From the NCBI GenBank assembly GCA_963971425.1, contig OZ020515.1, forward strand, positions 21,076,637 through 21,140,636: a DNA stretch of 64,000 nucleotides. The letters are read 5' to 3'. The position numbers were made by a program, and so were the translations under genes. Origin of the DNA: Bryoerythrophyllum caledonicum. Its lineage: Eukaryota > Streptophyta > Bryopsida > Pottiales > Pottiaceae. Under the pieces are notes generated by a model. It did no database searches, was not told where the DNA came from, and saw only the letters and a list, made by a program, of their open reading frames with translations. Of the stretch, positions 1 through 64,000 are shown piece after piece (position 1 is the first letter of the stretch; each line of letters opens with the position of its first letter).

Positions 1-79
1 TTGCTGTAGTCAAATATTCTCCTATATTTTCCAAGTAGGCAACCATTGTGAAGTTCTCCACTACCATCAACAAAGAAAA

Positions 80-574
80 TTAAGATTCTAATGCAAAAAC
101 TGGGTCACGATACCGCAATTGCTCTCCATTGATATCAATTATTTTCCATCCATCTCTCTCATTATAAAAAGATCTTTCATACTTATCAATAGCGTATGTT
201 GATTGGACAGTGAGATCACTTATATTGAAGCTAGGATGTAGTAAAACTTTCCTAAATAACCTATTTATGGAAATATTTGATATGCCTTCTCCTCTCTTGA
301 TTGTTCTAATCCAATTTATAAGGCTAAAAGTAGAATCATACTTAATTTGGGTGGAATCATCTTGACCACCCTCTTCAATTTCATCATTAAGGAGATCATC
401 AAATGGCTCCTCTATACCAAATTCAAAAGGTTGTGTATATTGATGAAAATCACTGGCTCCATGTGGTTCAATGGGTTCATATGATACGATATATATACAT
501 AAAGAACTTCGGTCCTCGGGGGGGACCAAAGTGAATAGAGTGTTTGTTCGTTCCACCACCAAATCCATGTCCAC
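80..574 (-). CDS. Unrecognised 164-aa ORF, transposon-like
   Basis: An open frame of 164 residues with an acidic middle (around residues 50-75) and a C-terminal half rich in charged and aromatic residues (DGWK at about residue 141, RYRDPVFAL near the end). The DGWK...YRDP arrangement faintly recalls the N-terminal part of KDZ/Plavaka-type transposases, but I cannot assign it. There is no signal peptide or membrane segment. It lies next to retroelement debris, and the frame stops just after the YRDP segment, so it is probably a fragment of a larger mobile-element protein rather than a host gene. Confidence 0.35.
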   Translation of the reverse strand: MDMDLVVERTNTLFTLVPPEDRSSLCIYIVSYEPIEPHGASDFHQYTQPFEFGIEEPFDDLLNDEIEEGGQDDSTQIKYDSTFSLINWIRTIKRGEGISNISINRLFRKVLLHPSFNISDLTVQSTYAIDKYERSFYNERDGWKIIDINGEQLRYRDPVFALES

Positions 575-779
575 CGGACATAGATTTAGTAGTATGGAAC
601 TACTCCCCCCACTCGAGGGTAGACACTATGGAACCAGTAATCAGTAACCAATTACTAGTAACCAATAACCGCTAATCAGGAGTAGGGATAAGTTGGAGTC
701 ACAGGGCTCCATTCCAAAGGATGATTAGTAGAGGTTGAATGTGTGCTTTTAAGGATTCTTAAGAGGCATCATGTGAATC

Positions 780-1740
780 TGGAAGAGGTTGGTTGTTTTC
801 GAGTTTCCGTTTGTGTAGGAGGATGGACATTACATATTGTATAGCGATGGTATTCATATTAGTGAAGGTCTTTTTAATTGAGTTTAAGGGGGATATTAAA
901 TGTTTTTTCAAGACTTTTCATAGAGGAAATAAAGGTAGTAGCTCTAGCTCCAGCGGTAATAACGATAAGGGGGTCAACTTTCCATCCAAGAGCACCATTG
1001 TTATTAATAAGTGGTTGGTGTTTGTTAATTTTGTTTTTGATTGATTATGAGGAGAATTTGTCATTGCAGTATTTGAATTCAATGAATTGGATAGTGAGGT
1101 TTGTATTTATGTGATCTGGAGGGGGATCTTTATATGGTAATCCTTTAACACATAGTATGTCTGGTTTGAATCTAGCATTACAATGACATCTTTGGTTGCC
1201 ACATGTGCATGGAAGTAGCCATGGGGGGACCGTGTTTTCTTGTGGGTTGTTGTTGAAGGTTCCGGCATTCATAAGTATAAAGCATCATGATTTTTTGGAG
1301 GATATTATTAGTTTTTGAATTTTCCAAATTGTTTTATTGTGCCTTTTGACAATTAAGGAGTGTATGTGATGGTTTTGGCATTTAAGGAGTACGTGGAGCC
1401 ATGTGTCTCGGTCTATGGAGGTGCATATTAGGCATGTAATGGATGGGAATCTTTCAATTTCAAAGAAGAGTTGTTTGTGGGCATTTCCCATATATTGTCA
1501 TGTACGAAATTTAATGAGGCATGTTTTTTGTGAGTCTGTAATTGTGGGATTTTTCCAAAAATTTGTAGAGAGTTCATTATCAATGTTGTTGTTACCAGTC
1601 CATTTGTCTATGTTAGGGAAGCTTTCCGAAATTAAGTCTAAGTTATTAGTATGCTCTTGTTTTTTAAGATATTTATCTATGAATCTAATGGGGCCTTTGT
1701 CCGGGGTGTCTTCCATAGCAGAAGTAGAATAAAAGTCCAC
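780..1740 (-). pseudogene. 3' end of a non-LTR retrotransposon with restriction-like endonuclease
   Basis: Three neighbouring minus-strand frames (1498-1740, 1285-1491, 1045-1272, with a tail to about 780) read as one protein broken by frameshifts. The middle frame has a zinc-binding pattern CLIC...HVLLKC followed by VKRHNKTIW, the CCHC-plus-RHN layout that precedes the restriction-like endonuclease (RLE) of R2/NeSL/CRE-type elements. The next frame has a second Cys cluster (PCTCGNQRCHC), then KPDILCV and IEFKYC, which fit the PD...(D/E)xK nuclease core. The upstream stretch (KFRT, then QYMGNAHKQ in another frame) is the end of the reverse transcriptase/thumb region. The RT core itself is not in this copy. 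Family assignment is inference from motifs. Confidence 0.6.
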
Positions 1741-4120
1741 TAGTATAGAAAAATGTAGAATAAAAGTTTACTCAAGCCATGTAACTCAATTTTTAACTCA
1801 AGTTTAAACTCAAGTTAACTCAAGATGTCATTTCATATACACCTCATACAATGAATCAACGTTCGAGAGAGGAGCACTTGTTGTATTCTACTTTGAGAGA
1901 GAGGTCAACGTCACATAATCTAGTGGATCCTATTGGTGCTACAGGTCCATGCAATATCCACATTACATCTCTACACAATACCTTCACCATCTGCTTCACA
2001 ATTTTATCACGAGCATGATGATGACAGTCCAGGGCATAATTAGCACGGTGGTGCGGAGGAGCAGGAGTAGCACTGTGGGGACGAAGACCATGGCGGGGAG
2101 CGTGATGATAGACATCACTGTGATTATCAGCCTGGATATGTGAATCACGCACCTAGTTGGGCACGAACAGCGTCGCCATCGACAACCCCTGGTGCTTTTG
2201 TATCAGGTGCATCGATTCTGAGACTGTCAACAAGGCCATCAACACACCAGTCGCGTAGAGTTCATCCACCCTCTCATTCTCCTAATCAACGAGATGAGTT
2301 TTTTTTTCTTCTTCTTATTTAACAATATCAACGCGCCACCCCTTCCTACAGTGGTTCAAGTGCAGTGGTTCAACGGCAAAGCACTTGGTTTCCGTGTATG
2401 CGAGCTCATACCACGGTGAGGAGCTGGAGAGGAGCTGGAGGAGCTGGTGAGGAGTTGGAGGTGTTGCCGAACCTGTAGAGAATCATCCGGGAGGGCTCCA
2501 TGTGCCACTCAGAGAACTGCAAGTTCTTCTCCATCTCGTCGAGTATGGCTCTACCCCCGCGTGGATGCAGAAGTGGTAAAAAGCGAGCTTAAAGTTCGGA
2601 ATGTAGGGTTCGGTTGAGTGGCATCGGTAGTGGTTCAACAAAAGGGTAGTAGGTTCTTGCATCATCACATCGACAATCCACCGCTTTCACTGCATAGTTG
2701 TCACCAATCCCAGTCCACTATATCCACTCTTTCAAAAACAAATCCCACCTTCTCTTGTCGGGAGAAGAAGTTAGGGCTTTAAAAATGGGCGCCTCTGCTC
2801 CGTTCTCTTGGCATTGAGCTTCAGAGAATTATGAAGGTTAGTGTGTTTTGAACTTGTTTTTTTCTAGATGGCCAATGAGTTGGAAGCAGGATGTGATGTT
2901 GGAGGTGGTTTAGGATTAAGGGTTTAGTGATTACAACAAAGTATTTCACTGCATAGTTTGATTCATCATTTTGATTGATTGGTGCTCTTTTGAAACTGGT
3001 CTGGAGAATGAGTCCAATGCTCCTTTGGCGATGAATCCCTGAGGCTTCTAGCTAGCTCAGCATCCTGTAAAGAGTGATCAATATTGCCCGCTAATCGAGG
3101 ATTCCACCAGGTTAGTGAGCGGTCCCTTTCTTTCAATCTTTGTCCTTGTCCGTCTATTGGTCTTGTTTTTTCAAATAGTACAATACTATTTGAAAGCTAT
3201 CGTTTCCGTAAATGAAAAAAAGTTTGTTTCGGTTCTTTTCAAATAAGGGTTGCTCGTTGAACACCTTCGTTCTCAAATTTAGTCAAACCTAATCGTGAGA
3301 GGGCGCTGTATTCTCTAGACATGTTCTATTATTCGTGTTGTTGATCTCCAATAAATTCAAGTTAGTTCTCTCTTGCGGAACAAAACTCATCACACTTTTG
3401 TCATATTGTGCAGGGTTGAGGCGTTACAAATTGGTAGAGGACCATTGTGCACCAACATTAGGGCTATTCACGTAGTCTCAAAGCACTATACATTTTGTCT
3501 TTGCATTTGTATCTAAGGAACCAGTACTTGTTCATTCACATGGTTCTTATGCAATTTATTTTATACATTTTCATATCTCCCCCCGTCATTTATCTGCCAA
3601 TACTTAGTTTAGGTCTTGTATTACGATTATTCCTATGTATGTAAATTTATTAAAAAACTTTTGTCCATTATCACTTTTCACGCACTTCATTGTTTTTTTG
3701 TAGGTTAGTCTAAGATTATTGTTTCCCTATATTTTTTACCTATATTTGTAGGTCAGCCCAAGATTATTGTTTCCCTATAATTGCTAGAAATTAATACATT
3801 TGTCCTTGTCCTCAACTTTGAATTTACCTGAAACACACATCTGTTCTTTGTTTATATTGAGATCTTTATATCTCTGCTATTGGACCACTCGAGCGGAATC
3901 TCAAGCGAAATGGGATGTCATACAATATTGGATGTTTTAGCAAGTACAATTTCTTGTTGGAGAAACTGTGAGAAGTGAATGGAACTATAAAAGGTCAGTA
4001 TGAGAAGTGAATGAATATGTATTGAGGTCTTCTTCTAGAATGTTTAGCTCTAGGTGATCTTAGTGCGTGTATCGATACTTTGTAATTTAAGAGTCTTCTA
4101 GTGAGATAGTTTTTGATATC
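1741..4120. other. No supported gene
   Basis: Short frames only. A somewhat GC-richer patch at 1900-2330 carries short overlapping frames on both strands without family resemblance. From 2800 to 4100 the sequence is AT-rich with pyrimidine runs and no coding signal. The end of this stretch (about 4090-4133) is pyrimidine-rich and closes in a CAG acceptor in front of the GRAS fragment, so it may be a relic intron. Confidence 0.5.
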
Positions 4121-4133
4121 CTCTTTGTGACAG

Positions 4134-4567
4134 GATTGATGAAGCTAATGTTGGCGGTGCTGCGGTCCATCTCTGACTCTGAGGGTGACCCTATGCAACG
4201 CATGGCGTTCTACTTCGCGGAAGCGCTCTCGGAGCAACTGGCCAACGAGATGGCTCCTTCGTCTCCCAGCAGGGCTAGTACTCCGATGGTTAAGAGCTTC
4301 AACTCCGAGGAAGCGGCAACGGCCTCGACGTTGGAGCGAGACATTGCATTCCAGGCGTACTACCAGATTATGCCGTTCCGGAAGCTCACGCACTTCACAG
4401 CCAACCAGGGGCTATTCGAGGTGGTCGCAGACTACCCGTGCGTGCACATCGCGGACTTCAACATCCAGAAGGGCCTGGAGTAGCCGTCGTTCATGGAGTC
4501 GTTGGCGTTACTCCCACAGGGGTCCCCGAGCCTACGCATTGCGGCGGTGCAGACAAACAGAAGCTAA
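4134..4567 (+). pseudogene. GRAS transcription-factor fragment
   Basis: After a CAG acceptor at 4131-4133 the frame reads the GRAS domain: the LHR I segment (GDPMQRMAFYFAEALSEQL), then AYYQIMPFRKLTHFTANQ, then the VHIID motif as VHIADFNIQKGLE. GRAS proteins are plant nuclear regulators (SCARECROW/DELLA/SCL families). A TAG at 4481 replaces the usual Trp after the VHIID motif. The frame then continues PSFMESLALLPQGSPSLRIAAV and ends at TAA 4565. The PFYRE and SAW halves and the N-terminal part are missing. GC content is higher than in the surroundings, so this is a relic of a host gene piece. Nonfunctional. Confidence 0.75.
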
Positions 4568-4715
4568 TGCTTGTATTTTAAATTATACTGCTTGATATAA
4601 GGGGTATAGAGGACGGTGCTTGATAAGGGTTAGTAAGGGGTGGTGTTGATGTAGTGTATTTTCATATCTCATATCCTTTTGTCATGCTGTTTTAGAAAAA
4701 AACGGAGAATAGGTT

Positions 4716-5225
4716 ATGAGAGAAGTTATAAGGAAGCTTCAAGGGGAGGTGCATGATCTAAAAGAGAAGAATTTGTTACTGGAGAGACTCGTGAAGAAAC
4801 AGTTGTCGGAGCAACGGCACAACATCACATGATGGGAGATCATTCAAGACCATCTAATTAAACTTTTGAAACCTCTGATGTTTGGATTGGATGTGAATAA
4901 ATGCAAGCCATATGTAAGGGAGAAGGATATTCAAGAACATATCCTGGGATCGTTCAACATTTGTAGGACATTTGTTGAGGTTCGTGACATCTTTGGAAAG
5001 GCATGGAAGGAGACGAGACTGCCCCAACATGTAAACAAGTTGGTAACTAATCGGCATGGTCGATACAGTAATATGGCTCAAATTCAATTATTTAAGAACT
5101 TAGGCATGCCAAGACCGGATGAGAAATTTGGTGAAGTAAGAGAACCTTGGTTAAACAATTTGAAGCCAATTTATGAAGGTGTAGCATTTACATACTTTGT
5201 TGTGTTTTTTTATTTTTGTATATGA
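4716..5225 (+). pseudogene. Unrecognised coiled-coil ORF with one internal TGA
   Basis: One reading frame runs from ATG 4716 to the stop at 5223-5225 with a single TGA at 4830-4832. The first 38 codons (start MREVIRKLQGEVHDLKEKN) have the charge and leucine spacing of a short coiled coil. The rest (from KPLMFGLDVNKCKPYVREK) is mixed alpha-type sequence, family not recognised. The frame ends 18 bp before a TTAA-flanked element (5244), so the 3' part may have been cut off by that insertion. It follows the GRAS fragment on the same strand, but no fusion can be shown. Confidence 0.4.
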
Positions 5226-5243
5226 TTGTAAAATCAAAGTCAA

Positions 5244-5683
5244 TTAACCCCTAAGAGCCCAAGTGTACTTGGGAAGTACGTTTTGGATTTTGGGCATGTA
5301 CCTTTGACTGGAAAAAATACTCTGATTCTTATGAAAATTTTACACTGCATTGTCCTTTAAGAAATCTATGTGGGGAATTTTTCAAATATGATTTTGGACT
5401 CTTGGTTCAAAAGTTATTAGCCTTCAAAGGTCAAAATGGGGACTCTGGACTATTGGGGCAGCCATGTCAACCAATGCAATTTGAGGAGAAAAAAGGGGCA
5501 GATTTTGGGACAGAAAGTGCAAGGAAAGGAATCCAGACTTCTATGCACGAAGTCCGAGTACAAAAAGCATTGAAAATTATTAAAAGAGTTGTTAAAATAA
5601 TTTTTAAAAAAAACAGCAAACAATCAGCTGTCACCTGGCCTGCCAGCATCCCGCGCCAGAAGCGGGCCCGCCAAAAAAAAAAA

Positions 5684-5716
<33 letters not shown>

Positions 5717-6357
5717 CCCGTCCAGCTGCGAGGGCGGGACAAATTGCCACCTAATTTCAAGCACTGCCCTTTCCCATAATGCTTTATTTATTCCATATAT
5801 TCATGAAAATGATGGATTTTACTATTTTTAGTCGTTTCTTTTTCTAAAATTAGTGAAAAAATAAATTGAAAGTTTCCACCATTGGGATTCTCAAATGCAA
5901 CAACTTGTATGAAACAAACAATTTCATATCACTTACGTAGTAATTTTCAACATTTTGTACCCCCTTTCACTAAAGTGTATATTTCTACATCTATTACCCC
6001 TCGAATTGACCTCAAAATTTTCACACAAATAGCTAACAACATATAAGTCATATTGGTAAAATATTTTATCACATTTCAATGTAAAAACTAGAAGATATAC
6101 CTAGTCAAAGTAGGCTGACCTTGCCGGGCAAGGGGGGAAAAAAATCCTTTTCTTTGCACTTCAAACGCTATAATCTTCACATCCGTGCGGTGGATTGCAA
6201 CCAAATTTGTATTGTAAGTTCATATACGTGTCTATTTTAAGATTGTACGGTTAAAAGTCTAAAATTAGATTGTAATGTTAGATTTCGTTGCCATTTGTTG
6301 ATGATGGCAGTTTTGGAGTGTTTCATGAGGGAAAATGCGTGGGCTTTTAGGGGTTAA
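5244..6357. mobile_element. TTAA-flanked TIR element, family 1, copy A
   Basis: Begins TTAACCCCTAAGAGCCC at 5244 and ends with the near-perfect reverse complement (GGGCTTTTAGGGGTTAA) at 6357. Interior blocks recur in the other copies: an 'atccgtgcgg' block near 6182 and 'atggcagttttggagtgttt' near 6304, the latter also at 32565 in copy E. No transposase is encoded. TTAA at both ends plus a CCC-starting terminal repeat is the hallmark of piggyBac-type elements, so this looks like a non-autonomous derivative. About 1.1 kb. Confidence 0.7.
5673..5716. repeat. A15-T29 homopolymer pair
   Basis: Fifteen A followed directly by twenty-nine T inside TTAA element A. It is self-complementary, so it can fold as a hairpin, and its length is likely to be unreliable in an assembly. 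It creates spurious long frames rich in Lys or Phe on both strands. Confidence 0.9.
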
Positions 6358-7408
6358 TGAATGCACGTAATCACTAGAGGTAGGATGGAGAAGACCCAAT
6401 GGGTTCAAACGCGGTTTGCAACACCATTCAACACGTGAAGTTCAATAAACACTATTCCTGTACAGAGCCAGTGAAGGTCACCATTGCTCAATTGGCATGG
6501 TTCATGTATGTTATGCAATTAGCTATGCATGGTGATAAAATCTAAAGATGTTTAAAGATATTGTGAATAGACAGAGAATTAAGGCCTCGAAACGTTATAT
6601 TCTTGAGGAATAGCGGCATATCAAGCGTATCCAAGTAATCTACTAGGAGGATTCTTACGCTCAGACGATGAGAGATGAAGATGGGGATGATGATGATGAG
6701 GAGAGTGAATATGAGAGGGTTTGTAAAGAGCCCTTTATTATTTATTAATATCCATAGAAATACATGGGCATGGAGTGATTACGATACGGGTGGCAAAATG
6801 TACATTGTTCCACATTTAGTATCTATGAATTTCTAGTTTTTAAGCTTCTATGTATGTACATACAAATCGCATGAATTCATAGATAATAGTATGCTTGAAT
6901 GTACAGATTCCCTAAACTTAAAATCTACGTAATTGATAATTAGAAGTAATGAAGCATTACTACACAAGTACTGCAGAAGAACAGCGCATGTACTATCTCT
7001 CTAAACTAATTTATTCTACACAAGGATAGTGCCTATCCAAAACATATACGAGTGCGGTACTCTGTAATGTATGGCAAAGTATAAAAAATTTGTATTGACA
7101 CAAATACTTTGGCTATATTGACACGAATACTCTGGCAGTATTGTGTGCAAGAGTTAAATTTTGTGAACTGCCGTAGTACTGCGAAAGTACTTACATGTGC
7201 AATTTCTCTTGGCAACATTGTGCAAGTACTGTGGCAGTGCTTTGTGCTGGGCAATGTTTTTTCTAGATGGACACTTCCATTCGGGTATCAGGGTACGATG
7301 CGGGTATCAATGCGATAGGCGGGTATATTGGCGAGAGAAGGGTATCGGAGGGTACGATAGGTAAGGTGGACGCTTGAAAGTTATCTGCCCACAGCTTGCC
7401 TCTTAAAG
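6358..7408. other. No supported gene; solitary TIR end and degenerate repeats
   Basis: At 6369-6385 the word CACTAGAGGTAGGAT matches the right end of the TIR element at 42969-44323, so an old solo end of that family lies just outside TTAA copy A. At 7090-7240 words such as AGTACT, GGCAGTA and TTGTG recur irregularly, and at 7270-7350 GGGTAT/GGGTAC recurs about six times. No coding signal. Confidence 0.45.
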
Positions 7409-7640
7409 AGCATCACCAGTACACTGAAAATGATGTTTAGTGTATCCACACTATAGGATTTGGAAGTGTTATATTTACTTTTGATGAAGATCTTTACCGA
7501 GAGCACAACTATCTACTCAGAGAGGCGGGTCATTTTAGACATAATTGGAAAAAATATTTATCAAAAGTAAAAGCTTATAATTTATATAAATTAATTTGTG
7601 TGGACACTTTAAACATCATTTTTAGTGTAGTGGTGCTGAA
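7408..7640. mobile_element. Small MITE with ~38-bp inverted ends
   Basis: The left end (agcatcaccagtacactg, from 7410) is the diverged reverse complement of the right end (tagtgtagtggtgct, to 7636). The match runs on through ATGATGTTTA and TCCACA. The inner word ACACTRAAAATGATGTTTA resembles the ends of the larger element at 36936-38600, so the two may belong to one family. No coding capacity. Confidence 0.6.
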
Positions 7641-8109
7641 ACTCGCCCGCAACAAGTCATTTTCAAGGCCTAAAGTAATTAACTGGGGGTGACTTCGCAC
7701 ATGGTGCCTAGCATCCTTCAAGGCTTCCGCTTTGGCTTCCGGGTTATACTCTCGTTGCCTCTTCCACCACCCAAACTTCTGTGCTACACACAGAAAAGCG
7801 TTTTCTTCCGCGCACATCGCAAACGCATATTTGCCTTTCCGGAGATAGGATCAGGCTAGGATTTTCGAGATGTCCATAAATCATCTTCATTAAAATTACA
7901 TGACCTCCAAATGAAAGATGTTTGTTGAAGAATCTTCAATTCAAAGGTATATGCGTTCCTAAGATTTTATACTCCTTTTGTATGTTAAGAGTAAAAATGT
8001 GACTGTATATATGGTTCCCCACTGATCTTTAAGGATTAAACGTCAGGCAGCAAAAATCAGATTAGTAATCATGTATTCTTTATAAATCCAAGTAACTAGC
8101 AAATATATA

Positions 8110-8111
<2 letters not shown>

Positions 8112-8149
<38 letters not shown>
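8112..8149. repeat. (AT)n microsatellite
   Basis: An uninterrupted run of about 19 AT units. Confidence 0.95.
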
Positions 8150-8153
<4 letters not shown>

Positions 8154-8394
8154 TTATGTGGACATGAAGAAGCCAATGTTTAACGCAAAAGACATTTAAA
8201 TTCAGTACAAAGAGATACTACAAATTTTGTTGTTTTTTAGCGCCAATCAATGCACTTGGCTAAGTGTGTAAATTCTTAATTGTGTGTTAGACATCTTTTT
8301 TTTTGAGGTCATTTCAATATCTCAACCTTATCATATTCAAATACGACACCATACATGTAGAATATTGTGGCCACTAGTGGCACCTTCTGTTGTT

Positions 8395-8775
8395 CAAGGG
8401 TTAGACTAAGTGCATATACAGAGAAAGCAAATAATGATGTATTTATTTTTTGATGATAGCTAATAGAATTGCAATTTTAGCCCAAGTGATTTCATATTTT
8501 CTAGATAATATGTGAATTAGTCATTAATCTTTAAAGGATGTTGCCATGTTTAGCCATTGGCCACCAATAGGTACTCAAGAAGCACCAACAAAAAATAAGG
8601 GGTCCTAAATCGGTGGTAATGAGATGGAAGTGGGTTGAACATACCCCAATTTTATAAGTGTTGTTTATAGGTAGTTTTATAAGTGTTGTTTATAGGTAGT
8701 TTTTTAAGTGTTGTTTATAGGTAATTTTATAAGTGTTGTTTATGGGTTTAGGTAGCTTACCAAGGGTTACCTTAG
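8395..8775 (-). mobile_element. MITE family 2, copy 1 (inverted)
   Basis: Reverse-complement match over its length to the copies at 15849 and 30096. Shared blocks are 'accccaattttata', 'gccattggccaccaa', 'cccaagtgatttcatatt' and 'gatagctaatagaattgcaa'. The right end carries GGTTACCTTA, matching the AAGGTAA terminal word of the family. An internal 25-bp tandem repeat (8650-8745) is unique to this copy. No coding capacity. Confidence 0.7.
8650..8745. repeat. 25-bp tandem repeat, about 4 units
   Basis: The unit TTTTATAAGTGTTGTTTATA plus GGTAG occurs at 8650-8674, 8675-8699, 8700-8724 and, diverging, 8725-8745. It is embedded in MITE family 2 copy 1 and there are no spacers. Confidence 0.9.
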
Positions 8776-8902
8776 ATAAGCAGCCATGCCTGACTCTGAA
8801 GAGAGGATAAGTTTTGTGGTTTTTGTAATTGGAAACATGTTTGCCGAAGAGATGCTATACGGATTATGTTCACGGTGGGTCAAATGCAGCTGATGTACTT
8901 TA

Positions 8903-9838
8903 TTAACCCCTAAGGTACTGTGATAGTTTCACACCAAAAACACTTCAAAATTGTTTGATTCTAATGCAATGAATAAAGAAGGAGACAAAAACTTCAATAT
9001 CTAGTTTTGATTGTAGGATCTCAAATACAAATTAGTAACATACTCATAAATTTTCATAAATTTTGACCGCACGGATTGAATGATTATAATGTTCAAAGTT
9101 AAACAAATGGTTCATTTCCCTCCTGTGTTCAGTGGATGAGCAGACTTTGATTTCACTTGGTGTCAAGTTTTTGCACTACACAAGGTCTAAATCCATTACC
9201 ATCATGATGTTAGTTCCTTGTACACCAAATTTTAGAGGTAGAGGAGGGGTGTAGCATGTTCGAAACAACTGTGCAAGGAGTGGAGGTTCAAAAATTGTCA
9301 ATTTGCAGTTTAATTTTTTTGTGAAATCAATATGCTTCAGATTGATAATCCGAATGGTCAATGAGAAGATACACACTACAGATTGTTGTGGGGAAGAAAA
9401 AAGTCAAAAATATGAAGATCTCTAAATTTTATGTGGAAAAGAAGAAGTTTTTTTGGTACCTTGCCCGACAATGCGTGACAATATGTGAAAATGTTTGACT
9501 TGGGTTAATATGCTATCTTTCACTAAAGACAAAAAAAAATTGACAATATGAAGGAAAAAGATGTTACTTGCTAGTATTGAAAATCTCACATTCAATAGAG
9601 TGTCCTAGCAAAAGTTATTGGAGGTGCCCAAAGTGCCCGCTCTCCCCATTTGAAATTTGAAACCCTATAACTTTTTCATTATATGTCGGATTTAGGAATA
9701 AATTGTTCTCCCACTGAGGTCTTAGTAATGTCCTTATAAAGTATAAATTTCAGAGTGGAATGTCGGAAATTGACACCATAGGAACCTGTCCGAACTTTTA
9801 AAAAGCCCATTTCTGACACTTGGTCCTTTAGGGGTAAA
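8903..9838. mobile_element. TTAA-flanked TIR element, family 1, copy B
   Basis: Left end TTAACCCCTAAGGTACTGTG at 8903; right end TTGGTCCTTTAGGGGTAAA at about 9838, with the last TTAA mutated. Inside, 'ttgaccgcacggattgaa' near 9062 is the reverse complement of a block in copies C and E, so this copy lies in the opposite orientation. The only long frame inside (9176-9376, -) has no family resemblance. Confidence 0.65.
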
Positions 9839-10222
9839 ACTCTTAAATAAAGGCCTCAACTTAAAATCATCTGGGAGAACCTTGCAGTTACACTCTGGAA
9901 TAGTTTGCTACGAGAATCACATATGAGAAGAATCTTCAATTCCAGCCTGGTTTCTATGCTTCCATGTTTCCTAAACCGAGTATTTTTTAGTTCAAAACAA
10001 TGAAAGTCAAAATTGACCAGTTTTACATCAGTATTGGAATACCGCCGGCTAAGGAGAAACTAATGACTCCAATAGCAAAAAGTCACTCCATCCTGTAATC
10101 CTGTGGAGACCCCTCAAGCACGACTCTGTGTGATGCTTGTCAAAACAAATTGTACAGAGGCGTCCAAAAAAGCCCACCCACGCCTTGGAGAGGTTGGAAC
10201 CGGAAGAGACACCAAGAAGCAA

Positions 10223-13200
10223 TCACAGGGCACGAGCAAGAAACCGGGAGAACCACTTGGCGGATTCCTTGAGTCGTCTCTGTTGGCTGTTGTTGTAGTC
10301 CACATAAATCAGCCCAAAGCGCCGAGTGTAGCCCATTGCCCACTCGAAGTTGTCCAGCATTGACCACGCGAAGTATCCACGAACATCTGATCCATTCCTG
10401 CACTTGGCCACCAGCAGCGTTACAATCATGTTGCAATGCCTACATGTCACATGGAACTTTGCAACAAGTTCGTGTTACGCTGGCCTTACTTGATAGCGTC
10501 ATGAACAGAAGACAGGTAATTCTCGTAGAACGAGATGCGGTTCACGTCGTTCAGGAAGTTTTCCGCAGGCACAGAGCTGTTCACGTTGTCAAGGTCGTCC
10601 ATACCTGATCCCCAAACAAAAATGTAGATCAGTATATCCAAACAACTAGTAGATTCTTTCACCAACAGAAACAAAACTTGAGAGTGGGTCCAATATTTTA
10701 CCATTTTCCGTGACGAATATCTGCGGGTTTTGATATCGTTGTGTCAACCACACCAACGTCTTTCCAATACCCCAAGGCACGATGAAAAGCCACTCAGATG
10801 CCGCCTGGACATGTTGCATGTCAAACACCATCTCACAAGACAATAAAGCTTGAAAATAACCATATGTAATGCACGGAGAAGGCACTCAGTTTGAGATTCA
10901 AGGATATTAACGGATTAAAATTTCAAGAACGGCAGGAGATGTGCACCTGGTTCCCAATTTGAGTACCATTCCACGATACTGTCATAAGAAATCAAGCCAC
11001 CAAGTCAGAAATAGATGAACACCCCCACAGATGGCTAGCAGTTATGACCATGTTCGTTATTCAAGGTTTTTCGGTAACAGTGAGCGCTTTTGTGCAAAAC
11101 TTTCTACTTGCAAATTCTAAGTTTTTAAACATCGTTCTAAATAACATTTTTTAACATGATTCATGTTAAAATAGGCTCTATTGTGTAATAAAATAGGCTC
11201 TATTGTGTAAATAGGCTCTATTGTGTAAAAGCAGCAGGGCATGTTGCTTTCTCACATGAGCAAGAACTGGGTCAAAGAGGGGTGGCAATGTGAAAACCGC
11301 AGATAAAATGAATATAGACATCAGTTGCTAGAAGCCTCGTACCTGAAGAAATAAGACCCTGGTCCTGCCAATTGTCGCTGGTGAGCATGTCCTCCGGACG
11401 GGTGCCATTAGAAATGAGCCTGCTAGTGTAATGGTTGAGGCCAATGAAATCCAGGGATCCGTTCAGCAACGCCACCTCGCTGGGAGCAAACACCGGCAAC
11501 CGGTCGCCCACATATGTGCGCATAACCTCCGGGTAATCCCCGCGGTATATCGGATCCAGGAACCTGAGAAAAGAAGGAAGAAACTTAAGATTGGCTTGCA
11601 TCTAGATCTACCAGGGAAGAGAGAGTGCATCGTACCAGCCCAATTGAAAGAGGAGGTGCCGCTCGGCAGCGTCCTTGTCAGCAGGCGAATCTGTCAGAGG
11701 CTCAGCCCACTCGGCGTCCACGGACATGCCCACAACGCCGTTTTGCACGGCCTTGAACTTCTTCTTGTACACATCCACGGCCGCAGCGTGTGCGAGCAGC
11801 ACGTTGTGGGCCGCAATGTAGGGCTCCGTGGCTGAGTTTCCTATGGGGCATATGCTGCGATCGGAGCATCTCCCGGGCGCGTGAATCCCATCCCCGTACC
11901 CAAGCACCGTGAACGATTTGGGCTCGTTGAACGTGATCCAGTGCTTCACCCGGTCGCCGAACGCAGCGAAGCAGGCTTCAGCGTACTGCGCGTAGTCGTT
12001 CCTGCACCCAACTGCATATCAGAGAAAAAACAGTTCCTCCCAAGCAAGCATTGAAGGTCGTTGGAAAACTTACACCACCCTGTTGTCGATCCAAGCACCG
12101 TAGGCTTCGTAGAGAGACTGCGGGATGTCCCAGTGGTAGAGAGTCACATATGGCTGGATACCTGCAAACCCACATAGCCAATATCAGCTCATGGATTCCT
12201 AACCCTAAAACTGCAACAGATTGGGACATGAGCGAACCTCTTCTGAGAAGCTCGTTTATGAGGCTGTTGTAGTATGCCACTCCTTCCTGGTTCACTTCAG
12301 GAGTCGATCCACCTGACATAATCGAAAAGTTCATCAGCGCATGTGCAGAAAAACATTCCAGCAATCAAAAACTGACAATGCCTCCTCACCCAGTTTCATA
12401 ATCCTCGGCCACGCAATGGAGAACCGGTACGCATCCACATTCATGTTCACCAACAACTCGACGTCTTCCAGAAACCTGTGAAACTGGTCGCTCGCGACAT
12501 CACCAGTCTTTGCATCCAAAATTTTGCCTACAAAATTCCACAAATAGAATATAAAATAAAACACCCCCCACAGTACCCGCTCCAGCCGACAACACAAGGA
12601 ACCCCCACTGTCCAAGTCTGGTTCCATAAACCCGATCTGCATGAATGCCTATTCTAGTAACTCACAAAACCAATCATTAAACACCTGACCTAGTAATGAA
12701 ACTCACTAAACCCCAATGTCCCAGTACATCCAACACCTGGACCTAGTAATGAAACAAACTAAAAACTAGAAACTCACCTGGTTGCCGAGAAAATGCGTCC
12801 CAGATGCTAGGCTCGCGCCCACTCTCGTTCGCCGCGCCTTCAACCTACTCACCCACACCAAACCTCAAAATCGGCTGGAACCTGGGAAACCAAACAGAAA
12901 CGGCTCCACGCTACCCACCTGGTACGCAGCCGTGGCGGCTCCGAAGACGAAGTTGCTCGGGAAGAGCGATCGGTGAAACGGATCGCACTGCGTGCCATTC
13001 CCCGCGCCGTACTGCCTGCAGGGCAGCACAAACGGGTCGAGGCGCGCGGAGGACATAGCCCCCGGCAGCTGCAGGAACAGCACCAGAATGGGCACCCCCA
13101 GGATCAGGAATGCGGTGCACAGCAGCGCGTAGCTGCAGAGCGTCCGGCGCGTCATGGGCGGCACTGCTGCTAGTGTCGGTGCACTCGCCTGCGCATGCTT

Positions 13201-13299
13201 GGGCTGGATGGTGTGATCGCCGGTGCGGGGGCTGTCCGAAGGGCTGGTTTGCGAAACTGGTGACGCCATGGCTTGAAAGAAGCGTTTTCTCGCATTCAT
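10223..13299 (-). CDS. GH1 beta-glucosidase, membrane-anchored, 11 exons
   Basis: Hydrolyses beta-glucosides in the extracytoplasmic compartment (family knowledge). Exons, all with GT/AG borders: 13299-12919, 12844-12778, 12527-12390, 12312-12238, 12161-12074, 12001-11636, 11563-11343, 10978-10947, 10804-10702, 10604-10490, 10397-10223; 1761 bp, 586 aa. The 32-bp microexon at 10978-10947 is required to keep phase and supplies the NGTQIGNQ loop. Both catalytic glutamates are present: acid/base E276 in TFNEP and nucleophile E489 in FVTENG. Residues 56-78 form one hydrophobic segment after a basic, Ser/Pro-rich N-terminus, suggesting a signal anchor rather than a plain signal peptide. An internal Met at residue 11 is an alternative start. 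The natural glucoside substrate cannot be told from sequence. No frameshift or stop breaks it, so it is likely functional. Confidence 0.92.
11168..11228. repeat. Short tandem repeat in a GH1 intron
   Basis: AAATAGGCTCTATTGTGTAA occurs three times in a row, with a small length difference in the first spacer, in the intron between exons 7 and 8 (transcript order). Confidence 0.85.
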
Positions 13300-15600
13300 G
13301 GCGCGGTCACGAGAAGGGGGGCGAGATTACAGGAGGAGGTGTCGGCAGCGAAGTCTAGTGGAACTGGCGGCGCGCGCATCCGGGCGGGTTTCGTCACGAG
13401 TCAGTCTTCCTTGTCGTACAGGACGCCGAGGTTGATATCGGAGTGTCGTTGGGTCTATACCAAGTTGGATTGAGGCACGATACCTTGCACATGGCTCTCC
13501 ATTTTTCTCGGGCTTCTCGGAATTTCCGGGTATGCATTGAGGATGCTCTTTGTTAAAGGAAGCATGAGGTGGGTAAACGGTTGCATTGCCTCAACTTTGA
13601 GGACAAGGCCCAAATTAAGAGTTGGGTTGAGGATGCTCTAATAGAACTCACAGACAACAAAACCCTCAAACCTTCATGAATCCTGAAAACTTAAAAAACC
13701 TATACAAAACATGATAATCCGCCAAATATAAATGCCAAATATGTGGAGCTAAAATACACGTGTTTGAACGTAAATGACAAACTGTAGGAATTGGTGATTT
13801 TATCGTGGAAATAAAGAAAAATGAGCTTCATTAACATACACATTTCAAAAACCATCAAAGCAACACCTAGAAAGTACCAAAAGCCATACATACAAATGCA
13901 ATCACATTCCCAATATACATCATCTTCACAAAAAGAAATGAAAACGATAATTAACTACCACAAAATCCAACCAAAAATAAAAAGGATGTTAATACTAATC
14001 ACTACTTTTGTTAAATTCTATACATTGAATTTTATTAATACTTATAAATATTTTAGCGCTTATTATTAAATGAATTCTGAAATGCATCATTTATTTATTT
14101 GCATGAAGTGAATAGCAATAAATATGATTCTAACACATTAAAAATAGTAGGAAAATAATAAACTCATAAAATATTGTTTTTGTTTCATAATTTATATTAA
14201 TTTGTACCATAAAATATATATAGTAAAATGAAAGATTCAAATCACAAATAACATACTTTCTATGTAATGTATATTATTCTTGTCTTTGTCTACAAGCATG
14301 TCTATGTATTTCAAAATGAGCCTACTAACAATTTGTAAAACCATGTTCTTTAAATTTAATAATTAATAATTAATTTTTTGACTTTGAATATACAAGTAAT
14401 CTATACATTCATGATCTATTAGGCAACTTTTGTATTCTTGTCATTTTTATTTTTAATTGATATAATATGATCATTACATATTATATTCATATAATATCAT
14501 AAAATAATATTTAAAATAAAAATAAAAATATGATGAATCAACCAATAAAATTATGGTAATATGTTTTTTTAATATGTTCTCATATTTTAATTAAAATTTA
14601 AACATAACATGTAATATAATGGTACTCAAATTGACGTGCTTGTTTAAAGTTTAAAGTAACTTAAAGGTTGTGCTTTACTATAAACTACAAAGATTATACT
14701 TATTTTGAAATAGTCTGGTCGATACTATATGCAGTGTTTGGTGTAGTCAACGATTGCATCTAAATTTCCAATTGGTTTAGAAACTCAAACTACTGTGGTC
14801 CATACAATATCAAAGAATAGTGCAATAGTCTAGTTCTCAATTTCTTCATTCTAAGACACAAATTCTATATTAAAGATGAACATTCCCTTGATTCATGCAG
14901 TCATCAAATTATTCATAAACTCATCTTTCGTTTCAATAAAATGCCCGTTTCTTTTTACTTTAATAATATGATTTGATCACTTATGACATCTATTAAATAA
15001 GGAGGGACTTTGTGGTCTATTCTTATTGATACAAAAGCCTTGCATGGTGGTTTCTCAATTGAGGTGCAACTCTTTATTCCTTCTCAAAGGGTGCTAATAT
15101 GAGTTCTACCTTATCCCCTAGAGGACAAAGGCATTTTAAAGGAACCTCTACTCCATTGATTCAAAATAGCCAAAATGAACTTTTGAGATTGTAACTGGAA
15201 AATCTTTTGCTAAACTTATACAAGATGATGTCATAAAAATTTTGTGAATTTTGATTTTACGGCCTCAAAGATAAAACGTAATCTAAATAAAAACTAATCA
15301 AATCCCCAAACAAACACTTGGTCCTTTAAACTACAAAACAAACAAAACCACACAACTCTTCCAAGCTCCTCCATGAAAAAAATAAAATAAAATAAAATAA
15401 AAAGTGAGGTTACCCTAATGAAACAAAAGGCAAGTTCATGGATAGCTCGTTACCGTACGCATCGGTCAGATTCAACACAATGATTTATTTTTCCAAATTA
15501 CAATGCTTCTGACACAATTGATATCCTCTAGGTATTACACGTGCATCACCTAGATATATCTCATACATTTTCTAGAGTTTTTGGACATCCTTCAATATGA
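13300..15600. other. GH1 upstream region, then AT-rich DNA without genes
   Basis: 13300-13480 is GC-rich and continuous with the GH1 first exon, so it probably holds its 5' UTR and promoter; no TATA box can be assigned. From about 13640 the DNA becomes very AT-rich with only short frames. An (AAAAT)n run sits at 15376-15402. Around 14696-14750 a block (tattttgaaatag...actatatgcagtg) resembles one at 31378-31430, suggesting another old small repeat family. Confidence 0.5.
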
Positions 15601-15601
15601 A

Positions 15602-15820
15602 TTAACCCCTAAAGGACCAAGTGTACCTGCATAATACTTATCACTCTGACTGCGATTACCTTTCAATCCGTACAGTCAAAATTCACAAAGCTTTTACCAC
15701 ATCATCTCATGTAAGTTTAGAAGAAGATCCTACGGTTACATTCTTAAAAAGTTCATCTTTGCAGTCTCGAATCAATGGATTAGAAATTCCTCTAAAATAC
15801 CTTGGTCCTTTCGGGGTTAA
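15602..15820. mobile_element. TTAA-flanked TIR element, family 1, copy C (219 bp)
   Basis: The smallest copy. Left end TTAACCCCTAAAGGACCAAG; right end CTTGGTCCTTTCGGGGTTAA, a 20-bp inverted repeat with one mismatch. It shares 'tttcaatccgt..agtcaaa' and 'agatcctacggtta' with copy E. No coding capacity: a MITE-sized deletion form. Confidence 0.8.
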
Positions 15821-15848
15821 TTATGTACCAAACTAACCAACGCATTGC

Positions 15849-16181
15849 CCGGTAAGGTAAGCCTCCCCGTAGCCAATACCTATAAAATTGGGGTATATCC
15901 AACCCCCTTCCATCCCATTACCACCACATGAGCTCCAAATGGAGGTTTGCTATTAGTCAAGATCGTTGGTTATGGGGGGTACCTACTGCTGGCCACCCAC
16001 TAAACATGACTGCACACTTTGAAAATTCATAACTAATTCAGTTTTCATCGGAAAAATATGAAATCACTTGGGTTGGAATTGTAATTCTATTGGCTATCAC
16101 TGAAAAATGATAGTATAATTATCTCCTCTCTCCATATACGCGCATTCCTTAACTTGTCGGTTTTAGGGGGGCTTTCCTTAA
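15849..16181 (+). mobile_element. MITE family 2, copy 2
   Basis: Left end GGTAAGGTAAGCCTCCCC; right end GGGGGGCTTTCCTTA, imperfect inverted repeats. The roughly 300-bp interior closely matches 30096-30458 (for example 'aaaattggggtatatccaac', 'tacctactgctggccaccca', 'aacttgtcggttt'). It sits just upstream of the GC-rich leader of the DUF3143 gene. Confidence 0.75.
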
Positions 16182-16183
16182 TA

Positions 16184-16561
16184 ATGATCAGTGCTCTTTT
16201 TCATCGTTTCTCCTCCTCTAGGACGGTTTTCGGCACCGTGCCGCATTTGCGTCCACACCCTCAAAGATTTGAAGCGCCTCGGTGGGCCATCCGCCCATCG
16301 CTCACCCAGCCACTTGTTCCCTTCCAGATAAGGAGCCTCCTTGAAAAATCTCCATCCCCGCAAATCCACTGCAAACCCATCTGCAACTGCCTCAGCCTTC
16401 AACAGTTCCAACATCACAGCACATCTCCTGTTTCTGCAGCTCAAGCTGGTGATTCACCACTCAAAGGTTTTCATGCAAAGCTGTTGATGTATGCAGGGTC
16501 TGTTGCAGTTCACTGTTGGAATGTGAAGTGGGTTGTGTTCAGGCATACTATTTTCATGTGA
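16184..16561 (+). other. Possible leader or alternative first exon of the DUF3143 gene
   Basis: A GC-rich stretch between MITE copy 2 and the DUF3143 gene. One frame (from ATG 16184, about 126 codons) begins ISALFHRFSSSRTVFG and is rich in Ser, Arg and Pro with few acidic residues, as in plastid transit peptides. A GT donor follows near 16466. It may be a transcribed leader, an alternative first exon or a separate small gene. I see no domain. Confidence 0.3.
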
Positions 16562-16930
16562 TTGCTGAGATTCCTGGTTGGTTTGTGGGGGTGGTGGAGG
16601 TTATTCTCTTCTGGGTTCAGATGAAGTGGTGGTGCGGGTTTGGATTAGGATGAGGGGGGATTGGTTTGTGTTTCTGGGATGAAGTGTGATGAGCGGGAGT
16701 TTGGGAGTAACTTTGCTGATCACGTTAGAATATGGATGAATTGACAGCTGGGACAGGTTGATGGTTGATCAGGGATGTGGAGGAAGTATCCGTTTTAGGG
16801 TTTTAGTGTTTGGATTAGGTTAAGGAAGCTAATTGTTGCGTGGTTTGAATTGGCAGTGAGATGGAATCTGTCAGATGAGACGATGGCTTGAGTGAGGACG
16901 CGGTCGGTTGGCTGGATCGAGAGTACAACC

Positions 16931-18223
16931 ATGTCGCTTGGCGGTGCGCTGCTGCTGCCAGCGTCATCTCTAGTGCAATGCCATGGCGCTCTACGATCGC
17001 TGAGTACTAGTGGCGAATCCAAAACACCGCTGCAATGGGAAGGAGCTGGGTTCCGCCATCAGAGAGGTAGTTCTAATGGCCTTGTTCGAAGTCTTTGTTG
17101 TGGTTGGGTGTCTTTGTGCTGATCTTGACACTGTTCATCATCTGAATTGGTTGATGAGACAATAGAGTTATTCGCAAGGTCACTCCTTTTTTGATTTGTT
17201 ACACTGTTATTTGTTTCCTCCAAAAAAAGGAGCTTGGTGATCTTCTAATCAGAATCTTTGGTAATTCTTAGCCATCCTTGATAGTGAAGAATAGTTTGCA
17301 TGAGAGACTACCAAGAATTTCAGCAGCCTTTTTCCTCATTTGAGCTGATTTTAGATCAATTGAGCACTATCTAGAGCTGTTGTTCCAAATGAAGAAAGAG
17401 TGGTATCGGGTGACTTTTCAAATAACTACAATGCTCATAGGATTGATGTTGGTTTTGTTTCAACTGCAGGTTATGTGGGGATGAAGTGGCGGAGAGCACG
17501 ACCTAGTTCGCTTGTGGCGTCTGCAGTGGCATCCATGGACAGAGAGAGGTCTGTACCAGACAAGAAAGTGCCGTTGTACTCACACAGCCTCCCGGCCATC
17601 GAGGCATGGCTCCAGGGCCTGGGTTTTGTGCAGAACAAGGATGACCGAGCCGTGTGGATCATTGAGCGGCCTGATTGGCATGCTCAACTATCCCTTGACA
17701 CCACCGAACTTTTCATCAGGTATTCAACACCTTCATGTTGCACACTTTCTTAAGAATTAGTGGTGTCCTTTTGTGTGACATTTGAGTTTTTTTGTTAAGT
17801 CACCCAAACATTTGATAAGCTACAGTACTGGTCTTTCGATTTATTAAACTATTATTTGTTCACTGTTAATAGCTATCAAGAACTTGGGAGCTCAAGTAAT
17901 TTTAGCCACCTTTGATAAGGACGAAAGAGAGGTTTTGTTGCACCATGAATCGTAGCCGCCATTTTCCTCGTTGAGCTTATTGTAGATTAATTGAGAGCTA
18001 TTTAGGGCTGATTTCAATGATTTTAAATGTGGAAAGAGGTCAAATCTCATGGTGTCTTTGCCTTTACAAACATCTCCACTTGAGGCTTCATTTGAGCTGT
18101 TGGTGATGGTCTTGCAGGTACCTGAAATCGGGGCCTGGCAATTTGGACCGGGACGTGGAGCGAAAGTTCAGTTATGCCCTGAGCAGAGAGGATGTGGAGA
18201 ACGCAGTTCTTGGTGGTCCCTAA
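16931..18223 (+). CDS. Plastid-targeted DUF3143-like protein, 3 exons
   Basis: Exons 16931-17066, 17470-17719 and 18118-18223 join in phase to 492 bp, 163 aa. The first exon (start MSLGGALLLPASSLVQCHG) is Ser/Leu-rich and poor in acidic residues, a typical chloroplast transit peptide. The mature part carries LYSHSLPAIEAWLQGLGF, then a Trp-rich strand region (ERPDWHAQLSLDTTELFIR) and the end KFSYALSREDVENAVLGGP, which match the domain of unknown function DUF3143 shared by cyanobacteria and plastid proteins. Biochemical role unknown. A likely endosymbiont-derived gene. The start is chosen because it gives a transit peptide and correct splice phase; a leader exon further upstream cannot be excluded. 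Confidence 0.8.
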
Positions 18224-18559
18224 CTTCGAGAATAATTTTCTCACACAGTCGGGTTGTAGGGTAGAATGATTTGCAATGGTTTGGCTGTTTTTTTTGGAAT
18301 GCGTCTTGGCGCCCTGTTTTGGATTCTCCAGTCATTAATTTCTCTGCGTTTTTGTGGCTTTGTGGAGAGTTTTTCACGCCCAAGCCATTCACTTCCAGAA
18401 CAGTGGCCAGGATCGCGTCTCAAATTGTAATAAATCCAGTGGATTCCAGTACGTGAATGGATAGTGTGACTTGTATGAACAGTGTTCTCTTGTAAAAGTG
18501 TGGGTTCTAGACCCTTGTACACTAGACTTGTAGAATCAAGCAGCCGCATAAAACGCCAG

Positions 18560-18837
18560 CATTTCAAATGCATCACGTTCGCCAAAGTACTTGATTTTAC
18601 TCACAGAAATTGGAAGAATCCCGGTACGCTTGAATAAACACCACCCAGATAGAATGTGTGGTGTGCATATATCTGGTAGCATGTTTGGATGATGAAGTAG
18701 GAAAGGACAAGGAAGAACCATCCGCGAAGCATGTTCAGCTTAATATCTGAGACGTTGGACGACGCGAATGCAGCTCCTCGGAATGCCACGTCGAAATCCA
18801 CAACCAACATCAGAGAAGTAGAGCTTGACGTGAGCAA
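18560..18837 (-). pseudogene. C-terminal fragment of an unrecognised membrane protein
   Basis: A minus-strand frame that ends in LNMLRGWFFLVLSYFIIQTC followed by YQIYAHH and GVYSSVPGFFQFL. It has one strong hydrophobic segment and a hydrophobic tail. The upstream part (VDFDVAFRGAAFASSN) looks coding, with higher GC, but no upstream exon can be joined convincingly. It may be the last exon of a gene piece carried here by a transposon. Function not assigned. Confidence 0.35.
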
Positions 18838-19143
18838 CAGCTTGGTACCAAAAGCTCATGGCACCGGTGACGATAAAAAAAACTAGGGACGGCGTCACAT
18901 GAAAGTGAACTCATATATATATGAGCACGTTCTACATTTAGATAACCTGCAGCTTAAGCCCAGCTGCGAAGTTTCACGAAAGCCAAGTATGTTGATAGTT
19001 GAATAACGAAGGTAATTACAGATTACTTAAAAACGTATCCTTAACCCAGCTCCTGATTCCCATTCAAGAGCACCTGGCTTGGAATGAAACCGTTGCTTTT
19101 CTTGCAGCGGAGTCGGCTCTGGTCATTTGACCGCACTACTCAC

Positions 19144-19227
19144 CTGGGATAGTATCGCCTGAACTCCGGCAACACTGTTGGCGCCTCCTTGGCCATCGCC
19201 TCAATGTGCCCATACAGGGAGTAATAT
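19144..19227 (-). pseudogene. Isolated WrbA/FQR1-like flavodoxin exon
   Basis: An 84-bp stretch bordered by an AG acceptor (ctgcag before 19227) and a GT donor (gtgagt after 19144). It encodes YYSLYGHIEAMAKEAPTV followed by LPEFRRYYP. YYSLYGHIEAMA matches the FMN phosphate-binding start of WrbA/FQR1-type NAD(P)H:quinone oxidoreductases, but the continuation diverges. No neighbouring exons were found. A gene fragment. Confidence 0.4.
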
Positions 19228-19356
19228 CTGCAGCAACACACCCAAACAATTGCAATTGGCTCAGTCTCGTAGAGATTCAAAGCTCCCCAATCAGGTCACG
19301 CTCACTTTCCATCCCAAGCACCCCACGTCAAGCCAAACGAACTGACAGCCGCACTG

Positions 19357-19780
19357 TTGAAGTATAGTAGCGCTCTTTCCAATGATCTTCATCATCTTGT
19401 TTCTCATCCTCTGTACATTCATTCACTCTCTTCACTGTACTGTATACAAGAAAAGCACCCGGTTGCAATTGGCACAGAATCCGAGCAGACACCGGATATG
19501 TTCCCTGTCATGACCTTAGAAGGAGAACAGATCTCGAAAGCAAGCTTCGGCAAGAAGAAGCTCATTGCATGCCGTCTCATCATGCTATCCGTTGCTCATG
19601 AACTTGTAAATGTTGTGGCAAGATTCACAGACCCTACGATAGCATGGAAAGCACTCAAAGATAGATTTTCGTCAAACGACAACTCGTAAGCCTTGACGCT
19701 GATCGGCCAGCTTCACGCACTCAAGATGAATGAAGGCAGCTCCGAAATTGCATATAAAGACATATCGCTTCTAAGCCCAT
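19357..19780 (+). pseudogene. Copia-type gag fragment
   Basis: From about 19560 the frame reads LIACRLIMLSVAHELVNVVA, then ARFTDPTIAWKALKDRFSSN and, past a TAA at 19687, LTLIGQLHALKMNEGSS. This is the alpha-helical gag_pre/UBN2-type region of plant copia elements. It is cut on both sides: no zinc knuckle and no pol follow. A dead fragment unrelated in position to the copia element at 33-43 kb. Confidence 0.65.
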
Positions 19781-20464
19781 GTCACAAGCATATTAAGTGT
19801 GTCTAGAAGTGAAAGTAGGTAGGTCATGCTTAATATGCAATAAAGATCCTACACATGAAATAGCCTTCACCCAAATTATTTTATGAGTATAATATGAACA
19901 AATCCAAAAATCAACACATTGAATTGTATCAGATAAATGGCACCAGTTAATCAACACCTTGAACATCACCAGAAACAACACAAAACAATTAGTGTAAACA
20001 TGAAGATGGTGAGGGTTTTCATTTTCCAATGAGGATTTTTTAAGAAAAATTTAATAGAGGCAAGAACTATGGCAACTTTCAAGTTTAAACTGGTTGTTTC
20101 GTACAAATTCTTGAACACAAAGAAAAATGGGATAAATAAAATTAAAAATTAAAATACATTCATAGAAATAACGAACCGTACATTAATGGAAGCAATATAT
20201 AACATTTATAACATGGAAATACGAACTCAATTGTATGACATTGGAGGAAAAGGCATACCCTCTCAATTTTGTTGGAATTGCCAAGATGCATTTTTGAAAT
20301 CACCAACTTGTACTAACTTAGAAGGCACTTTAGAGGTCCAATGATGCTCATCCATTGTATAGCAACACTCTTCAACAATTTTTGAACTTTGATCATCATT
20401 TAAATAATTAGGTTTTGAAACTAAGCAAATTTTTTGGGGGAGTAGGCAAAGTAGGCAATAGTTA

Positions 20465-20712
20465 CCTTCAAGAGATCCTCAAATGTTAGCCATAATGTTT
20501 ATCTTATCCATCACCTTGATGATTAGATTGGCCATATGGCCAAAACAAGGTTGACCTTTCTTTAATGGAACAAAATCAACTTGAGTCACAACCTGAGTCA
20601 CAACCTCCGTTTCATTTCCTTGGAAAAAAGAACAATCATCTGCACCAAAGCACATCAACTTTTGCGTTACGTCTATTGAATTCAAGCTGCCTCTTGTTGC
20701 CAAGACACTCAT
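20465..20712 (-). pseudogene. hAT-like transposase fragment (ZNF862-like type)
   Basis: The 77-codon frame contains KLMCFGADDCSFFQGNETEV and, after a short gap, KGQPCFGHMANLIIKVM. The pattern FGADG.S.FQG...G.HC..H..NL matches the catalytic-core segment of hAT-derived transposases of the ZNF862/DUF659 group. Flanking sequence is too decayed to extend it. Confidence 0.5.
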
Positions 20713-23700
20713 GATGATCGAAAGAGACTGTCAACAATTATCCTATCCATTTATAGCTTTCAAATCTTGAATACCAAATGTATTCAACTCTAGTCTTGCA
20801 TTAGATAATAATGGATTACAATGTGTAATCAATTGTCTACTCTCGTGGTGTCATCGACTATAACAACAAAAAATCCGGCGCAACACATCATGTTCTTCAT
20901 GCAATCTAGCACCACAAAATACATGTGTCTAGCCATGATACAACATCCCTCATTTGTCCAATGATATGGAGGCAGTTCATGCATATTACAAAATGAATAC
21001 TACTAAAGTCCAACATGGAATTCATGTATGGTTCTGTCGCAAGCCAACAGTTAAAACATAATTGCAAACTATATTTTTTTCTTTTGTAGGATACGATTGT
21101 AAATCAATTGTTCAGTTGTTGAGTAGGATGCTTTGCAACATAGATCAACATGTTCTTTTTGGAAGCCAAACACTTTCTGTAGTTCTATATTGTGTGCTAT
21201 TTTGGCTCCATTTAATAATAATAATCGTGTTTTACATCTACATAGAGAATATGCTTCACCATGAGCATCATCCATTTCAAGCTAAAGACCATCTCTACTA
21301 AGAGCACCTTTGTCGCCCATTTCATTTGAAACTTGCAGGTTTTGCTCATAACTAGGTTTTTAAAAATAAAAACAGCTGCAAACCTACAAAATCAATTTGC
21401 TCGCCTTCATCATCAGAGAGACGAATGTAAGAAACCTACTAGTTTGCGTTAAAATTATCCTTCAAATTTGAGGAGACTGAAGAATCATATGACAACAATA
21501 GAACGGATGGAATTTTGACTAAAAAAAGAATGGTATTGCCCTGAGTAGATCTAGATGGACTTGTCTCGCCGATACAACTAGTGTCTACGGACATGCATAC
21601 GTATATCTGGCCTCTTGCGAGCAAAAAAAACAATTTGATAGCATCAAAGAGTCCGCAATCAACCTTGCAATTCAACAGAGCTGACCAATCTAGGGTGCCA
21701 TAAGCAGGAAAACGATATACAAATTTTGGAATGAAATGTGCTCAGTAACGAGTATCTACAATCAACTTTGATTATCCAAGGGTCGCTATGCTTGAATCTG
21801 CCGGGTTGTATGATAATTGATAAAACGTCTCCGATCTCACTGTGTTGTGCGCGCATGTCTTTACGTAATTTTGTATCTCTAAACTTGACTAAAGTGCATA
21901 TATCCACTATGCATCAAACTCCTTTCCAATTGCACCTTTTTCTTGCCGCCTTGCTCTACTTGAATTTTGCATCATATTCAACAATGTTTAAGATGTTTAG
22001 CACAAAAATTTACACTGCAAGATAAGGGGTAGGTGTGTTTTTGATACAAGACAATTAGGAAATGGACCCATGTGAAGCCATTCCTTTACCCATAATACAA
22101 TAGAGGAGCAAATGTAGTTTTGTAAATCACTGCATACAATCACTATCAAGGATTACAAGTACATAATTAATTGGATGGGCAAAGACGAGGTGCTCCACCG
22201 TGTTTCTAAGCTTTATGAGTATACAATTACAACATTTTTTGAGCATTTTTGAGGATTAAAGAATGCAAACTTGGTAGAGGCTTGTCAATAGGAGTAAAAT
22301 GAAAAGATTTGGCCAAAGATGAAGATGTTTCAAATTTATTGAAAATATGTTTGACCAATAAGACTTGATTTTGAAAGCAAAAGTAGGTGTTTACAAATGT
22401 CAAACTTGAATGCGGATGCACACGTTCACAATGAATCTTTAACTACACTCGAATTATTTAAAGTTTTTGAGTATTCTAAAGAAGTTGGTGTTAAATATTT
22501 TTTAAAGTTTTTATGTGAGTTGGTTCTTTACCTATTATTGGATTCAGTTCTTTATTTAACAATGAGTCCAAGGACCCAAAAAACAACAAACTGAATATTA
22601 GAAAACATTGTTATAATTGGATTTAACAATTTATAGATGTCTACAATATTGTCTTACTACACTAATATAGTTGATTGATATATTGTGTAAGAAAAAATTA
22701 ATAGCCCAAATTGTCGGCCCTAAAATTTTTACAACCATGGTCATAAAATCTTTACCTAAAACAACTTTGGCATACTTTACTGTAATATCTACCCTAAATT
22801 CTAATGTAAGTTACATGTTTGATTAATCTTGTTGTCAAAGTGATTGTTAAGCTAAGCATGATGGCTAATATTAAAGATCTCTTCAAGGTCACTTACAATT
22901 ATTTTTCCAAATCTTTGAAGGAATATTTAGAGTTCCATAAGTGAGTTGTTTTAATGGAGGTTAGAAACCTTAAATTGTTAAAGAGTGTTGCTACCTGGTT
23001 AATGAGAGTCATCACACCTCTAAAATTGATAATTATTCTATTTTTGGATTTTGGCTAATTCTTGGTGTTGACTTATTTTATTTCTTGTGCTGATTCCTTG
23101 TATTTGGAAGTTGGTAGTGAAAATTTGCTACTTCTTTGTATTGTCTTGACTTATTTTGTTTGTATTAATTTCTTGTACTGTACTTGGAAGTTGCTAGTGA
23201 GTATGTGCTAATTTTTTTATATTTTTACATATGGCTGTGTGAGAAAAAAATTTGGGTAAAGGCTGCAGCTTTGTAATCTTGCATACAAGACCCTTATTGC
23301 ATATTGGGCATGACCCTTATTGCATATTGTGTAGTGGACCTAGAAGCGTGATGGTATGTGTGTAGTTTTGTTGTTGGTATCCTTAAGGTTCAAAGAAGTA
23401 TCTTTAAGATATACCTTGATAAAGAAAAGGGCTTGAGTGCACTGACTTTTATCATTTCCATCAATTGATTGTTTGCTCTTATGAACAAATTCATTTGAAG
23501 TGATTTAGTGACATGAATGAGCCTAAAAATAATTAACATTTTTGTAGGGCGCTAAAGATAGCGATTTTGTAAAGGCACAATATGATGGGTAGCATATCAC
23601 ACGCTAAGTATATGCATCCCTCGCAAGATCCATGCAACAAGAGTGATCACATTAGTCTCATTTCCACTGTGAATGATGGAATTTGTTTGTAATGCTTATG

Positions 23701-25200
23701 CTTTCGTACATAACCCTAAATTTGACTCCTATTCTGACCTTGATCTTGTAAAAGATGTCCAAGAGATTGTCATGGCGTCGAACAGAGGTTTCCTAAGTAC
23801 ATAGTGATAGATGTAGTGGAAATAGTTAATCCACAATATTGGCTCCAAGATAATGCCGAGGTTTCCTTTTCAAAACACTTGGATGTCATGAAGTCCTATT
23901 GTGGAGAATCTCCGTGGATTAGAGAGGTTAAAGAAACTTAAACCTCCAATCCTTGACCAGTACATGTTGAAGTTGCAATACTTATTGATTGAATTTGTCA
24001 CGAGACGTGGCATCGAGGGCCTCTCCGCAACGTAGTGTTTTAGCGTAGATTAGTTTGTTATTAATCTATGGGTTAAGGGACGTACGGCAACGCATCGTAT
24101 TCATCCGTGGATGATTTCCATATACTAAAAGTTGTATGTGTGTGCGTATAGTGCTACACACGTCCTTGACTTGACGTCTTTGTCAAGTCAAGCTTTGTGA
24201 GTGAGTTTGAAAGTGTTTAGTGATTACCTTTGCTTGTAAGTGATTGTTTATCATTAGTAAAGGCTCCGCATTCTTATATACTGCTTGCACTCGTTGATTC
24301 TCCGTTTGTGGACTGCGAGATGTTTGACTACTCTTGTGATTTACTAGTCATTCACTTTACAAAGACCCTCCCACATTCCTCTCTTTAGTTCTAGAATTTG
24401 AGCTTGCGTGAATTTATGAAAATTTTGAGTGTTGACATTGATATTGTAGAGTGCTTCAAGAGATAACCATTGCGTAGTTATCATCCAATAAAAAATTCAT
24501 CCGTAGTCAATTTTCATCCATTTTTTGGGAATTCATCTACTATGAATAGTTTTCATCCACTTTGGATGAAATTTTAATTTGGATAGAATTCATTAACTTT
24601 GAGTTAATATCTTCCAAAACATTTTTATTTTTTGAATTTCAACTTTGGATTCGAGCTCTTCATAGGGATTTCTACTTGGTAGGAAAGAAAAAATTTAGTG
24701 AAAAAAATGTTTCCAAAACCACATTTTTGTGGGTTGTTTAAAAAAAGATTAGTGTCTAAACTTTGGAGGTATGTTACTAGGGCAATTTAACTCGGTTTCA
24801 ATAAAATGTGCGCCTATATTTAGGCCATTTCATCGTTAATCAAATTTTGATACTAGATTGGTGGTAAGCGCATTTGTCCTGTGCTAGCCGGAGGTGATGA
24901 CCGGTGAACCACAAAGTATGGTGGTTTTGCAGGTGCAAGTTGCATGTTCGTACCCTTATCCTTTAGACGGTACCTGTAGATAGGTCCCGGGGTGGTTTTT
25001 GTTTATGGTGAGTACCCGGAGTTGGTATTACCGCTCCCCTTCACCAGACCATCCAGAGAGAGTGCTTCCACCATAGACTTTGGGCGAGGGTCGGACACCA
25101 ACAAGGCTTTTGAGCCTATTTTGACATTAGGCACCAATCGTAGGCTTTAGATTTCGGGTGTGGGTACGTTTAATGACATGGAGGACGATCGCCGTTAGGT
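20713..25200. other. AT-rich DNA without a supported gene
   Basis: Only short frames (the longest, near 21738-22025 and 22397-22594, have no family signal). 24000-24480 reads like retroelement leader or LTR sequence ahead of the gag fragment at 25.2 kb, but no matching second LTR was found. At 24855-24960 words resembling an RNA polymerase III A box (tggtaagcgc) and B box (gttcgtaccc) lie about 85 bp apart; see findings. Confidence 0.4.
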
Positions 25201-25205
25201 CGTAC

Positions 25206-27290
25206 GCAACTAGTCCTCGGGATGGGCTAGAGACATCTCTTTGCCCGATTCGCAGCTCCGATTCTGAACCTGGATGAAGGAGAAGCGCCAACGGACGCCG
25301 TCATTTAAGGACTGGTATACATTCGAGCTCTTGCTCCAAGATTTGGATCTGGAAGACCTACAAACATACGGGGGGTGGACCACGTAGCACGAGGCAAAGT
25401 TATGCCCGTTGAAGAGTACTAGCGCTAGTGTGTAGAGTTGGTGACGGCGCTCCAAGAAAGTGCGGTTGCTTGACTCTTGACTTCCACCAAGGAGCCCAAA
25501 GTGGAAGAGAGTTTCTTTGGTGAGGACTCTAGGAGGAAGGGTATTTCCATTGTGTGCGAATAGGCTAGCCACACGTGCGGCATTGGTGGCGGTTGGCAAT
25601 CCGCGAGTCTTCGATCCACTAGCGCTGTTCATGGCACATCTAGAGATAAAATACGAGGGGTTCATGCATGATGAGATGTAGAGCATCTAGGATTTTTGCT
25701 TGGAGAAGGAGGATATTCCACTCACTATGTGTATCCGATTGGCGCGGTTGTCAACGGTGGCTGGTGATGTGTTCACGGAGTGCCAACAAGTGAAGATCTT
25801 CATCTCCAAGCTGGATGATCGAATGGTGGAGTTGATGAGTCTCCATCTTCTTTTTTAGTATCACTTTAGCGCCACTTCAACGCAGATGTTTGCCGAGGTG
25901 GAAGCGCTCAAAAGAGCGGTCGGCGTGAGCGAGGCCACAGATTTGGTCACATATTGCTGGAGACTTCAAAGCCCAAGAAGCTTGCTACAGCTACTGGTAA
26001 CTTGGCGGAGGCACAAGTTGACAAGGTTGTATAATGTTAGGCTTGTGAAGAGGCGGCTCACACCAAGGGGGAGCCTAATTGCTCAAAGAATAAAGGGGCA
26101 AGCATAGTGAGGGGCAAGCATAGTGAAGGGCAAGCGAAAGACCGAGACATCCAAGCCTGTAGAGAAGGCTGGAGGCAAGGGGAAGAAGCCTGTGACATGC
26201 TCTCACTGTGGCAAGTTTGGCCATAGTGATGAGAACTGTTTTTCTCTTTACCCGTAGAAACCCCCAAGTTCTTCAAGTGTTGGATGGGATGCAGTGAAGA
26301 CTCTTCAAGCCGGACTGATAGAGTTGAAGAAGCAGAGAGTGCGGTGGCCTCTTTGGGGCAAGTGGCTGATACATGGCCTCCGATGAGGGATCAAGGCTCA
26401 TTCTCAGCCCTAGATCGTGACTTGCATGGCGTTTTGAGGGAGGTGGTGGCAACAGTTGCCACTCGTGCTCAGACTACCACACACGCGGTGGCGCCTTCTT
26501 CCACTGTGTCGGGTAGTAGCGGTCGTCCACGCCATACGGGTTTGCTAGATCACAATGGTCAATCTCGACTACCTCTTTTGTTTAGCATTGCGAATGCGGG
26601 GACTTCTCAACATATTGCCCTCCAACATATTGCCCTCCAACAATATTGCCCTCCAACAATATTGCCGTCAAACATATTGCCCTCCAACAATGGCAAGGTG
26701 GCCATGCCATTGTTGGAGGTGTTACAAACACTGACGGCTCATCCACCAAGGAGAATCTGGTAGCAATGTGGGCCAAGTTGGCGGCGGAGGCTATTTCCGC
26801 GTTTGACGCCAATGCGACTTCCACACCTATAGAGCAGCTATTCGGAGATCAAACCTTGATCTCTGGAGTAGTTTATTTGTCTGACATTGCGGCCAAGTCA
26901 GCACGGGAGTGATGCAGTATACTTCCAAGGGTGGTACATTTGGTGAATGACGTCGGAGTCATGGTGGTGGGCCGTACGGACCGCAATTCCATCCAAGCTA
27001 CCCCCCTCTGTGCCATGATGGACTCCGGAGCTCAGCAAGTGATGATAGGCAAGTAGCTCGCTTAGGATTTGGGTCTGGATATTTCGGACCTCAAGCCTTG
27101 CCTATTTACGATTATTACATCAGTGAGGAGGCACGGAGAAGGCCATGGGATACACGCAATTCCGTTGCAGTTGATGTTTGGCGTGGGATCTAGTCCATTA
27201 TTTGCCCACATATCTCTACCAAGTAGCAATCACCGGTTGTTCGGTCGTAGCTAGATAAAGGATTTTTTTACCGGCTAGGGGGGGCACTTG
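25206..27290 (+). pseudogene. Ty3/gypsy gag-protease fragment
   Basis: A decayed plus-strand gag runs from about 25690 (CIRLARLSTVAGDVFTECQQ, then KLDDRMVELMS, EVEALKRAVGVSEATDLV), with a TAG near 25857 and a frameshift around 26000, into one CCHC zinc knuckle (CSHCGKFGHSDENC, about 26200-26243). After a spacer containing a minisatellite, a retropepsin-like protease follows at about 26985-27250: MMDSGAQQVMIG with the catalytic DSG, then DLGLDISDLKPC. Stops interrupt it right after the active site. No reverse transcriptase follows; the sequence ends in a G-rich run near 27280 that could be a purine tract. The protease is the same general type as that of the methyltransferase-bearing element at 54-63 kb. 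Confidence 0.7.
26611..26687. repeat. 15-16-bp minisatellite, 5 units
   Basis: CATATTGCCCTCCAA twice, then CAATATTGCCCTCCAA, CAATATTGCCGTCAAA and CATATTGCCCTCCAA, head to tail without spacers, inside the gag-protease spacer. Confidence 0.9.
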
Positions 27291-27721
27291 AGGGTGTACT
27301 ACATGTATTTTTTTTTGTGTATTTGATGTTGGTTAGAAATCTCAATCTATGTGGTTATTGATTTTTCTATTCACGACAAATTGGCAATGCTATCAAATTA
27401 GCAAACAACAATGGAAGCCGCTTATGACGTAAATCCACTCATGAAACTATTTACAAGTATCTACAAGTATTTTATATCATGCAAAGTAACATCTATGCTT
27501 TGGATACATTTTAGCACAAAAAATTTCACAAAAATCACTACGGCTCACCAATGCTTGCACCAATTGTTGTAGCAATGGTCTCAATAGATGCCCATCTTCC
27601 TCCAACTCAAAGTCATGGTCTACTTTTCCCTTCGAGGTGGCCTGAAACACTTGCCACATAGGTTCTTGTGCCAAAACGACCCATGTATGCTCGTTCGGCC
27701 TTTAAGTTACAAGATTCCTAC

Positions 27722-29678
27722 CTAAACCACCAGTTGCTCGTACAAATCTGGACGCAAGCGCGACTGGACGCGAACGCGCGACAACGGCACCTTCATGCTC
27801 AAGTTGATCCCGAAGCTCTCGCTCATGTCCAAATCCTCGGGACTCGGCACCGAAATGTCGAACGCGTGCACAATCTGCGCCACGGCGAGGTTGACAAGCA
27901 GCGACCCGAGCGGCATCCCGGGGCACCGACGCCGCCCGCTCCCGAACGCGAGCAGCTCGAAGTGGCCGCCTTTGAGGTCGATCTCCGGCGTCCTCAGGAA
28001 CCGCTCGGGGTCGAACTCCAGGGGATTCTCCCAGTTGGCCGGGTCGCGCCCAATGGCCCAGGTGTTGACGAACACGCGCGTGCGTGCGGGGATGTCGTAC
28101 CCCTCGATCTGGGTGGGCTGGGCGCTCTCGTGCGGGATGAGGAGCGGGGCCACCGGATGCAGCCGGAATGTCTCCTTCACCACGGCGGCCAGGTAGGGGA
28201 GGTGCGGGAGGTCCGACTCGCGGACGTGACGGGAGGTGCCGACTACGGTGTCGAGCTCGGATTGGAGGCGCTGCATCACTGAGTGGTGGCGGAGGAGCTC
28301 GCCCAGGATCCATTCGATCGTCACGGACGGCGTGTCGGTTCCCGCGATGAATAGCTCCTGCGCGAGCATGTGAAACATGTGTTTAGTATTCAGATTGCAC
28401 AGATATCAGGGTTGTCTCCTCAGCGTTCACAGAAGTTGATATTAGGGTCGGGGTTTGTGGTATACGAGAGCGAGGAGTCGAGGAACATCTCCTGCGCGAA
28501 CCTGGAAATCTGTTTAGAATTCAGACGATATTTAGGATGTCGAGCGTGTAGGACTTACGAGGGTGAGGACTTTGATGGTGTTGTCGTCGAGGTACTGCCC
28601 GTCCTCGCCGGGGGACGTGAGCATAATGTCCATGAAATCTTGGCTGGCTTCGTTCGTGTTGCGCTTCTGACGGTGCTCCCGGAGCAAGGATTCAAGGAGA
28701 GCGTCAGCCTGTTTGGCCATCTTCGCCATAGCGCGCTCCTCGCTCGAGAGAAGGCGCGTCACGGGCCGGAGGAAGGGCAGAAAGTCCGCCAGGAAAATGT
28801 AGCCCACCCATGTGAGCAACTTGTGAAACATCTTTTGGAACTCGCGTGCAGATTCCTGGTCAGCTAGGTCCTTCCCAAAGAACCTGCAGAAAGAGTAGCC
28901 ATAAATCAGCAAGTGCGGAGAAATGAATTCACGCAAGAAATCAATGAGGAGGACCAGCCATGAATCCACGACTGAAGTGAGAGAGAGATTCCCGTGCGAG
29001 AACTACATGGGAGAATTACCGTTTTTGGGCTACAGTGCGAGTGATCACGTTCATGGTCATGGCGGAAACTGCCGAGTTCAGATTCGCATAATTCCCGTTA
29101 TCAGAAGAGGCATCCTCGACGAGGCTGCACACCATGCGCTGCATCTCCTCGTCGCGCACGCCCTTGAGGAATTGCATGCGCTTCGGCGACATGAGCTCCG
29201 TGGCCACCAGTCTGCGCAAGTTGCGAAAGTACGCCCCGAGGCGCGCCGACCCGATGCCGCGCCGGATCTTCTCCCTGTCGTTGTAATACGCGAAGTACTC
29301 CATGTTGATGGTTTGCGGGTGCGAGGCGAAGTTGTGGTCCTGCGTCATGAGCACCTCCTTGGCCAGCCGCGGCGAGCTCACTACCAGCCCTGGGAACGAT
29401 CCCAGCTGGATGTGCACCAGGGGCCCGTACTTCTGGGCCAGCCTCGCCATTTGCTCGTGCGGATTCTCGCCGAGGAAGGGCAGGTACCCCAGGACTGGCA
29501 CCCCGGAGGGACCCGGAGGTAGCCTCAACTTCTTCGACTTCCTGGTCGTGGAAATCATCAAGAGCAGCACGGAGAGCGCCACCAGGAGCGTCCCCGAGGT
29601 CGGAGATTCGTGGTAGAGTCTGTGCAGGCCGAGGGAGAGGAGAATCCCTCCACTCGCCATCGCCATCAGCTGCACCAT
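27722..29678 (-). CDS. Cytochrome P450, CYP71 clan, 3 exons
   Basis: A haem-thiolate monooxygenase, presumably ER-anchored and fed electrons by NADPH-P450 reductase. Exons 29678-29020, 28883-28559 and 28357-27722 join in phase to 1620 bp, 539 aa, slightly above the usual ~500 because of a longer N-terminus. Visible landmarks: hydrophobic anchor (about residues 28-43), proline hinge PPGPSG (54-59), I-helix AGTDT (333-337), ExxR as ETFR (390-393), PERF (445-448) and haem loop FGSGRRRCPG with the ligand Cys473. These fit plant A-type (CYP71-clan) enzymes. Start chosen at MVQLMAMASG because the upstream in-frame Met at 29849 adds a 57-residue stretch atypical of the family. Substrate unknown; many relatives act in phenylpropanoid or flavonoid pathways. 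All key residues are intact. Confidence 0.9.
28455..28530 (-). repeat. Decayed duplicate of the P450 exon-3 border
   Basis: Inside the second P450 intron, the minus-strand word CGCGCAG followed by GAGATGTTCCTCG repeats the true border (CGCGCAG then GAGCTATTCATCG) 130-140 bp away. The adjacent intron sequence (tgtttagtattcagat against tgtttagaattcagac) is duplicated too. The duplicated exon start soon diverges, so it looks like a relic tandem duplication with a potential decoy acceptor. Confidence 0.6.
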
Positions 29679-29689
29679 CTTCGCAGGCT

Positions 29690-29848
29690 CAAATCCTTGA
29701 AGAAATGGGTACTCTACCAGTTGCGAGCCACCATCTTCGCACCAATCCGAGGTGAAGCTCTTCTGTATAAGCTCACAGTCGAATCCTTGAAGAAGTGGAT
29801 CTCTAGCAGTGGTTCCAGTATGAGGTGAAGCTCTTCTATGTAAGCCCA
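29690..29848. repeat. Imperfect tandem duplication upstream of the P450
   Basis: 'aatccttgaagaa' and 'gaggtgaagctcttct' occur in the same order at 29690-29770 and again at 29783-29840. The second unit is shorter. It lies directly upstream of the chosen start, in the probable 5' UTR or promoter, and keeps a Met open further upstream by chance. Confidence 0.65.
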
Positions 29849-30095
29849 CTTATTTCACAGATAGCGGTTTCTAGAGAAACAAGGGTTTATCTATTTCACA
29901 TGTGCGTTGGAAGGGTTGCTGGCAAGCAATAAGAGGCCGCATGTTGCTTGTGCCTCTGAACTCCCCTCTACAACAGCTCCGTTTGTCTTACCAAAATTTA
30001 CCAAGTCCATCCCTCGTATCTACCACAATATCAGATAGTTTCCTTTATAGGAACAACACTCGAAATGTGGTGTTATAAAGGAAACCGACTATACA

Positions 30096-30458
30096 TAAGG
30101 TAAGCCCTTCCATAACCAACCAAAACCCATAGCTAACGCCTATAAAATTGGGGTATATCCAACCCACTTCCATCCCATTAGAGCACCACCAACTCAGTTC
30201 CAAATGGAGGTTTGCTATTAGTCAAGACCCTTACTTTTGGTTGTTGGTTGTGGGGGTACCTACTGCTGGCCACCCACTAAACATGGCTGTACAGTTTGAA
30301 AATTCATAACTAATTCAATTTTCATTGGAAAAATATGAAACCACTTGGGTTCGAATTGTAATTCTTTTGGCTATCATTGAAAAGTAATAGTATAATTATA
30401 TCCTCTCTCCATATATGCTCATCCCTTAACTTGTCGGTTTAAGGAGGACTTACCTTCT
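30096..30458 (+). mobile_element. MITE family 2, copy 3
   Basis: Left end AAGGTAAGCCCTTCC, right end GGAGGACTTACCTT: clear inverted termini. The interior matches copies 1 and 2. This copy has the best preserved ends and defines the family. It lies upstream of the P450. No coding capacity. Confidence 0.8.
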
Positions 30459-30820
30459 ATCATCAAGTGGATTATGTGGCTTGCTAGAGGAGTGAACAAC
30501 CCAACGACGTTTGACGGCTTTTGAACGAGAGTGTCTTTTCGGCTTTGATTTTTCGGAGTAACTCGAATGGTGTGCGAACAGGTGACAACTCGATCATGCT
30601 AGGCTCTGTTTCTCTGGCGAGATAGCACATGGAATTTCACTTTGGAAGCCATATGGAGGCTTCAGCGAGCATAGAAGTTTCTTGCCTGACTTTGTTACTC
30701 ACATTCTAGAGTTTTTTAAAAAGTCTTTCCAGAAGAGGAAATAAAGGAGAAAGGGATCATGAGATTTGAACACGGAAAAAGAGTGAGCATGAGGAATTTT
30801 ATGCTTTTTTTTCGTGCTCT

Positions 30821-30950
30821 TTAACCCATTAAGGCCAAGTTGGCTATGGCTGATGGAAAATCTATGAGTGTAGTAGATGATATTCCTCAAAGTCTATTAG
30901 GGTTGTAGATTTGACTATCAGCCATAGTCAGCCCGGCCTTAAAGGATTAA
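30821..30950. mobile_element. 130-bp TTAA-flanked MITE with 34-bp inverted ends
   Basis: Left end TTAACCCATTAAGGCCAAGT continuing TGGCTATGGCTGAT; right end is the reverse complement with few mismatches, closing AAAGGATTAA at 30950. The inverted repeats make up half of the element. TTAA at both ends recalls family 1, but the inner sequence differs, so I treat it as a separate family. Confidence 0.75.
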
Positions 30951-31815
30951 TGACAATCATGAGTAGCAATGGCAATCAATGCTCTTGGGCCCTTCCCAAT
31001 GCTATCTATTATTTCCCCATAGTATCCGAGCTTTGACTAAAACGTTTCCTATATATCGTGTGGGTGCATTAGTGATGTGGATAAAAATGATGTGGACCAC
31101 ATCAATCCTGGTTTTGGAATTAAAATTAATATGGACACATTTTAACATGTGTCACGCAGCTCATTGCCACCTCACCGCTGCTCATTTCCTAATATCTTCC
31201 ACTCCTTGTTGTTCAGAGCCACCTCTTCACCACTTTTTGCCGCTTGTCCATCACTTCACATTAATTTTTGTGTCAACAATTTTGGAACAACCCACACTAA
31301 TTTTTGAGGTGCATGATTTGATGTGAATTGAGAATTGAGGCAGACCATTGTAGTTTGGGTTTCCTAAAATTAGAGCAGGTATTTTGAAATACTTTGGTCC
31401 ACACTATATACAATGAACGGTGTAATATTTTTTCTACACCTTTTCTAATCGAAGTCACCTTTTCTCGGATCCTGAATATGATCATATAGAAGGCATTGAC
31501 CTATTGGGTCACCCCCTTTCACTTTCAAGAATAATCTAATGGGATTTGTTGTTAATCCTTTAGTGCCCATGTAACTAGTGTTTGGTCTCTAAATGTGTCA
31601 AACCTCATTTCCCATGAAATCTAACAGCAATATACATTACGAAGTTCAAAGTTTATATTTCTACATACATTACACACATTTTACAAAAATTGGATCATGA
31701 TTTGGAGTTACATAACTCTTGAAAACTTAGGGATATATTGCCAAATATGTTCAAGACACTCAAATACAATAAAACCCTATAAATATAATAACGCATACTA
31801 TGTGGTATTCATACT
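30951..31815. other. No supported gene; one TTAA-type end
   Basis: Short frames only. At 31552 TTAATCCTTTAGTGCCCATG resembles a diverged TIR of the TTAA families, without a clear partner. At 31378-31430 a block related to 14696-14750 occurs. Confidence 0.4.
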
Positions 31816-32619
31816 TTAACCCCTAAAGGACCAATGTCCCCTCGGGGGATATTTTGAGTTTGGATAAGGTACCACGTTCTCAATTTGAGGCATTATTCTC
31901 TGAGATTTTTTATTTAATGGACAACTTTTGATTAGCTTTGCGTAGACACAAATTTCGTAGAATTCCGACTTACGGTTCAAAAGTTACAATTTATTTTCAC
32001 TTACATATACAAATAGTGCAGCAGTTTAGTGTGACATATCACAAATACTGTCACTAAACTTTAATAACTTCTAAATTCAATAGAAATTCGAGTTTTTGTC
32101 CATTTAAAAGAAAGAAAATGTATTTTTGGAAAGGATCTTTGCATCTACCATACGGATTTGTGAATTTCAAAAATTTGAGAAGGATATGATATATGCAAAA
32201 TATAAAGTGTATTGTTGACTCTCAGTACATAGTTGCATTGTAGGATTTTTTAGGACATCTTCTACACCTCTTCTACTTCTAAAATTTGGTGCACATGTGC
32301 CTAACATGATCCTTTTCAAGTTAACATAATAAATTCACGGCCTGTTGTGCAAAAAGTTGCCATAGAAGGTGGTCGAAGTTTGTTGAAGGTGTTTAGTATG
32401 ACCTCAAAAAGAGATTATGTCTCACTTCAAAGGCCGATATCTTTCAATCCGTGCGGTCAAACTTACCAAAATTTTCACCTCACACATATAAGTCTAGTAC
32501 AAGATCCTACGGTTAAATTTTCAAAAAAATGGTTTTGTATCATTTTGTGTTGAATGTGCTGAAAATGGCAGTTTTGGAGTGTTTTTGAGGAAAGATTGCC
32601 TTGGTCCTTTAGGGGTTAA
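31816..32619 (+). mobile_element. TTAA-flanked TIR element, family 1, copy E
   Basis: The best preserved ends of the family: TTAACCCCTAAAGGACCAAT at 31816 and CCTTGGTCCTTTAGGGGTTAA closing at 32619. It shares 'tttcaatccgtgcggtcaaa' and 'agatcctacggttaaatttt' with copy C and 'atggcagttttggagtgttt' with copy A. The one longer frame inside (32347-32553) spans shared non-coding blocks and is not a transposase. Confidence 0.8.
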
Positions 32620-33083
32620 ATGAAAGAGGTTCCATTGTGCACTAATATACGGTCCCACCATGGCTACTCCTGTGTACTTGTGAACAAAGATGCCAGTGCA
32701 AATCTAGGTTTAAATTAGATCTAATATGTGTCCGTGGCATACCATACAACCATCCCCTTGCCAAAAGCCTCCAACCCAAACACCACCATTAATGAGGGAA
32801 TGAGTCGTAGAGTGAGGAAATGTTGATTGCCTAGGTCATTGATATAAACAAGCTTTGCCTCATGGTTATAAGGTCAATGTGAGATACTTCGGAGTTTGGT
32901 TCTTTTCACAGTATATTTCACCATCGTCACGTTTACAATTGTAGAACCATTAGAGCTAAGGCGGTCATTTTATGAACAAGGTTAAAGTCCGGCAGTTACT
33001 GAACATCCTTGTATAGTATTTTATCATTGCCAATGTCTGTGATGTACGTTTCATTTACACGATGATAGTCATAGGATGTTATT

Positions 33084-33739
33084 TGATAGATATGTGTAAT
33101 AGAAAAGATATTAGTCGTAGAGAGGCAAAGCCCTTAACTATAAAGAGGGTGAAGCTAAAAACAATAGCGCAATGGAGGTGCTGCAACACGATGTAAGATC
33201 TAGATCTAAGCCTAACCAAATGAATGTGTTTACTACATAATTATAGAGATAAACGTAAATAAACCAAAACTTAGCATCTCCATGCCGAATCTCCTCTAAA
33301 CCCAGGGTATGCTCCAGGTTTAGCCTGCTCTCATTTGTGCTAAAAAAAAAAGACAAGGTGAGTTACAAATCCGGAAAGTTTTCCAGGATCTGGGAGTTAA
33401 GGCCTGGGTTTGATGGCAGCCGCGTAGAATAGGGAATGGGTTGGCTTGTGGTCCCTAAACCGAGCGGCCAGAAACTTCACGCCGCTTTCGTTTCTCGTGG
33501 AGCAAGATCACGTGGATCACGAAAAGAGAATCAGCTCCTCTAATTCAAGCTTCAGTATTATTCTCCGCCTCTAAATCAAGCCCCTTCCACATCCACCACC
33601 CTGACTTTTAAGCGCCGGTTTTTCAGGAGAAGCAATTACGTCTATCTTAAAATTCACAAGATACAGGACAAACACAACATCCGCATCCTGGATCGTTTAC
33701 GTTTATCTCTAATAACACAAGAATTTTGTATTTGTAACA
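33084..33739 (-). repeat. Copia 3' LTR, interrupted
   Basis: 33084-33243 and about 33708-33739 together match the 187-bp 5' LTR. The middle about 465 bp is a later insertion. The LTR is bordered internally by a purine-rich stretch on the minus strand (AGGGAGGG, 33740-33747), the expected polypurine tract. Confidence 0.8.
33243..33708. mobile_element. MITE inside the copia 3' LTR
   Basis: Inverted ends TAGAGATAAACGTAAA (left) and TTTACGTTTATCTCTA (right) enclose about 465 bp with no coding capacity and a GC-richer core around 33420-33560. Insertion inside an otherwise recognisable LTR shows it moved as a unit. Confidence 0.7.
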
Positions 33740-33770
33740 CCCTCCCTGAATCCGGAGAAGAGTATATGTA

Positions 33771-36482
33771 CAGTGGGGTGACACCCAAATTGGCACCTTG
33801 TGCAATTCCAGGGATAGTGCCCACACTGCTTCCAACTTTGACACCCTCCCGAGCGCTAGAAAATTGTTATTTATACATGAAATTTTAGACACAAAATCAC
33901 TGTTATGTTGAAAACATGTGTACCAAATTTCAAAGCTAGAAAATTGATACAAAAAAAGATATTCAAGATTTACTAACAAGGGGTAGCTGTAAGAAATGTT
34001 TCACAGCTGCCAACTTTGACACCCTCCCAAGGATTGAAGAAATTTTTTTTTCTCATAAAATTTCTGGAGTAGAAACACCTTTATGTTGTTTACACATGTG
34101 AAAAAATTCAAGTCCAAAAGACCCACAAAAAAAATGATATTCCAAATCTACCAACAGGTGTAGTTGTGAGAAACAAAGGGGAGAATCGTTTCACAACTTC
34201 CAACTTTGACAGCCTCCTTAGGGCTGAGAATCTGTTATTTCAATATGAAATTTTTGTCACATGATCTTTATGATGTTGATCACATGTATGAAAATTTTCA
34301 AGGCCAAAAGATACACAAAAAAATAGTTATTCTAAATCTACCAACGTGTATGTCCTCCATTAGCATCAATCACTGCTTGTAACCTTGAGGGCACATAATT
34401 CATAATTGAAGGAGCTTTGTTTCACTAATTGACTTCCACTCTCTTTCAAGAACTACCTTCAACCCATCTATGTTTCTAGGACATGCCTTGTTACGTTGTA
34501 CTGCATCTTTTAGAATCTTCCACAAGTTCTCAATTGGATTGAGATCGGGAGAGTTTGCAGGCCATTTGTGCTTTTCAAGAAGGCGCAGTTGTCTCCATTC
34601 TTCACATATTTTGCTACGATGGACGGGTGCGCCATCTTCCATGAGCACTGCATGTGGAACTTTAACCATGAAATGAAATAATTCCCCTACGTAAACCACT
34701 TCCACAAAATCCTTTGTAGAGCGTCAATCTTTAAGCATAAGAACAAGTTTTGACTTTTGGCCTCCAGCAAATGCGCCCCAAACCATCAAGGAAGTCCATC
34801 CACTTTTAAAAGTAGGAACTATACAATTTGATGAATACCGCTCATATGCAGTTCTCCAAACACGAACTTGTCTCGAATTCTTCCCAATATCAAAGGTAGA
34901 TTCATCTGTCCAAAGAATACGCTCCTAATATTCTGTGCTCCATCCACAGTACTTCTGAGCAAAAACCAGCCTTTGATATATGTGACGAGGTGTCAAAAAA
35001 GATTTTTTGACTGCAATTGGACTCAAAATGTCACTTCTATGTAAGAGCCTTTGAATGGTACATCCACACACTGGAGTAGGGCATACACTAGCAATCTCTA
35101 ATACTGACGCGCAACGGTTATAATTTGAAAAACGCAAAATACTACGCACATCTCTATCACTAAGTTTTGTAGTGTGACTTCCACCACAAGGTTCGTGCTT
35201 GTAAGTTCCATTTTGTCTAAATTTTTCACCAACCTCTTAATTGTTCTAACGGGAACTTTGATAGTGGCTGCAATTTGAACTTGAGTACTCCCTCCCTAAC
35301 TCATACCTATAATGCGTCCACGAATTTCATCGGAAATTGCCATCTGAAATATGTTGAACTTTCTTTTACTAGGCTAACAGAACTTTAAACTCTCCTTAAC
35401 AACATTAACAATTTCATACAGAATCAGTCACTCAATCACAGCATTTAGTCCATTAGACATAACCACATGCACATCATTCAGTCTAGTAAGAATAACCACA
35501 TACACATTACTCAACATGCATAAGCAAGCATGACTAAATTACTCATGCATCACATCACTCATACAACACATCACTCCATGTCTCACACATAACACATTCT
35601 TTCTTTGTGCTCTCACCATTACTCCAACATCCAATGATCACAAATCACATGCAACATTCCCTTAAGTTTACACAATAGTGCTCAATTGATATTTAGAGGA
35701 TGACACTTCGTCATGTGTGTATGATGCAAGTGGTTTCTTCTTGATGTGACAACTCCACACTTCTACATTTGGATGTTATTGATTTTTCTAAGATGCATTT
35801 ATGATTAGACATTGTGTCAAATGGATAAGTTCAATGAGGAAGCATGAGGTGTCAAAGATATTTCAATATTTTCACCATGTCCTTGAATTGGTTATTGTCA
35901 TTACACACGTTGGTAGATTTAAAGTAACTATTTTTTTGTGTATCTTTTGGCCTTGAAAATTTTCATACATGTGATCAACATCATAAAGATCATGTGACAA
36001 AAATTTCATATTGAAATAACAGATTCTCAGCCCTAAGGAGGCTGTCAAAGTTGGAAGTTGTGAAACGATTCTCCCCTTTGTTTCTCACAACTACACCTGT
36101 TGGTAGATTTGGAATATCATTTTTTTTGTGGGTCTTTCGGACTTGAATTTTTTCACATGTGTAAACAACATAAAGGTGTTTCTACTCCAGAAATTTTATG
36201 AGAAAAAAAATTTCTTCAATCCTTGGGAGGGTGTCAAAGTTGGCAGCTGTGAAACATTTCTTACAGCTACCCCTTGTTAGTAAATCTTGAATATCTTTTT
36301 TTGTATCAATTTTCTAGCTTTGAAATTTGGTACACATGTTTTCAACATAACAGTGATTTTGTGTCTAAAATTTCATGTATAAATAACAATTTTCTAGCGC
36401 TCGGGAGGGTGTCAAAGTTGGAAGCAGTGTGGGCACTATCCCTGGAATTGCACAAGGTGCCAATTTGGGTGTCACCCGACTG
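33771..36482 (-). mobile_element. Tc1/mariner transposon with ~580-bp inverted repeats
   Basis: Begins CAGTGGGGTGACACCC and ends GGGTGTCACCCGACTG, flanked on both sides by TA (33769-33770 and 36483-36484), the Tc1/mariner target duplication. The terminal inverted repeats extend to about 34350 and 35903, some 580 bp each, and are nearly identical: the same 70-residue spurious frame is readable in both arms. The transposase lies between. Total 2712 bp. It sits between the copia RNase H and 3' LTR. Confidence 0.92.
34338..35343 (-). pseudogene. Tc1-type DD34E transposase, broken
   Basis: From ATG at 35343 the N-terminus reads MAISDEIRGRIIGM and a helix-turn-helix (IAATIKVPVRTIKRLVKNL). A second HTH region lies at 35149-34925. 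The catalytic end (34705-34400) has VLMEDGAPVHRSKICEEW and PANSPDLNPIENLWKILK. The spacing from the second Asp to the Glu of PIEN is 34 residues, the Tc1 signature. The last residues fall at about 34338. Several stops and frameshifts break it, so this copy could not mobilise itself. Confidence 0.85.
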
Positions 36483-36491
36483 TACAATTTG

Positions 36492-36923
36492 TCATAAGAA
36501 AATCGACAGTTTTAAGGATTGACAAATGTTTGCCAAATTGAAATTTAGAAGTTGCTTGCACGACTTGAATTTGAGACGGCCTAATGCTTTTGGAAGCATG
36601 TCGGCCGATTGGCAATTAGTAGGAGTGTAAAAAATGGTGACAAAACCTCTTTCAACCATGTCCCGAACAAAATTGAGATGAATCTCAACGTGTTTGGTTT
36701 TGGAATGGAATTGTGGATTTTTGGAAATCTGAATTGCGCTTTGATTGTCACACATGAGCTGAATGGATTTTTTTCTGTCGAATCTCAATTCTTGAAATAA
36801 AATTTGAATCCACCTTGTTTCTTTTGTAGCCTCGACAAGGGAACGAAACTCGGATTCGGTAGATGACAATGCGATGCATGTTTGCTTCTTTGTGTTCCAC
36901 ATGACTAGAGTATTGTTGATCAT
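36492..36923 (-). pseudogene. C-terminal copia RNase H
   Basis: Reads INNTLVMWNTKKQTCIALSS, TESEFRSLVEATKE, then CDNQSAIQISKNPQFHSKTK and HVEIHLNFVRDMVERG. The catalytic Glu (ESE) and Asp (CDN) motifs of copia RNase H are intact. It continues the reading broken at 38600 by the CACTA-like insertion. Its downstream end is cut by the Tc1/mariner element at 36482. Confidence 0.85.
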
Positions 36924-36931
36924 GAAAACAT

Positions 36932-38602
36932 AAGCTCTACACTAAAGATGGCATTTAGTGTAATGGTACGAATAGTGTAATTACCCTAGTACACTATTCG
37001 TGAATAAGTTGGCAATTAGTATTAGCCGCCATTGTCATTCATAATAACCCCCAATCATCCACCTACCTTAGTACACTATTTCTAAAATAATTGATAGTTG
37101 GTTTTAATTTCCAATCAACCACCTACTGAAGCATATAAATTTGTTAAGAAGTCCATAAAATAATATTGACCCCCAATCAACCACCTACCGACCGTCATGC
37201 ATTTATTCTCCTCGTCTCATCGTCAACCTCATCCTTTTTTTATTTTTGAATAATTGTATATATTTTATGTATATTTGATGTATATGAAATATATAATTGA
37301 TGTGTATTTGATGTATGTTAAATAATTTATCTATATTTCATGAATGTTTAGTTTATATATTTGTATTTGATGAATGATTACTAAATATCTAATGAACATT
37401 AAATTCGTATTTACTAAATATTTAAATAATTCTTGTATGAATATTTAATGAATATTTTAAGATTACAATGAATATTTAATTAAAAATAATATTAAAACAA
37501 TATTAAATTAATATTAAAGCAGTATTGAAATAATAAAAATTTGATATTCATTATATATAAATAATGAATAGTTGATATTTAAATAATAAGTAATGTATGC
37601 TTATTTAATAGTATGTAAATAACATTTAAATATGTAAATGATAACTTATGAATATTCAATGAGTATACAATGAATATTTTAAAAATATTTAATGAATGTT
37701 TTATGACTATTTATGAATATTTTTGAATAATTAATAAATATGTAATTGATATTCACTTTGTATTTCATGAATATGTATTGAATATTTAAATGATATTCAG
37801 TTAGTATTTAAAATATTTGTAATAAATATTCAAATAGTATTTAGTTAATATTTAATTAATACGTAATTGATATTTAATGAATATTTGTGAATATTTTATG
37901 AATATAGACTATATATCATGATTTTTATGAGTATTTAAATATTTTAAATATATAATATAGTACTTTTGTATATTTGTAAGTTTTGTGAATATTTAGTTTT
38001 TATATATATTCATTTATCATGATCCATGATTATCTAATGTTCGTTTTTTACCAATTTCATTATTTAATAATTTTTATTTTAGTATCCAATATTATACTTA
38101 ATGAACATTTAATGTATGTTTATTTATTTATTTATTATTTTTAAATATATATATATATCTATGTTTTTTTAATTTTCCAATATATCTTTCTTCTTTCACT
38201 TTCCTTTGAATTCCAATTTCTTATTTTTCCAATCTTATATTTGCAAATTCATTTCCTTTCATATGCACATTCTATTTTTTTCTATTTTTGGGATTTCTTT
38301 TTTGTTCCATATCTACGTTATATTTTTTCCAATCTTTCTTTTGCAAATTGGTTTTTTTTTCAATACACTCGTAACCTTCTTTACTTTGATGCTCGAAATG
38401 TGCACGTAATCATTTTCTATGTTTCATACACTAAATGTCTACATGTAAAAAAACCTAAGTTCCACTATTTACTAGAATTGACATTTAGTGTAGTAGTTGA
38501 CCTTTTGTGTATTGTTTTGTCACTACACTAATTGTAAAGTTGACAATTAGTGTATGGGTTCGCATTTAGTGTCCACTACACTAAATGCCATCTTTAGTAT
38601 AG
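36932..38602. mobile_element. CACTA-like, very AT-rich insertion in the copia RNase H
   Basis: Left end CTCTACACTAAAGATGGCAT continuing TTAGTGTA; right end is its reverse complement, closing in TAGTG. CACTA/TAGTG termini are the hallmark of CACTA (CMC) elements; the left end differs at one base. The interior (37240-38150) is extremely AT-rich, dominated by variants of TGAATATTTAA, and has no transposase. 38200-38420 is pyrimidine-rich. It splits the copia RNase H between QCKS and AYVFMINN, so it is younger than the copia element. Confidence 0.65.
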
Positions 38603-39974
38603 TGGACTTGCATTGGTCTATATTTCCCCCCCAATCAGCGTCACTGTATCCAAGGAAGGAAAGAGTGTTGGATCGGGGATAGAAAAGACCATGAGATGTG
38701 GTCCACCGCACATATCTTATAATTTTTTTTGCTGCCTATAGATGTGCAATTTGTTAAGCAGAATTGTACCTTGATAAAAGGTTAACAACCAAAGTAAGAT
38801 CCGACGTGTGGTAGTAAGGAAGGACAATTTATCGATAAGGGATTAGTAGCTAGTTACTAGGATCAACATCGGGAGTGTCGATTTGTGCAAAAGTCACGAA
38901 TCCAGCTGGTAATGGCGTCTGGATCGAATTGCAGTCTTGCATTCCATATTCAATAAGTATGAATTATGCATATTTGGTTTGATGAATGTTGATTCCTTGT
39001 GGAAATAATGTGTAGTCAATACCAAGAAACATGGAAACGAGACCGAGATAGGTAATCTTCTATCGGGAATGGAACCTCTCCGGAAGCCATGAGATTTTGA
39101 TCCTGAAATTGGTAGTAATAAAAACATCGTCAACATATAGAATGAGAAGGATATATAGGTGCTCGCAGCATAGAAAATATAGATTATTGTCGGCATGAGT
39201 TAGTTGAAGGTCGTGTTTGCAAAGCCCCCTACTAATCTCACATTTCTAGTTCCTTGCGGATTGTTTGACGCCATGTACCGATCGGTGTAGTTTACATACT
39301 AGGTGTTCTTGTCCTTAAACAATGTGCCCATGCAATTAATGGATATATACTTTCTCTTCTAAGTGACTGTTGAGGTAAGCGCTTTTGACATCCATGTGAT
39401 GGATATCCCAACCCATAGTTCCTGCACGAGTGGTGATGATCTTGACGGTGTTGTATTTGGCTACTAATGCAAAAGTTTCATGATAGTCTTTACCTTCTAC
39501 TTGTTGGAAACCTTTGGCGACTAGACGCGCTAAGTATCTTTCAGGAATATTGCCCTTGGCCGGTTTCAACTTGAACACCCATTTGGATGAGATGGCGTTA
39601 TGTACAAGAGGTAATTTTTTTAGTGTCCATGTCTTCATATCCTACAAGCTATCAATTTCCTCACGCATTGCTTGGACCCAATTGGGGTTGTCTAATGCTT
39701 CTTTATAAATGGGGTGTGAATCCTCTGTACTGCCTACAAAACCTTTGAGTCTCACCGAAGGTTGTTTAATACGATTGGAACAACAGAGAGGTGCTGATGG
39801 GTGGCTTGGTGATGGATCCTTGATTGATGTGTGCCACGGAATGATGGAGTGAGGTTCTGACGGCGTTGTAGTCATGTGGGGTGAAGGTGGAGGTGACAGG
39901 GGGAAATGTTGATGTGTCATGTCTTGAGGTTGAGTATTATTGATAACGGGATTGGATACTTGTCTAGGGTCCAT
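38600..39974 (-). pseudogene. Copia reverse transcriptase and first part of RNase H
   Basis: 39974-39642 is a Pro/Ser/His-rich linker typical between copia integrase and RT. 39638-39336 reads KLPLVHNAISSKWVFKLKPA, then RLVAKGFQQVEGKDYHETFA and DVKSAYLNSHLEEKVYIH, the N-terminal RT motifs with the first catalytic Asp. The YVDD region is too decayed to place. Near 38650 GYSDADWGGNIDQCKST gives the RNase H catalytic Asp motif just before the CACTA-like insertion. Confidence 0.75.
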
Positions 39975-40185
39975 TCAAGGGATCACTCATTTGAAGTGAC
40001 CTTGTCTAACTTCAGATAACGGGGAAATGTTGGAGGAGGTGTGGCATGAATTTCCCTCATCGATCTTAATATCCCTAGAAAGTTGAAATGATAATGCGAT
40101 GTAGGCAATAGCATCTATATCCTCTAGTGGATTCATCTAAACCAAGAAGAATACAACTAGACAATTTAGAAGACATTTTGAACCT

Positions 40186-41024
40186 TTAACTTTTTGGAAT
40201 GTGGACAAAAACTCGTATACCAAATATACGAAGCTGGGATAAATTGGATTTCACACCGGAGAAAGCTTCTTCTGGTGTCATATTGATTAAAGCACAATTA
40301 GGGACCCGATTAATAATATAAGTGGTGGTCTTGATAGCCTCGGACCATAAGTAAGATGGGATGTTGTGTTGAAAGCAAAGACATTGGGCCATCTCAACTA
40401 TAGATCGGTTCTTGCGCTCCAAAACACCATTGCTTTGAGGGGTGTATTACAGTGTAAGTTCATAGTGAATGCCAGAATCAATGAAGAGTTGTTGAAAGGC
40501 CAAGGACCCATATTTGGTGCCGTTGTCCGTACGAAGTGTAATAATCTTCTTTCTTGTCTGATTTTCTATGCGGTTTTTAAATTTTTTGAATTCGTCACTA
40601 ACTCTATCCTTGGTTTTTATTAATGAAACCCAAATTTTTCAACAATAATCGTTAATTAAAGTAACAAAATATCTAGCGCCATTGAATGATGGTTTTTGGA
40701 TGGAACTACATATATCACTATGAAGAACTTGAAGGATGCCGGTAGTCTAATAAGTACTTGGGGAGAAAGAAAAACGTGCTTGTTTGCCTTGTTGGCATGT
40801 TTGACAAATGATGTCTACATAAGGTAACTTGGGTAAGCCTCTCACTATACTTTGATGAGACATGGTGTGTAACGTCTTGAAATTAATGTGACCAAGCCTT
40901 TTGTGCCAAAGAAGTATTTGAATTGCATCCAGTCACTAACTTGTTCAAAGTGGGCCTCATGAACCAATGAGAGGTCTAATTGATATAAGCCTCTATGCAT
41001 CCTAGTTCCATGACCAATAATGTC
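40186..41024 (-). pseudogene. Copia integrase remnants
   Basis: The frame 40422-40186 reads ERKNRSIVEMAQCLCFQHNI then PSYLWSEAIKTTTYIINRVP, the end of the rve core with its E-R-K-N segment and the following copia C-terminal region. Upstream to 41024 the reading is broken into pieces by frameshifts, and the first catalytic Asp cannot be placed confidently. Confidence 0.65.
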
Positions 41025-41390
41025 TTATATATGTTCATCTCTCATCAACACCTCCTTGCGGTTAAATTGGACATTGCACCCCTCATCCGCAATACGCCCA
41101 ACCAATGATAAATTGCGACAAATCCCAGGCACATTAAGAACGTTCTTAAACTGCTTGTATTTCCCACCTGGAAAATTAATGCTTACATTTTCTTTTCGTC
41201 CCATTCTATGTACCTCTCCACCGACAGCTAACATAGAGGTACTGTTAGTACATGCTTGGAAATTTTGTACTAGGTTTTGGTCCTCGGTGACATGATGTGT
41301 GGCTATCAAATCTAACACCCATGTCGGTCTCTCATTACCTATTGCGGTGTTTGCTTCTATCTCATTGAGCTCACACAAATATGTTTCCAA
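41025..41390 (-). pseudogene. Copia protease with mutated active site, and GAG-pre-integrase start
   Basis: Reads TWVLDLIATHHVT, where copia proteases have D-S-G at this place (WVLDSGA..H). The catalytic Asp is kept but the following Ser-Gly is replaced by Leu-Ile, so the enzyme would be inactive. The C-terminal part (VLNVPGICRNLSLVGRIADE) is the usual bridge towards integrase. Confidence 0.75.
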
Positions 41391-41548
41391 AATACTTCCT
41401 GCACTCTCGCTACCACTATGGGAGGATTCAGAGTGAGGTTTTGGATTTTTACCTTTTAAAAGTGCGTTTGCCTCGGCCTTGTATTGTAGGTGCTTTGTTT
41501 GAGTCTGCCCTCCAGAGACTCAACCCGGTCAATGGCTTTTCAAAGCTC

Positions 41549-42434
41549 ACAGTCCAGGGCATAATGCCCGGGTTCACCGCAGTAGTGGCAACATGGAGTC
41601 TCGTCATTGCTCGACAGTCCTATGGTACCAGCAAGTCTTCCTCGAGAATACCGCCGGCGGTCATGGATCACGCCGCCTTGGGGATAACACCGTTGGGTTG
41701 CGTTGCCTGTTGCTCTTTTGTTCTCTTGCCTTCCTTGTTCAATTTGTTGATCCCAACCGGGGTCATGTTTGTGACGACTTGTGCTGTCTCTCCCGCGCCG
41801 CTCCTACGAATCTCTGTTGTTCGACTTGCTTGTCTTGTTTTTACATCGGGATCCGGATTGCAACTTCTTCTTGAACACTACTGCTTCAGTGTCTCCTTCC
41901 TTGTCTGTATGCATTTCTCAGTTACATTTCTTTGTCTAAAAGTTGTGACTAAATCTCCAGGAATGACCATAAGTAATCCCTTCATGTCTGTGTCCTGCAG
42001 AATAGTTTGTATACGGACATCAACGAGTTAAGCAACATCAAAGTGCACAGATCTTCAGGTATTTCTACCTCCATACCCTTAAGTTGATCCATCGTGTCTT
42101 TAACTTTAGTGATGTATTGCTCCATGCTTGTGGCTTCTTCCTTGCGCAATGATACTAACTTTTGAAAAAACATGAGTTTGCGTGATCCAGATTTGGATTG
42201 ATAGCGATCTCTCAACCCTGTCCACAAGTGATGTATTAACTTAAGGGTATGGAGGTAGAAAACTGTAACCTGTAGACAACTGGTACAACGGAATCTTTGA
42301 CAGAGTCCATGATTGCTTGTAAGGCAATTCTTCTCCCTTCTTGCTTTATCTCGTTTGCATTCCAAGATGCAACTATAGTGTAGTAGATCCACATTCCGTT
42401 TCTCTCTAGTATGCGCTCTAGTTTGAATGACCAC
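41549..42434 (-). pseudogene. Copia gag with CCHC zinc knuckle
   Basis: The frame 42434-41982 carries the plant copia gag signature (LVSLRKEEATSMEQYITKVK, then MDQLKGMEVEIPEDL). In another frame at 41590-41549 a perfect nucleocapsid knuckle CHYCGEPGHYALDC follows. Gag packages the RNA in virus-like particles. Frameshifts separate the two parts. Confidence 0.75.
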
Positions 42435-42670
42435 ACTCTATAGTTACCCGGTCCATCTAACCTACTGGTCTGTGGAATCGTGATTTCTATGTCTCTTCTA
42501 CCGCCTTGAGAAGTGGTGTGTGGTGAGGAAGTAATGTGTGGCCCTGACTACTCCACAACTATCTTGTTGGTCTCTTCTGTAGTTGTCATGTTGAATGCAC
42601 ACTACAGATCTAAATCTAAACTCTGCTTCTATACACTAGGTCTAAACTACACACTAGATCTAAACTCTGC

Positions 42671-42682
42671 GCTCTGATACCA
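42671..42682 (-). other. Primer-binding site for initiator tRNA-Met
   Basis: On the minus strand TGGTATCAGAGC directly follows the 5' LTR. This is the standard plant primer-binding sequence complementary to the 3' end of initiator methionine tRNA. Confidence 0.9.
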
Positions 42683-42869
42683 TGATAGATATGTGTAGTA
42701 GAGAAGATATTAGCTGCAGAGAGGCGAAGCCCTTAAGTATAACAAGGGTGAAGCTAAAAGCCGTAGCACGACGGAGGTGCTGCAACACGATGTAAGATCT
42801 TGATCTAAGCCTAACCAAATGAATGTGTTTACTATACAATGAAAACACAAGGATTTTGTGTTAGCAACA
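42683..42869 (-). repeat. Copia 5' LTR (187 bp)
   Basis: Starts TG (minus strand TGTTGCTAACACAAAATCC) and ends CA. It matches the copy at 33084-33739 over most of its length (for example 'ggaggtgctgcaacacgatg' and 'aagcctaaccaaatgaatgt'). Confidence 0.85.
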
Positions 42870-42968
42870 TGATTCCACTTAGAATATGTAAATGTAGTCA
42901 ATGTTACTGTAAATTAGTGCTGAAATGAATGAAACTATGATCACCGGGTAGTGGATGAAATTTATACG

Positions 42969-44323
42969 TCCTACCTCTAGTTGTGATTAAACAGAAATGG
43001 ACATGCAATGTCGACACAACCCGTCAACAGTGTATTGTGGAACCCTAATCTGCCACTCCATGAAGCCACGATGGAAACCACTAGCCTAAACCACCAGTGT
43101 GTACAACCACGTCAGTTTTAGTTGATGGGAATGTTACATATTACTGAAATGACAGCCTGGAAGCCGTCAATTTCCATAGGAAAACTCATAGAAATAAGAA
43201 ACATTGTTTTCTCCAACAAAGAGCTCACAAAGTGCGAAAAATGACACAAATGTTGTTTTATAGGCAAGGGTGAGAGTCAACTAGGCTAGTATGAAAAATT
43301 TGTCACAAAGGATTTAAGGCCGTAGCCAAGAGTGTTCTCTTATTACCTAGTGCCAACCTAGCTTTGATTTTGAATTTGTGATGATGGAATGTGATTGTTG
43401 ACTTTGTTAGAATTACAAGACTCTTAATTTTTTTTTAAATTCCGCCTTATGGTTTGATGAGGAGAGGTATGTCTGTCATTACTACGTACATGTCACAGGT
43501 ATCTCAAATCGGACAAACATACTTCTTTTGGGAGGTTCACAAGGTAAAATACTTTGATAATTTTGGGACACATTCATACCATAATGTGTTTATACATTAT
43601 GATTGAAAATTCTAGATCAGAAACTTAAATTGACTTTTATTGGTTAAAAATAAGCTTATTTTTTCACAACTCTTATATTAGAGGATAATGTTGATTTTTG
43701 CTTCAAATTCTTATCCAATCTTTTACACCATACAAAACTCTATTTTGACACATAAAATGTTCCTAAAAATTTAATTTTTCCATTCTTTTCTTTAAAACCT
43801 AGTTCTTGGTGCCCTAATTCAACATATATATTCCATAGTATACATGGTAAATTTTTGCACCCTTTGTAGTATACAATGTACTTTGTCTTGATTTTGAATT
43901 GGGCCACCTACTAAACGACAATTGTTCAATCAACATAAAGTCCAAAAAATCAGCACCTTTTCCAAAATATCTTCTATTCACCTAACATTTTATTGGCTAA
44001 GATTTCTTCAAATTTTTTCAATGGGCGTTTGACATTCAACAACGAATTTAGAAAGGGCTCCAAAACAAATGTACTACAGAGTATATTTTTTTGTCCAAAG
44101 TGAGGAACCTTTAGTGGAGTCCCCCCAGACGTTTGTTTATTTGACGTTGCTAAACCCCCTAATTCTAGTAATGGTTCAATTCAAAAAACTCACAAACTGC
44201 AAAAATAGACTTAGTCAAGTACCATTGAACAAAAGAGAAGCAAATATCAACCTCTCTAATATGAAATCAGTGCACTAGGCTGGAAAGTAGATCTTCAAAT
44301 AGTAATTACAACTAGAGGTAGGA
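42969..44323. mobile_element. TIR element with CCTACCTCTAGTTGT ends
   Basis: Left TCCTACCTCTAGTTGTGATTA-type end at 42969 and right AATTACAACTAGAGGTAGGA at 44303-44323 are inverted repeats of about 21 bp around 1.35 kb of AT-rich sequence. A solo end of the same type lies at 6369. No transposase recognised; the frame 44069-44278 has no family signal. Confidence 0.6.
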
Positions 44324-44822
44324 TATCTACCTATATAATAGGCGTCAGTCAGTCTATCTGCCGCTCCCTAATCCTAACCCTAAACCCTAACCCTAACCCT
44401 AACCCTAAAACCCTAAACCCTAAATTTTAAACCCTAACTCGCCGGAACATGCACGTTGTTGTTGGTGATTGCCGTGTGGATTTGGACAACCGTATATTTC
44501 GAGAGTGGCTCCTGGCGCTGGGGAAGGACTAGCTCGAGAAGGTGAAGGATGACATGATCAGGTGTCCACGGGCGATGATTGTCGGCAATCACAATTTGTA
44601 TGGCTTGATCAATGGAGGAATGGCTAACGTCGAAGCAAATGCGCACGAGTACTTCAACAGTTGTGCCATCCTTGCCGCATGGAATGACGACGCTTCATGG
44701 CTCAACACAGGACGTACCGAGGGATGCAAATTGCAATCTAAAATATAATATGTCAGACAAATATTATTCCGAGGAGCACTAATAAAAAGCCTTCCCCAGT
44801 CAGAACGACAGATACTAATACT
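44324..44822 (+). mobile_element. Helitron fragment
   Basis: The 5' end looks like a Helitron start (TCTACCTATATAATAGGCG after an A at 44324). Behind it, 44466-44730 reads FREWLLALGKD, a stop, then LEKVKDDMIRCP, LYGLINGGMANVE and YFNSCAILAAWNDDASWLN, which match the PIF1-like helicase part of Helitron Rep/Hel proteins (F..WLL.IG.G and Y...AIL...N..V..LN). A CTAGT at 44821 could be the 3' end, but no clear hairpin precedes it. Confidence 0.55.
44366..44437. repeat. Interstitial telomere-like repeats
   Basis: About nine imperfect tandem units mixing CCCTAA, CCCTAAA and CCCTAAAA. CCCTAAA is the usual plant telomere unit. The block is short, degenerate and internal, so it is not a chromosome end. 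Confidence 0.9.
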
Positions 44823-46133
44823 AGTTGATCAATAATAAGCGTGAATACTTTACCGCCTTGAAAGCCAACAATGGGACTCCAGAGGTGCTAAAATTCAATT
44901 TGCATGAAATGCACGAGGTATTCGGGTTTGAGATACGAGATTCCAATTTGCACACATTACATGAACATTCTCTAACAATCAAGTCATGATTTCGATATGT
45001 AGAATTCTTGGAAAAGCTTGGAATACAACACAATATACATCATATACAATAATATACAGTGAATATGTAGACGCAGGCTCTGTAGTGTGACAGACAAGTG
45101 CACATTGATTTTTGTCTCCAATTTTGAATGTCCTTTATTTTAGAGAGAATGCTCATTGTGTTGTGATTGATTCTCTCTCTCCTCACATACAGAATCTTCA
45201 CTTTGATTTGTGTAAGGTGAGAATATTTTTGTATACAGTCAAGTAGAAGAGAGCTAAAAGATATCAATAATGGTGTATTGATATTTTCTTCACATATGTT
45301 CTGTCAATGCGAAATCATCAACCTAGTACACATGTGAACCGCTCTTGTTCGAAGTCATGGATTAAGTTCCGGTCAACGGTGCAGTTGCATGTTGTAAGGT
45401 TAGATATCAATGGTACATTCTATTTCCATCAAATTCAGTGCAAAGAAAAACAAATGAAAAATTCTTGTATTTTCATAAACAGGTCCCAGGCGGTATAGGG
45501 TTAATTTGGAGCTGTCAAAGAGTGAATGGGTGGAAATGGGGCGGATATAGGACCAAGTGTAGGGTGGCGGTGATAGGAAGGTGGCGGTGGTGGGCACGCC
45601 TACCTTAAATCCTATTCACGACGATGTCCATTATCAGGCGTATTCATTTGTGAGCCTTGATAGAAATAGACAGAAACGGAAGCAGATGGACGATCAGACG
45701 ATTGCATCAGTGAAATCCCAGATAATTCCAGATATCTGACGCCTGCCAGTCCCCCAACTGTAAAGGAACCCAAAGTAAATGCCAGGATATGATTCAGAGG
45801 CTGTCTCACCTGGTGTCACATGCACCTGCGTAGAATCTGCAAACGACCAGTTAGTTACACGTTCCGAGCTGTACCAGCACGAGAAGTGCCCTGAATCATG
45901 TCGCTCTGTCCTATCATGATTCACAGCAGCACACCATGAATGCAACTCGAATGGCACCTTACAGTACTGGAGCACCATGTCCATGTGGAATACTACTCAG
46001 GGTTGCTTGGAAAGACAATCGGGAACAGAGGTCAGAAAGAAGTTACTACGGAAACAACGCTTTAATGCTGACAAAGTCGTGATGATGCTGTAGTGATTCA
46101 GTCTTTGATCCAATGCAAGTAGTCGGAGTGCGA
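44823..46133. other. No supported gene
   Basis: Short frames only. 45612-45984 (-) has two overlapping frames of 65 and 96 codons with no recognisable domain. It lies directly downstream of the DWF1 stop on the same strand, so the part near 46000-46133 is probably DWF1 3' UTR. Confidence 0.4.
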
Positions 46134-48872
46134 CTACTCGGGCTTTTCAACATCGGCGTATGCGGACTCGGTGACCTTGGCTTCCTCCTCGGCGACGTCC
46201 TTCTCGGTCTTGCGGCCCTTCTTGCACTTGTAGTAGACGCTCATGAAGGTGCCCACGGCCTTGTACTTGTCACGGCACTTCTGGTAGAGGGAGGCGTCGA
46301 ACATACGCCAGAAATCACGCTCGTTGAGTTCCGAGACGGCGTACTGGGGCTGGAAGCAGTGATTCTCAATCATCCATTGCTCCATCTTCTTCACCGCCGC
46401 TACCCCGTCGTACTCCTCGCCCTTGAACACGCAGCGCGGCGTGTAGTACACTCCCACGTCCGTGTACATCTGCGCATAGGGAGTGTCGCCCGGGCGTCCA
46501 GCATACTCGAATCCAGGCTCCGGGGAAATCTGGGTCCTCATTGGGTGCTTGAACAGACGGTGGGGACACAGCCAGACTGGATACACCTGCAGCAGAGGGA
46601 AACGATGAGGATATCAGGAAATGGTCCCCGTATCAGATGAAGACATGAATTCGTAACAGGAAGCGTAGTACCTCAAACTCTCGGTCGCTGAACTCAAGCG
46701 CGTCGCCAACCTTGTAGGACGGCACAAGCATATCCTGGATGACGTGACGCTCATGGTAGTAGTTGCGAATGGCATCGCCCTGCACACGCAGAAAGATTCT
46801 CAGAAACCAGGAGCTGAAACCATTTGTACTGTTCAGAAACCCCCCCCCCCCCCCCCTCTTTTTCATTTTGAATTTGACAAGAATCAGCTCTCAAGGAGAG
46901 AAAAGTAGCGGACATTCATGAACTCTTTCTTCACTCTCAAAGGCAGGTAGAACTACTTCGACTTGAGTTTTAGAGACCACCACGTACTTCCATATATACA
47001 AATGAAAGATCACCGAGCTCTTCGATCGATCTAGTACCTACTTAGAGAGAGGGAAGAGTAGTCAAAAGCGGGGTTGATCTTATTGAAACTCTATAGTAAG
47101 CAATTCGATTTACCTGAGTGGCTTTCAGGAAGGAGACTTTGGGTGGCATCATCCATCCAAACAGGTAACGGAACCAGAACTGGTCAGCGAACGGAAGGAT
47201 GAGCTTGCCCTCCCAGTAAAGGCAGCGAGTGTGGCGATGGTAGTAGTCTCTCGTGGGAATGTACTCAACGAATTCACCTCTCTTTAGCGCCGTCTCTGCA
47301 TGTTGGTAGAACCATGGCTTGAACCACCATCCTTGCTGCACCAAGACAAAAGCACAACGATCATTGGCAAATTCAAAATCAACGCCACCTCAAACGCGCG
47401 TAGCCCTCATGGTAATCTGGATGTGATCCAACACAGAAAACAACTGCTCTGAAACTCGGCTCCACAGACTCATATAGGAAATCAAAATCAACGGCACCAC
47501 GAGTAAGGGCACTTGGGATGAGTTTGAGAGATTCTCATGAGACCTTGGATGGAGACACACATGATTTAACACAGAAAATGACTGCTCTAAGACCTATTTC
47601 GCTATCCTACAATCAACAGAAGAGTGCAGAGATCATCATCGTCGTCGTCACTATCGTTTACTATACGAAAGATGACATTAAGTTGGAGTGAACGTACGCT
47701 GTTGATAGTGTTGCCCCTGCGCTTGGCCTCCTCGGCGGAGGCGTAGCGCCCGGTCATCATCACGGCGTTAGTCTCGCTGTAGATCATTGCCTCAACAAAA
47801 TCCGGAACCTTTTCGGGATTGTCCTGGTCGCCATCACGGGGGCAGTACGAGTCGTTGTAGGCCTGCGCAAGCTCCTGCAGGTTGCCGACCACGGGCTGGT
47901 AGGTCACCTTCATGTAGGGTCCGACCTCGATGAGCTTAATCTCTGCGGCCACCAGCAGGCCCAGGGTGCCCTGCGACCATGGAATGCCGTAGAACAAGTC
48001 CTTGAACTCGTTGTCAGCCGTGGCGCGCACCAGACGCCCGTCCGAGAGAATGATCTCGTACGCGACGCATGTGTCCGCGAACAGGCCGTAGATGTGAGAG
48101 CTCCCCTCGATTCCGTAGCCGTTGATGAGCCCTCCCACTGTCAGATCGTCCAGCTCCGCGACCACGGCCAGGGACAGGCCCATGGGTACGGTCATCCTCG
48201 AAATTTGCCCCATGTTCACCAGCGGCTCCACGCGCGCGATCATGTTCTCCCTGTCGATCTCCAGGATCTGGCAAACATACAGTTATTCAATCGGAGATCA
48301 ATCCAAAAGGGTTTAACCCAGATCAAGAGCCAGGAAAAAGATGGCGACAGATAAGACTACAATGAGCCATTCTCGAAGGAGACGATATAGACGACATAAT
48401 TCAGAGGCAGACGTGGTTACAAGAGCAATGAGCCACACGATGAGCTGGGAAACACAAAACCCTGGGCATGCATTGAGGCAAGGAGACGAGGGCAATGGCG
48501 AGTGGCAGGGGCGTGATCAGGCACCTGGTTGAAATCATTGAGATCGACTTCGAAGTGGCGGGCGCGCTTGTAGTCCACATTGCGCATGCCGACGGCGATC
48601 CAGGGGCGACGGGCGGTGCACACGAGGCCGTCCTTGGCGGGATCCCGCTCCTTGAGCCTCTTGATGACCTTCTCGACGTTCTCGTCGTGCTCCTTCTGCC
48701 GCTTCTTTTCGGACTTCCAGGCGGACCATTGCTCGCTGAACCACGCGACCGTGTCGAAGCTCTTGGAGACGGGCAGCACCACCAAGATGACGAGAATCCA
48801 CCGAAACTGCACCGCCCAGTCTACCCATGAGCTCGCCCTCTTGGGCCGCAGTGGCCGCTCCAAGTCCGACAT
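46134..48872 (-). CDS. DWF1: Delta24-sterol reductase (DIMINUTO/DWARF1), 5 exons
   Basis: A membrane-bound FAD enzyme of plant sterol and brassinosteroid synthesis that isomerises and reduces the delta24(28) side-chain double bond (family knowledge). Exons 48872-48525, 48267-47698, 47335-47114, 46779-46672 and 46586-46134 all fall on codon borders and total 1701 bp, 566 aa, the usual family length. Seen: N-terminal MSDLERPLRPKR, a hydrophobic anchor (about residues 24-36), then the FAD_binding_4 region with PWIAVGMRNVDYKRARHFEV and AELDDLTVGGLINGYGIEGS, and a conserved C-terminal half ending GRKTEKDV. Residues match the plant family closely throughout. The upstream in-frame Met (48914) is rejected because the MSDL start is conserved in plant DWF1 proteins. 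Intact. Confidence 0.96.
46840..46856. repeat. C17 homopolymer in a DWF1 intron
   Basis: Seventeen C in a row in the intron between exons 3 and 4; the length may be an assembly estimate. Confidence 0.9.
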
Positions 48873-49638
48873 TGCAACTCTCCCCCCCCTCTCTGCAACC
48901 AAAAAACCCACCACGTCAACTCAACAGAGCTTCACCACGACTCCAAAACACCCAAAAACACCGAGCATGGGAAGACCTCAATGTGACCTCAAAAACGCAC
49001 CAAAACGAGTGAGATTTCGACCAAACGACGCCGGATAAGCGCACGCACCAGGCCAGCGTCGAATGCTCTCCAGCTCCTCGCATGCACGCGAGAGAACCAG
49101 CACTACGAGCTCGCTCGAAATGAGCAATTTCAGGAGCGCTCTGCGCTCTGAGCTGCATTCTACCTCGCCACATAACCTCAAACCGTCACACAACCAGAAT
49201 CCCAAAACCGTTACATAACCTCAAACCTTCCGCCTCTACTCAGATTGTACATCTCCTCGAGTCCTATCTACCGAAACGTAAAATAACGTCGGTTGCCCTT
49301 TTCCATCGCCGTCCTCATCCTTCGTTGACGGCTTTAGGGTAGCAAACGAATGTCCCACAAAATTAGTATCTACCAAAATAGTTGATTTCTAAAGTGATAA
49401 GGTTTTTGGTCCTCTCCACTTGTGAATATCTATGTTATTAGCTGGAGAGATGTTTGATTTTGTAGATTCCATGCGGTGGCGGTTTTTGGGTACGGCGACC
49501 ATTTTGAGGACGGGTTTGTGACCTGGTCCCGGTCATGCCCAACGGAGATTGCTAAAGATGGGGGTGCACAGCCTTGCGACTTGGCTCTATTTAAAGTTAC
49601 AAAAATTAGCTCTCATTGTTATTTTAAAATTAGCACTA

Positions 49639-52472
49639 CAGGCTAACACACCCTCCATTTCACCAAAAATTGTGATACTATTAAGGTGTGACAATTTTGG
49701 TAATATCACATTTGAGGTAGAATTTGATATTATTAAAAAAGATCAATTTTTATTTATTAAAGAAACATAAAATAACAATAAAACAACAATGTCTCACATG
49801 CAAGATTTTGCAACCGGATCAATCACCATCACTCACAAAAACTCAAATGACATGACCAAGAACACTTTAGCAAAGTACATTCCATGACAAGAGAATGACT
49901 AGATTATGTACCAACACATGACTAAAGATGATGATCTTGATAAAACATCACATGACCAACAACGACTACTAACAATAACTACTAGCAATGACATATACAA
50001 GGAATAACTCAATGGCTTACAAAAATAAAACAATTAAAAAAATATTGAGTATCAAATAAGAGACTTGGATGATTTGAAATAGAGAAAAATGCAAATGCTT
50101 AAATAACAAATAAAAACATCATAATGATTCATTAAAGTCAAATGAAGACCTTTCACTAGACACTAAAAAACCTCTAATGTCACATTGCTTTTTTGATGCT
50201 GATGTTAAATAAGCAACTTCAATTCAAATGAGTTTGTCGTAGATTCTTTCCAGAGCTAACAACTCTCCGGTATTAAAAAGTTTAGAACCTTGACTAGCCA
50301 TAAAATTTAAAACATCTTTTGCACGCATTTATGCATCATCCAATTTTACAACTCTAGGCTCAACATCATTAATCCATCAACAATATCTTCTTCCACTACA
50401 TCATTTGAGACTTCCTGTTCATTTTGTACCAATTGAATAAGTTGTTGAGTATAGTACTCTATCTCAAATTCATCTTCTCCTTCCATATTGACATATTCTT
50501 TTGGACAAAGTTTCTCCAAGGATTTACCATGAACGTCGGAGCCTAGGTTTAACACTCCAATTAGAGTTCCCAACTCTAAAACTGCCTCCTCCATCCTCAT
50601 CTTCACGCATTCATCAAGGTTCTGAATATCTGCATTACAGTTTGTAGATAGTATAGCGGATTTTCTCCAACAATTCTTGATAGTGTGATTATCTAACTCA
50701 TGCCATGCTCCTACACACCATAGCATAGCTTCATAAAGATTAACATTTAATTTCCCTAAATCCTCAACCAAGCCTCTATCAAATTGCTGCAATGTCCAAA
50801 TAACAAGTTTTTGTTTGTAGCACATCTTAAAAGCATCAATCATCCTCTGATCTAAAGTTGAACAATAGAAGTGACATTGGGAGGAAGAAACAAATAGTGT
50901 TATGAGAAAGCACAAATGCATTAAAACCATCAATCACTTTTTTTACCTTCCCATGAATATCATGGTTTCCTGCATTATCTATAATAATGCAGATCTTCCT
51001 CTCCTTCAACGCCATGCTCCAATTTTCACCTTTCACCAAAGAAGTGATTGTACTACTAGTGTAATAGTGCACAACACTGTTTGGATCAAATTGACGAGGA
51101 AAACACCTTGGATGCATCAACTTGTGAATAAAGACAATCTTCAACCGTTCCTTGGCTGAGATGTTAATACAAAGCTCCAAAGTGACGCGGTCCTTCTTCT
51201 TCTTACTTCCTTTAACTTTCCCAATATTCAATGTCTTGCAAGGAGGAGCTTTGTAGTACAAACATGTGTCATCAAAATTGAAGACATCCTCGGGGTCATA
51301 ATTTTTCAAAATTGACAGCACCTTCGCCATAGTCAGTACTACTCCTACTGCATCCGCATCTCCAGCTTTGCCATGGAAATAATGACATGCAATTCCGTGC
51401 CGCACTTTAAAATTTTGCAACCACTCGTGCGAAATCTTAAAGTTGGAGTCAAAAATGTCAAATGGTTCTCTCAACTCATCAGCCTTATGCACGAGCACAT
51501 CATCTGTAACCACTCCCCTCCGCGCTCTTACATGTCCAAACCATAACACCAAGGCCTTCTCAAGTTGCGGCCATTTTCCATCTCGAGCACGCCGCACAGT
51601 GTCTTCACACACACTTGTCCCTACATTGAGCCACTTCTCCTTTGCACCTAAAATCTTAGAAATTGTGGTGCAATCCACAAGCTTCAATCCATGTTGACTC
51701 ACCATGTATTGCGCAAGTTCTCCATGCTTCAAAAATGGTTGAGCTCTGTAAACTTCACAAATTTTCTTTTTGTCAGAGGCAGATAAATCCACACGTTGAC
51801 GCTTACTTGTGGAATTACTTGCCATTGAAAACACCTCCTTCTACTAAACCATTTCTCAAATATAACATTAAAAAATCCAACAAATTCTCACAAAAACTGA
51901 GGTGAATTTCACAAAAAACGAGTCACTAGAGAACATTTACAACAACCTCACGATCTGAACCAAACACAAAACTGAAGAGTAATAGTGAGAGAAGAAACTA
52001 ACGCCTTAATCTAGCATTGCTAAGGCATTTCTAAGGTGAAGGAGGTGATGCAATGTGGAGAGGCAGGGTTTCTGTGAGGTGTAGTAGAGAAACTTGATGT
52101 TTGCTCATGTGGCAATGAAAGGAAAATTCTCATGGCAATGGGGGACGGAGAATGGCAATGGGGAATGGTGATAGGGGGGATGGTGGTGGGGGGCCGGGGA
52201 ATCGCAACAAGCACGTTGCAATAGGCAGCGCCTCCGTCTGACAACGCATGTACATGTTTTTATTAATTAATTAATCAATTAATTTTTGTAACTAGAAATC
52301 CAATTTCGATAATAACACAGTCACAAATGGATTTTGAAAAAAAAAGTGACATTATCAAGGGTGATAGTGATTCTAATAAGGGAGTTTTATATTAAAAAAA
52401 TTGATTTTGAGGTTTTGGGTGACAATATCAAGGTGTTCTATTAACAAGTGTGATATTGTCAAGGTTAGCCTG
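49639..52472 (-). mobile_element. pogo/Tigger-like DNA transposon
   Basis: Left end CAGGCTAACACACC after TA (49637-49638) and right end GGTTAGCCTG before TA (52473-52474): short inverted termini with the TA target duplication of the Tc1/mariner/pogo superfamily. Subterminal words (gatattgtca, tgtgacaatttt) recur in inverted or direct form near both ends. The transposase is on the minus strand inside. Total 2834 bp. Confidence 0.8.
50346..51834 (-). pseudogene. pogo/Tigger-like transposase with frameshifts
   Basis: The first frame (51834-50836, 332 codons) has a CENP-B/psq-like helix-turn-helix (SKRQRVDLSASDKKKICEV), then a second HTH_Tnp_Tc5-like domain (KALVLWFGHVRARRGVVTDD, FKVRHGI), then the DDE domain with FNFDDT, the Lys-rich KGSKKKKDRVTLELCINIS and IIIDNAGNHD. 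About 20 codons before its end the reading leaves the conserved frame. The second frame (to 50346) continues with LDQRMIDAFKMCYKQKL and the C-terminal region. At least two small indels near 50840-50900 break the catalytic domain before the third acidic residue. Only 51825 or 51834 can be the start. Not functional without repair. Confidence 0.8.
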
Positions 52473-52804
52473 TAATTATGTCTCTCTACATAATAAAGGG
52501 GATGGGACTAAGCCCAGTGATAACATGTGGCGGTACCTCCCTTTGTATTATCCCAAGTATACAAAAGTAAATGGCGGATGTCTAAAGTACATGGTGGATA
52601 TCTAAAGTAATAACAGGTATTTAAATTAAATGACTAGTATCTAAAGTAAATAATGGGTACAATTGATTTGGCTTTGAAGGTCTATTAGTATTTAATAACC
52701 ATGAAAAAATATTATTTTAATTGATTGAAATTAGTTCTATTCAACCTTGTGACTTACCTCTGATTAAATGTGCTAGTATGAATTGATTATAGTGTGTTAC
52801 TATT
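52473..52804. other. No supported gene; possible Helitron-like start
   Basis: Directly after the pogo element, TCTCTCTACATAATAAAGGGG (52485-52505 region) resembles plant Helitron 5' ends, but no helicase or 3' hairpin was found. Confidence 0.25.
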
Positions 52805-53365
52805 AGGGGCAGTTTACACTATTGACCATGAGGATTGGCCGAGAGAAATCATTTATTTTCATGGTCATGGCTCTTAGCCTAGAGTTGTGACTATGAAAAA
52901 TCAAAAAATATTTTTTGAGTGTCTTGGTCACTTCTTATAATGTAAAGTGGATTTGGACGAGGACAAGTGTCGATTGATTTTATTAATCTGGATTTTTTTT
53001 AAATGCGGAGGACAATAATTAAAAAAATGTAGAGGAAAAATGATTTCATCATGCGGGTTTTTTTTAATAAAAAACAGAAAAAACAAATAAAACAAATTTC
53101 AGCCAATCACTGATTTTTAGCCCAACGGTTCCTTAGTTATCGTCGAATTGACCTCTTTACCTCAACCTGACGGAAATTCCATTGGACCAAAAAACATTAT
53201 CCACTCAATAGAAAATAACATATTTAGATGACCTCAAATTCCGTGGTCAATCTCCTATTTTCAAGATAGTATAAAGCAAACTTGGACCGGAACTACTTCT
53301 TCGGCCAATCACAAATTTTAGAGGGCCGTGGTCAATCTCCATGGTCCATAGTGTAAACTGCACCT
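52805..53365. mobile_element. MITE with ~35-bp inverted ends
   Basis: Left AGGGGCAGTTTACACTATTG continuing ACCATGAGGATTG, right CAATCTCCATGGTCCATAGT continuing GTAAACTGCACCT: inverted repeats with few mismatches around about 490 bp without coding capacity. No target duplication could be settled. Confidence 0.7.
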
Positions 53366-54050
53366 CAGATTGTGCCTCGGTAGTATTGTAGTTCCTAGCA
53401 TCTTACAGAGTACCCTATTAGCGTGTTCTTGAAGTAGACGCTTGAAGCCACAAACCCAAAAAGTGATGAGACTAGTAAAATGCATTCAATAGAATTGGAG
53501 GGATCTCTTTATTTAATGTAGGTAGATGTCACAGAGGGTGGGCGAGGGATAGGCCTTTCTCTTCTGTTTTTTTATAATTTCGAGGGTCCAGAAGTTTTTT
53601 TGGATTTTTTTTGCCAAATTTGGGGCATGTGGCCATAATGTATCTTTAGAGGACCCACCTTGGTCTAAATAGGGCCCCCCTCCAACACAAAAATAGGAGC
53701 CAGGTTTTGTCCACAACCTCCTTCCCGTACCATCCGTCTGTATGGTTCAAAAGAGATCCGAATTGGAGTGGCATATCCTATACTACGCTATCAAAAGAAA
53801 ATGATCAAAACATATGTATGGCATGGTCTATGCTGCCAACGAAGGGCCTAGACTTTAGGCTTCGATGGTGGAAGCGTTGTCTTATGTTTTGTGAGTGAGA
53901 TGAATTTACCTTAGCTGGACTTGTTTGGAATGAGGTTTGATGTGTAGTCCACCTCATTTGAATGATGTCACCATTACACTAATAATGGTAATTTGTGTTT
54001 GCAACATTAATTATGAACCTTGGAGCGAATTGAGATCAGTTTACTACAAG
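53366..54050. other. No supported gene
   Basis: Short frames without family resemblance. The N-terminal half of gag and the 5' LTR of the following retrotransposon should lie here but were not recognised. Confidence 0.4.
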
Positions 54051-54059
54051 AGAAAGAAG

Positions 54060-54780
54060 CCATGGGATTTCTCAAACATGATGAGGTCTTGGAGAAGGTT
54101 AAGGTGGTGAAGGTGGTTGTTCCTTCCTATACCGCTGACACGGGTGCCTTGTGCTTCAAATGTAGGAAGCTAGGACATTAGAAAAATGATTGTAAGAAAG
54201 GTAAGACTTCCACACCCCAGGCTCGAGGTTTCTGCTTTGGTTGTGATGCCAAGGGGCACGCGGAGGCCAATTGTTGGAAGCTTCATCCGGAGTTGATGCC
54301 TTCCGGGAGCAAGGGAGCAAAAGTTTGAGGCAATGATAAGGAGTCCAAAGCCAATTGAGGAGAAAAGAGAAATTGAAAGGCCAAGTTCGCGGAGTTAGAG
54401 GCAAAGATGGAAGCAATGAATGCCAACACTACGGTGAAAGATGGAAGTCTCCAGGGAACTCCTAGTTTTCACGTCGGGGGCGGTTTTTGTTCCGTGGATG
54501 ATGAATTTGAGGAATTTAGCTTGAGTGGCATCGCACTTACCATCAAGGATGGCACACGGGAGGCCTATGCCTTCATACGGAGCCAAACACCACTTTCCAA
54601 GGCGGTTCCACGTGGAGTTAGTTCAACTCTAGATCCTCAACATGGAAAGGATAACCGACAAGCACAGTTGCCCGAGTCCTTCACTTTGGAGGAGATGGTG
54701 ACCACGTTGTCCATGGTGCCTCTACCACGATTGGTGGCGACATCCAAACGACCCTCACCGTAAGTTGGAAGACAAACGGG
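54060..54780 (+). pseudogene. Gypsy gag C-terminus with two CCHC knuckles
   Basis: Reads VLEKVKVVKVVVPSYTADTG, then two nucleocapsid knuckles: CFKCRKLGH.KNDC (54152-54193, with a TAG inside) and CFGCDAKGHAEANC (54233-54274). An acidic spacer region follows (KFAELEAKMEAMNANTT, VDDEFEEFSLSGIALTIKDG). Two tandem knuckles are common in Ty3/gypsy gag and bind RNA. The upstream capsid part is missing or unrecognisable. Confidence 0.75.
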
Positions 54781-55069
54781 AGTTCATGAGGCAACTATGG
54801 AAGCAACAACCTCGGTATGTGAAACTTCTTTGTTTTTTGCTGAGGTATTGTCACATGATGGCTTTAGTGTGGCAGAGGTTTTCAAGCTGGCGGCCTCAAT
54901 GTGTAAGTTGGGCAACTCCATGGCTGTCAAGGTCTTGAAGACAGTGGTGATTGAGGTGGAGGCATAGGAGAGCCAGAGTGACAACAATGAGGGGCTGCTT
55001 TCAACAGCCATGTGTATAAAGACAATAGTCGCCAGACCCCCGATTGAGAGGTCATCCATTATACCTGGT

Positions 55070-55565
55070 GTGGTGGTGGTTGACAACTCCCAAGGTATTT
55101 TTCAACTTGTTGGGTTTAAGGGGAGGATTTTTGTACCTTGACGTGTGCTTTTAGATTCAAGAGCTCAACCTTTGATGTTGGGAGCATCAACTATTGAAGG
55201 GTTGGATTTGACTAGGGATACTTTGGAGAAGTGTCCATGGACAATTAGCACATCCATGGGGGTACATAGCAAACTACAGGCATCACAAAAGTTGAGTTGG
55301 AGTTGCAAGTCAATCATGGAGATGTGGCAGATGCAAGCTCCATGAAGGTGAACTCAATTGTCACGGAGGCCAAGTCATATGATGTCTTGGTGGGCTCGGT
55401 GGTGCTATATCCAATGGAATTCACTTTAGATTTCTGGAAGGAGCCACCAAGCTGTAGACCAAGATGGCAAGCAGGAGATGGATGGAAGGCTCACCTACCA
55501 GCTCGATTTGTTCGAGTTCTTACTGAAACCTTGCTGACATGTTTGCCTTTTCTGGATGTATCAAT
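55070..55565 (+). pseudogene. Gypsy aspartic protease
   Basis: The active-site stretch reads LLDSRAQPLMLGASTIEGL at about 55145, where DSGAQ is expected: Gly is replaced by Arg (a G-to-A type change). After CPWTISTSMG a frameshift near 55260-55300 moves the reading to MELQVNHGDVADASSM, and then YDVLVGSVVLYPMEFTLDF, the flap and C-terminal end. It resembles the DSGAQ protease at 26.99-27.25 kb. Confidence 0.75.
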
Positions 55566-55849
55566 GTGAAACCTTCATGGTTTTAGGCAGGTTTTGAGGA
55601 TTCCCCTATTGCTAACCATACTTTAGAGGAAGTGAATGTCCATATGGGCAACACGAGTGATGGAGAGGTAGAGGGATATCAACTTGGGATGAAGGCGGCG
55701 TGGAGCAACACCACCCAATTGAGGGAGGCGGCTGAGTTAGTAGTGGGAGAACCATGGCAACATTCTATGCTACCATAGATGCAACAGGAGTTCGGAGTTG
55801 AGCAAGACCGAGGGCCTCCTATGGACACTTCTACCATCCATTGAAAAGC

Positions 55850-57660
55850 ACCAACCGATGGCATCATGTTGTTGGAGCTCTTTGGAAGAATTGGCACAAG
55901 ATTGGCAACTATTTTATAAGTAGGGATCAAAGTCAAGCGTTACATTTACGTGGACGTGGATGAAGCTGCAAAGCATGTAGCCAAACCTGACTCATGGAAA
56001 CTGAGGACACAATTCCCAAAATTGTTGGCCATTAATGCCATTAAAACCTCCTTCTCTACACTTGTGGGTGATAATTCTTTGCTACCAGACGATGACATTC
56101 ACCATGTGGATCATTGTTAATCGGAGATTTGGACTTATTGTAAGGTCCCGGTAGTAATTTTTTGATGTTACTAAGTAGTTATGGCTAAAAAATAAAAGTG
56201 TGGATGAATCTGGACAGTGGATGAAACTGTCTAGACTTAAGATAAAATTGTCCGGATATAGATGTCATCCGTCCAGATATCTCTCATCCACTATGGAAGA
56301 TTAGGGTTTGGAGGGGGTAGAGAGCCGCCCTCTTGGACTTTGGAGCTCTGTCTTTTTTCTAGTCTCTTCGTGTTTAGCAACCTAGAGTGTGGAGGTGTGG
56401 TTAGAGAGCTAGGAAGTGAAGGTATTGTGTGGATCTAAAGTTGTAGTGAGTATGGAAGTGGATATGGAAGTTTGAGGAAGTAAAGCAAGACTTGCTACTC
56501 TTTATTGGGTATTTGTATTATGTTGTGAACGTCTGAGTAGACCTTGTTGTCCAAAGAACATTTGTGGAGAAACTTGGTTATGGATATTGTAGATCCGGCT
56601 TGAATACATCATATTTGAGATAGATCTAGCCCAATCCACTAAACCCTACACATTTCAAGTAGGTTAGAGTGAGAAACACGTCTGGATTTGTTGCGGGTGT
56701 ACTCTGATTCGTTGTAGTCCAGTGTGAAAACACTAGATCTGTGAATAAAACCTAAGAAAAACAACACAAACAAAGTTCCAACAAACTCTAGATTCAGATC
56801 TAGATTTGAATCTAGATCAAATCCGGAGTTTTAGACTCAGTAAAAGTCCGGTTCCGAACTTTTGTCATACAGCTTAGAGCTTCAGTTTGAATGAGCGTAG
56901 AGAAGACTTTTTAAGTGAACTTGAGGTGGAAATCTCCCTTTAACAGTCATGTTGACCTTGTCATTGTAGGATGGCCTTGCCAAGGCATGCCTATGGCAGA
57001 AAATCAAAACGAATTGAAGGACTCCCGTTCTTCTAGATTCTTTGATATGATTTGCATGCTACAGTTGCTTCAAACTTCTTAGAAACAACCCCGAGATTAT
57101 ATTGTGGAGAACGTGCCGGTGGTGAGCAATTCGAGGTCTAGGACATTGGAAAGTATGCACGGCATCCATCAGACTCCGGATTTGCTAGTTTTAATTGATG
57201 CGGGTGCAATGGGGTCAAGAGCACATCGACCAGGCTTGTGGACAAACCTCGCACCGACCGAGTTGCTACGGTCCATAGTGGGTCGCATTAAACGGCCGGA
57301 TGTGTACGTGAATGATATTCTAGATCCTCACAGGACACCATGACGCGTCTATCACAATGACCAAACACCCATGGTGGTGGTTAACTGCAAGAGAGAACTA
57401 CACAGGACTTTGCCCCCAAGGATTAGTTTTGCACGGTCTTATGCTTTTAAGGATAATGGCCGTGGGCTTGTACGGGATTCATTGTGATAGGAGATGGTGG
57501 AGCCTAATGCAGATTCTGAGCGGGAGAGAGCCATGGGCTTTTCCACTGGCACCACTAATGTGCATGGGATTTCTTAGCTAGAGCGACGGATTTTACTTGG
57601 TTAGGCAATGGATTTAAATTGCTTAGTACGGATTGTATCTTTAGTGGTTGCCAAACAAAA
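55850..57660 (+). pseudogene. DNMT3-like cytosine-5 DNA methyltransferase domain in a retrotransposon
   Basis: Transfers methyl from S-adenosylmethionine to cytosine C5 (family knowledge). Motifs in order: motif I LLELFGRIGTRLATIL (from 55869); an acidic YVDVDEAA segment (motif II position); then, after the insertion at 56139-56945, VDLVIVGWPCQGM with catalytic Cys at 56978 (motif IV); ENV at 57107-57115 (motif VI); LIDAGAMGSRAHRPGLW (57191-57241, motif VIII region); SERERAMGF (57515-57541, motif IX); ERRILLG (57581-57601) followed by AMDLNCLV (motif X). The IDA..(G)S.AHR..LW and RR.LLG..... patterns resemble DNMT3-type enzymes rather than bacterial or DNMT1/CMT types. It lies in frame with the retroviral polyprotein between protease and RT. 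Nine in-frame stops kill it. Confidence 0.85.
56139..56945. mobile_element. Probable solo LTR inside the methyltransferase region
   Basis: The 807-bp piece starts TG (TGTAAGGTCCCGG) and ends CA (CCCTTTAACA). Host reading stops at EIWTY on the left and resumes with VDLVIVGWPCQG on the right. Flanking pentamers CTTAT and GTCAT agree at three of five positions, compatible with an old target duplication. It has no coding capacity. Confidence 0.6.
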
Positions 57661-58188
57661 GCATTTTGCTTCTAGCTTGACTACTTGCATGGGCTATTAT
57701 GAGTTGCGGACGGCAGGAGAACCACTCGTCTCTGTCAAGGTGACAAACAAAGTGGTTGGGGGCAAGAGGGCCTTGGCACCTCATTTATGGAATATGTGGG
57801 GTGCGGCAAATCTTTTTGCAATGCCCAAGGCAAAGGATCTTCACCAAGGGCTGAGATTGGCTCACAAAAGGATGGATTTGGAGGAGGTCGCGGGGAAGAT
57901 GTTTTTGGAAGAGCAGACGGCCTCTCAAATGGAGGAAATTGGTAGTCTTAGCATGTTGGAGGGACTTGGAAGCATGGTGGATGTGCGGAAAGGTGGGCCT
58001 TCCTCAATTGGCATCCAATAGCAACCAAAGGTGGGCCTTCCTCAATTGGCATCCAATAGCAACCAAAGGTAGAGAAGCCTGCTCCAAAGGAACCAAAGGA
58101 GGCAGTGACCAAGGAAACTCAGAAATCGATAGTTGGCTCGGCAGATGGAGCAGTAGAGGTAGAGGAATAAGATTTTCCCAAGGAGTAG
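57661..58188 (+). pseudogene. Spacer between methyltransferase and reverse transcriptase
   Basis: Continues the methyltransferase frame as YYELRTAGEPLVSVKVTNKV, then LAPHLWNMWGAANLFAMPKA, then a Glu/Met-rich helix-like part to 58020. No domain recognised. The 38-bp duplication lies here. It could be a target-recognition extension of the methyltransferase or a linker. Confidence 0.5.
57992..58067. repeat. 38-bp tandem duplication in the pol spacer
   Basis: Two identical head-to-tail 38-bp units (57992-58029, 58030-58067). Not a multiple of three, so it shifts the frame between the methyltransferase and reverse transcriptase. Confidence 0.95.
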
Positions 58189-58990
58189 ATGGATTGTTTT
58201 GCGTTTATTTTGCACGATTTGGGATTGATGAAGGGACAAGAGGTATGTATTAAGCTGATAGATGAAGCACCAATTTATCGGAAGCCATTCAAGTATAGCG
58301 ACATCGAACGAAGGTTGATTTGCGCTCGTAAAGAGGAATTAGTGGCAGCAGGGCTAGTGGAGTTGGTGCCACCAAATTGTGAGTATGCATCGGCGACGGT
58401 TATGCCATCCAAGAAGGATATCTATGGTAATTGGACTGAAAAGAGGATGTGTGGTGATTATAGGAGGATTAATAAATTTACTAAATCAGACCGTTATGCC
58501 ATGCCAACTCCGGAGGAAAATTTTGAGGCCATTGGTCATGCTGAGGTATTGAGTACATTGGATTTATACTCTAGATACCACCTAATAGGACTAGAAGATG
58601 AGGACAAGGAGAAGACCACGTTCTTGGACATTGATATGGATGGAAAAGACTGGTTGTTCTAGTGGAAGTTCTTGCCATTTGGATTGAACAACGCATCAAC
58701 AAAATTCCAGAGGGTTATGAACCGGGTATTCTCAGGCTTGGACTTTGTGAGATGCTACATTGATGATATCATTTTCTTTAGCAAGAATCGAAAGCACTAT
58801 AGATTACACTTGATGGAGGTGTTTGCTAGATTAAGACTGCACAGTTTAAAGTTGCATCGTCATAAGTGTAAATTCTTCTTCGATTGTATTGAGTATTTAG
58901 GCCACATTATATATCCAAGTGGATAGAGTGTGGTAGCTAGCAAGGTGGACGTGGTGATGTCTATTCCCTGACCACGAGATGCTAGTAGGC
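58189..58990 (+). pseudogene. Gypsy reverse transcriptase
   Basis: Motifs in order: MCGDYRRINKFTKSDRYAMP, DLYSRYHLIGLEDEDKEKTT, KFLPFGLNNASTKFQRVMNR, the catalytic YIDDI (58756-58770) and KCKFFFDCIEYLGHII. TAG at 58660 and at 58924 replace conserved residues. Together with the following RNase H this is typical Ty3/gypsy pol. Confidence 0.9.
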
Positions 58991-58999
58991 TACGGACCT

Positions 59000-59560
59000 T
59001 CTTGTGCTTGTGTAACTATTATAGAAAGTTTGTAAAGACTTTCAGTGCTCTTGCAAAACCATTGACCATGTTGACAAGGAATGATCAACCTTGGATGTAG
59101 GAAAATGAGCAAGAGATGGCTTTTCAACAATTAAAGGACCATTTGGCATCAACATTGATACTTCAAAGGCCAATAGTAGGGAGGACTTACTAGCTACACA
59201 GAGATAGGAGCGCGTTGGAGATTGGCGTAGTATTGACGCAAATGGATGATGATGGGAAGGAGTTTGTGATTGCGTATAGTAGTTGGTCCAACAACAATGT
59301 AGAGGCTTAGTATAGCTCATATGAAGGAGAGTGATTGGGTGCCATTTGGATAATTGTCCATTTCAAATATTATCTTTATGGTAACGGAGTATTGTTTGTG
59401 ACTGATCATCAACCGTTGAAGTGGTTGATGGAACTTGACAAGCTAATAGCGAAACCGACGTGGTGGGCCTTGATGTTGATAGAGTACGACTTCAAAGTAG
59501 TTCACACAGCAAAGTTGATGAATATGGATGCTGACGGCCTTAGCCGTAATCCTGTTTGAA
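59000..59560 (+). pseudogene. Gypsy RNase H
   Basis: Reads FLCLCNYYRKFVKTFSALAK, AFQQLKDHLAST, LEIGVVLTQMDDDGKEFVIA, then VLFVTDHQPLKWLM and LMNMDADGLSRNP. The DHQPL and DALSR-type motifs are conserved in gypsy RNase H. Several in-frame stops (near 59097, 59190, 59308, 59330) disrupt it. Confidence 0.85.
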
Positions 59561-59822
59561 ACCAGGAGGATGTCACATGCGCTAGGTGGCACAGTAAAGG
59601 TGAAGCTGATTCGATGCTAGGTTGGCATTGTTCTGCGTTTCTTAATGACCATGTAGGAGATCCCACTGGAGAAGCTATTGTGGCCACGGTAGATGAGGAT
59701 GGAGGTAAGGAGTTTTAGGGCGCCAAAATCATCTTCGAAAATATGAATGTATTGCATTTTCTAAAAGATGGAGAAGTGGTGCCATCATGGTCCACTAAGG
59801 AGAGAGATCGAGTCTTGCAGAT

Positions 59823-60705
59823 TTATTCATGCACAAGAAGGTAAAAGTAAGAAGTAAATGTGGAAGTAGAAGATGGAAAAAAATAGTAGAAGTCAAGGAT
59901 AAATGGATCAATGTCAAAAATACAAATCAAAGAATACAATAAACATTGAATAGAGGTAAAAAATAAGGTAAAAAGGAAGATAAATATGCCTCGCTCAAGG
60001 CAACAGATTTTTGTGTTACTAAACAAGCAATAACTCAATTGTTTAGGATCCAATTGAGGCGTGCCTAGAACACAAGAGAAGTTGACTTCACGATCTGTAA
60101 CCCCCCAAAAGCGCAACTTCCAATTCGTTGTGAGTTGTCTGTACTAGCCGATCAAAGTTGGTGCTTTTAATCAACGTGGCAGCAAACCTCCCTTCACTAA
60201 AACGGCTACAACTTCTTCGTTATTGATATGGTGTAGATGTGTTTGGTGCTTTAAAAAGTTGATTTCAAGATCTCACTTCTCTCAAAAATTTAACTGCCAA
60301 TGCTATGTATCTAGCAAGATATATGCAACAAAAATTGCATGTGTAGAAAATAAATAAGATTGGAACCAAATTGACATGGCTTTGCCTGAGAGATGCGGAG
60401 AGTGGCTGCCTAAGACCTCTTAACCACCACAAGGTGGCCTAAGGGTGGCGGCTACATCTCCACAGTTAAAACCAACAATCTCTAACCAAGATCAATGGTC
60501 CAAATTAACTCAAAGTCCTAAATCTGATTATAAGGCTAGACATACACAAAACGACTAAACTAAAGAAATTTTGACAAAACTAACATCACCAATATGTTCA
60601 AAACACATTTAAACCTCGTGATTGATAATTCATAAATTCAAATCCGAGTTTTAAATCACCAAAAACCAATTGGTTCCTTAATATAATTGTTTATTTTGCT
60701 TGCAA

Positions 60706-60736
<31 letters not shown>

Positions 60737-61075
60737 TCTTCTATTTTTCTCTTTTCACTTTAACATAAGTGCCATACAATTTGAAGTGTCAATCTAACTT
60801 TTTGACTAGCTAAATCAAACACTAAACTACTAACTTGAACTACATAAAACAAAATACTAATAATAATTCACTAATGGGTTCTATGTCTCTTTTGCTTCTC
60901 GCAAGTCTAATTTTCTATTAATAACTCTAATTTTATCCTCCGCACTAATTAAAGGCTAGATGGAGCCCTTCTAACTCAAAAACTCTAGGTAACACTACGT
61001 GGTGCTATTAATCACAAACCTAACCACTAATTGCAACTAATGAGGTTGTCAATTACTAACTAATTACTAACCAAA
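59823..61075. other. Unidentified insertion between RNase H and integrase
   Basis: About 1.25 kb of AT-rich DNA with no pol coding, containing an AT/T run at 60709-60736. The pol reading stops near RDRVLQIYS on the left and resumes with LARVWPDGNKKVV on the right. I could not find inverted or direct ends, so the class is open. Confidence 0.5.
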
Positions 61076-61078
61076 ATT

Positions 61079-62130
61079 GTGGCGCTTTTAAGCACTCACA
61101 AGAGGACTCACCTAGCTAGAGTGTGGCCGGACGGTAACAAGAAGGTGGTGTCGGGTTCAACAGAGAGGGTGAAGCTGATCAAGCACGCTCATGAGGATCT
61201 AGGACACTTTGGAGTGCGAGGGACCTATAGTTTGCTACAAATTCACTATTGTTGGCAAGAGATGCAGTCACAAATCCAAGCTTTGGTTGCTCGGTCTATG
61301 GTGTGTGATTCGGTGCGAGCGTCTTTTAACGCTCCGATGCCACAATTGCAACTATTCCTAATTATGGGCTTGGGACATAGGTGGAGCTTGGATTTTGTAG
61401 GACCATTGCTAGTGACACCTTGAACCATCAAATATGTGTTGGTGATCATTGAACTTTTCTCAAAATGGATAGAGTTGATTGCATTGCCTGACATGTTCAG
61501 TGAAGGGGTCGCTTACTCTATTCTTGTTCATGTTCTAAGTTGCTTTGGAGTTCCAGCGGACGTACTCACTAACCAAGGGAGAGAATTCTTGGGTAACTTT
61601 CAGATGTTGTGTGAGCAAGGGATGATTGATCAATGCACTACTTCGAGGGATCACCCCTAAGTAGATGGATTGGCCGAGCCCATGGTGCAAACCGTCAAGT
61701 GGGGGCTTCGGAAGTACAACTTGGAGAAGGGACACCACCAAGATTGAGATTTGTACTTGCCGTGGAAAGCAATGGACTATCGGTATAGCAAACATGCATC
61801 CTTGGCGTCATTTTTACCTTACTATCTATGTTTGGAAGGCACCCGATTTTACTGAAGGCCATTCAAGCAAATGTTGACACTATATTGGCTAACATGGATA
61901 ATCGAGACACAAGGGCTCAAGTGTGTGAGCAACGTGCAGATTTGTTCAAAAGGGTGATGCCTATGGCATCTGAAAACATCTCAATTGCTCACCATCGGGA
62001 TACGTTGCCCTATGCTACAATGTGGAGAAGTGACTATACACCGCAAGTGCGTCGTTTCACGCCTAGAGACTCTATGTATTTACAGCAACCATCATCCACC
62101 ACCTTGGATGTGACAACATGATGGATAATT
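61079..62130 (+). pseudogene. Gypsy integrase
   Basis: HHCC-type zinc region HAHEDLGHFGVRGTYSLLQ (the first Cys of the CxxC pair is lost), then the rve core: HRWSLDFVGPLL with the first Asp, VLTNQGREFLGNF where the second catalytic Asp is Asn (a G-to-A type change), and VDGLAEPMVQTVKWGLRKYN with the Glu. After a frameshift near 61830 the C-terminal part continues as GRHPILLKAIQANVDTILAN, then MASENISIAHHRDT and RRFTPRDSMYLQ. Several stops. Inactive. Confidence 0.85.
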
Positions 62131-62139
62131 TTTAGATTT

Positions 62140-62440
62140 TTGAAGTGAAGGACTTAGGGGTGTTAATATTCGAGAGTAGTGATGGTAAGATGTGGAAGGA
62201 TTACACACGCAATTGCGCGCCTTGCCACTTGCCACTAATTGATGGAACTGTGCACCCTAGCCTCTCTCACATCTCCGTTGGATTGTGTTGTAGATTATGT
62301 GGTGGCGCCAAACGGGAGTCACAATGGTTATTTGTGATTTCTGTTCTACGGGGTGGCATTTTGAATGCTTAAGTCCACCTCTTTCGGAGGTACGAGTGGG
62401 TCAATGGTCTTGTCCAGAGTATTTAGCACATTGAGGGTCT
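62140..62440 (+). pseudogene. PHD-like finger at the integrase C-terminus
   Basis: After VKDLGVLIFESSDGKMWKDY and NCAPCHLPLIDGTVHPSL the reading enters a Cys/His cluster: CRLC (62287-62298 region), then after a one-base frame change VICDFCSTGWHFECLSPPLS and VGQWSCPEY. The C-x2-C, C-x2-C, H-x2-C, WxCP layout is that of a PHD finger (C4HC3); the last Cys is Tyr. PHD fingers bind histone H3 tails. In this place chromoviruses carry a chromodomain, so a targeting role is plausible (inference). Confidence 0.7.
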
Positions 62441-62684
62441 AAATATACAAAGCCTAACATTCAAAATGTTTTAGAAGCGATTAACGATGGGGCTCTACTT
62501 ACATCCAATCTACCCTTTTCTATGGAGTCTGTTAGCGTCTTTTCATGTGGATCACATTGACTCAATGGCCTTGAGAGGTTTTCATTCACAATTATCATTC
62601 AGTTGTATACAATTGTGTGGTTCACCGGTATGAAAGGTGCTTCAGCACGGGCAAAAGGGGCAAGTATAGGGGTACTTGTAGACC

Positions 62685-63486
62685 GTTTACTACTTCTTGG
62701 TGTATGAGGTTATGAGTCATTTATTTCTTTTCTCTAAGTCTAAATTGCTCATAGAGTATAAGTGTGTGTTGTTTCATTGTTTAACGGAGGTAATGGTGGT
62801 GGATTTGTCACCGCTACTCCGGATTTGTCTTTGATTGTGCGCTTTCACTTGATTAGCACGATGTTATCTTGGCACGATGCGGTTGTGGACGACAACTGTC
62901 ACATTCGGCGCGCCGGAGGTTTTGTGGAGGTTGATTTATGTGTTGTAAATCAACTAGGAGGTTAAGTGGCCAAAGGAAGACCTAGATTCTAGCTCAAGTT
63001 GGTAATTAGAGTTAGTATTAGGATATTGGTAGTGTCTTTTGACACCTCATTTGGGACTTGGAGTCCAAATGACCTCCACGTGTAGTTGAAGGAGACTCGT
63101 CTTTCTCAAGTTGAGTCTACCACATGATGAAGTGAGGGAGTGTGTATGTACGTGTACTTCATTAGCTTCATTGTTATTATGCGATCATTATTTAAGAATG
63201 GCATTGACTTGACTTTGTTGTATGTTTCCAAGTGGGTTTCACTTGTTTTCTTAGTAAATGGGCACTTAGAAACCGCTTATTACTTTTTGGCGTATGAGGT
63301 TATGAGTCATTTATTTATTTTTCCTCAATCTAGATTGTTGATAGTACGTAAGTGTGTTGTTTTGTTGTTTAACGAAGGTAACGGTGGTGGTTTTGTCACC
63401 GTTACTCCGGACTTGTCTCTAACTGTGCATTCTCACCTGATTACCTTGATGTTAACATGGCACAATGCGGTTGTTCACGACAATAG
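62685..63486 (+). repeat. Direct repeat of ~217 bp, two copies
   Basis: 62685-62900 and 63270-63486 share long blocks (for example 'tatgaggttatgagtcattt', 'ggtggtggatttgtcaccg' against 'ggtggtggttttgtcaccg', 'ctccgga.ttgtct') about 585 bp apart in the same orientation. They may be pieces of the polyprotein 3' end from two related elements, or part of an LTR. Frames in both read GGFVT.TPDLSL, so the repeat was probably coding once. Confidence 0.7.
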
Positions 63487-64000
63487 ATTTTTTTTGGTAA
63501 CACTAAAAATACCTTAGTTTCTACACATTCTTATTTTAAAAACAAGAAGAATTGCCAAGAACTTTCTTTCATTACTACCCGCTGTTATAAAATACAATAG
63601 TATACTCTATGGTATTAATATAATTCATCTCAATACTACCCTGCACATTTGTTCCAAATTCAAACTTTTGATTAAAGCATTATGAGTTTTTCTCTATTAG
63701 TCCAAAAAAATAAAGATTTTCTTCCTTACAAATAACCCGTATTTTTATTTTTTCTAAAATTTTCAACTATTGATCTTCAGAATTTGATTTTCAAGAGCCT
63801 ATCCAAATTGATTTGCACCTAACAAGTACAAATTGTCCTTTAGGGGTTAATCAAAGGAGTAGAGATTCATATGAAATGCCTTGGTCCTCTTGGAATTAAA
63901 TTGTTGTCAACCTTGGTTTGATGTTATTTCTCGCACAATTATCCACCCAAATTATTTTTATCTCGTGATGGTGATAGATATTGGGCTCACAAACTCGTGG
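63487..64000. other. AT-rich end with TTAA-element right ends
   Basis: At 63833-63850 ATTGTCCTTTAGGGGTTAA and at 63878-63898 CCTTGGTCCTCTTGGAATTAA are right-end sequences of TTAA family 1, 49 bp apart, without recognised left ends. No gene. Confidence 0.55.

What the first reader, a model, noticed from the sequence alone, without database searches (positions are those of the whole stretch)
55850..57660. DNMT3-like DNA methyltransferase built into a Ty3/gypsy retrotransposon
A cytosine-5 methyltransferase with motifs I, IV (GWPCQG), VI (ENV), VIII-like (IDA..GS.AHR..LW), IX and X lies between the protease and reverse transcriptase of a plant Ty3/gypsy polyprotein. Capture of cytosine methyltransferases by retrotransposons has been reported for dinoflagellates and a charophyte alga, so a land-plant example of DNMT3-like type would be important for how transposons interact with host silencing. 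Motif order and position inside pol argue against a host gene that was merely hit by an element.
Basis: partly seen in the sequence, partly recalled or inferred. Interest (0 to 1): 0.93.

Follow-up and report, generated by a model that had tools for sequence, protein, structure and literature searches.

The report
DNA methyltransferase inside bryophyte-type gypsy retrotransposon
A worn-out copy of a jumping gene, related to ones in liverworts, peat moss and a green alga, carries a DNMT3-like DNA-methylating enzyme between its protease and reverse transcriptase and a histone-reader-type finger on its integrase, so these elements appear to carry their own chromatin-marking tools.

The parts
54017..55261 (+). 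3' part of gag with zinc knuckles (about 54149-54290, by eye) and start of protease; N-terminal ~290 aa of gag not found
   Evidence: tblastn of P0093/P0111/P0109 (57-58% identity); P0111 matches only from its residue 290, P0109 from 295
55040..55512 (+). retroviral-type aspartic protease, decayed (DSRAQP where relatives have DSGAQP or DTGAQP), with a frame change at about 55261-55297; limits by eye
   Evidence: translation, tblastn with L007 ORF1, alignment A1
55818..56111 (+). methyltransferase piece 1 (motif I), premature stops inside
   Evidence: HMM model positions 7-103; L007 ORF1 732-830, 39%
56112..56947 (.). 836-bp insert inside the methyltransferase; 9-bp TSD CATGTGGAT/CATGTTGAC (56103-56111 / 56948-56956, 7 of 9 equal) and similar inverted ends, Mutator-like
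56948..57661 (+). methyltransferase piece 2 (motif IV GWPCQG, VI ENV, VIII-like GSRAHR, ERERAMGF region), several premature stops
   Evidence: PF00145 E 6.2e-6; P0001 66%; HMM 103-309; L007 ORF1 830-1068, 42.5%
57662..58018 (+). C-terminal tail of the Gag-PR-MTase ORF, ending ...GIQ before the stop
   Evidence: 6 of the 9 family proteins whose match ends between 57900 and 58060 end exactly at 58018
58019..58064 (+). UAG-CAA-CCA stop (58019) and its copy (58057) in a 38-nt tandem duplication (57989-58064); the second copy is in frame with RT
58189..59814 (+). reverse transcriptase and RNase H
   Evidence: RVT_1 1.7e-18 on 58663-58923; L007 ORF2 50-585, 55%
59815..61100 (.). second, unidentified insert between RNase H and integrase (approximate limits)
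   Evidence: gap in the match to L007 ORF2
61112..62136 (+). integrase: H2C2 zinc domain and core
   Evidence: PF17921 1.1e-11; L007 ORF2 599-939, 59% and 46%
62278..62421 (+). PHD finger at the integrase C-terminus, with one frame change
   Evidence: alignment with L007, P0092, P0108; tblastn L007 ORF2 996-1033 at 62306-62419
62655..64000 (+). possible start of the 3' LTR (purine-rich tract then TGTAGACC), extent not settled; no 5' LTR found
   Evidence: by eye only; no LTR pair
23996..27378 (+). second element, same subfamily as L007 (72-82% DNA identity in the long matches): LTR piece, gag, part of protease, 21-nt stop region, PPT/LTR start; MTase and RT to PHD missing
   Evidence: blastn against L007; the 21-nt match alone has E 0.041 but is collinear

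Best explanation
The window holds a dead copy of a Ty3/gypsy LTR retrotransposon from a lineage with relatives in bryophytes and the alga Closterium. An intact relative (L007) encodes Gag-protease-DNMT3-type cytosine methyltransferase, then a UAG stop in leaky context, then RT-RNase H-integrase-PHD finger in the same frame. Shown: domain order, catalytic residues in most held copies, the stop and its context in three elements (two of one subfamily), long co-inheritance of MTase with protease. Inferred: most translation stops at the UAG, so the MTase is made and packaged at Gag level; readthrough gives the minor pol product; inside the particle or on the incoming DNA the MTase adds 5-methylcytosine to the element's own cDNA, so new copies arrive already marked as silent; the PHD finger, akin to ones that read H3 tails unmethylated at K4, tethers the integrase to silent chromatin. 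The element would thereby lower its harm to the host and choose safe sites. The target and methylation context are unknown.
Against: No activity, expression, particle or methylome data. The gypsy DNMT3 tested in PMC5890265 (KnitGypsy-Dnmt3) gave no methylation in yeast, called inconclusive there. 11 of 99 spanning proteins lack the motif IV match and 13 of 112 the motif VI match. The stop is not universal: P0138 and P0124 lack it. UAG-CARYYA sites are not rare enough for the motif alone to convince: 4 on the + strand among 937 TAG of the window, about 1.8 expected at equal base use; the argument rests on position. RNA after the stop is strongly folded in L007 (z -4.5) but not in the window (z +1.3). 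The H3K4me0 reading is by kinship only, and the PDB list also holds PHDs of other specificities (KMT2D, DPF3, KAT6A). P0092 and P0108, which carry MTase parts and the PHD, are spliced gene models lacking motif IV. Low CG and CHG content of this copy (0.53 and 0.55 of expected) fits host methylation equally well, and 2-kb tiles of the window go as low as 0.30 for CG.
Confidence: 0.55

Rival explanations
1. The MTase acts on RNA: it methylates the packaged genomic RNA or primer tRNA (m5C), helping packaging or reverse transcription, not DNA marking.
For: In L007 it is made with Gag, the RNA-binding protein, and upstream of RT; its motif IV PCQ is the form seen in the HhaI alignment, while DNMT3A has PCN. 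PMC5890265 raises RNA methylation for the LINE type.
Against: Profile and fold place it with DNA-methylating DNMT3, far above the tRNA C38 (DNMT2-type) enzymes (4e-19 against 5e-6).
Confidence: 0.15
2. Counter-defence: the MTase interferes with host silencing or cDNA-sensing, by methylating host targets or protecting cDNA from deaminases or nucleases, rather than silencing the element.
For: Long conservation suggests a benefit to the element; the discussion of PMC5890265 lists protection of cDNA as an option.
Against: No host target known; the integrase PHD resembles readers of silent chromatin, which points towards integration into silent sites.
Confidence: 0.2
3. Structural use: the MTase fold works as a DNA clamp or Gag scaffold and catalysis is dispensable.
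For: Motif IV Pro is Glu (WECQ) in 16 of 208 held proteins, among them Closterium and Calypogeia, and some copies lack the Cys.
Against: The Cys and the EN of motif VI are kept in most spanning proteins across sequences about 40% identical.
Confidence: 0.08
4. A host DNMT3 gene that an element merely hit or captured once in this genome.
For: This copy is broken and has inserts.
Against: Same position in many other sequences; protease and MTase trees share their main groups.
Confidence: 0.01

Closest known systems
KnitGypsy-Dnmt3 of Klebsormidium nitens (de Mendoza et al. 2018, PMC5890265)
   Same: DNMT3-related domain inside the Pol ORF of a gypsy element of a streptophyte, under purifying selection there
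   Different: That paper reports DIRS-like terminal repeats; its main text has no hit for 'PHD' or 'moss' and 'bryophyte' once, for clustering of a DNMT3 gene. No Klebsormidium protein appeared in our listed rows, so common descent is untested. Here relatives include liverworts and Sphagnum, with a UAG between MTase and RT and a C-terminal PHD
SymbioDIRS-Dnmt3 and SymbioLINE-Dnmt (Symbiodinium, PMC5890265)
   Same: Retrotransposon-encoded cytosine methyltransferases; the DIRS type is DNMT3
   Different: Tyrosine recombinase or LINE machinery; here an rve-type integrase and gypsy-type RT
Animal DNMT3A/3B
   Same: Catalytic domain fold and motif order; ADD reads H3K4me0 (PMC11021467, abstract seen in listing), a role the element's PHD may parallel
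   Different: No PWWP or ADD hit in the MTase ORF of L007; reader and catalytic domain are in separate parts of a polyprotein; about 23-26% identity over aligned residues
Chromoviruses (chromodomain gypsy elements)
   Same: Histone-reader-type module at the integrase C-terminus
   Different: PHD finger instead of chromodomain; the main text of PMC6317226 holds neither 'PHD' nor 'methyltransferase' (passages seen)

Membership tests
C5 cytosine methyltransferase (PF00145) | Profile match above curated cut-off with motif IV Cys and motif VI EN | tested here: met
   Window piece 26.3 bits against 22, L007 45.9 bits; motif counts
DNMT3 family | Closest to DNMT3 catalytic domain, ahead of DRM, bacterial and DNMT2-type enzymes | tested here: met
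   DNMT3A 3.7e-19; 4onj 'DNA methyltransferase' (tobacco DRM, recalled) 1.6e-11 and chains labelled DRM2 2.8e-8; HaeIII 1.2e-8; HhaI 5e-8; tRNA C38 MTase 4.7e-6; no chain labelled DNMT1 or CMT among the 57 at E 0.1; Foldseek and VIA
DNMT3 family | Linear motif order (DRM is rearranged; recalled, and PMC6453930 figure-legend passage) | tested here: met
   Alignments
DNMT3 family | Placement in a tree with plant and animal DNMT3, DRM, CMT, DNMT1 | tested here: inconclusive
   Only a partial DNMT3A and two bacterial-type outgroups were available
Plant host DNMT3 | DUF3444 partner domain (PMC6453930, passage) | tested here: not met
   Not among Pfam hits at E 0.1 in L007 ORF1
DRM | Rearranged motif order | tested here: not met
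   Order is linear
Ty3/gypsy LTR retrotransposon | Gag-PR-RT-RNase H-integrase order with rve integrase | tested here: met
   L007 ORFs; window pieces
Ty3/gypsy LTR retrotransposon | Flanking LTRs, PBS | tested here: inconclusive
   L007 is a contig with 127-nt overlapping ends, consistent with a one-LTR circle or repeat collapse; no PBS identified by eye; no LTR pair in the window
Chromovirus | C-terminal chromodomain | tested here: not met
   Pfam finds PHD, no chromodomain, in L007 ORF2 at E 0.1
KnitGypsy-Dnmt3 | Sequence kinship and DIRS-like terminal repeats | tested here: inconclusive
DIRS elements | Tyrosine recombinase in place of rve integrase | tested here: not met
   rve 1.2e-13 and no phage-integrase hit in L007 ORF2

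The most novel reading that the evidence does not exclude
The MTase has also moved within pol (RNase H then MTase in P0162, MTase then integrase in P0148).
Probability: 0.3. Interest if true: 0.85.

Novelty: new variant of a known kind. Interest (0 to 1): 0.66.

Why it matters
[quoted passage not shown] DNMT3-type MTases as a stable part of gypsy elements in two liverworts and in Sphagnum change that for bryophytes and give tractable hosts (Marchantia) to ask why an element would carry the host's silencing enzyme. It bears on how much of early land-plant methylation at transposons is self-inflicted, and adds a PHD finger and a leaky stop to the known toolkit of plant gypsy elements. PMC12344493 (2025, passages seen) mentions retrotransposon DNMT3 in streptophytes and dinoflagellates, citing the 2018 paper. 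In the listings and passages I saw from ten paper searches no paper described the bryophyte lineage, the PHD or the leaky stop; this is weak evidence, as many journals and all preprints are outside the library.

Tried and rejected
First thought that the 836-bp insert was a solo LTR (TGTAAGG...CCTTTAACA); rejected because the 9-bp duplication CATGTGGAT/CATGTTGAC and similar inverted ends lie outside those termini.

Viral contigs gave no relative with the window piece (7 stretches, none confirmed) and, with alignment A1, 6 loci with matches of 38 to 112 query residues, not followed up. Genome contigs gave 5 loci, of which only L007 is a close relative; the other four are Streptomyces. No LTR pair was found for the main element or for element 2. 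RNA folding after the stop was inconsistent. CG and CHG depletion in this copy cannot separate self- from host-methylation and is within the range of other tiles of the window. CMT and DNMT1 chains do not appear among the rows, which is not proof of exclusion. Tree of MTases: one sequence, P0120, entered twice by mistake (once as family hit, once as outgroup); DNMT3A and P0162 are long branches. In one search two of 21 chosen proteins (P0078, P0023) dropped out because the motif I pattern was not found; the two trees disagree on P0168 (long branch) and on the order inside the P0035/P0058/P0039/Marchantia group; label permutation does not allow for shared ancestry beyond the distances themselves. 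The list of short C-terminal tails was chosen after looking. The window's P450 was compared with PDB only. Of the 208 proteins held, 121 came; one search listed the best 120 of 287; searches scored only the 7996 candidates sharing most words.

Full report
WHAT IS THERE. Six-frame translation shows Gag zinc knuckles and protease sequence from about 54017, then an MTase in two pieces, then RT, RNase H, integrase and a PHD finger on the + strand. The MTase piece from 56948 passes the Pfam cut-off for PF00145 (E 6.2e-6); piece 1 alone gives no Pfam hit. An HMM built from relatives matches piece 1 at model positions 7-103 and piece 2 at 103-309, so the pieces abut in the protein. Between them lies 836 bp with a 9-bp imperfect target duplication and similar inverted ends, a Mutator-like insertion. 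A second gap of about 1.3 kb separates RNase H from integrase. Premature stops and frame changes are scattered through the element, and no gag N-terminus or 5' LTR was found: this copy is dead.

THE FAMILY. A search with the MTase region, candidates of 550-1750 aa, gave 3 hits among 106 candidates: P0001 (JGI, 66%) and two Closterium sp. NIES-54 proteins. P0001 as query then gave 119 clusters at E 1e-4 or less out of 7996 scored candidates. Organism names among them: Calypogeia fissa, Marchantia polymorpha, Sphagnum troendelagicum, S. jensenii, S. magellanicum, Closterium, and one Obscuribacterales MAG; the rest are unnamed clusters, mostly metagenomic. An alignment search gave 287 out of 7996 scored, 120 listed. 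Of 208 proteins held, 170 match the MTase model, 26 span positions 15-330 and 53 have at least 150 aa before it; 29 of the 170 also carry a D[ST]GA[QH]P protease motif. No single protein apart from L007's two ORFs shows the whole order. Gag or protease before the MTase is seen in Closterium P0003, Calypogeia P0089, Marchantia P0047, Sphagnum P0078 and metagenome proteins. MTase before RT is seen in Closterium P0002 and in P0138, and running towards RT in P0124 and P0084. In P0162 the MTase follows RNase H and in P0148 it precedes the integrase, a second position.

INTACT RELATIVE. L007 (CADCWO010000201.1, filed as a cyanobacterial MAG, by its content a mis-binned eukaryotic repeat) is 9285 bp with 127-nt overlapping ends, consistent with a one-LTR circle or a collapsed repeat. 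It has two open frames: Gag-PR-MTase (8609 to the end, continuing at 3-3488) and RT-RNase H-integrase-PHD (3492-6632) in the same frame, with one stop between.

THE STOP. It is UAG-CAA-TCA in L007 and UAG-CAA-CCA in the window (58019, duplicated at 58057). A 21-nt match (95%, E 0.041 alone, but collinear between protease and PPT) carries L007's stop region into element 2 of the window, at 27224, again UAG-CAA-TCA; element 2 and L007 are one subfamily. All fit UAG-CAR-YYA, the tobacco mosaic virus readthrough context (recalled). A random UAG is followed by CARYYA about once in 512 at equal base use; the window has 937 TAG on the + strand and 4 such sites, these three and one elsewhere at 11036, so the argument rests on where they lie. 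Six of nine family proteins whose match ends between 57900 and 58060 end exactly at the residue before this stop. Of 91 held proteins that reach model position 320, 24 end in one of a few short tails that I listed by eye, such as GIQ and ATK; the other 67 end elsewhere, many shortly after the domain or mid-contig. P0084 has Tyr at the stop position and continues in frame towards RT. P0138 and P0124 lack the stop.

CO-INHERITANCE. For 19 of 21 chosen elements with both parts, protease-region and MTase distances correlate (Spearman 0.733 over 170 pairs; 0 of 2000 label permutations as high). The groups L007/P0048/P0051 with P0123/P0125, P0001/P0038 with P0062, P0089/P0097/P0205, and P0035/P0058/P0039 with the two Marchantia rows appear in both trees; the trees differ on P0168 (a long branch) and on the order inside the last group. 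MTase is less diverged than the protease region (median 0.55 against 0.68), which includes spacer. In the wider tree (quick method) the window piece groups with P0001 and P0014 (SH-aLRT 99).

PHD. L007 ORF2 residues 990-1034 match PF00628 at 4.3e-10; P0092 (Marchantia) and P0108 (Sphagnum), both spliced gene models, also have it, as does the window at 62278-62421 with one frame change; Closterium P0002 shows none. The nearest PDB sequences include PHF12, CHD4, UHRF1, KDM5A/B, PHF21A and ATXR5, several of which read the H3 tail unmethylated at K4 (recalled); PHDs of other specificities are in the list too. The same list holds the Ty3 Gag-Pol integrase.

READING. Shown are anatomy, affinity, conservation and the stop. 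Inferred are readthrough, Gag-level delivery, self-methylation and targeting. Retrotransposon DNMT3s from Symbiodinium DIRS methylate CG in yeast; the Klebsormidium gypsy one did not in that assay, an inconclusive result (PMC5890265, parts 1-4 of 7 read). This copy is depleted in CG and CHG (0.53 and 0.55; 0.53 and 0.53 without inserts) against 1.02 and 0.92 in the P450 region and 0.68 and 0.73 in the whole window; 2-kb tiles range from 0.30 to 1.0 for CG. This agrees with past methylation but not with who did it, and is not extreme here.

KNOWN OR NEW. A DNMT3 in a gypsy element is known from Klebsormidium (PMC5890265). What is added is relatives in liverworts, Sphagnum and Closterium, the stop between MTase and RT, and the PHD finger. 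PMC6338049 (passages) states absence from land plants such as tracheophytes; no tracheophyte name appeared among the named rows either. The main text of PMC6317226 has no hit for methyltransferase or PHD. PMC12344493 (passages), PMC6453930 and PMC12885004 (passages) do not describe it in what I saw. Whether the Klebsormidium elements belong to the same lineage is open.

Noticed in passing
window 23996-27378: Internal-deletion derivative of an L007-type element: LTR piece, gag, part of protease, the leaky-stop region and the 3' PPT/LTR start, with MTase and RT to PHD missing; perhaps a non-autonomous form.
   Followed up: partly
window 27705-29849 (-): Cytochrome P450 gene, apparently with introns; N-terminal part nearest in PDB to plant ferruginol and sugiol synthases.
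   Followed up: partly
window 50346-51840 (-): DNA transposon gene with Tc5-type HTH (9.5e-12) and a DDE_1 match below cut-off, pogo/Tigger-like, with a frame change.
   Followed up: no
16 of 208 held proteins, among them P0002, P0003, P0107 (Closterium), P0089 (Calypogeia), P0097, P0124, P0127, P0169: Motif IV reads WECQ instead of WPCQ, an unusual Pro-to-Glu change next to the catalytic Cys.
   Followed up: partly
P0162, P0148: MTase lies after RNase H or before integrase rather than between protease and RT, a second position in pol.
   Followed up: partly
P0057 and L007: Retrotransposon contigs filed under bacterial MAGs (Obscuribacterales, Synechococcales), P0057 named there 'DNA cytosine methyltransferase': by content, mis-binned eukaryotic DNA in public bacterial genomes.
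   Followed up: no
L007 3489-3618: RNA after the leaky stop folds far better than shuffles (z -4.5); not so in the decayed window copy.
   Followed up: partly
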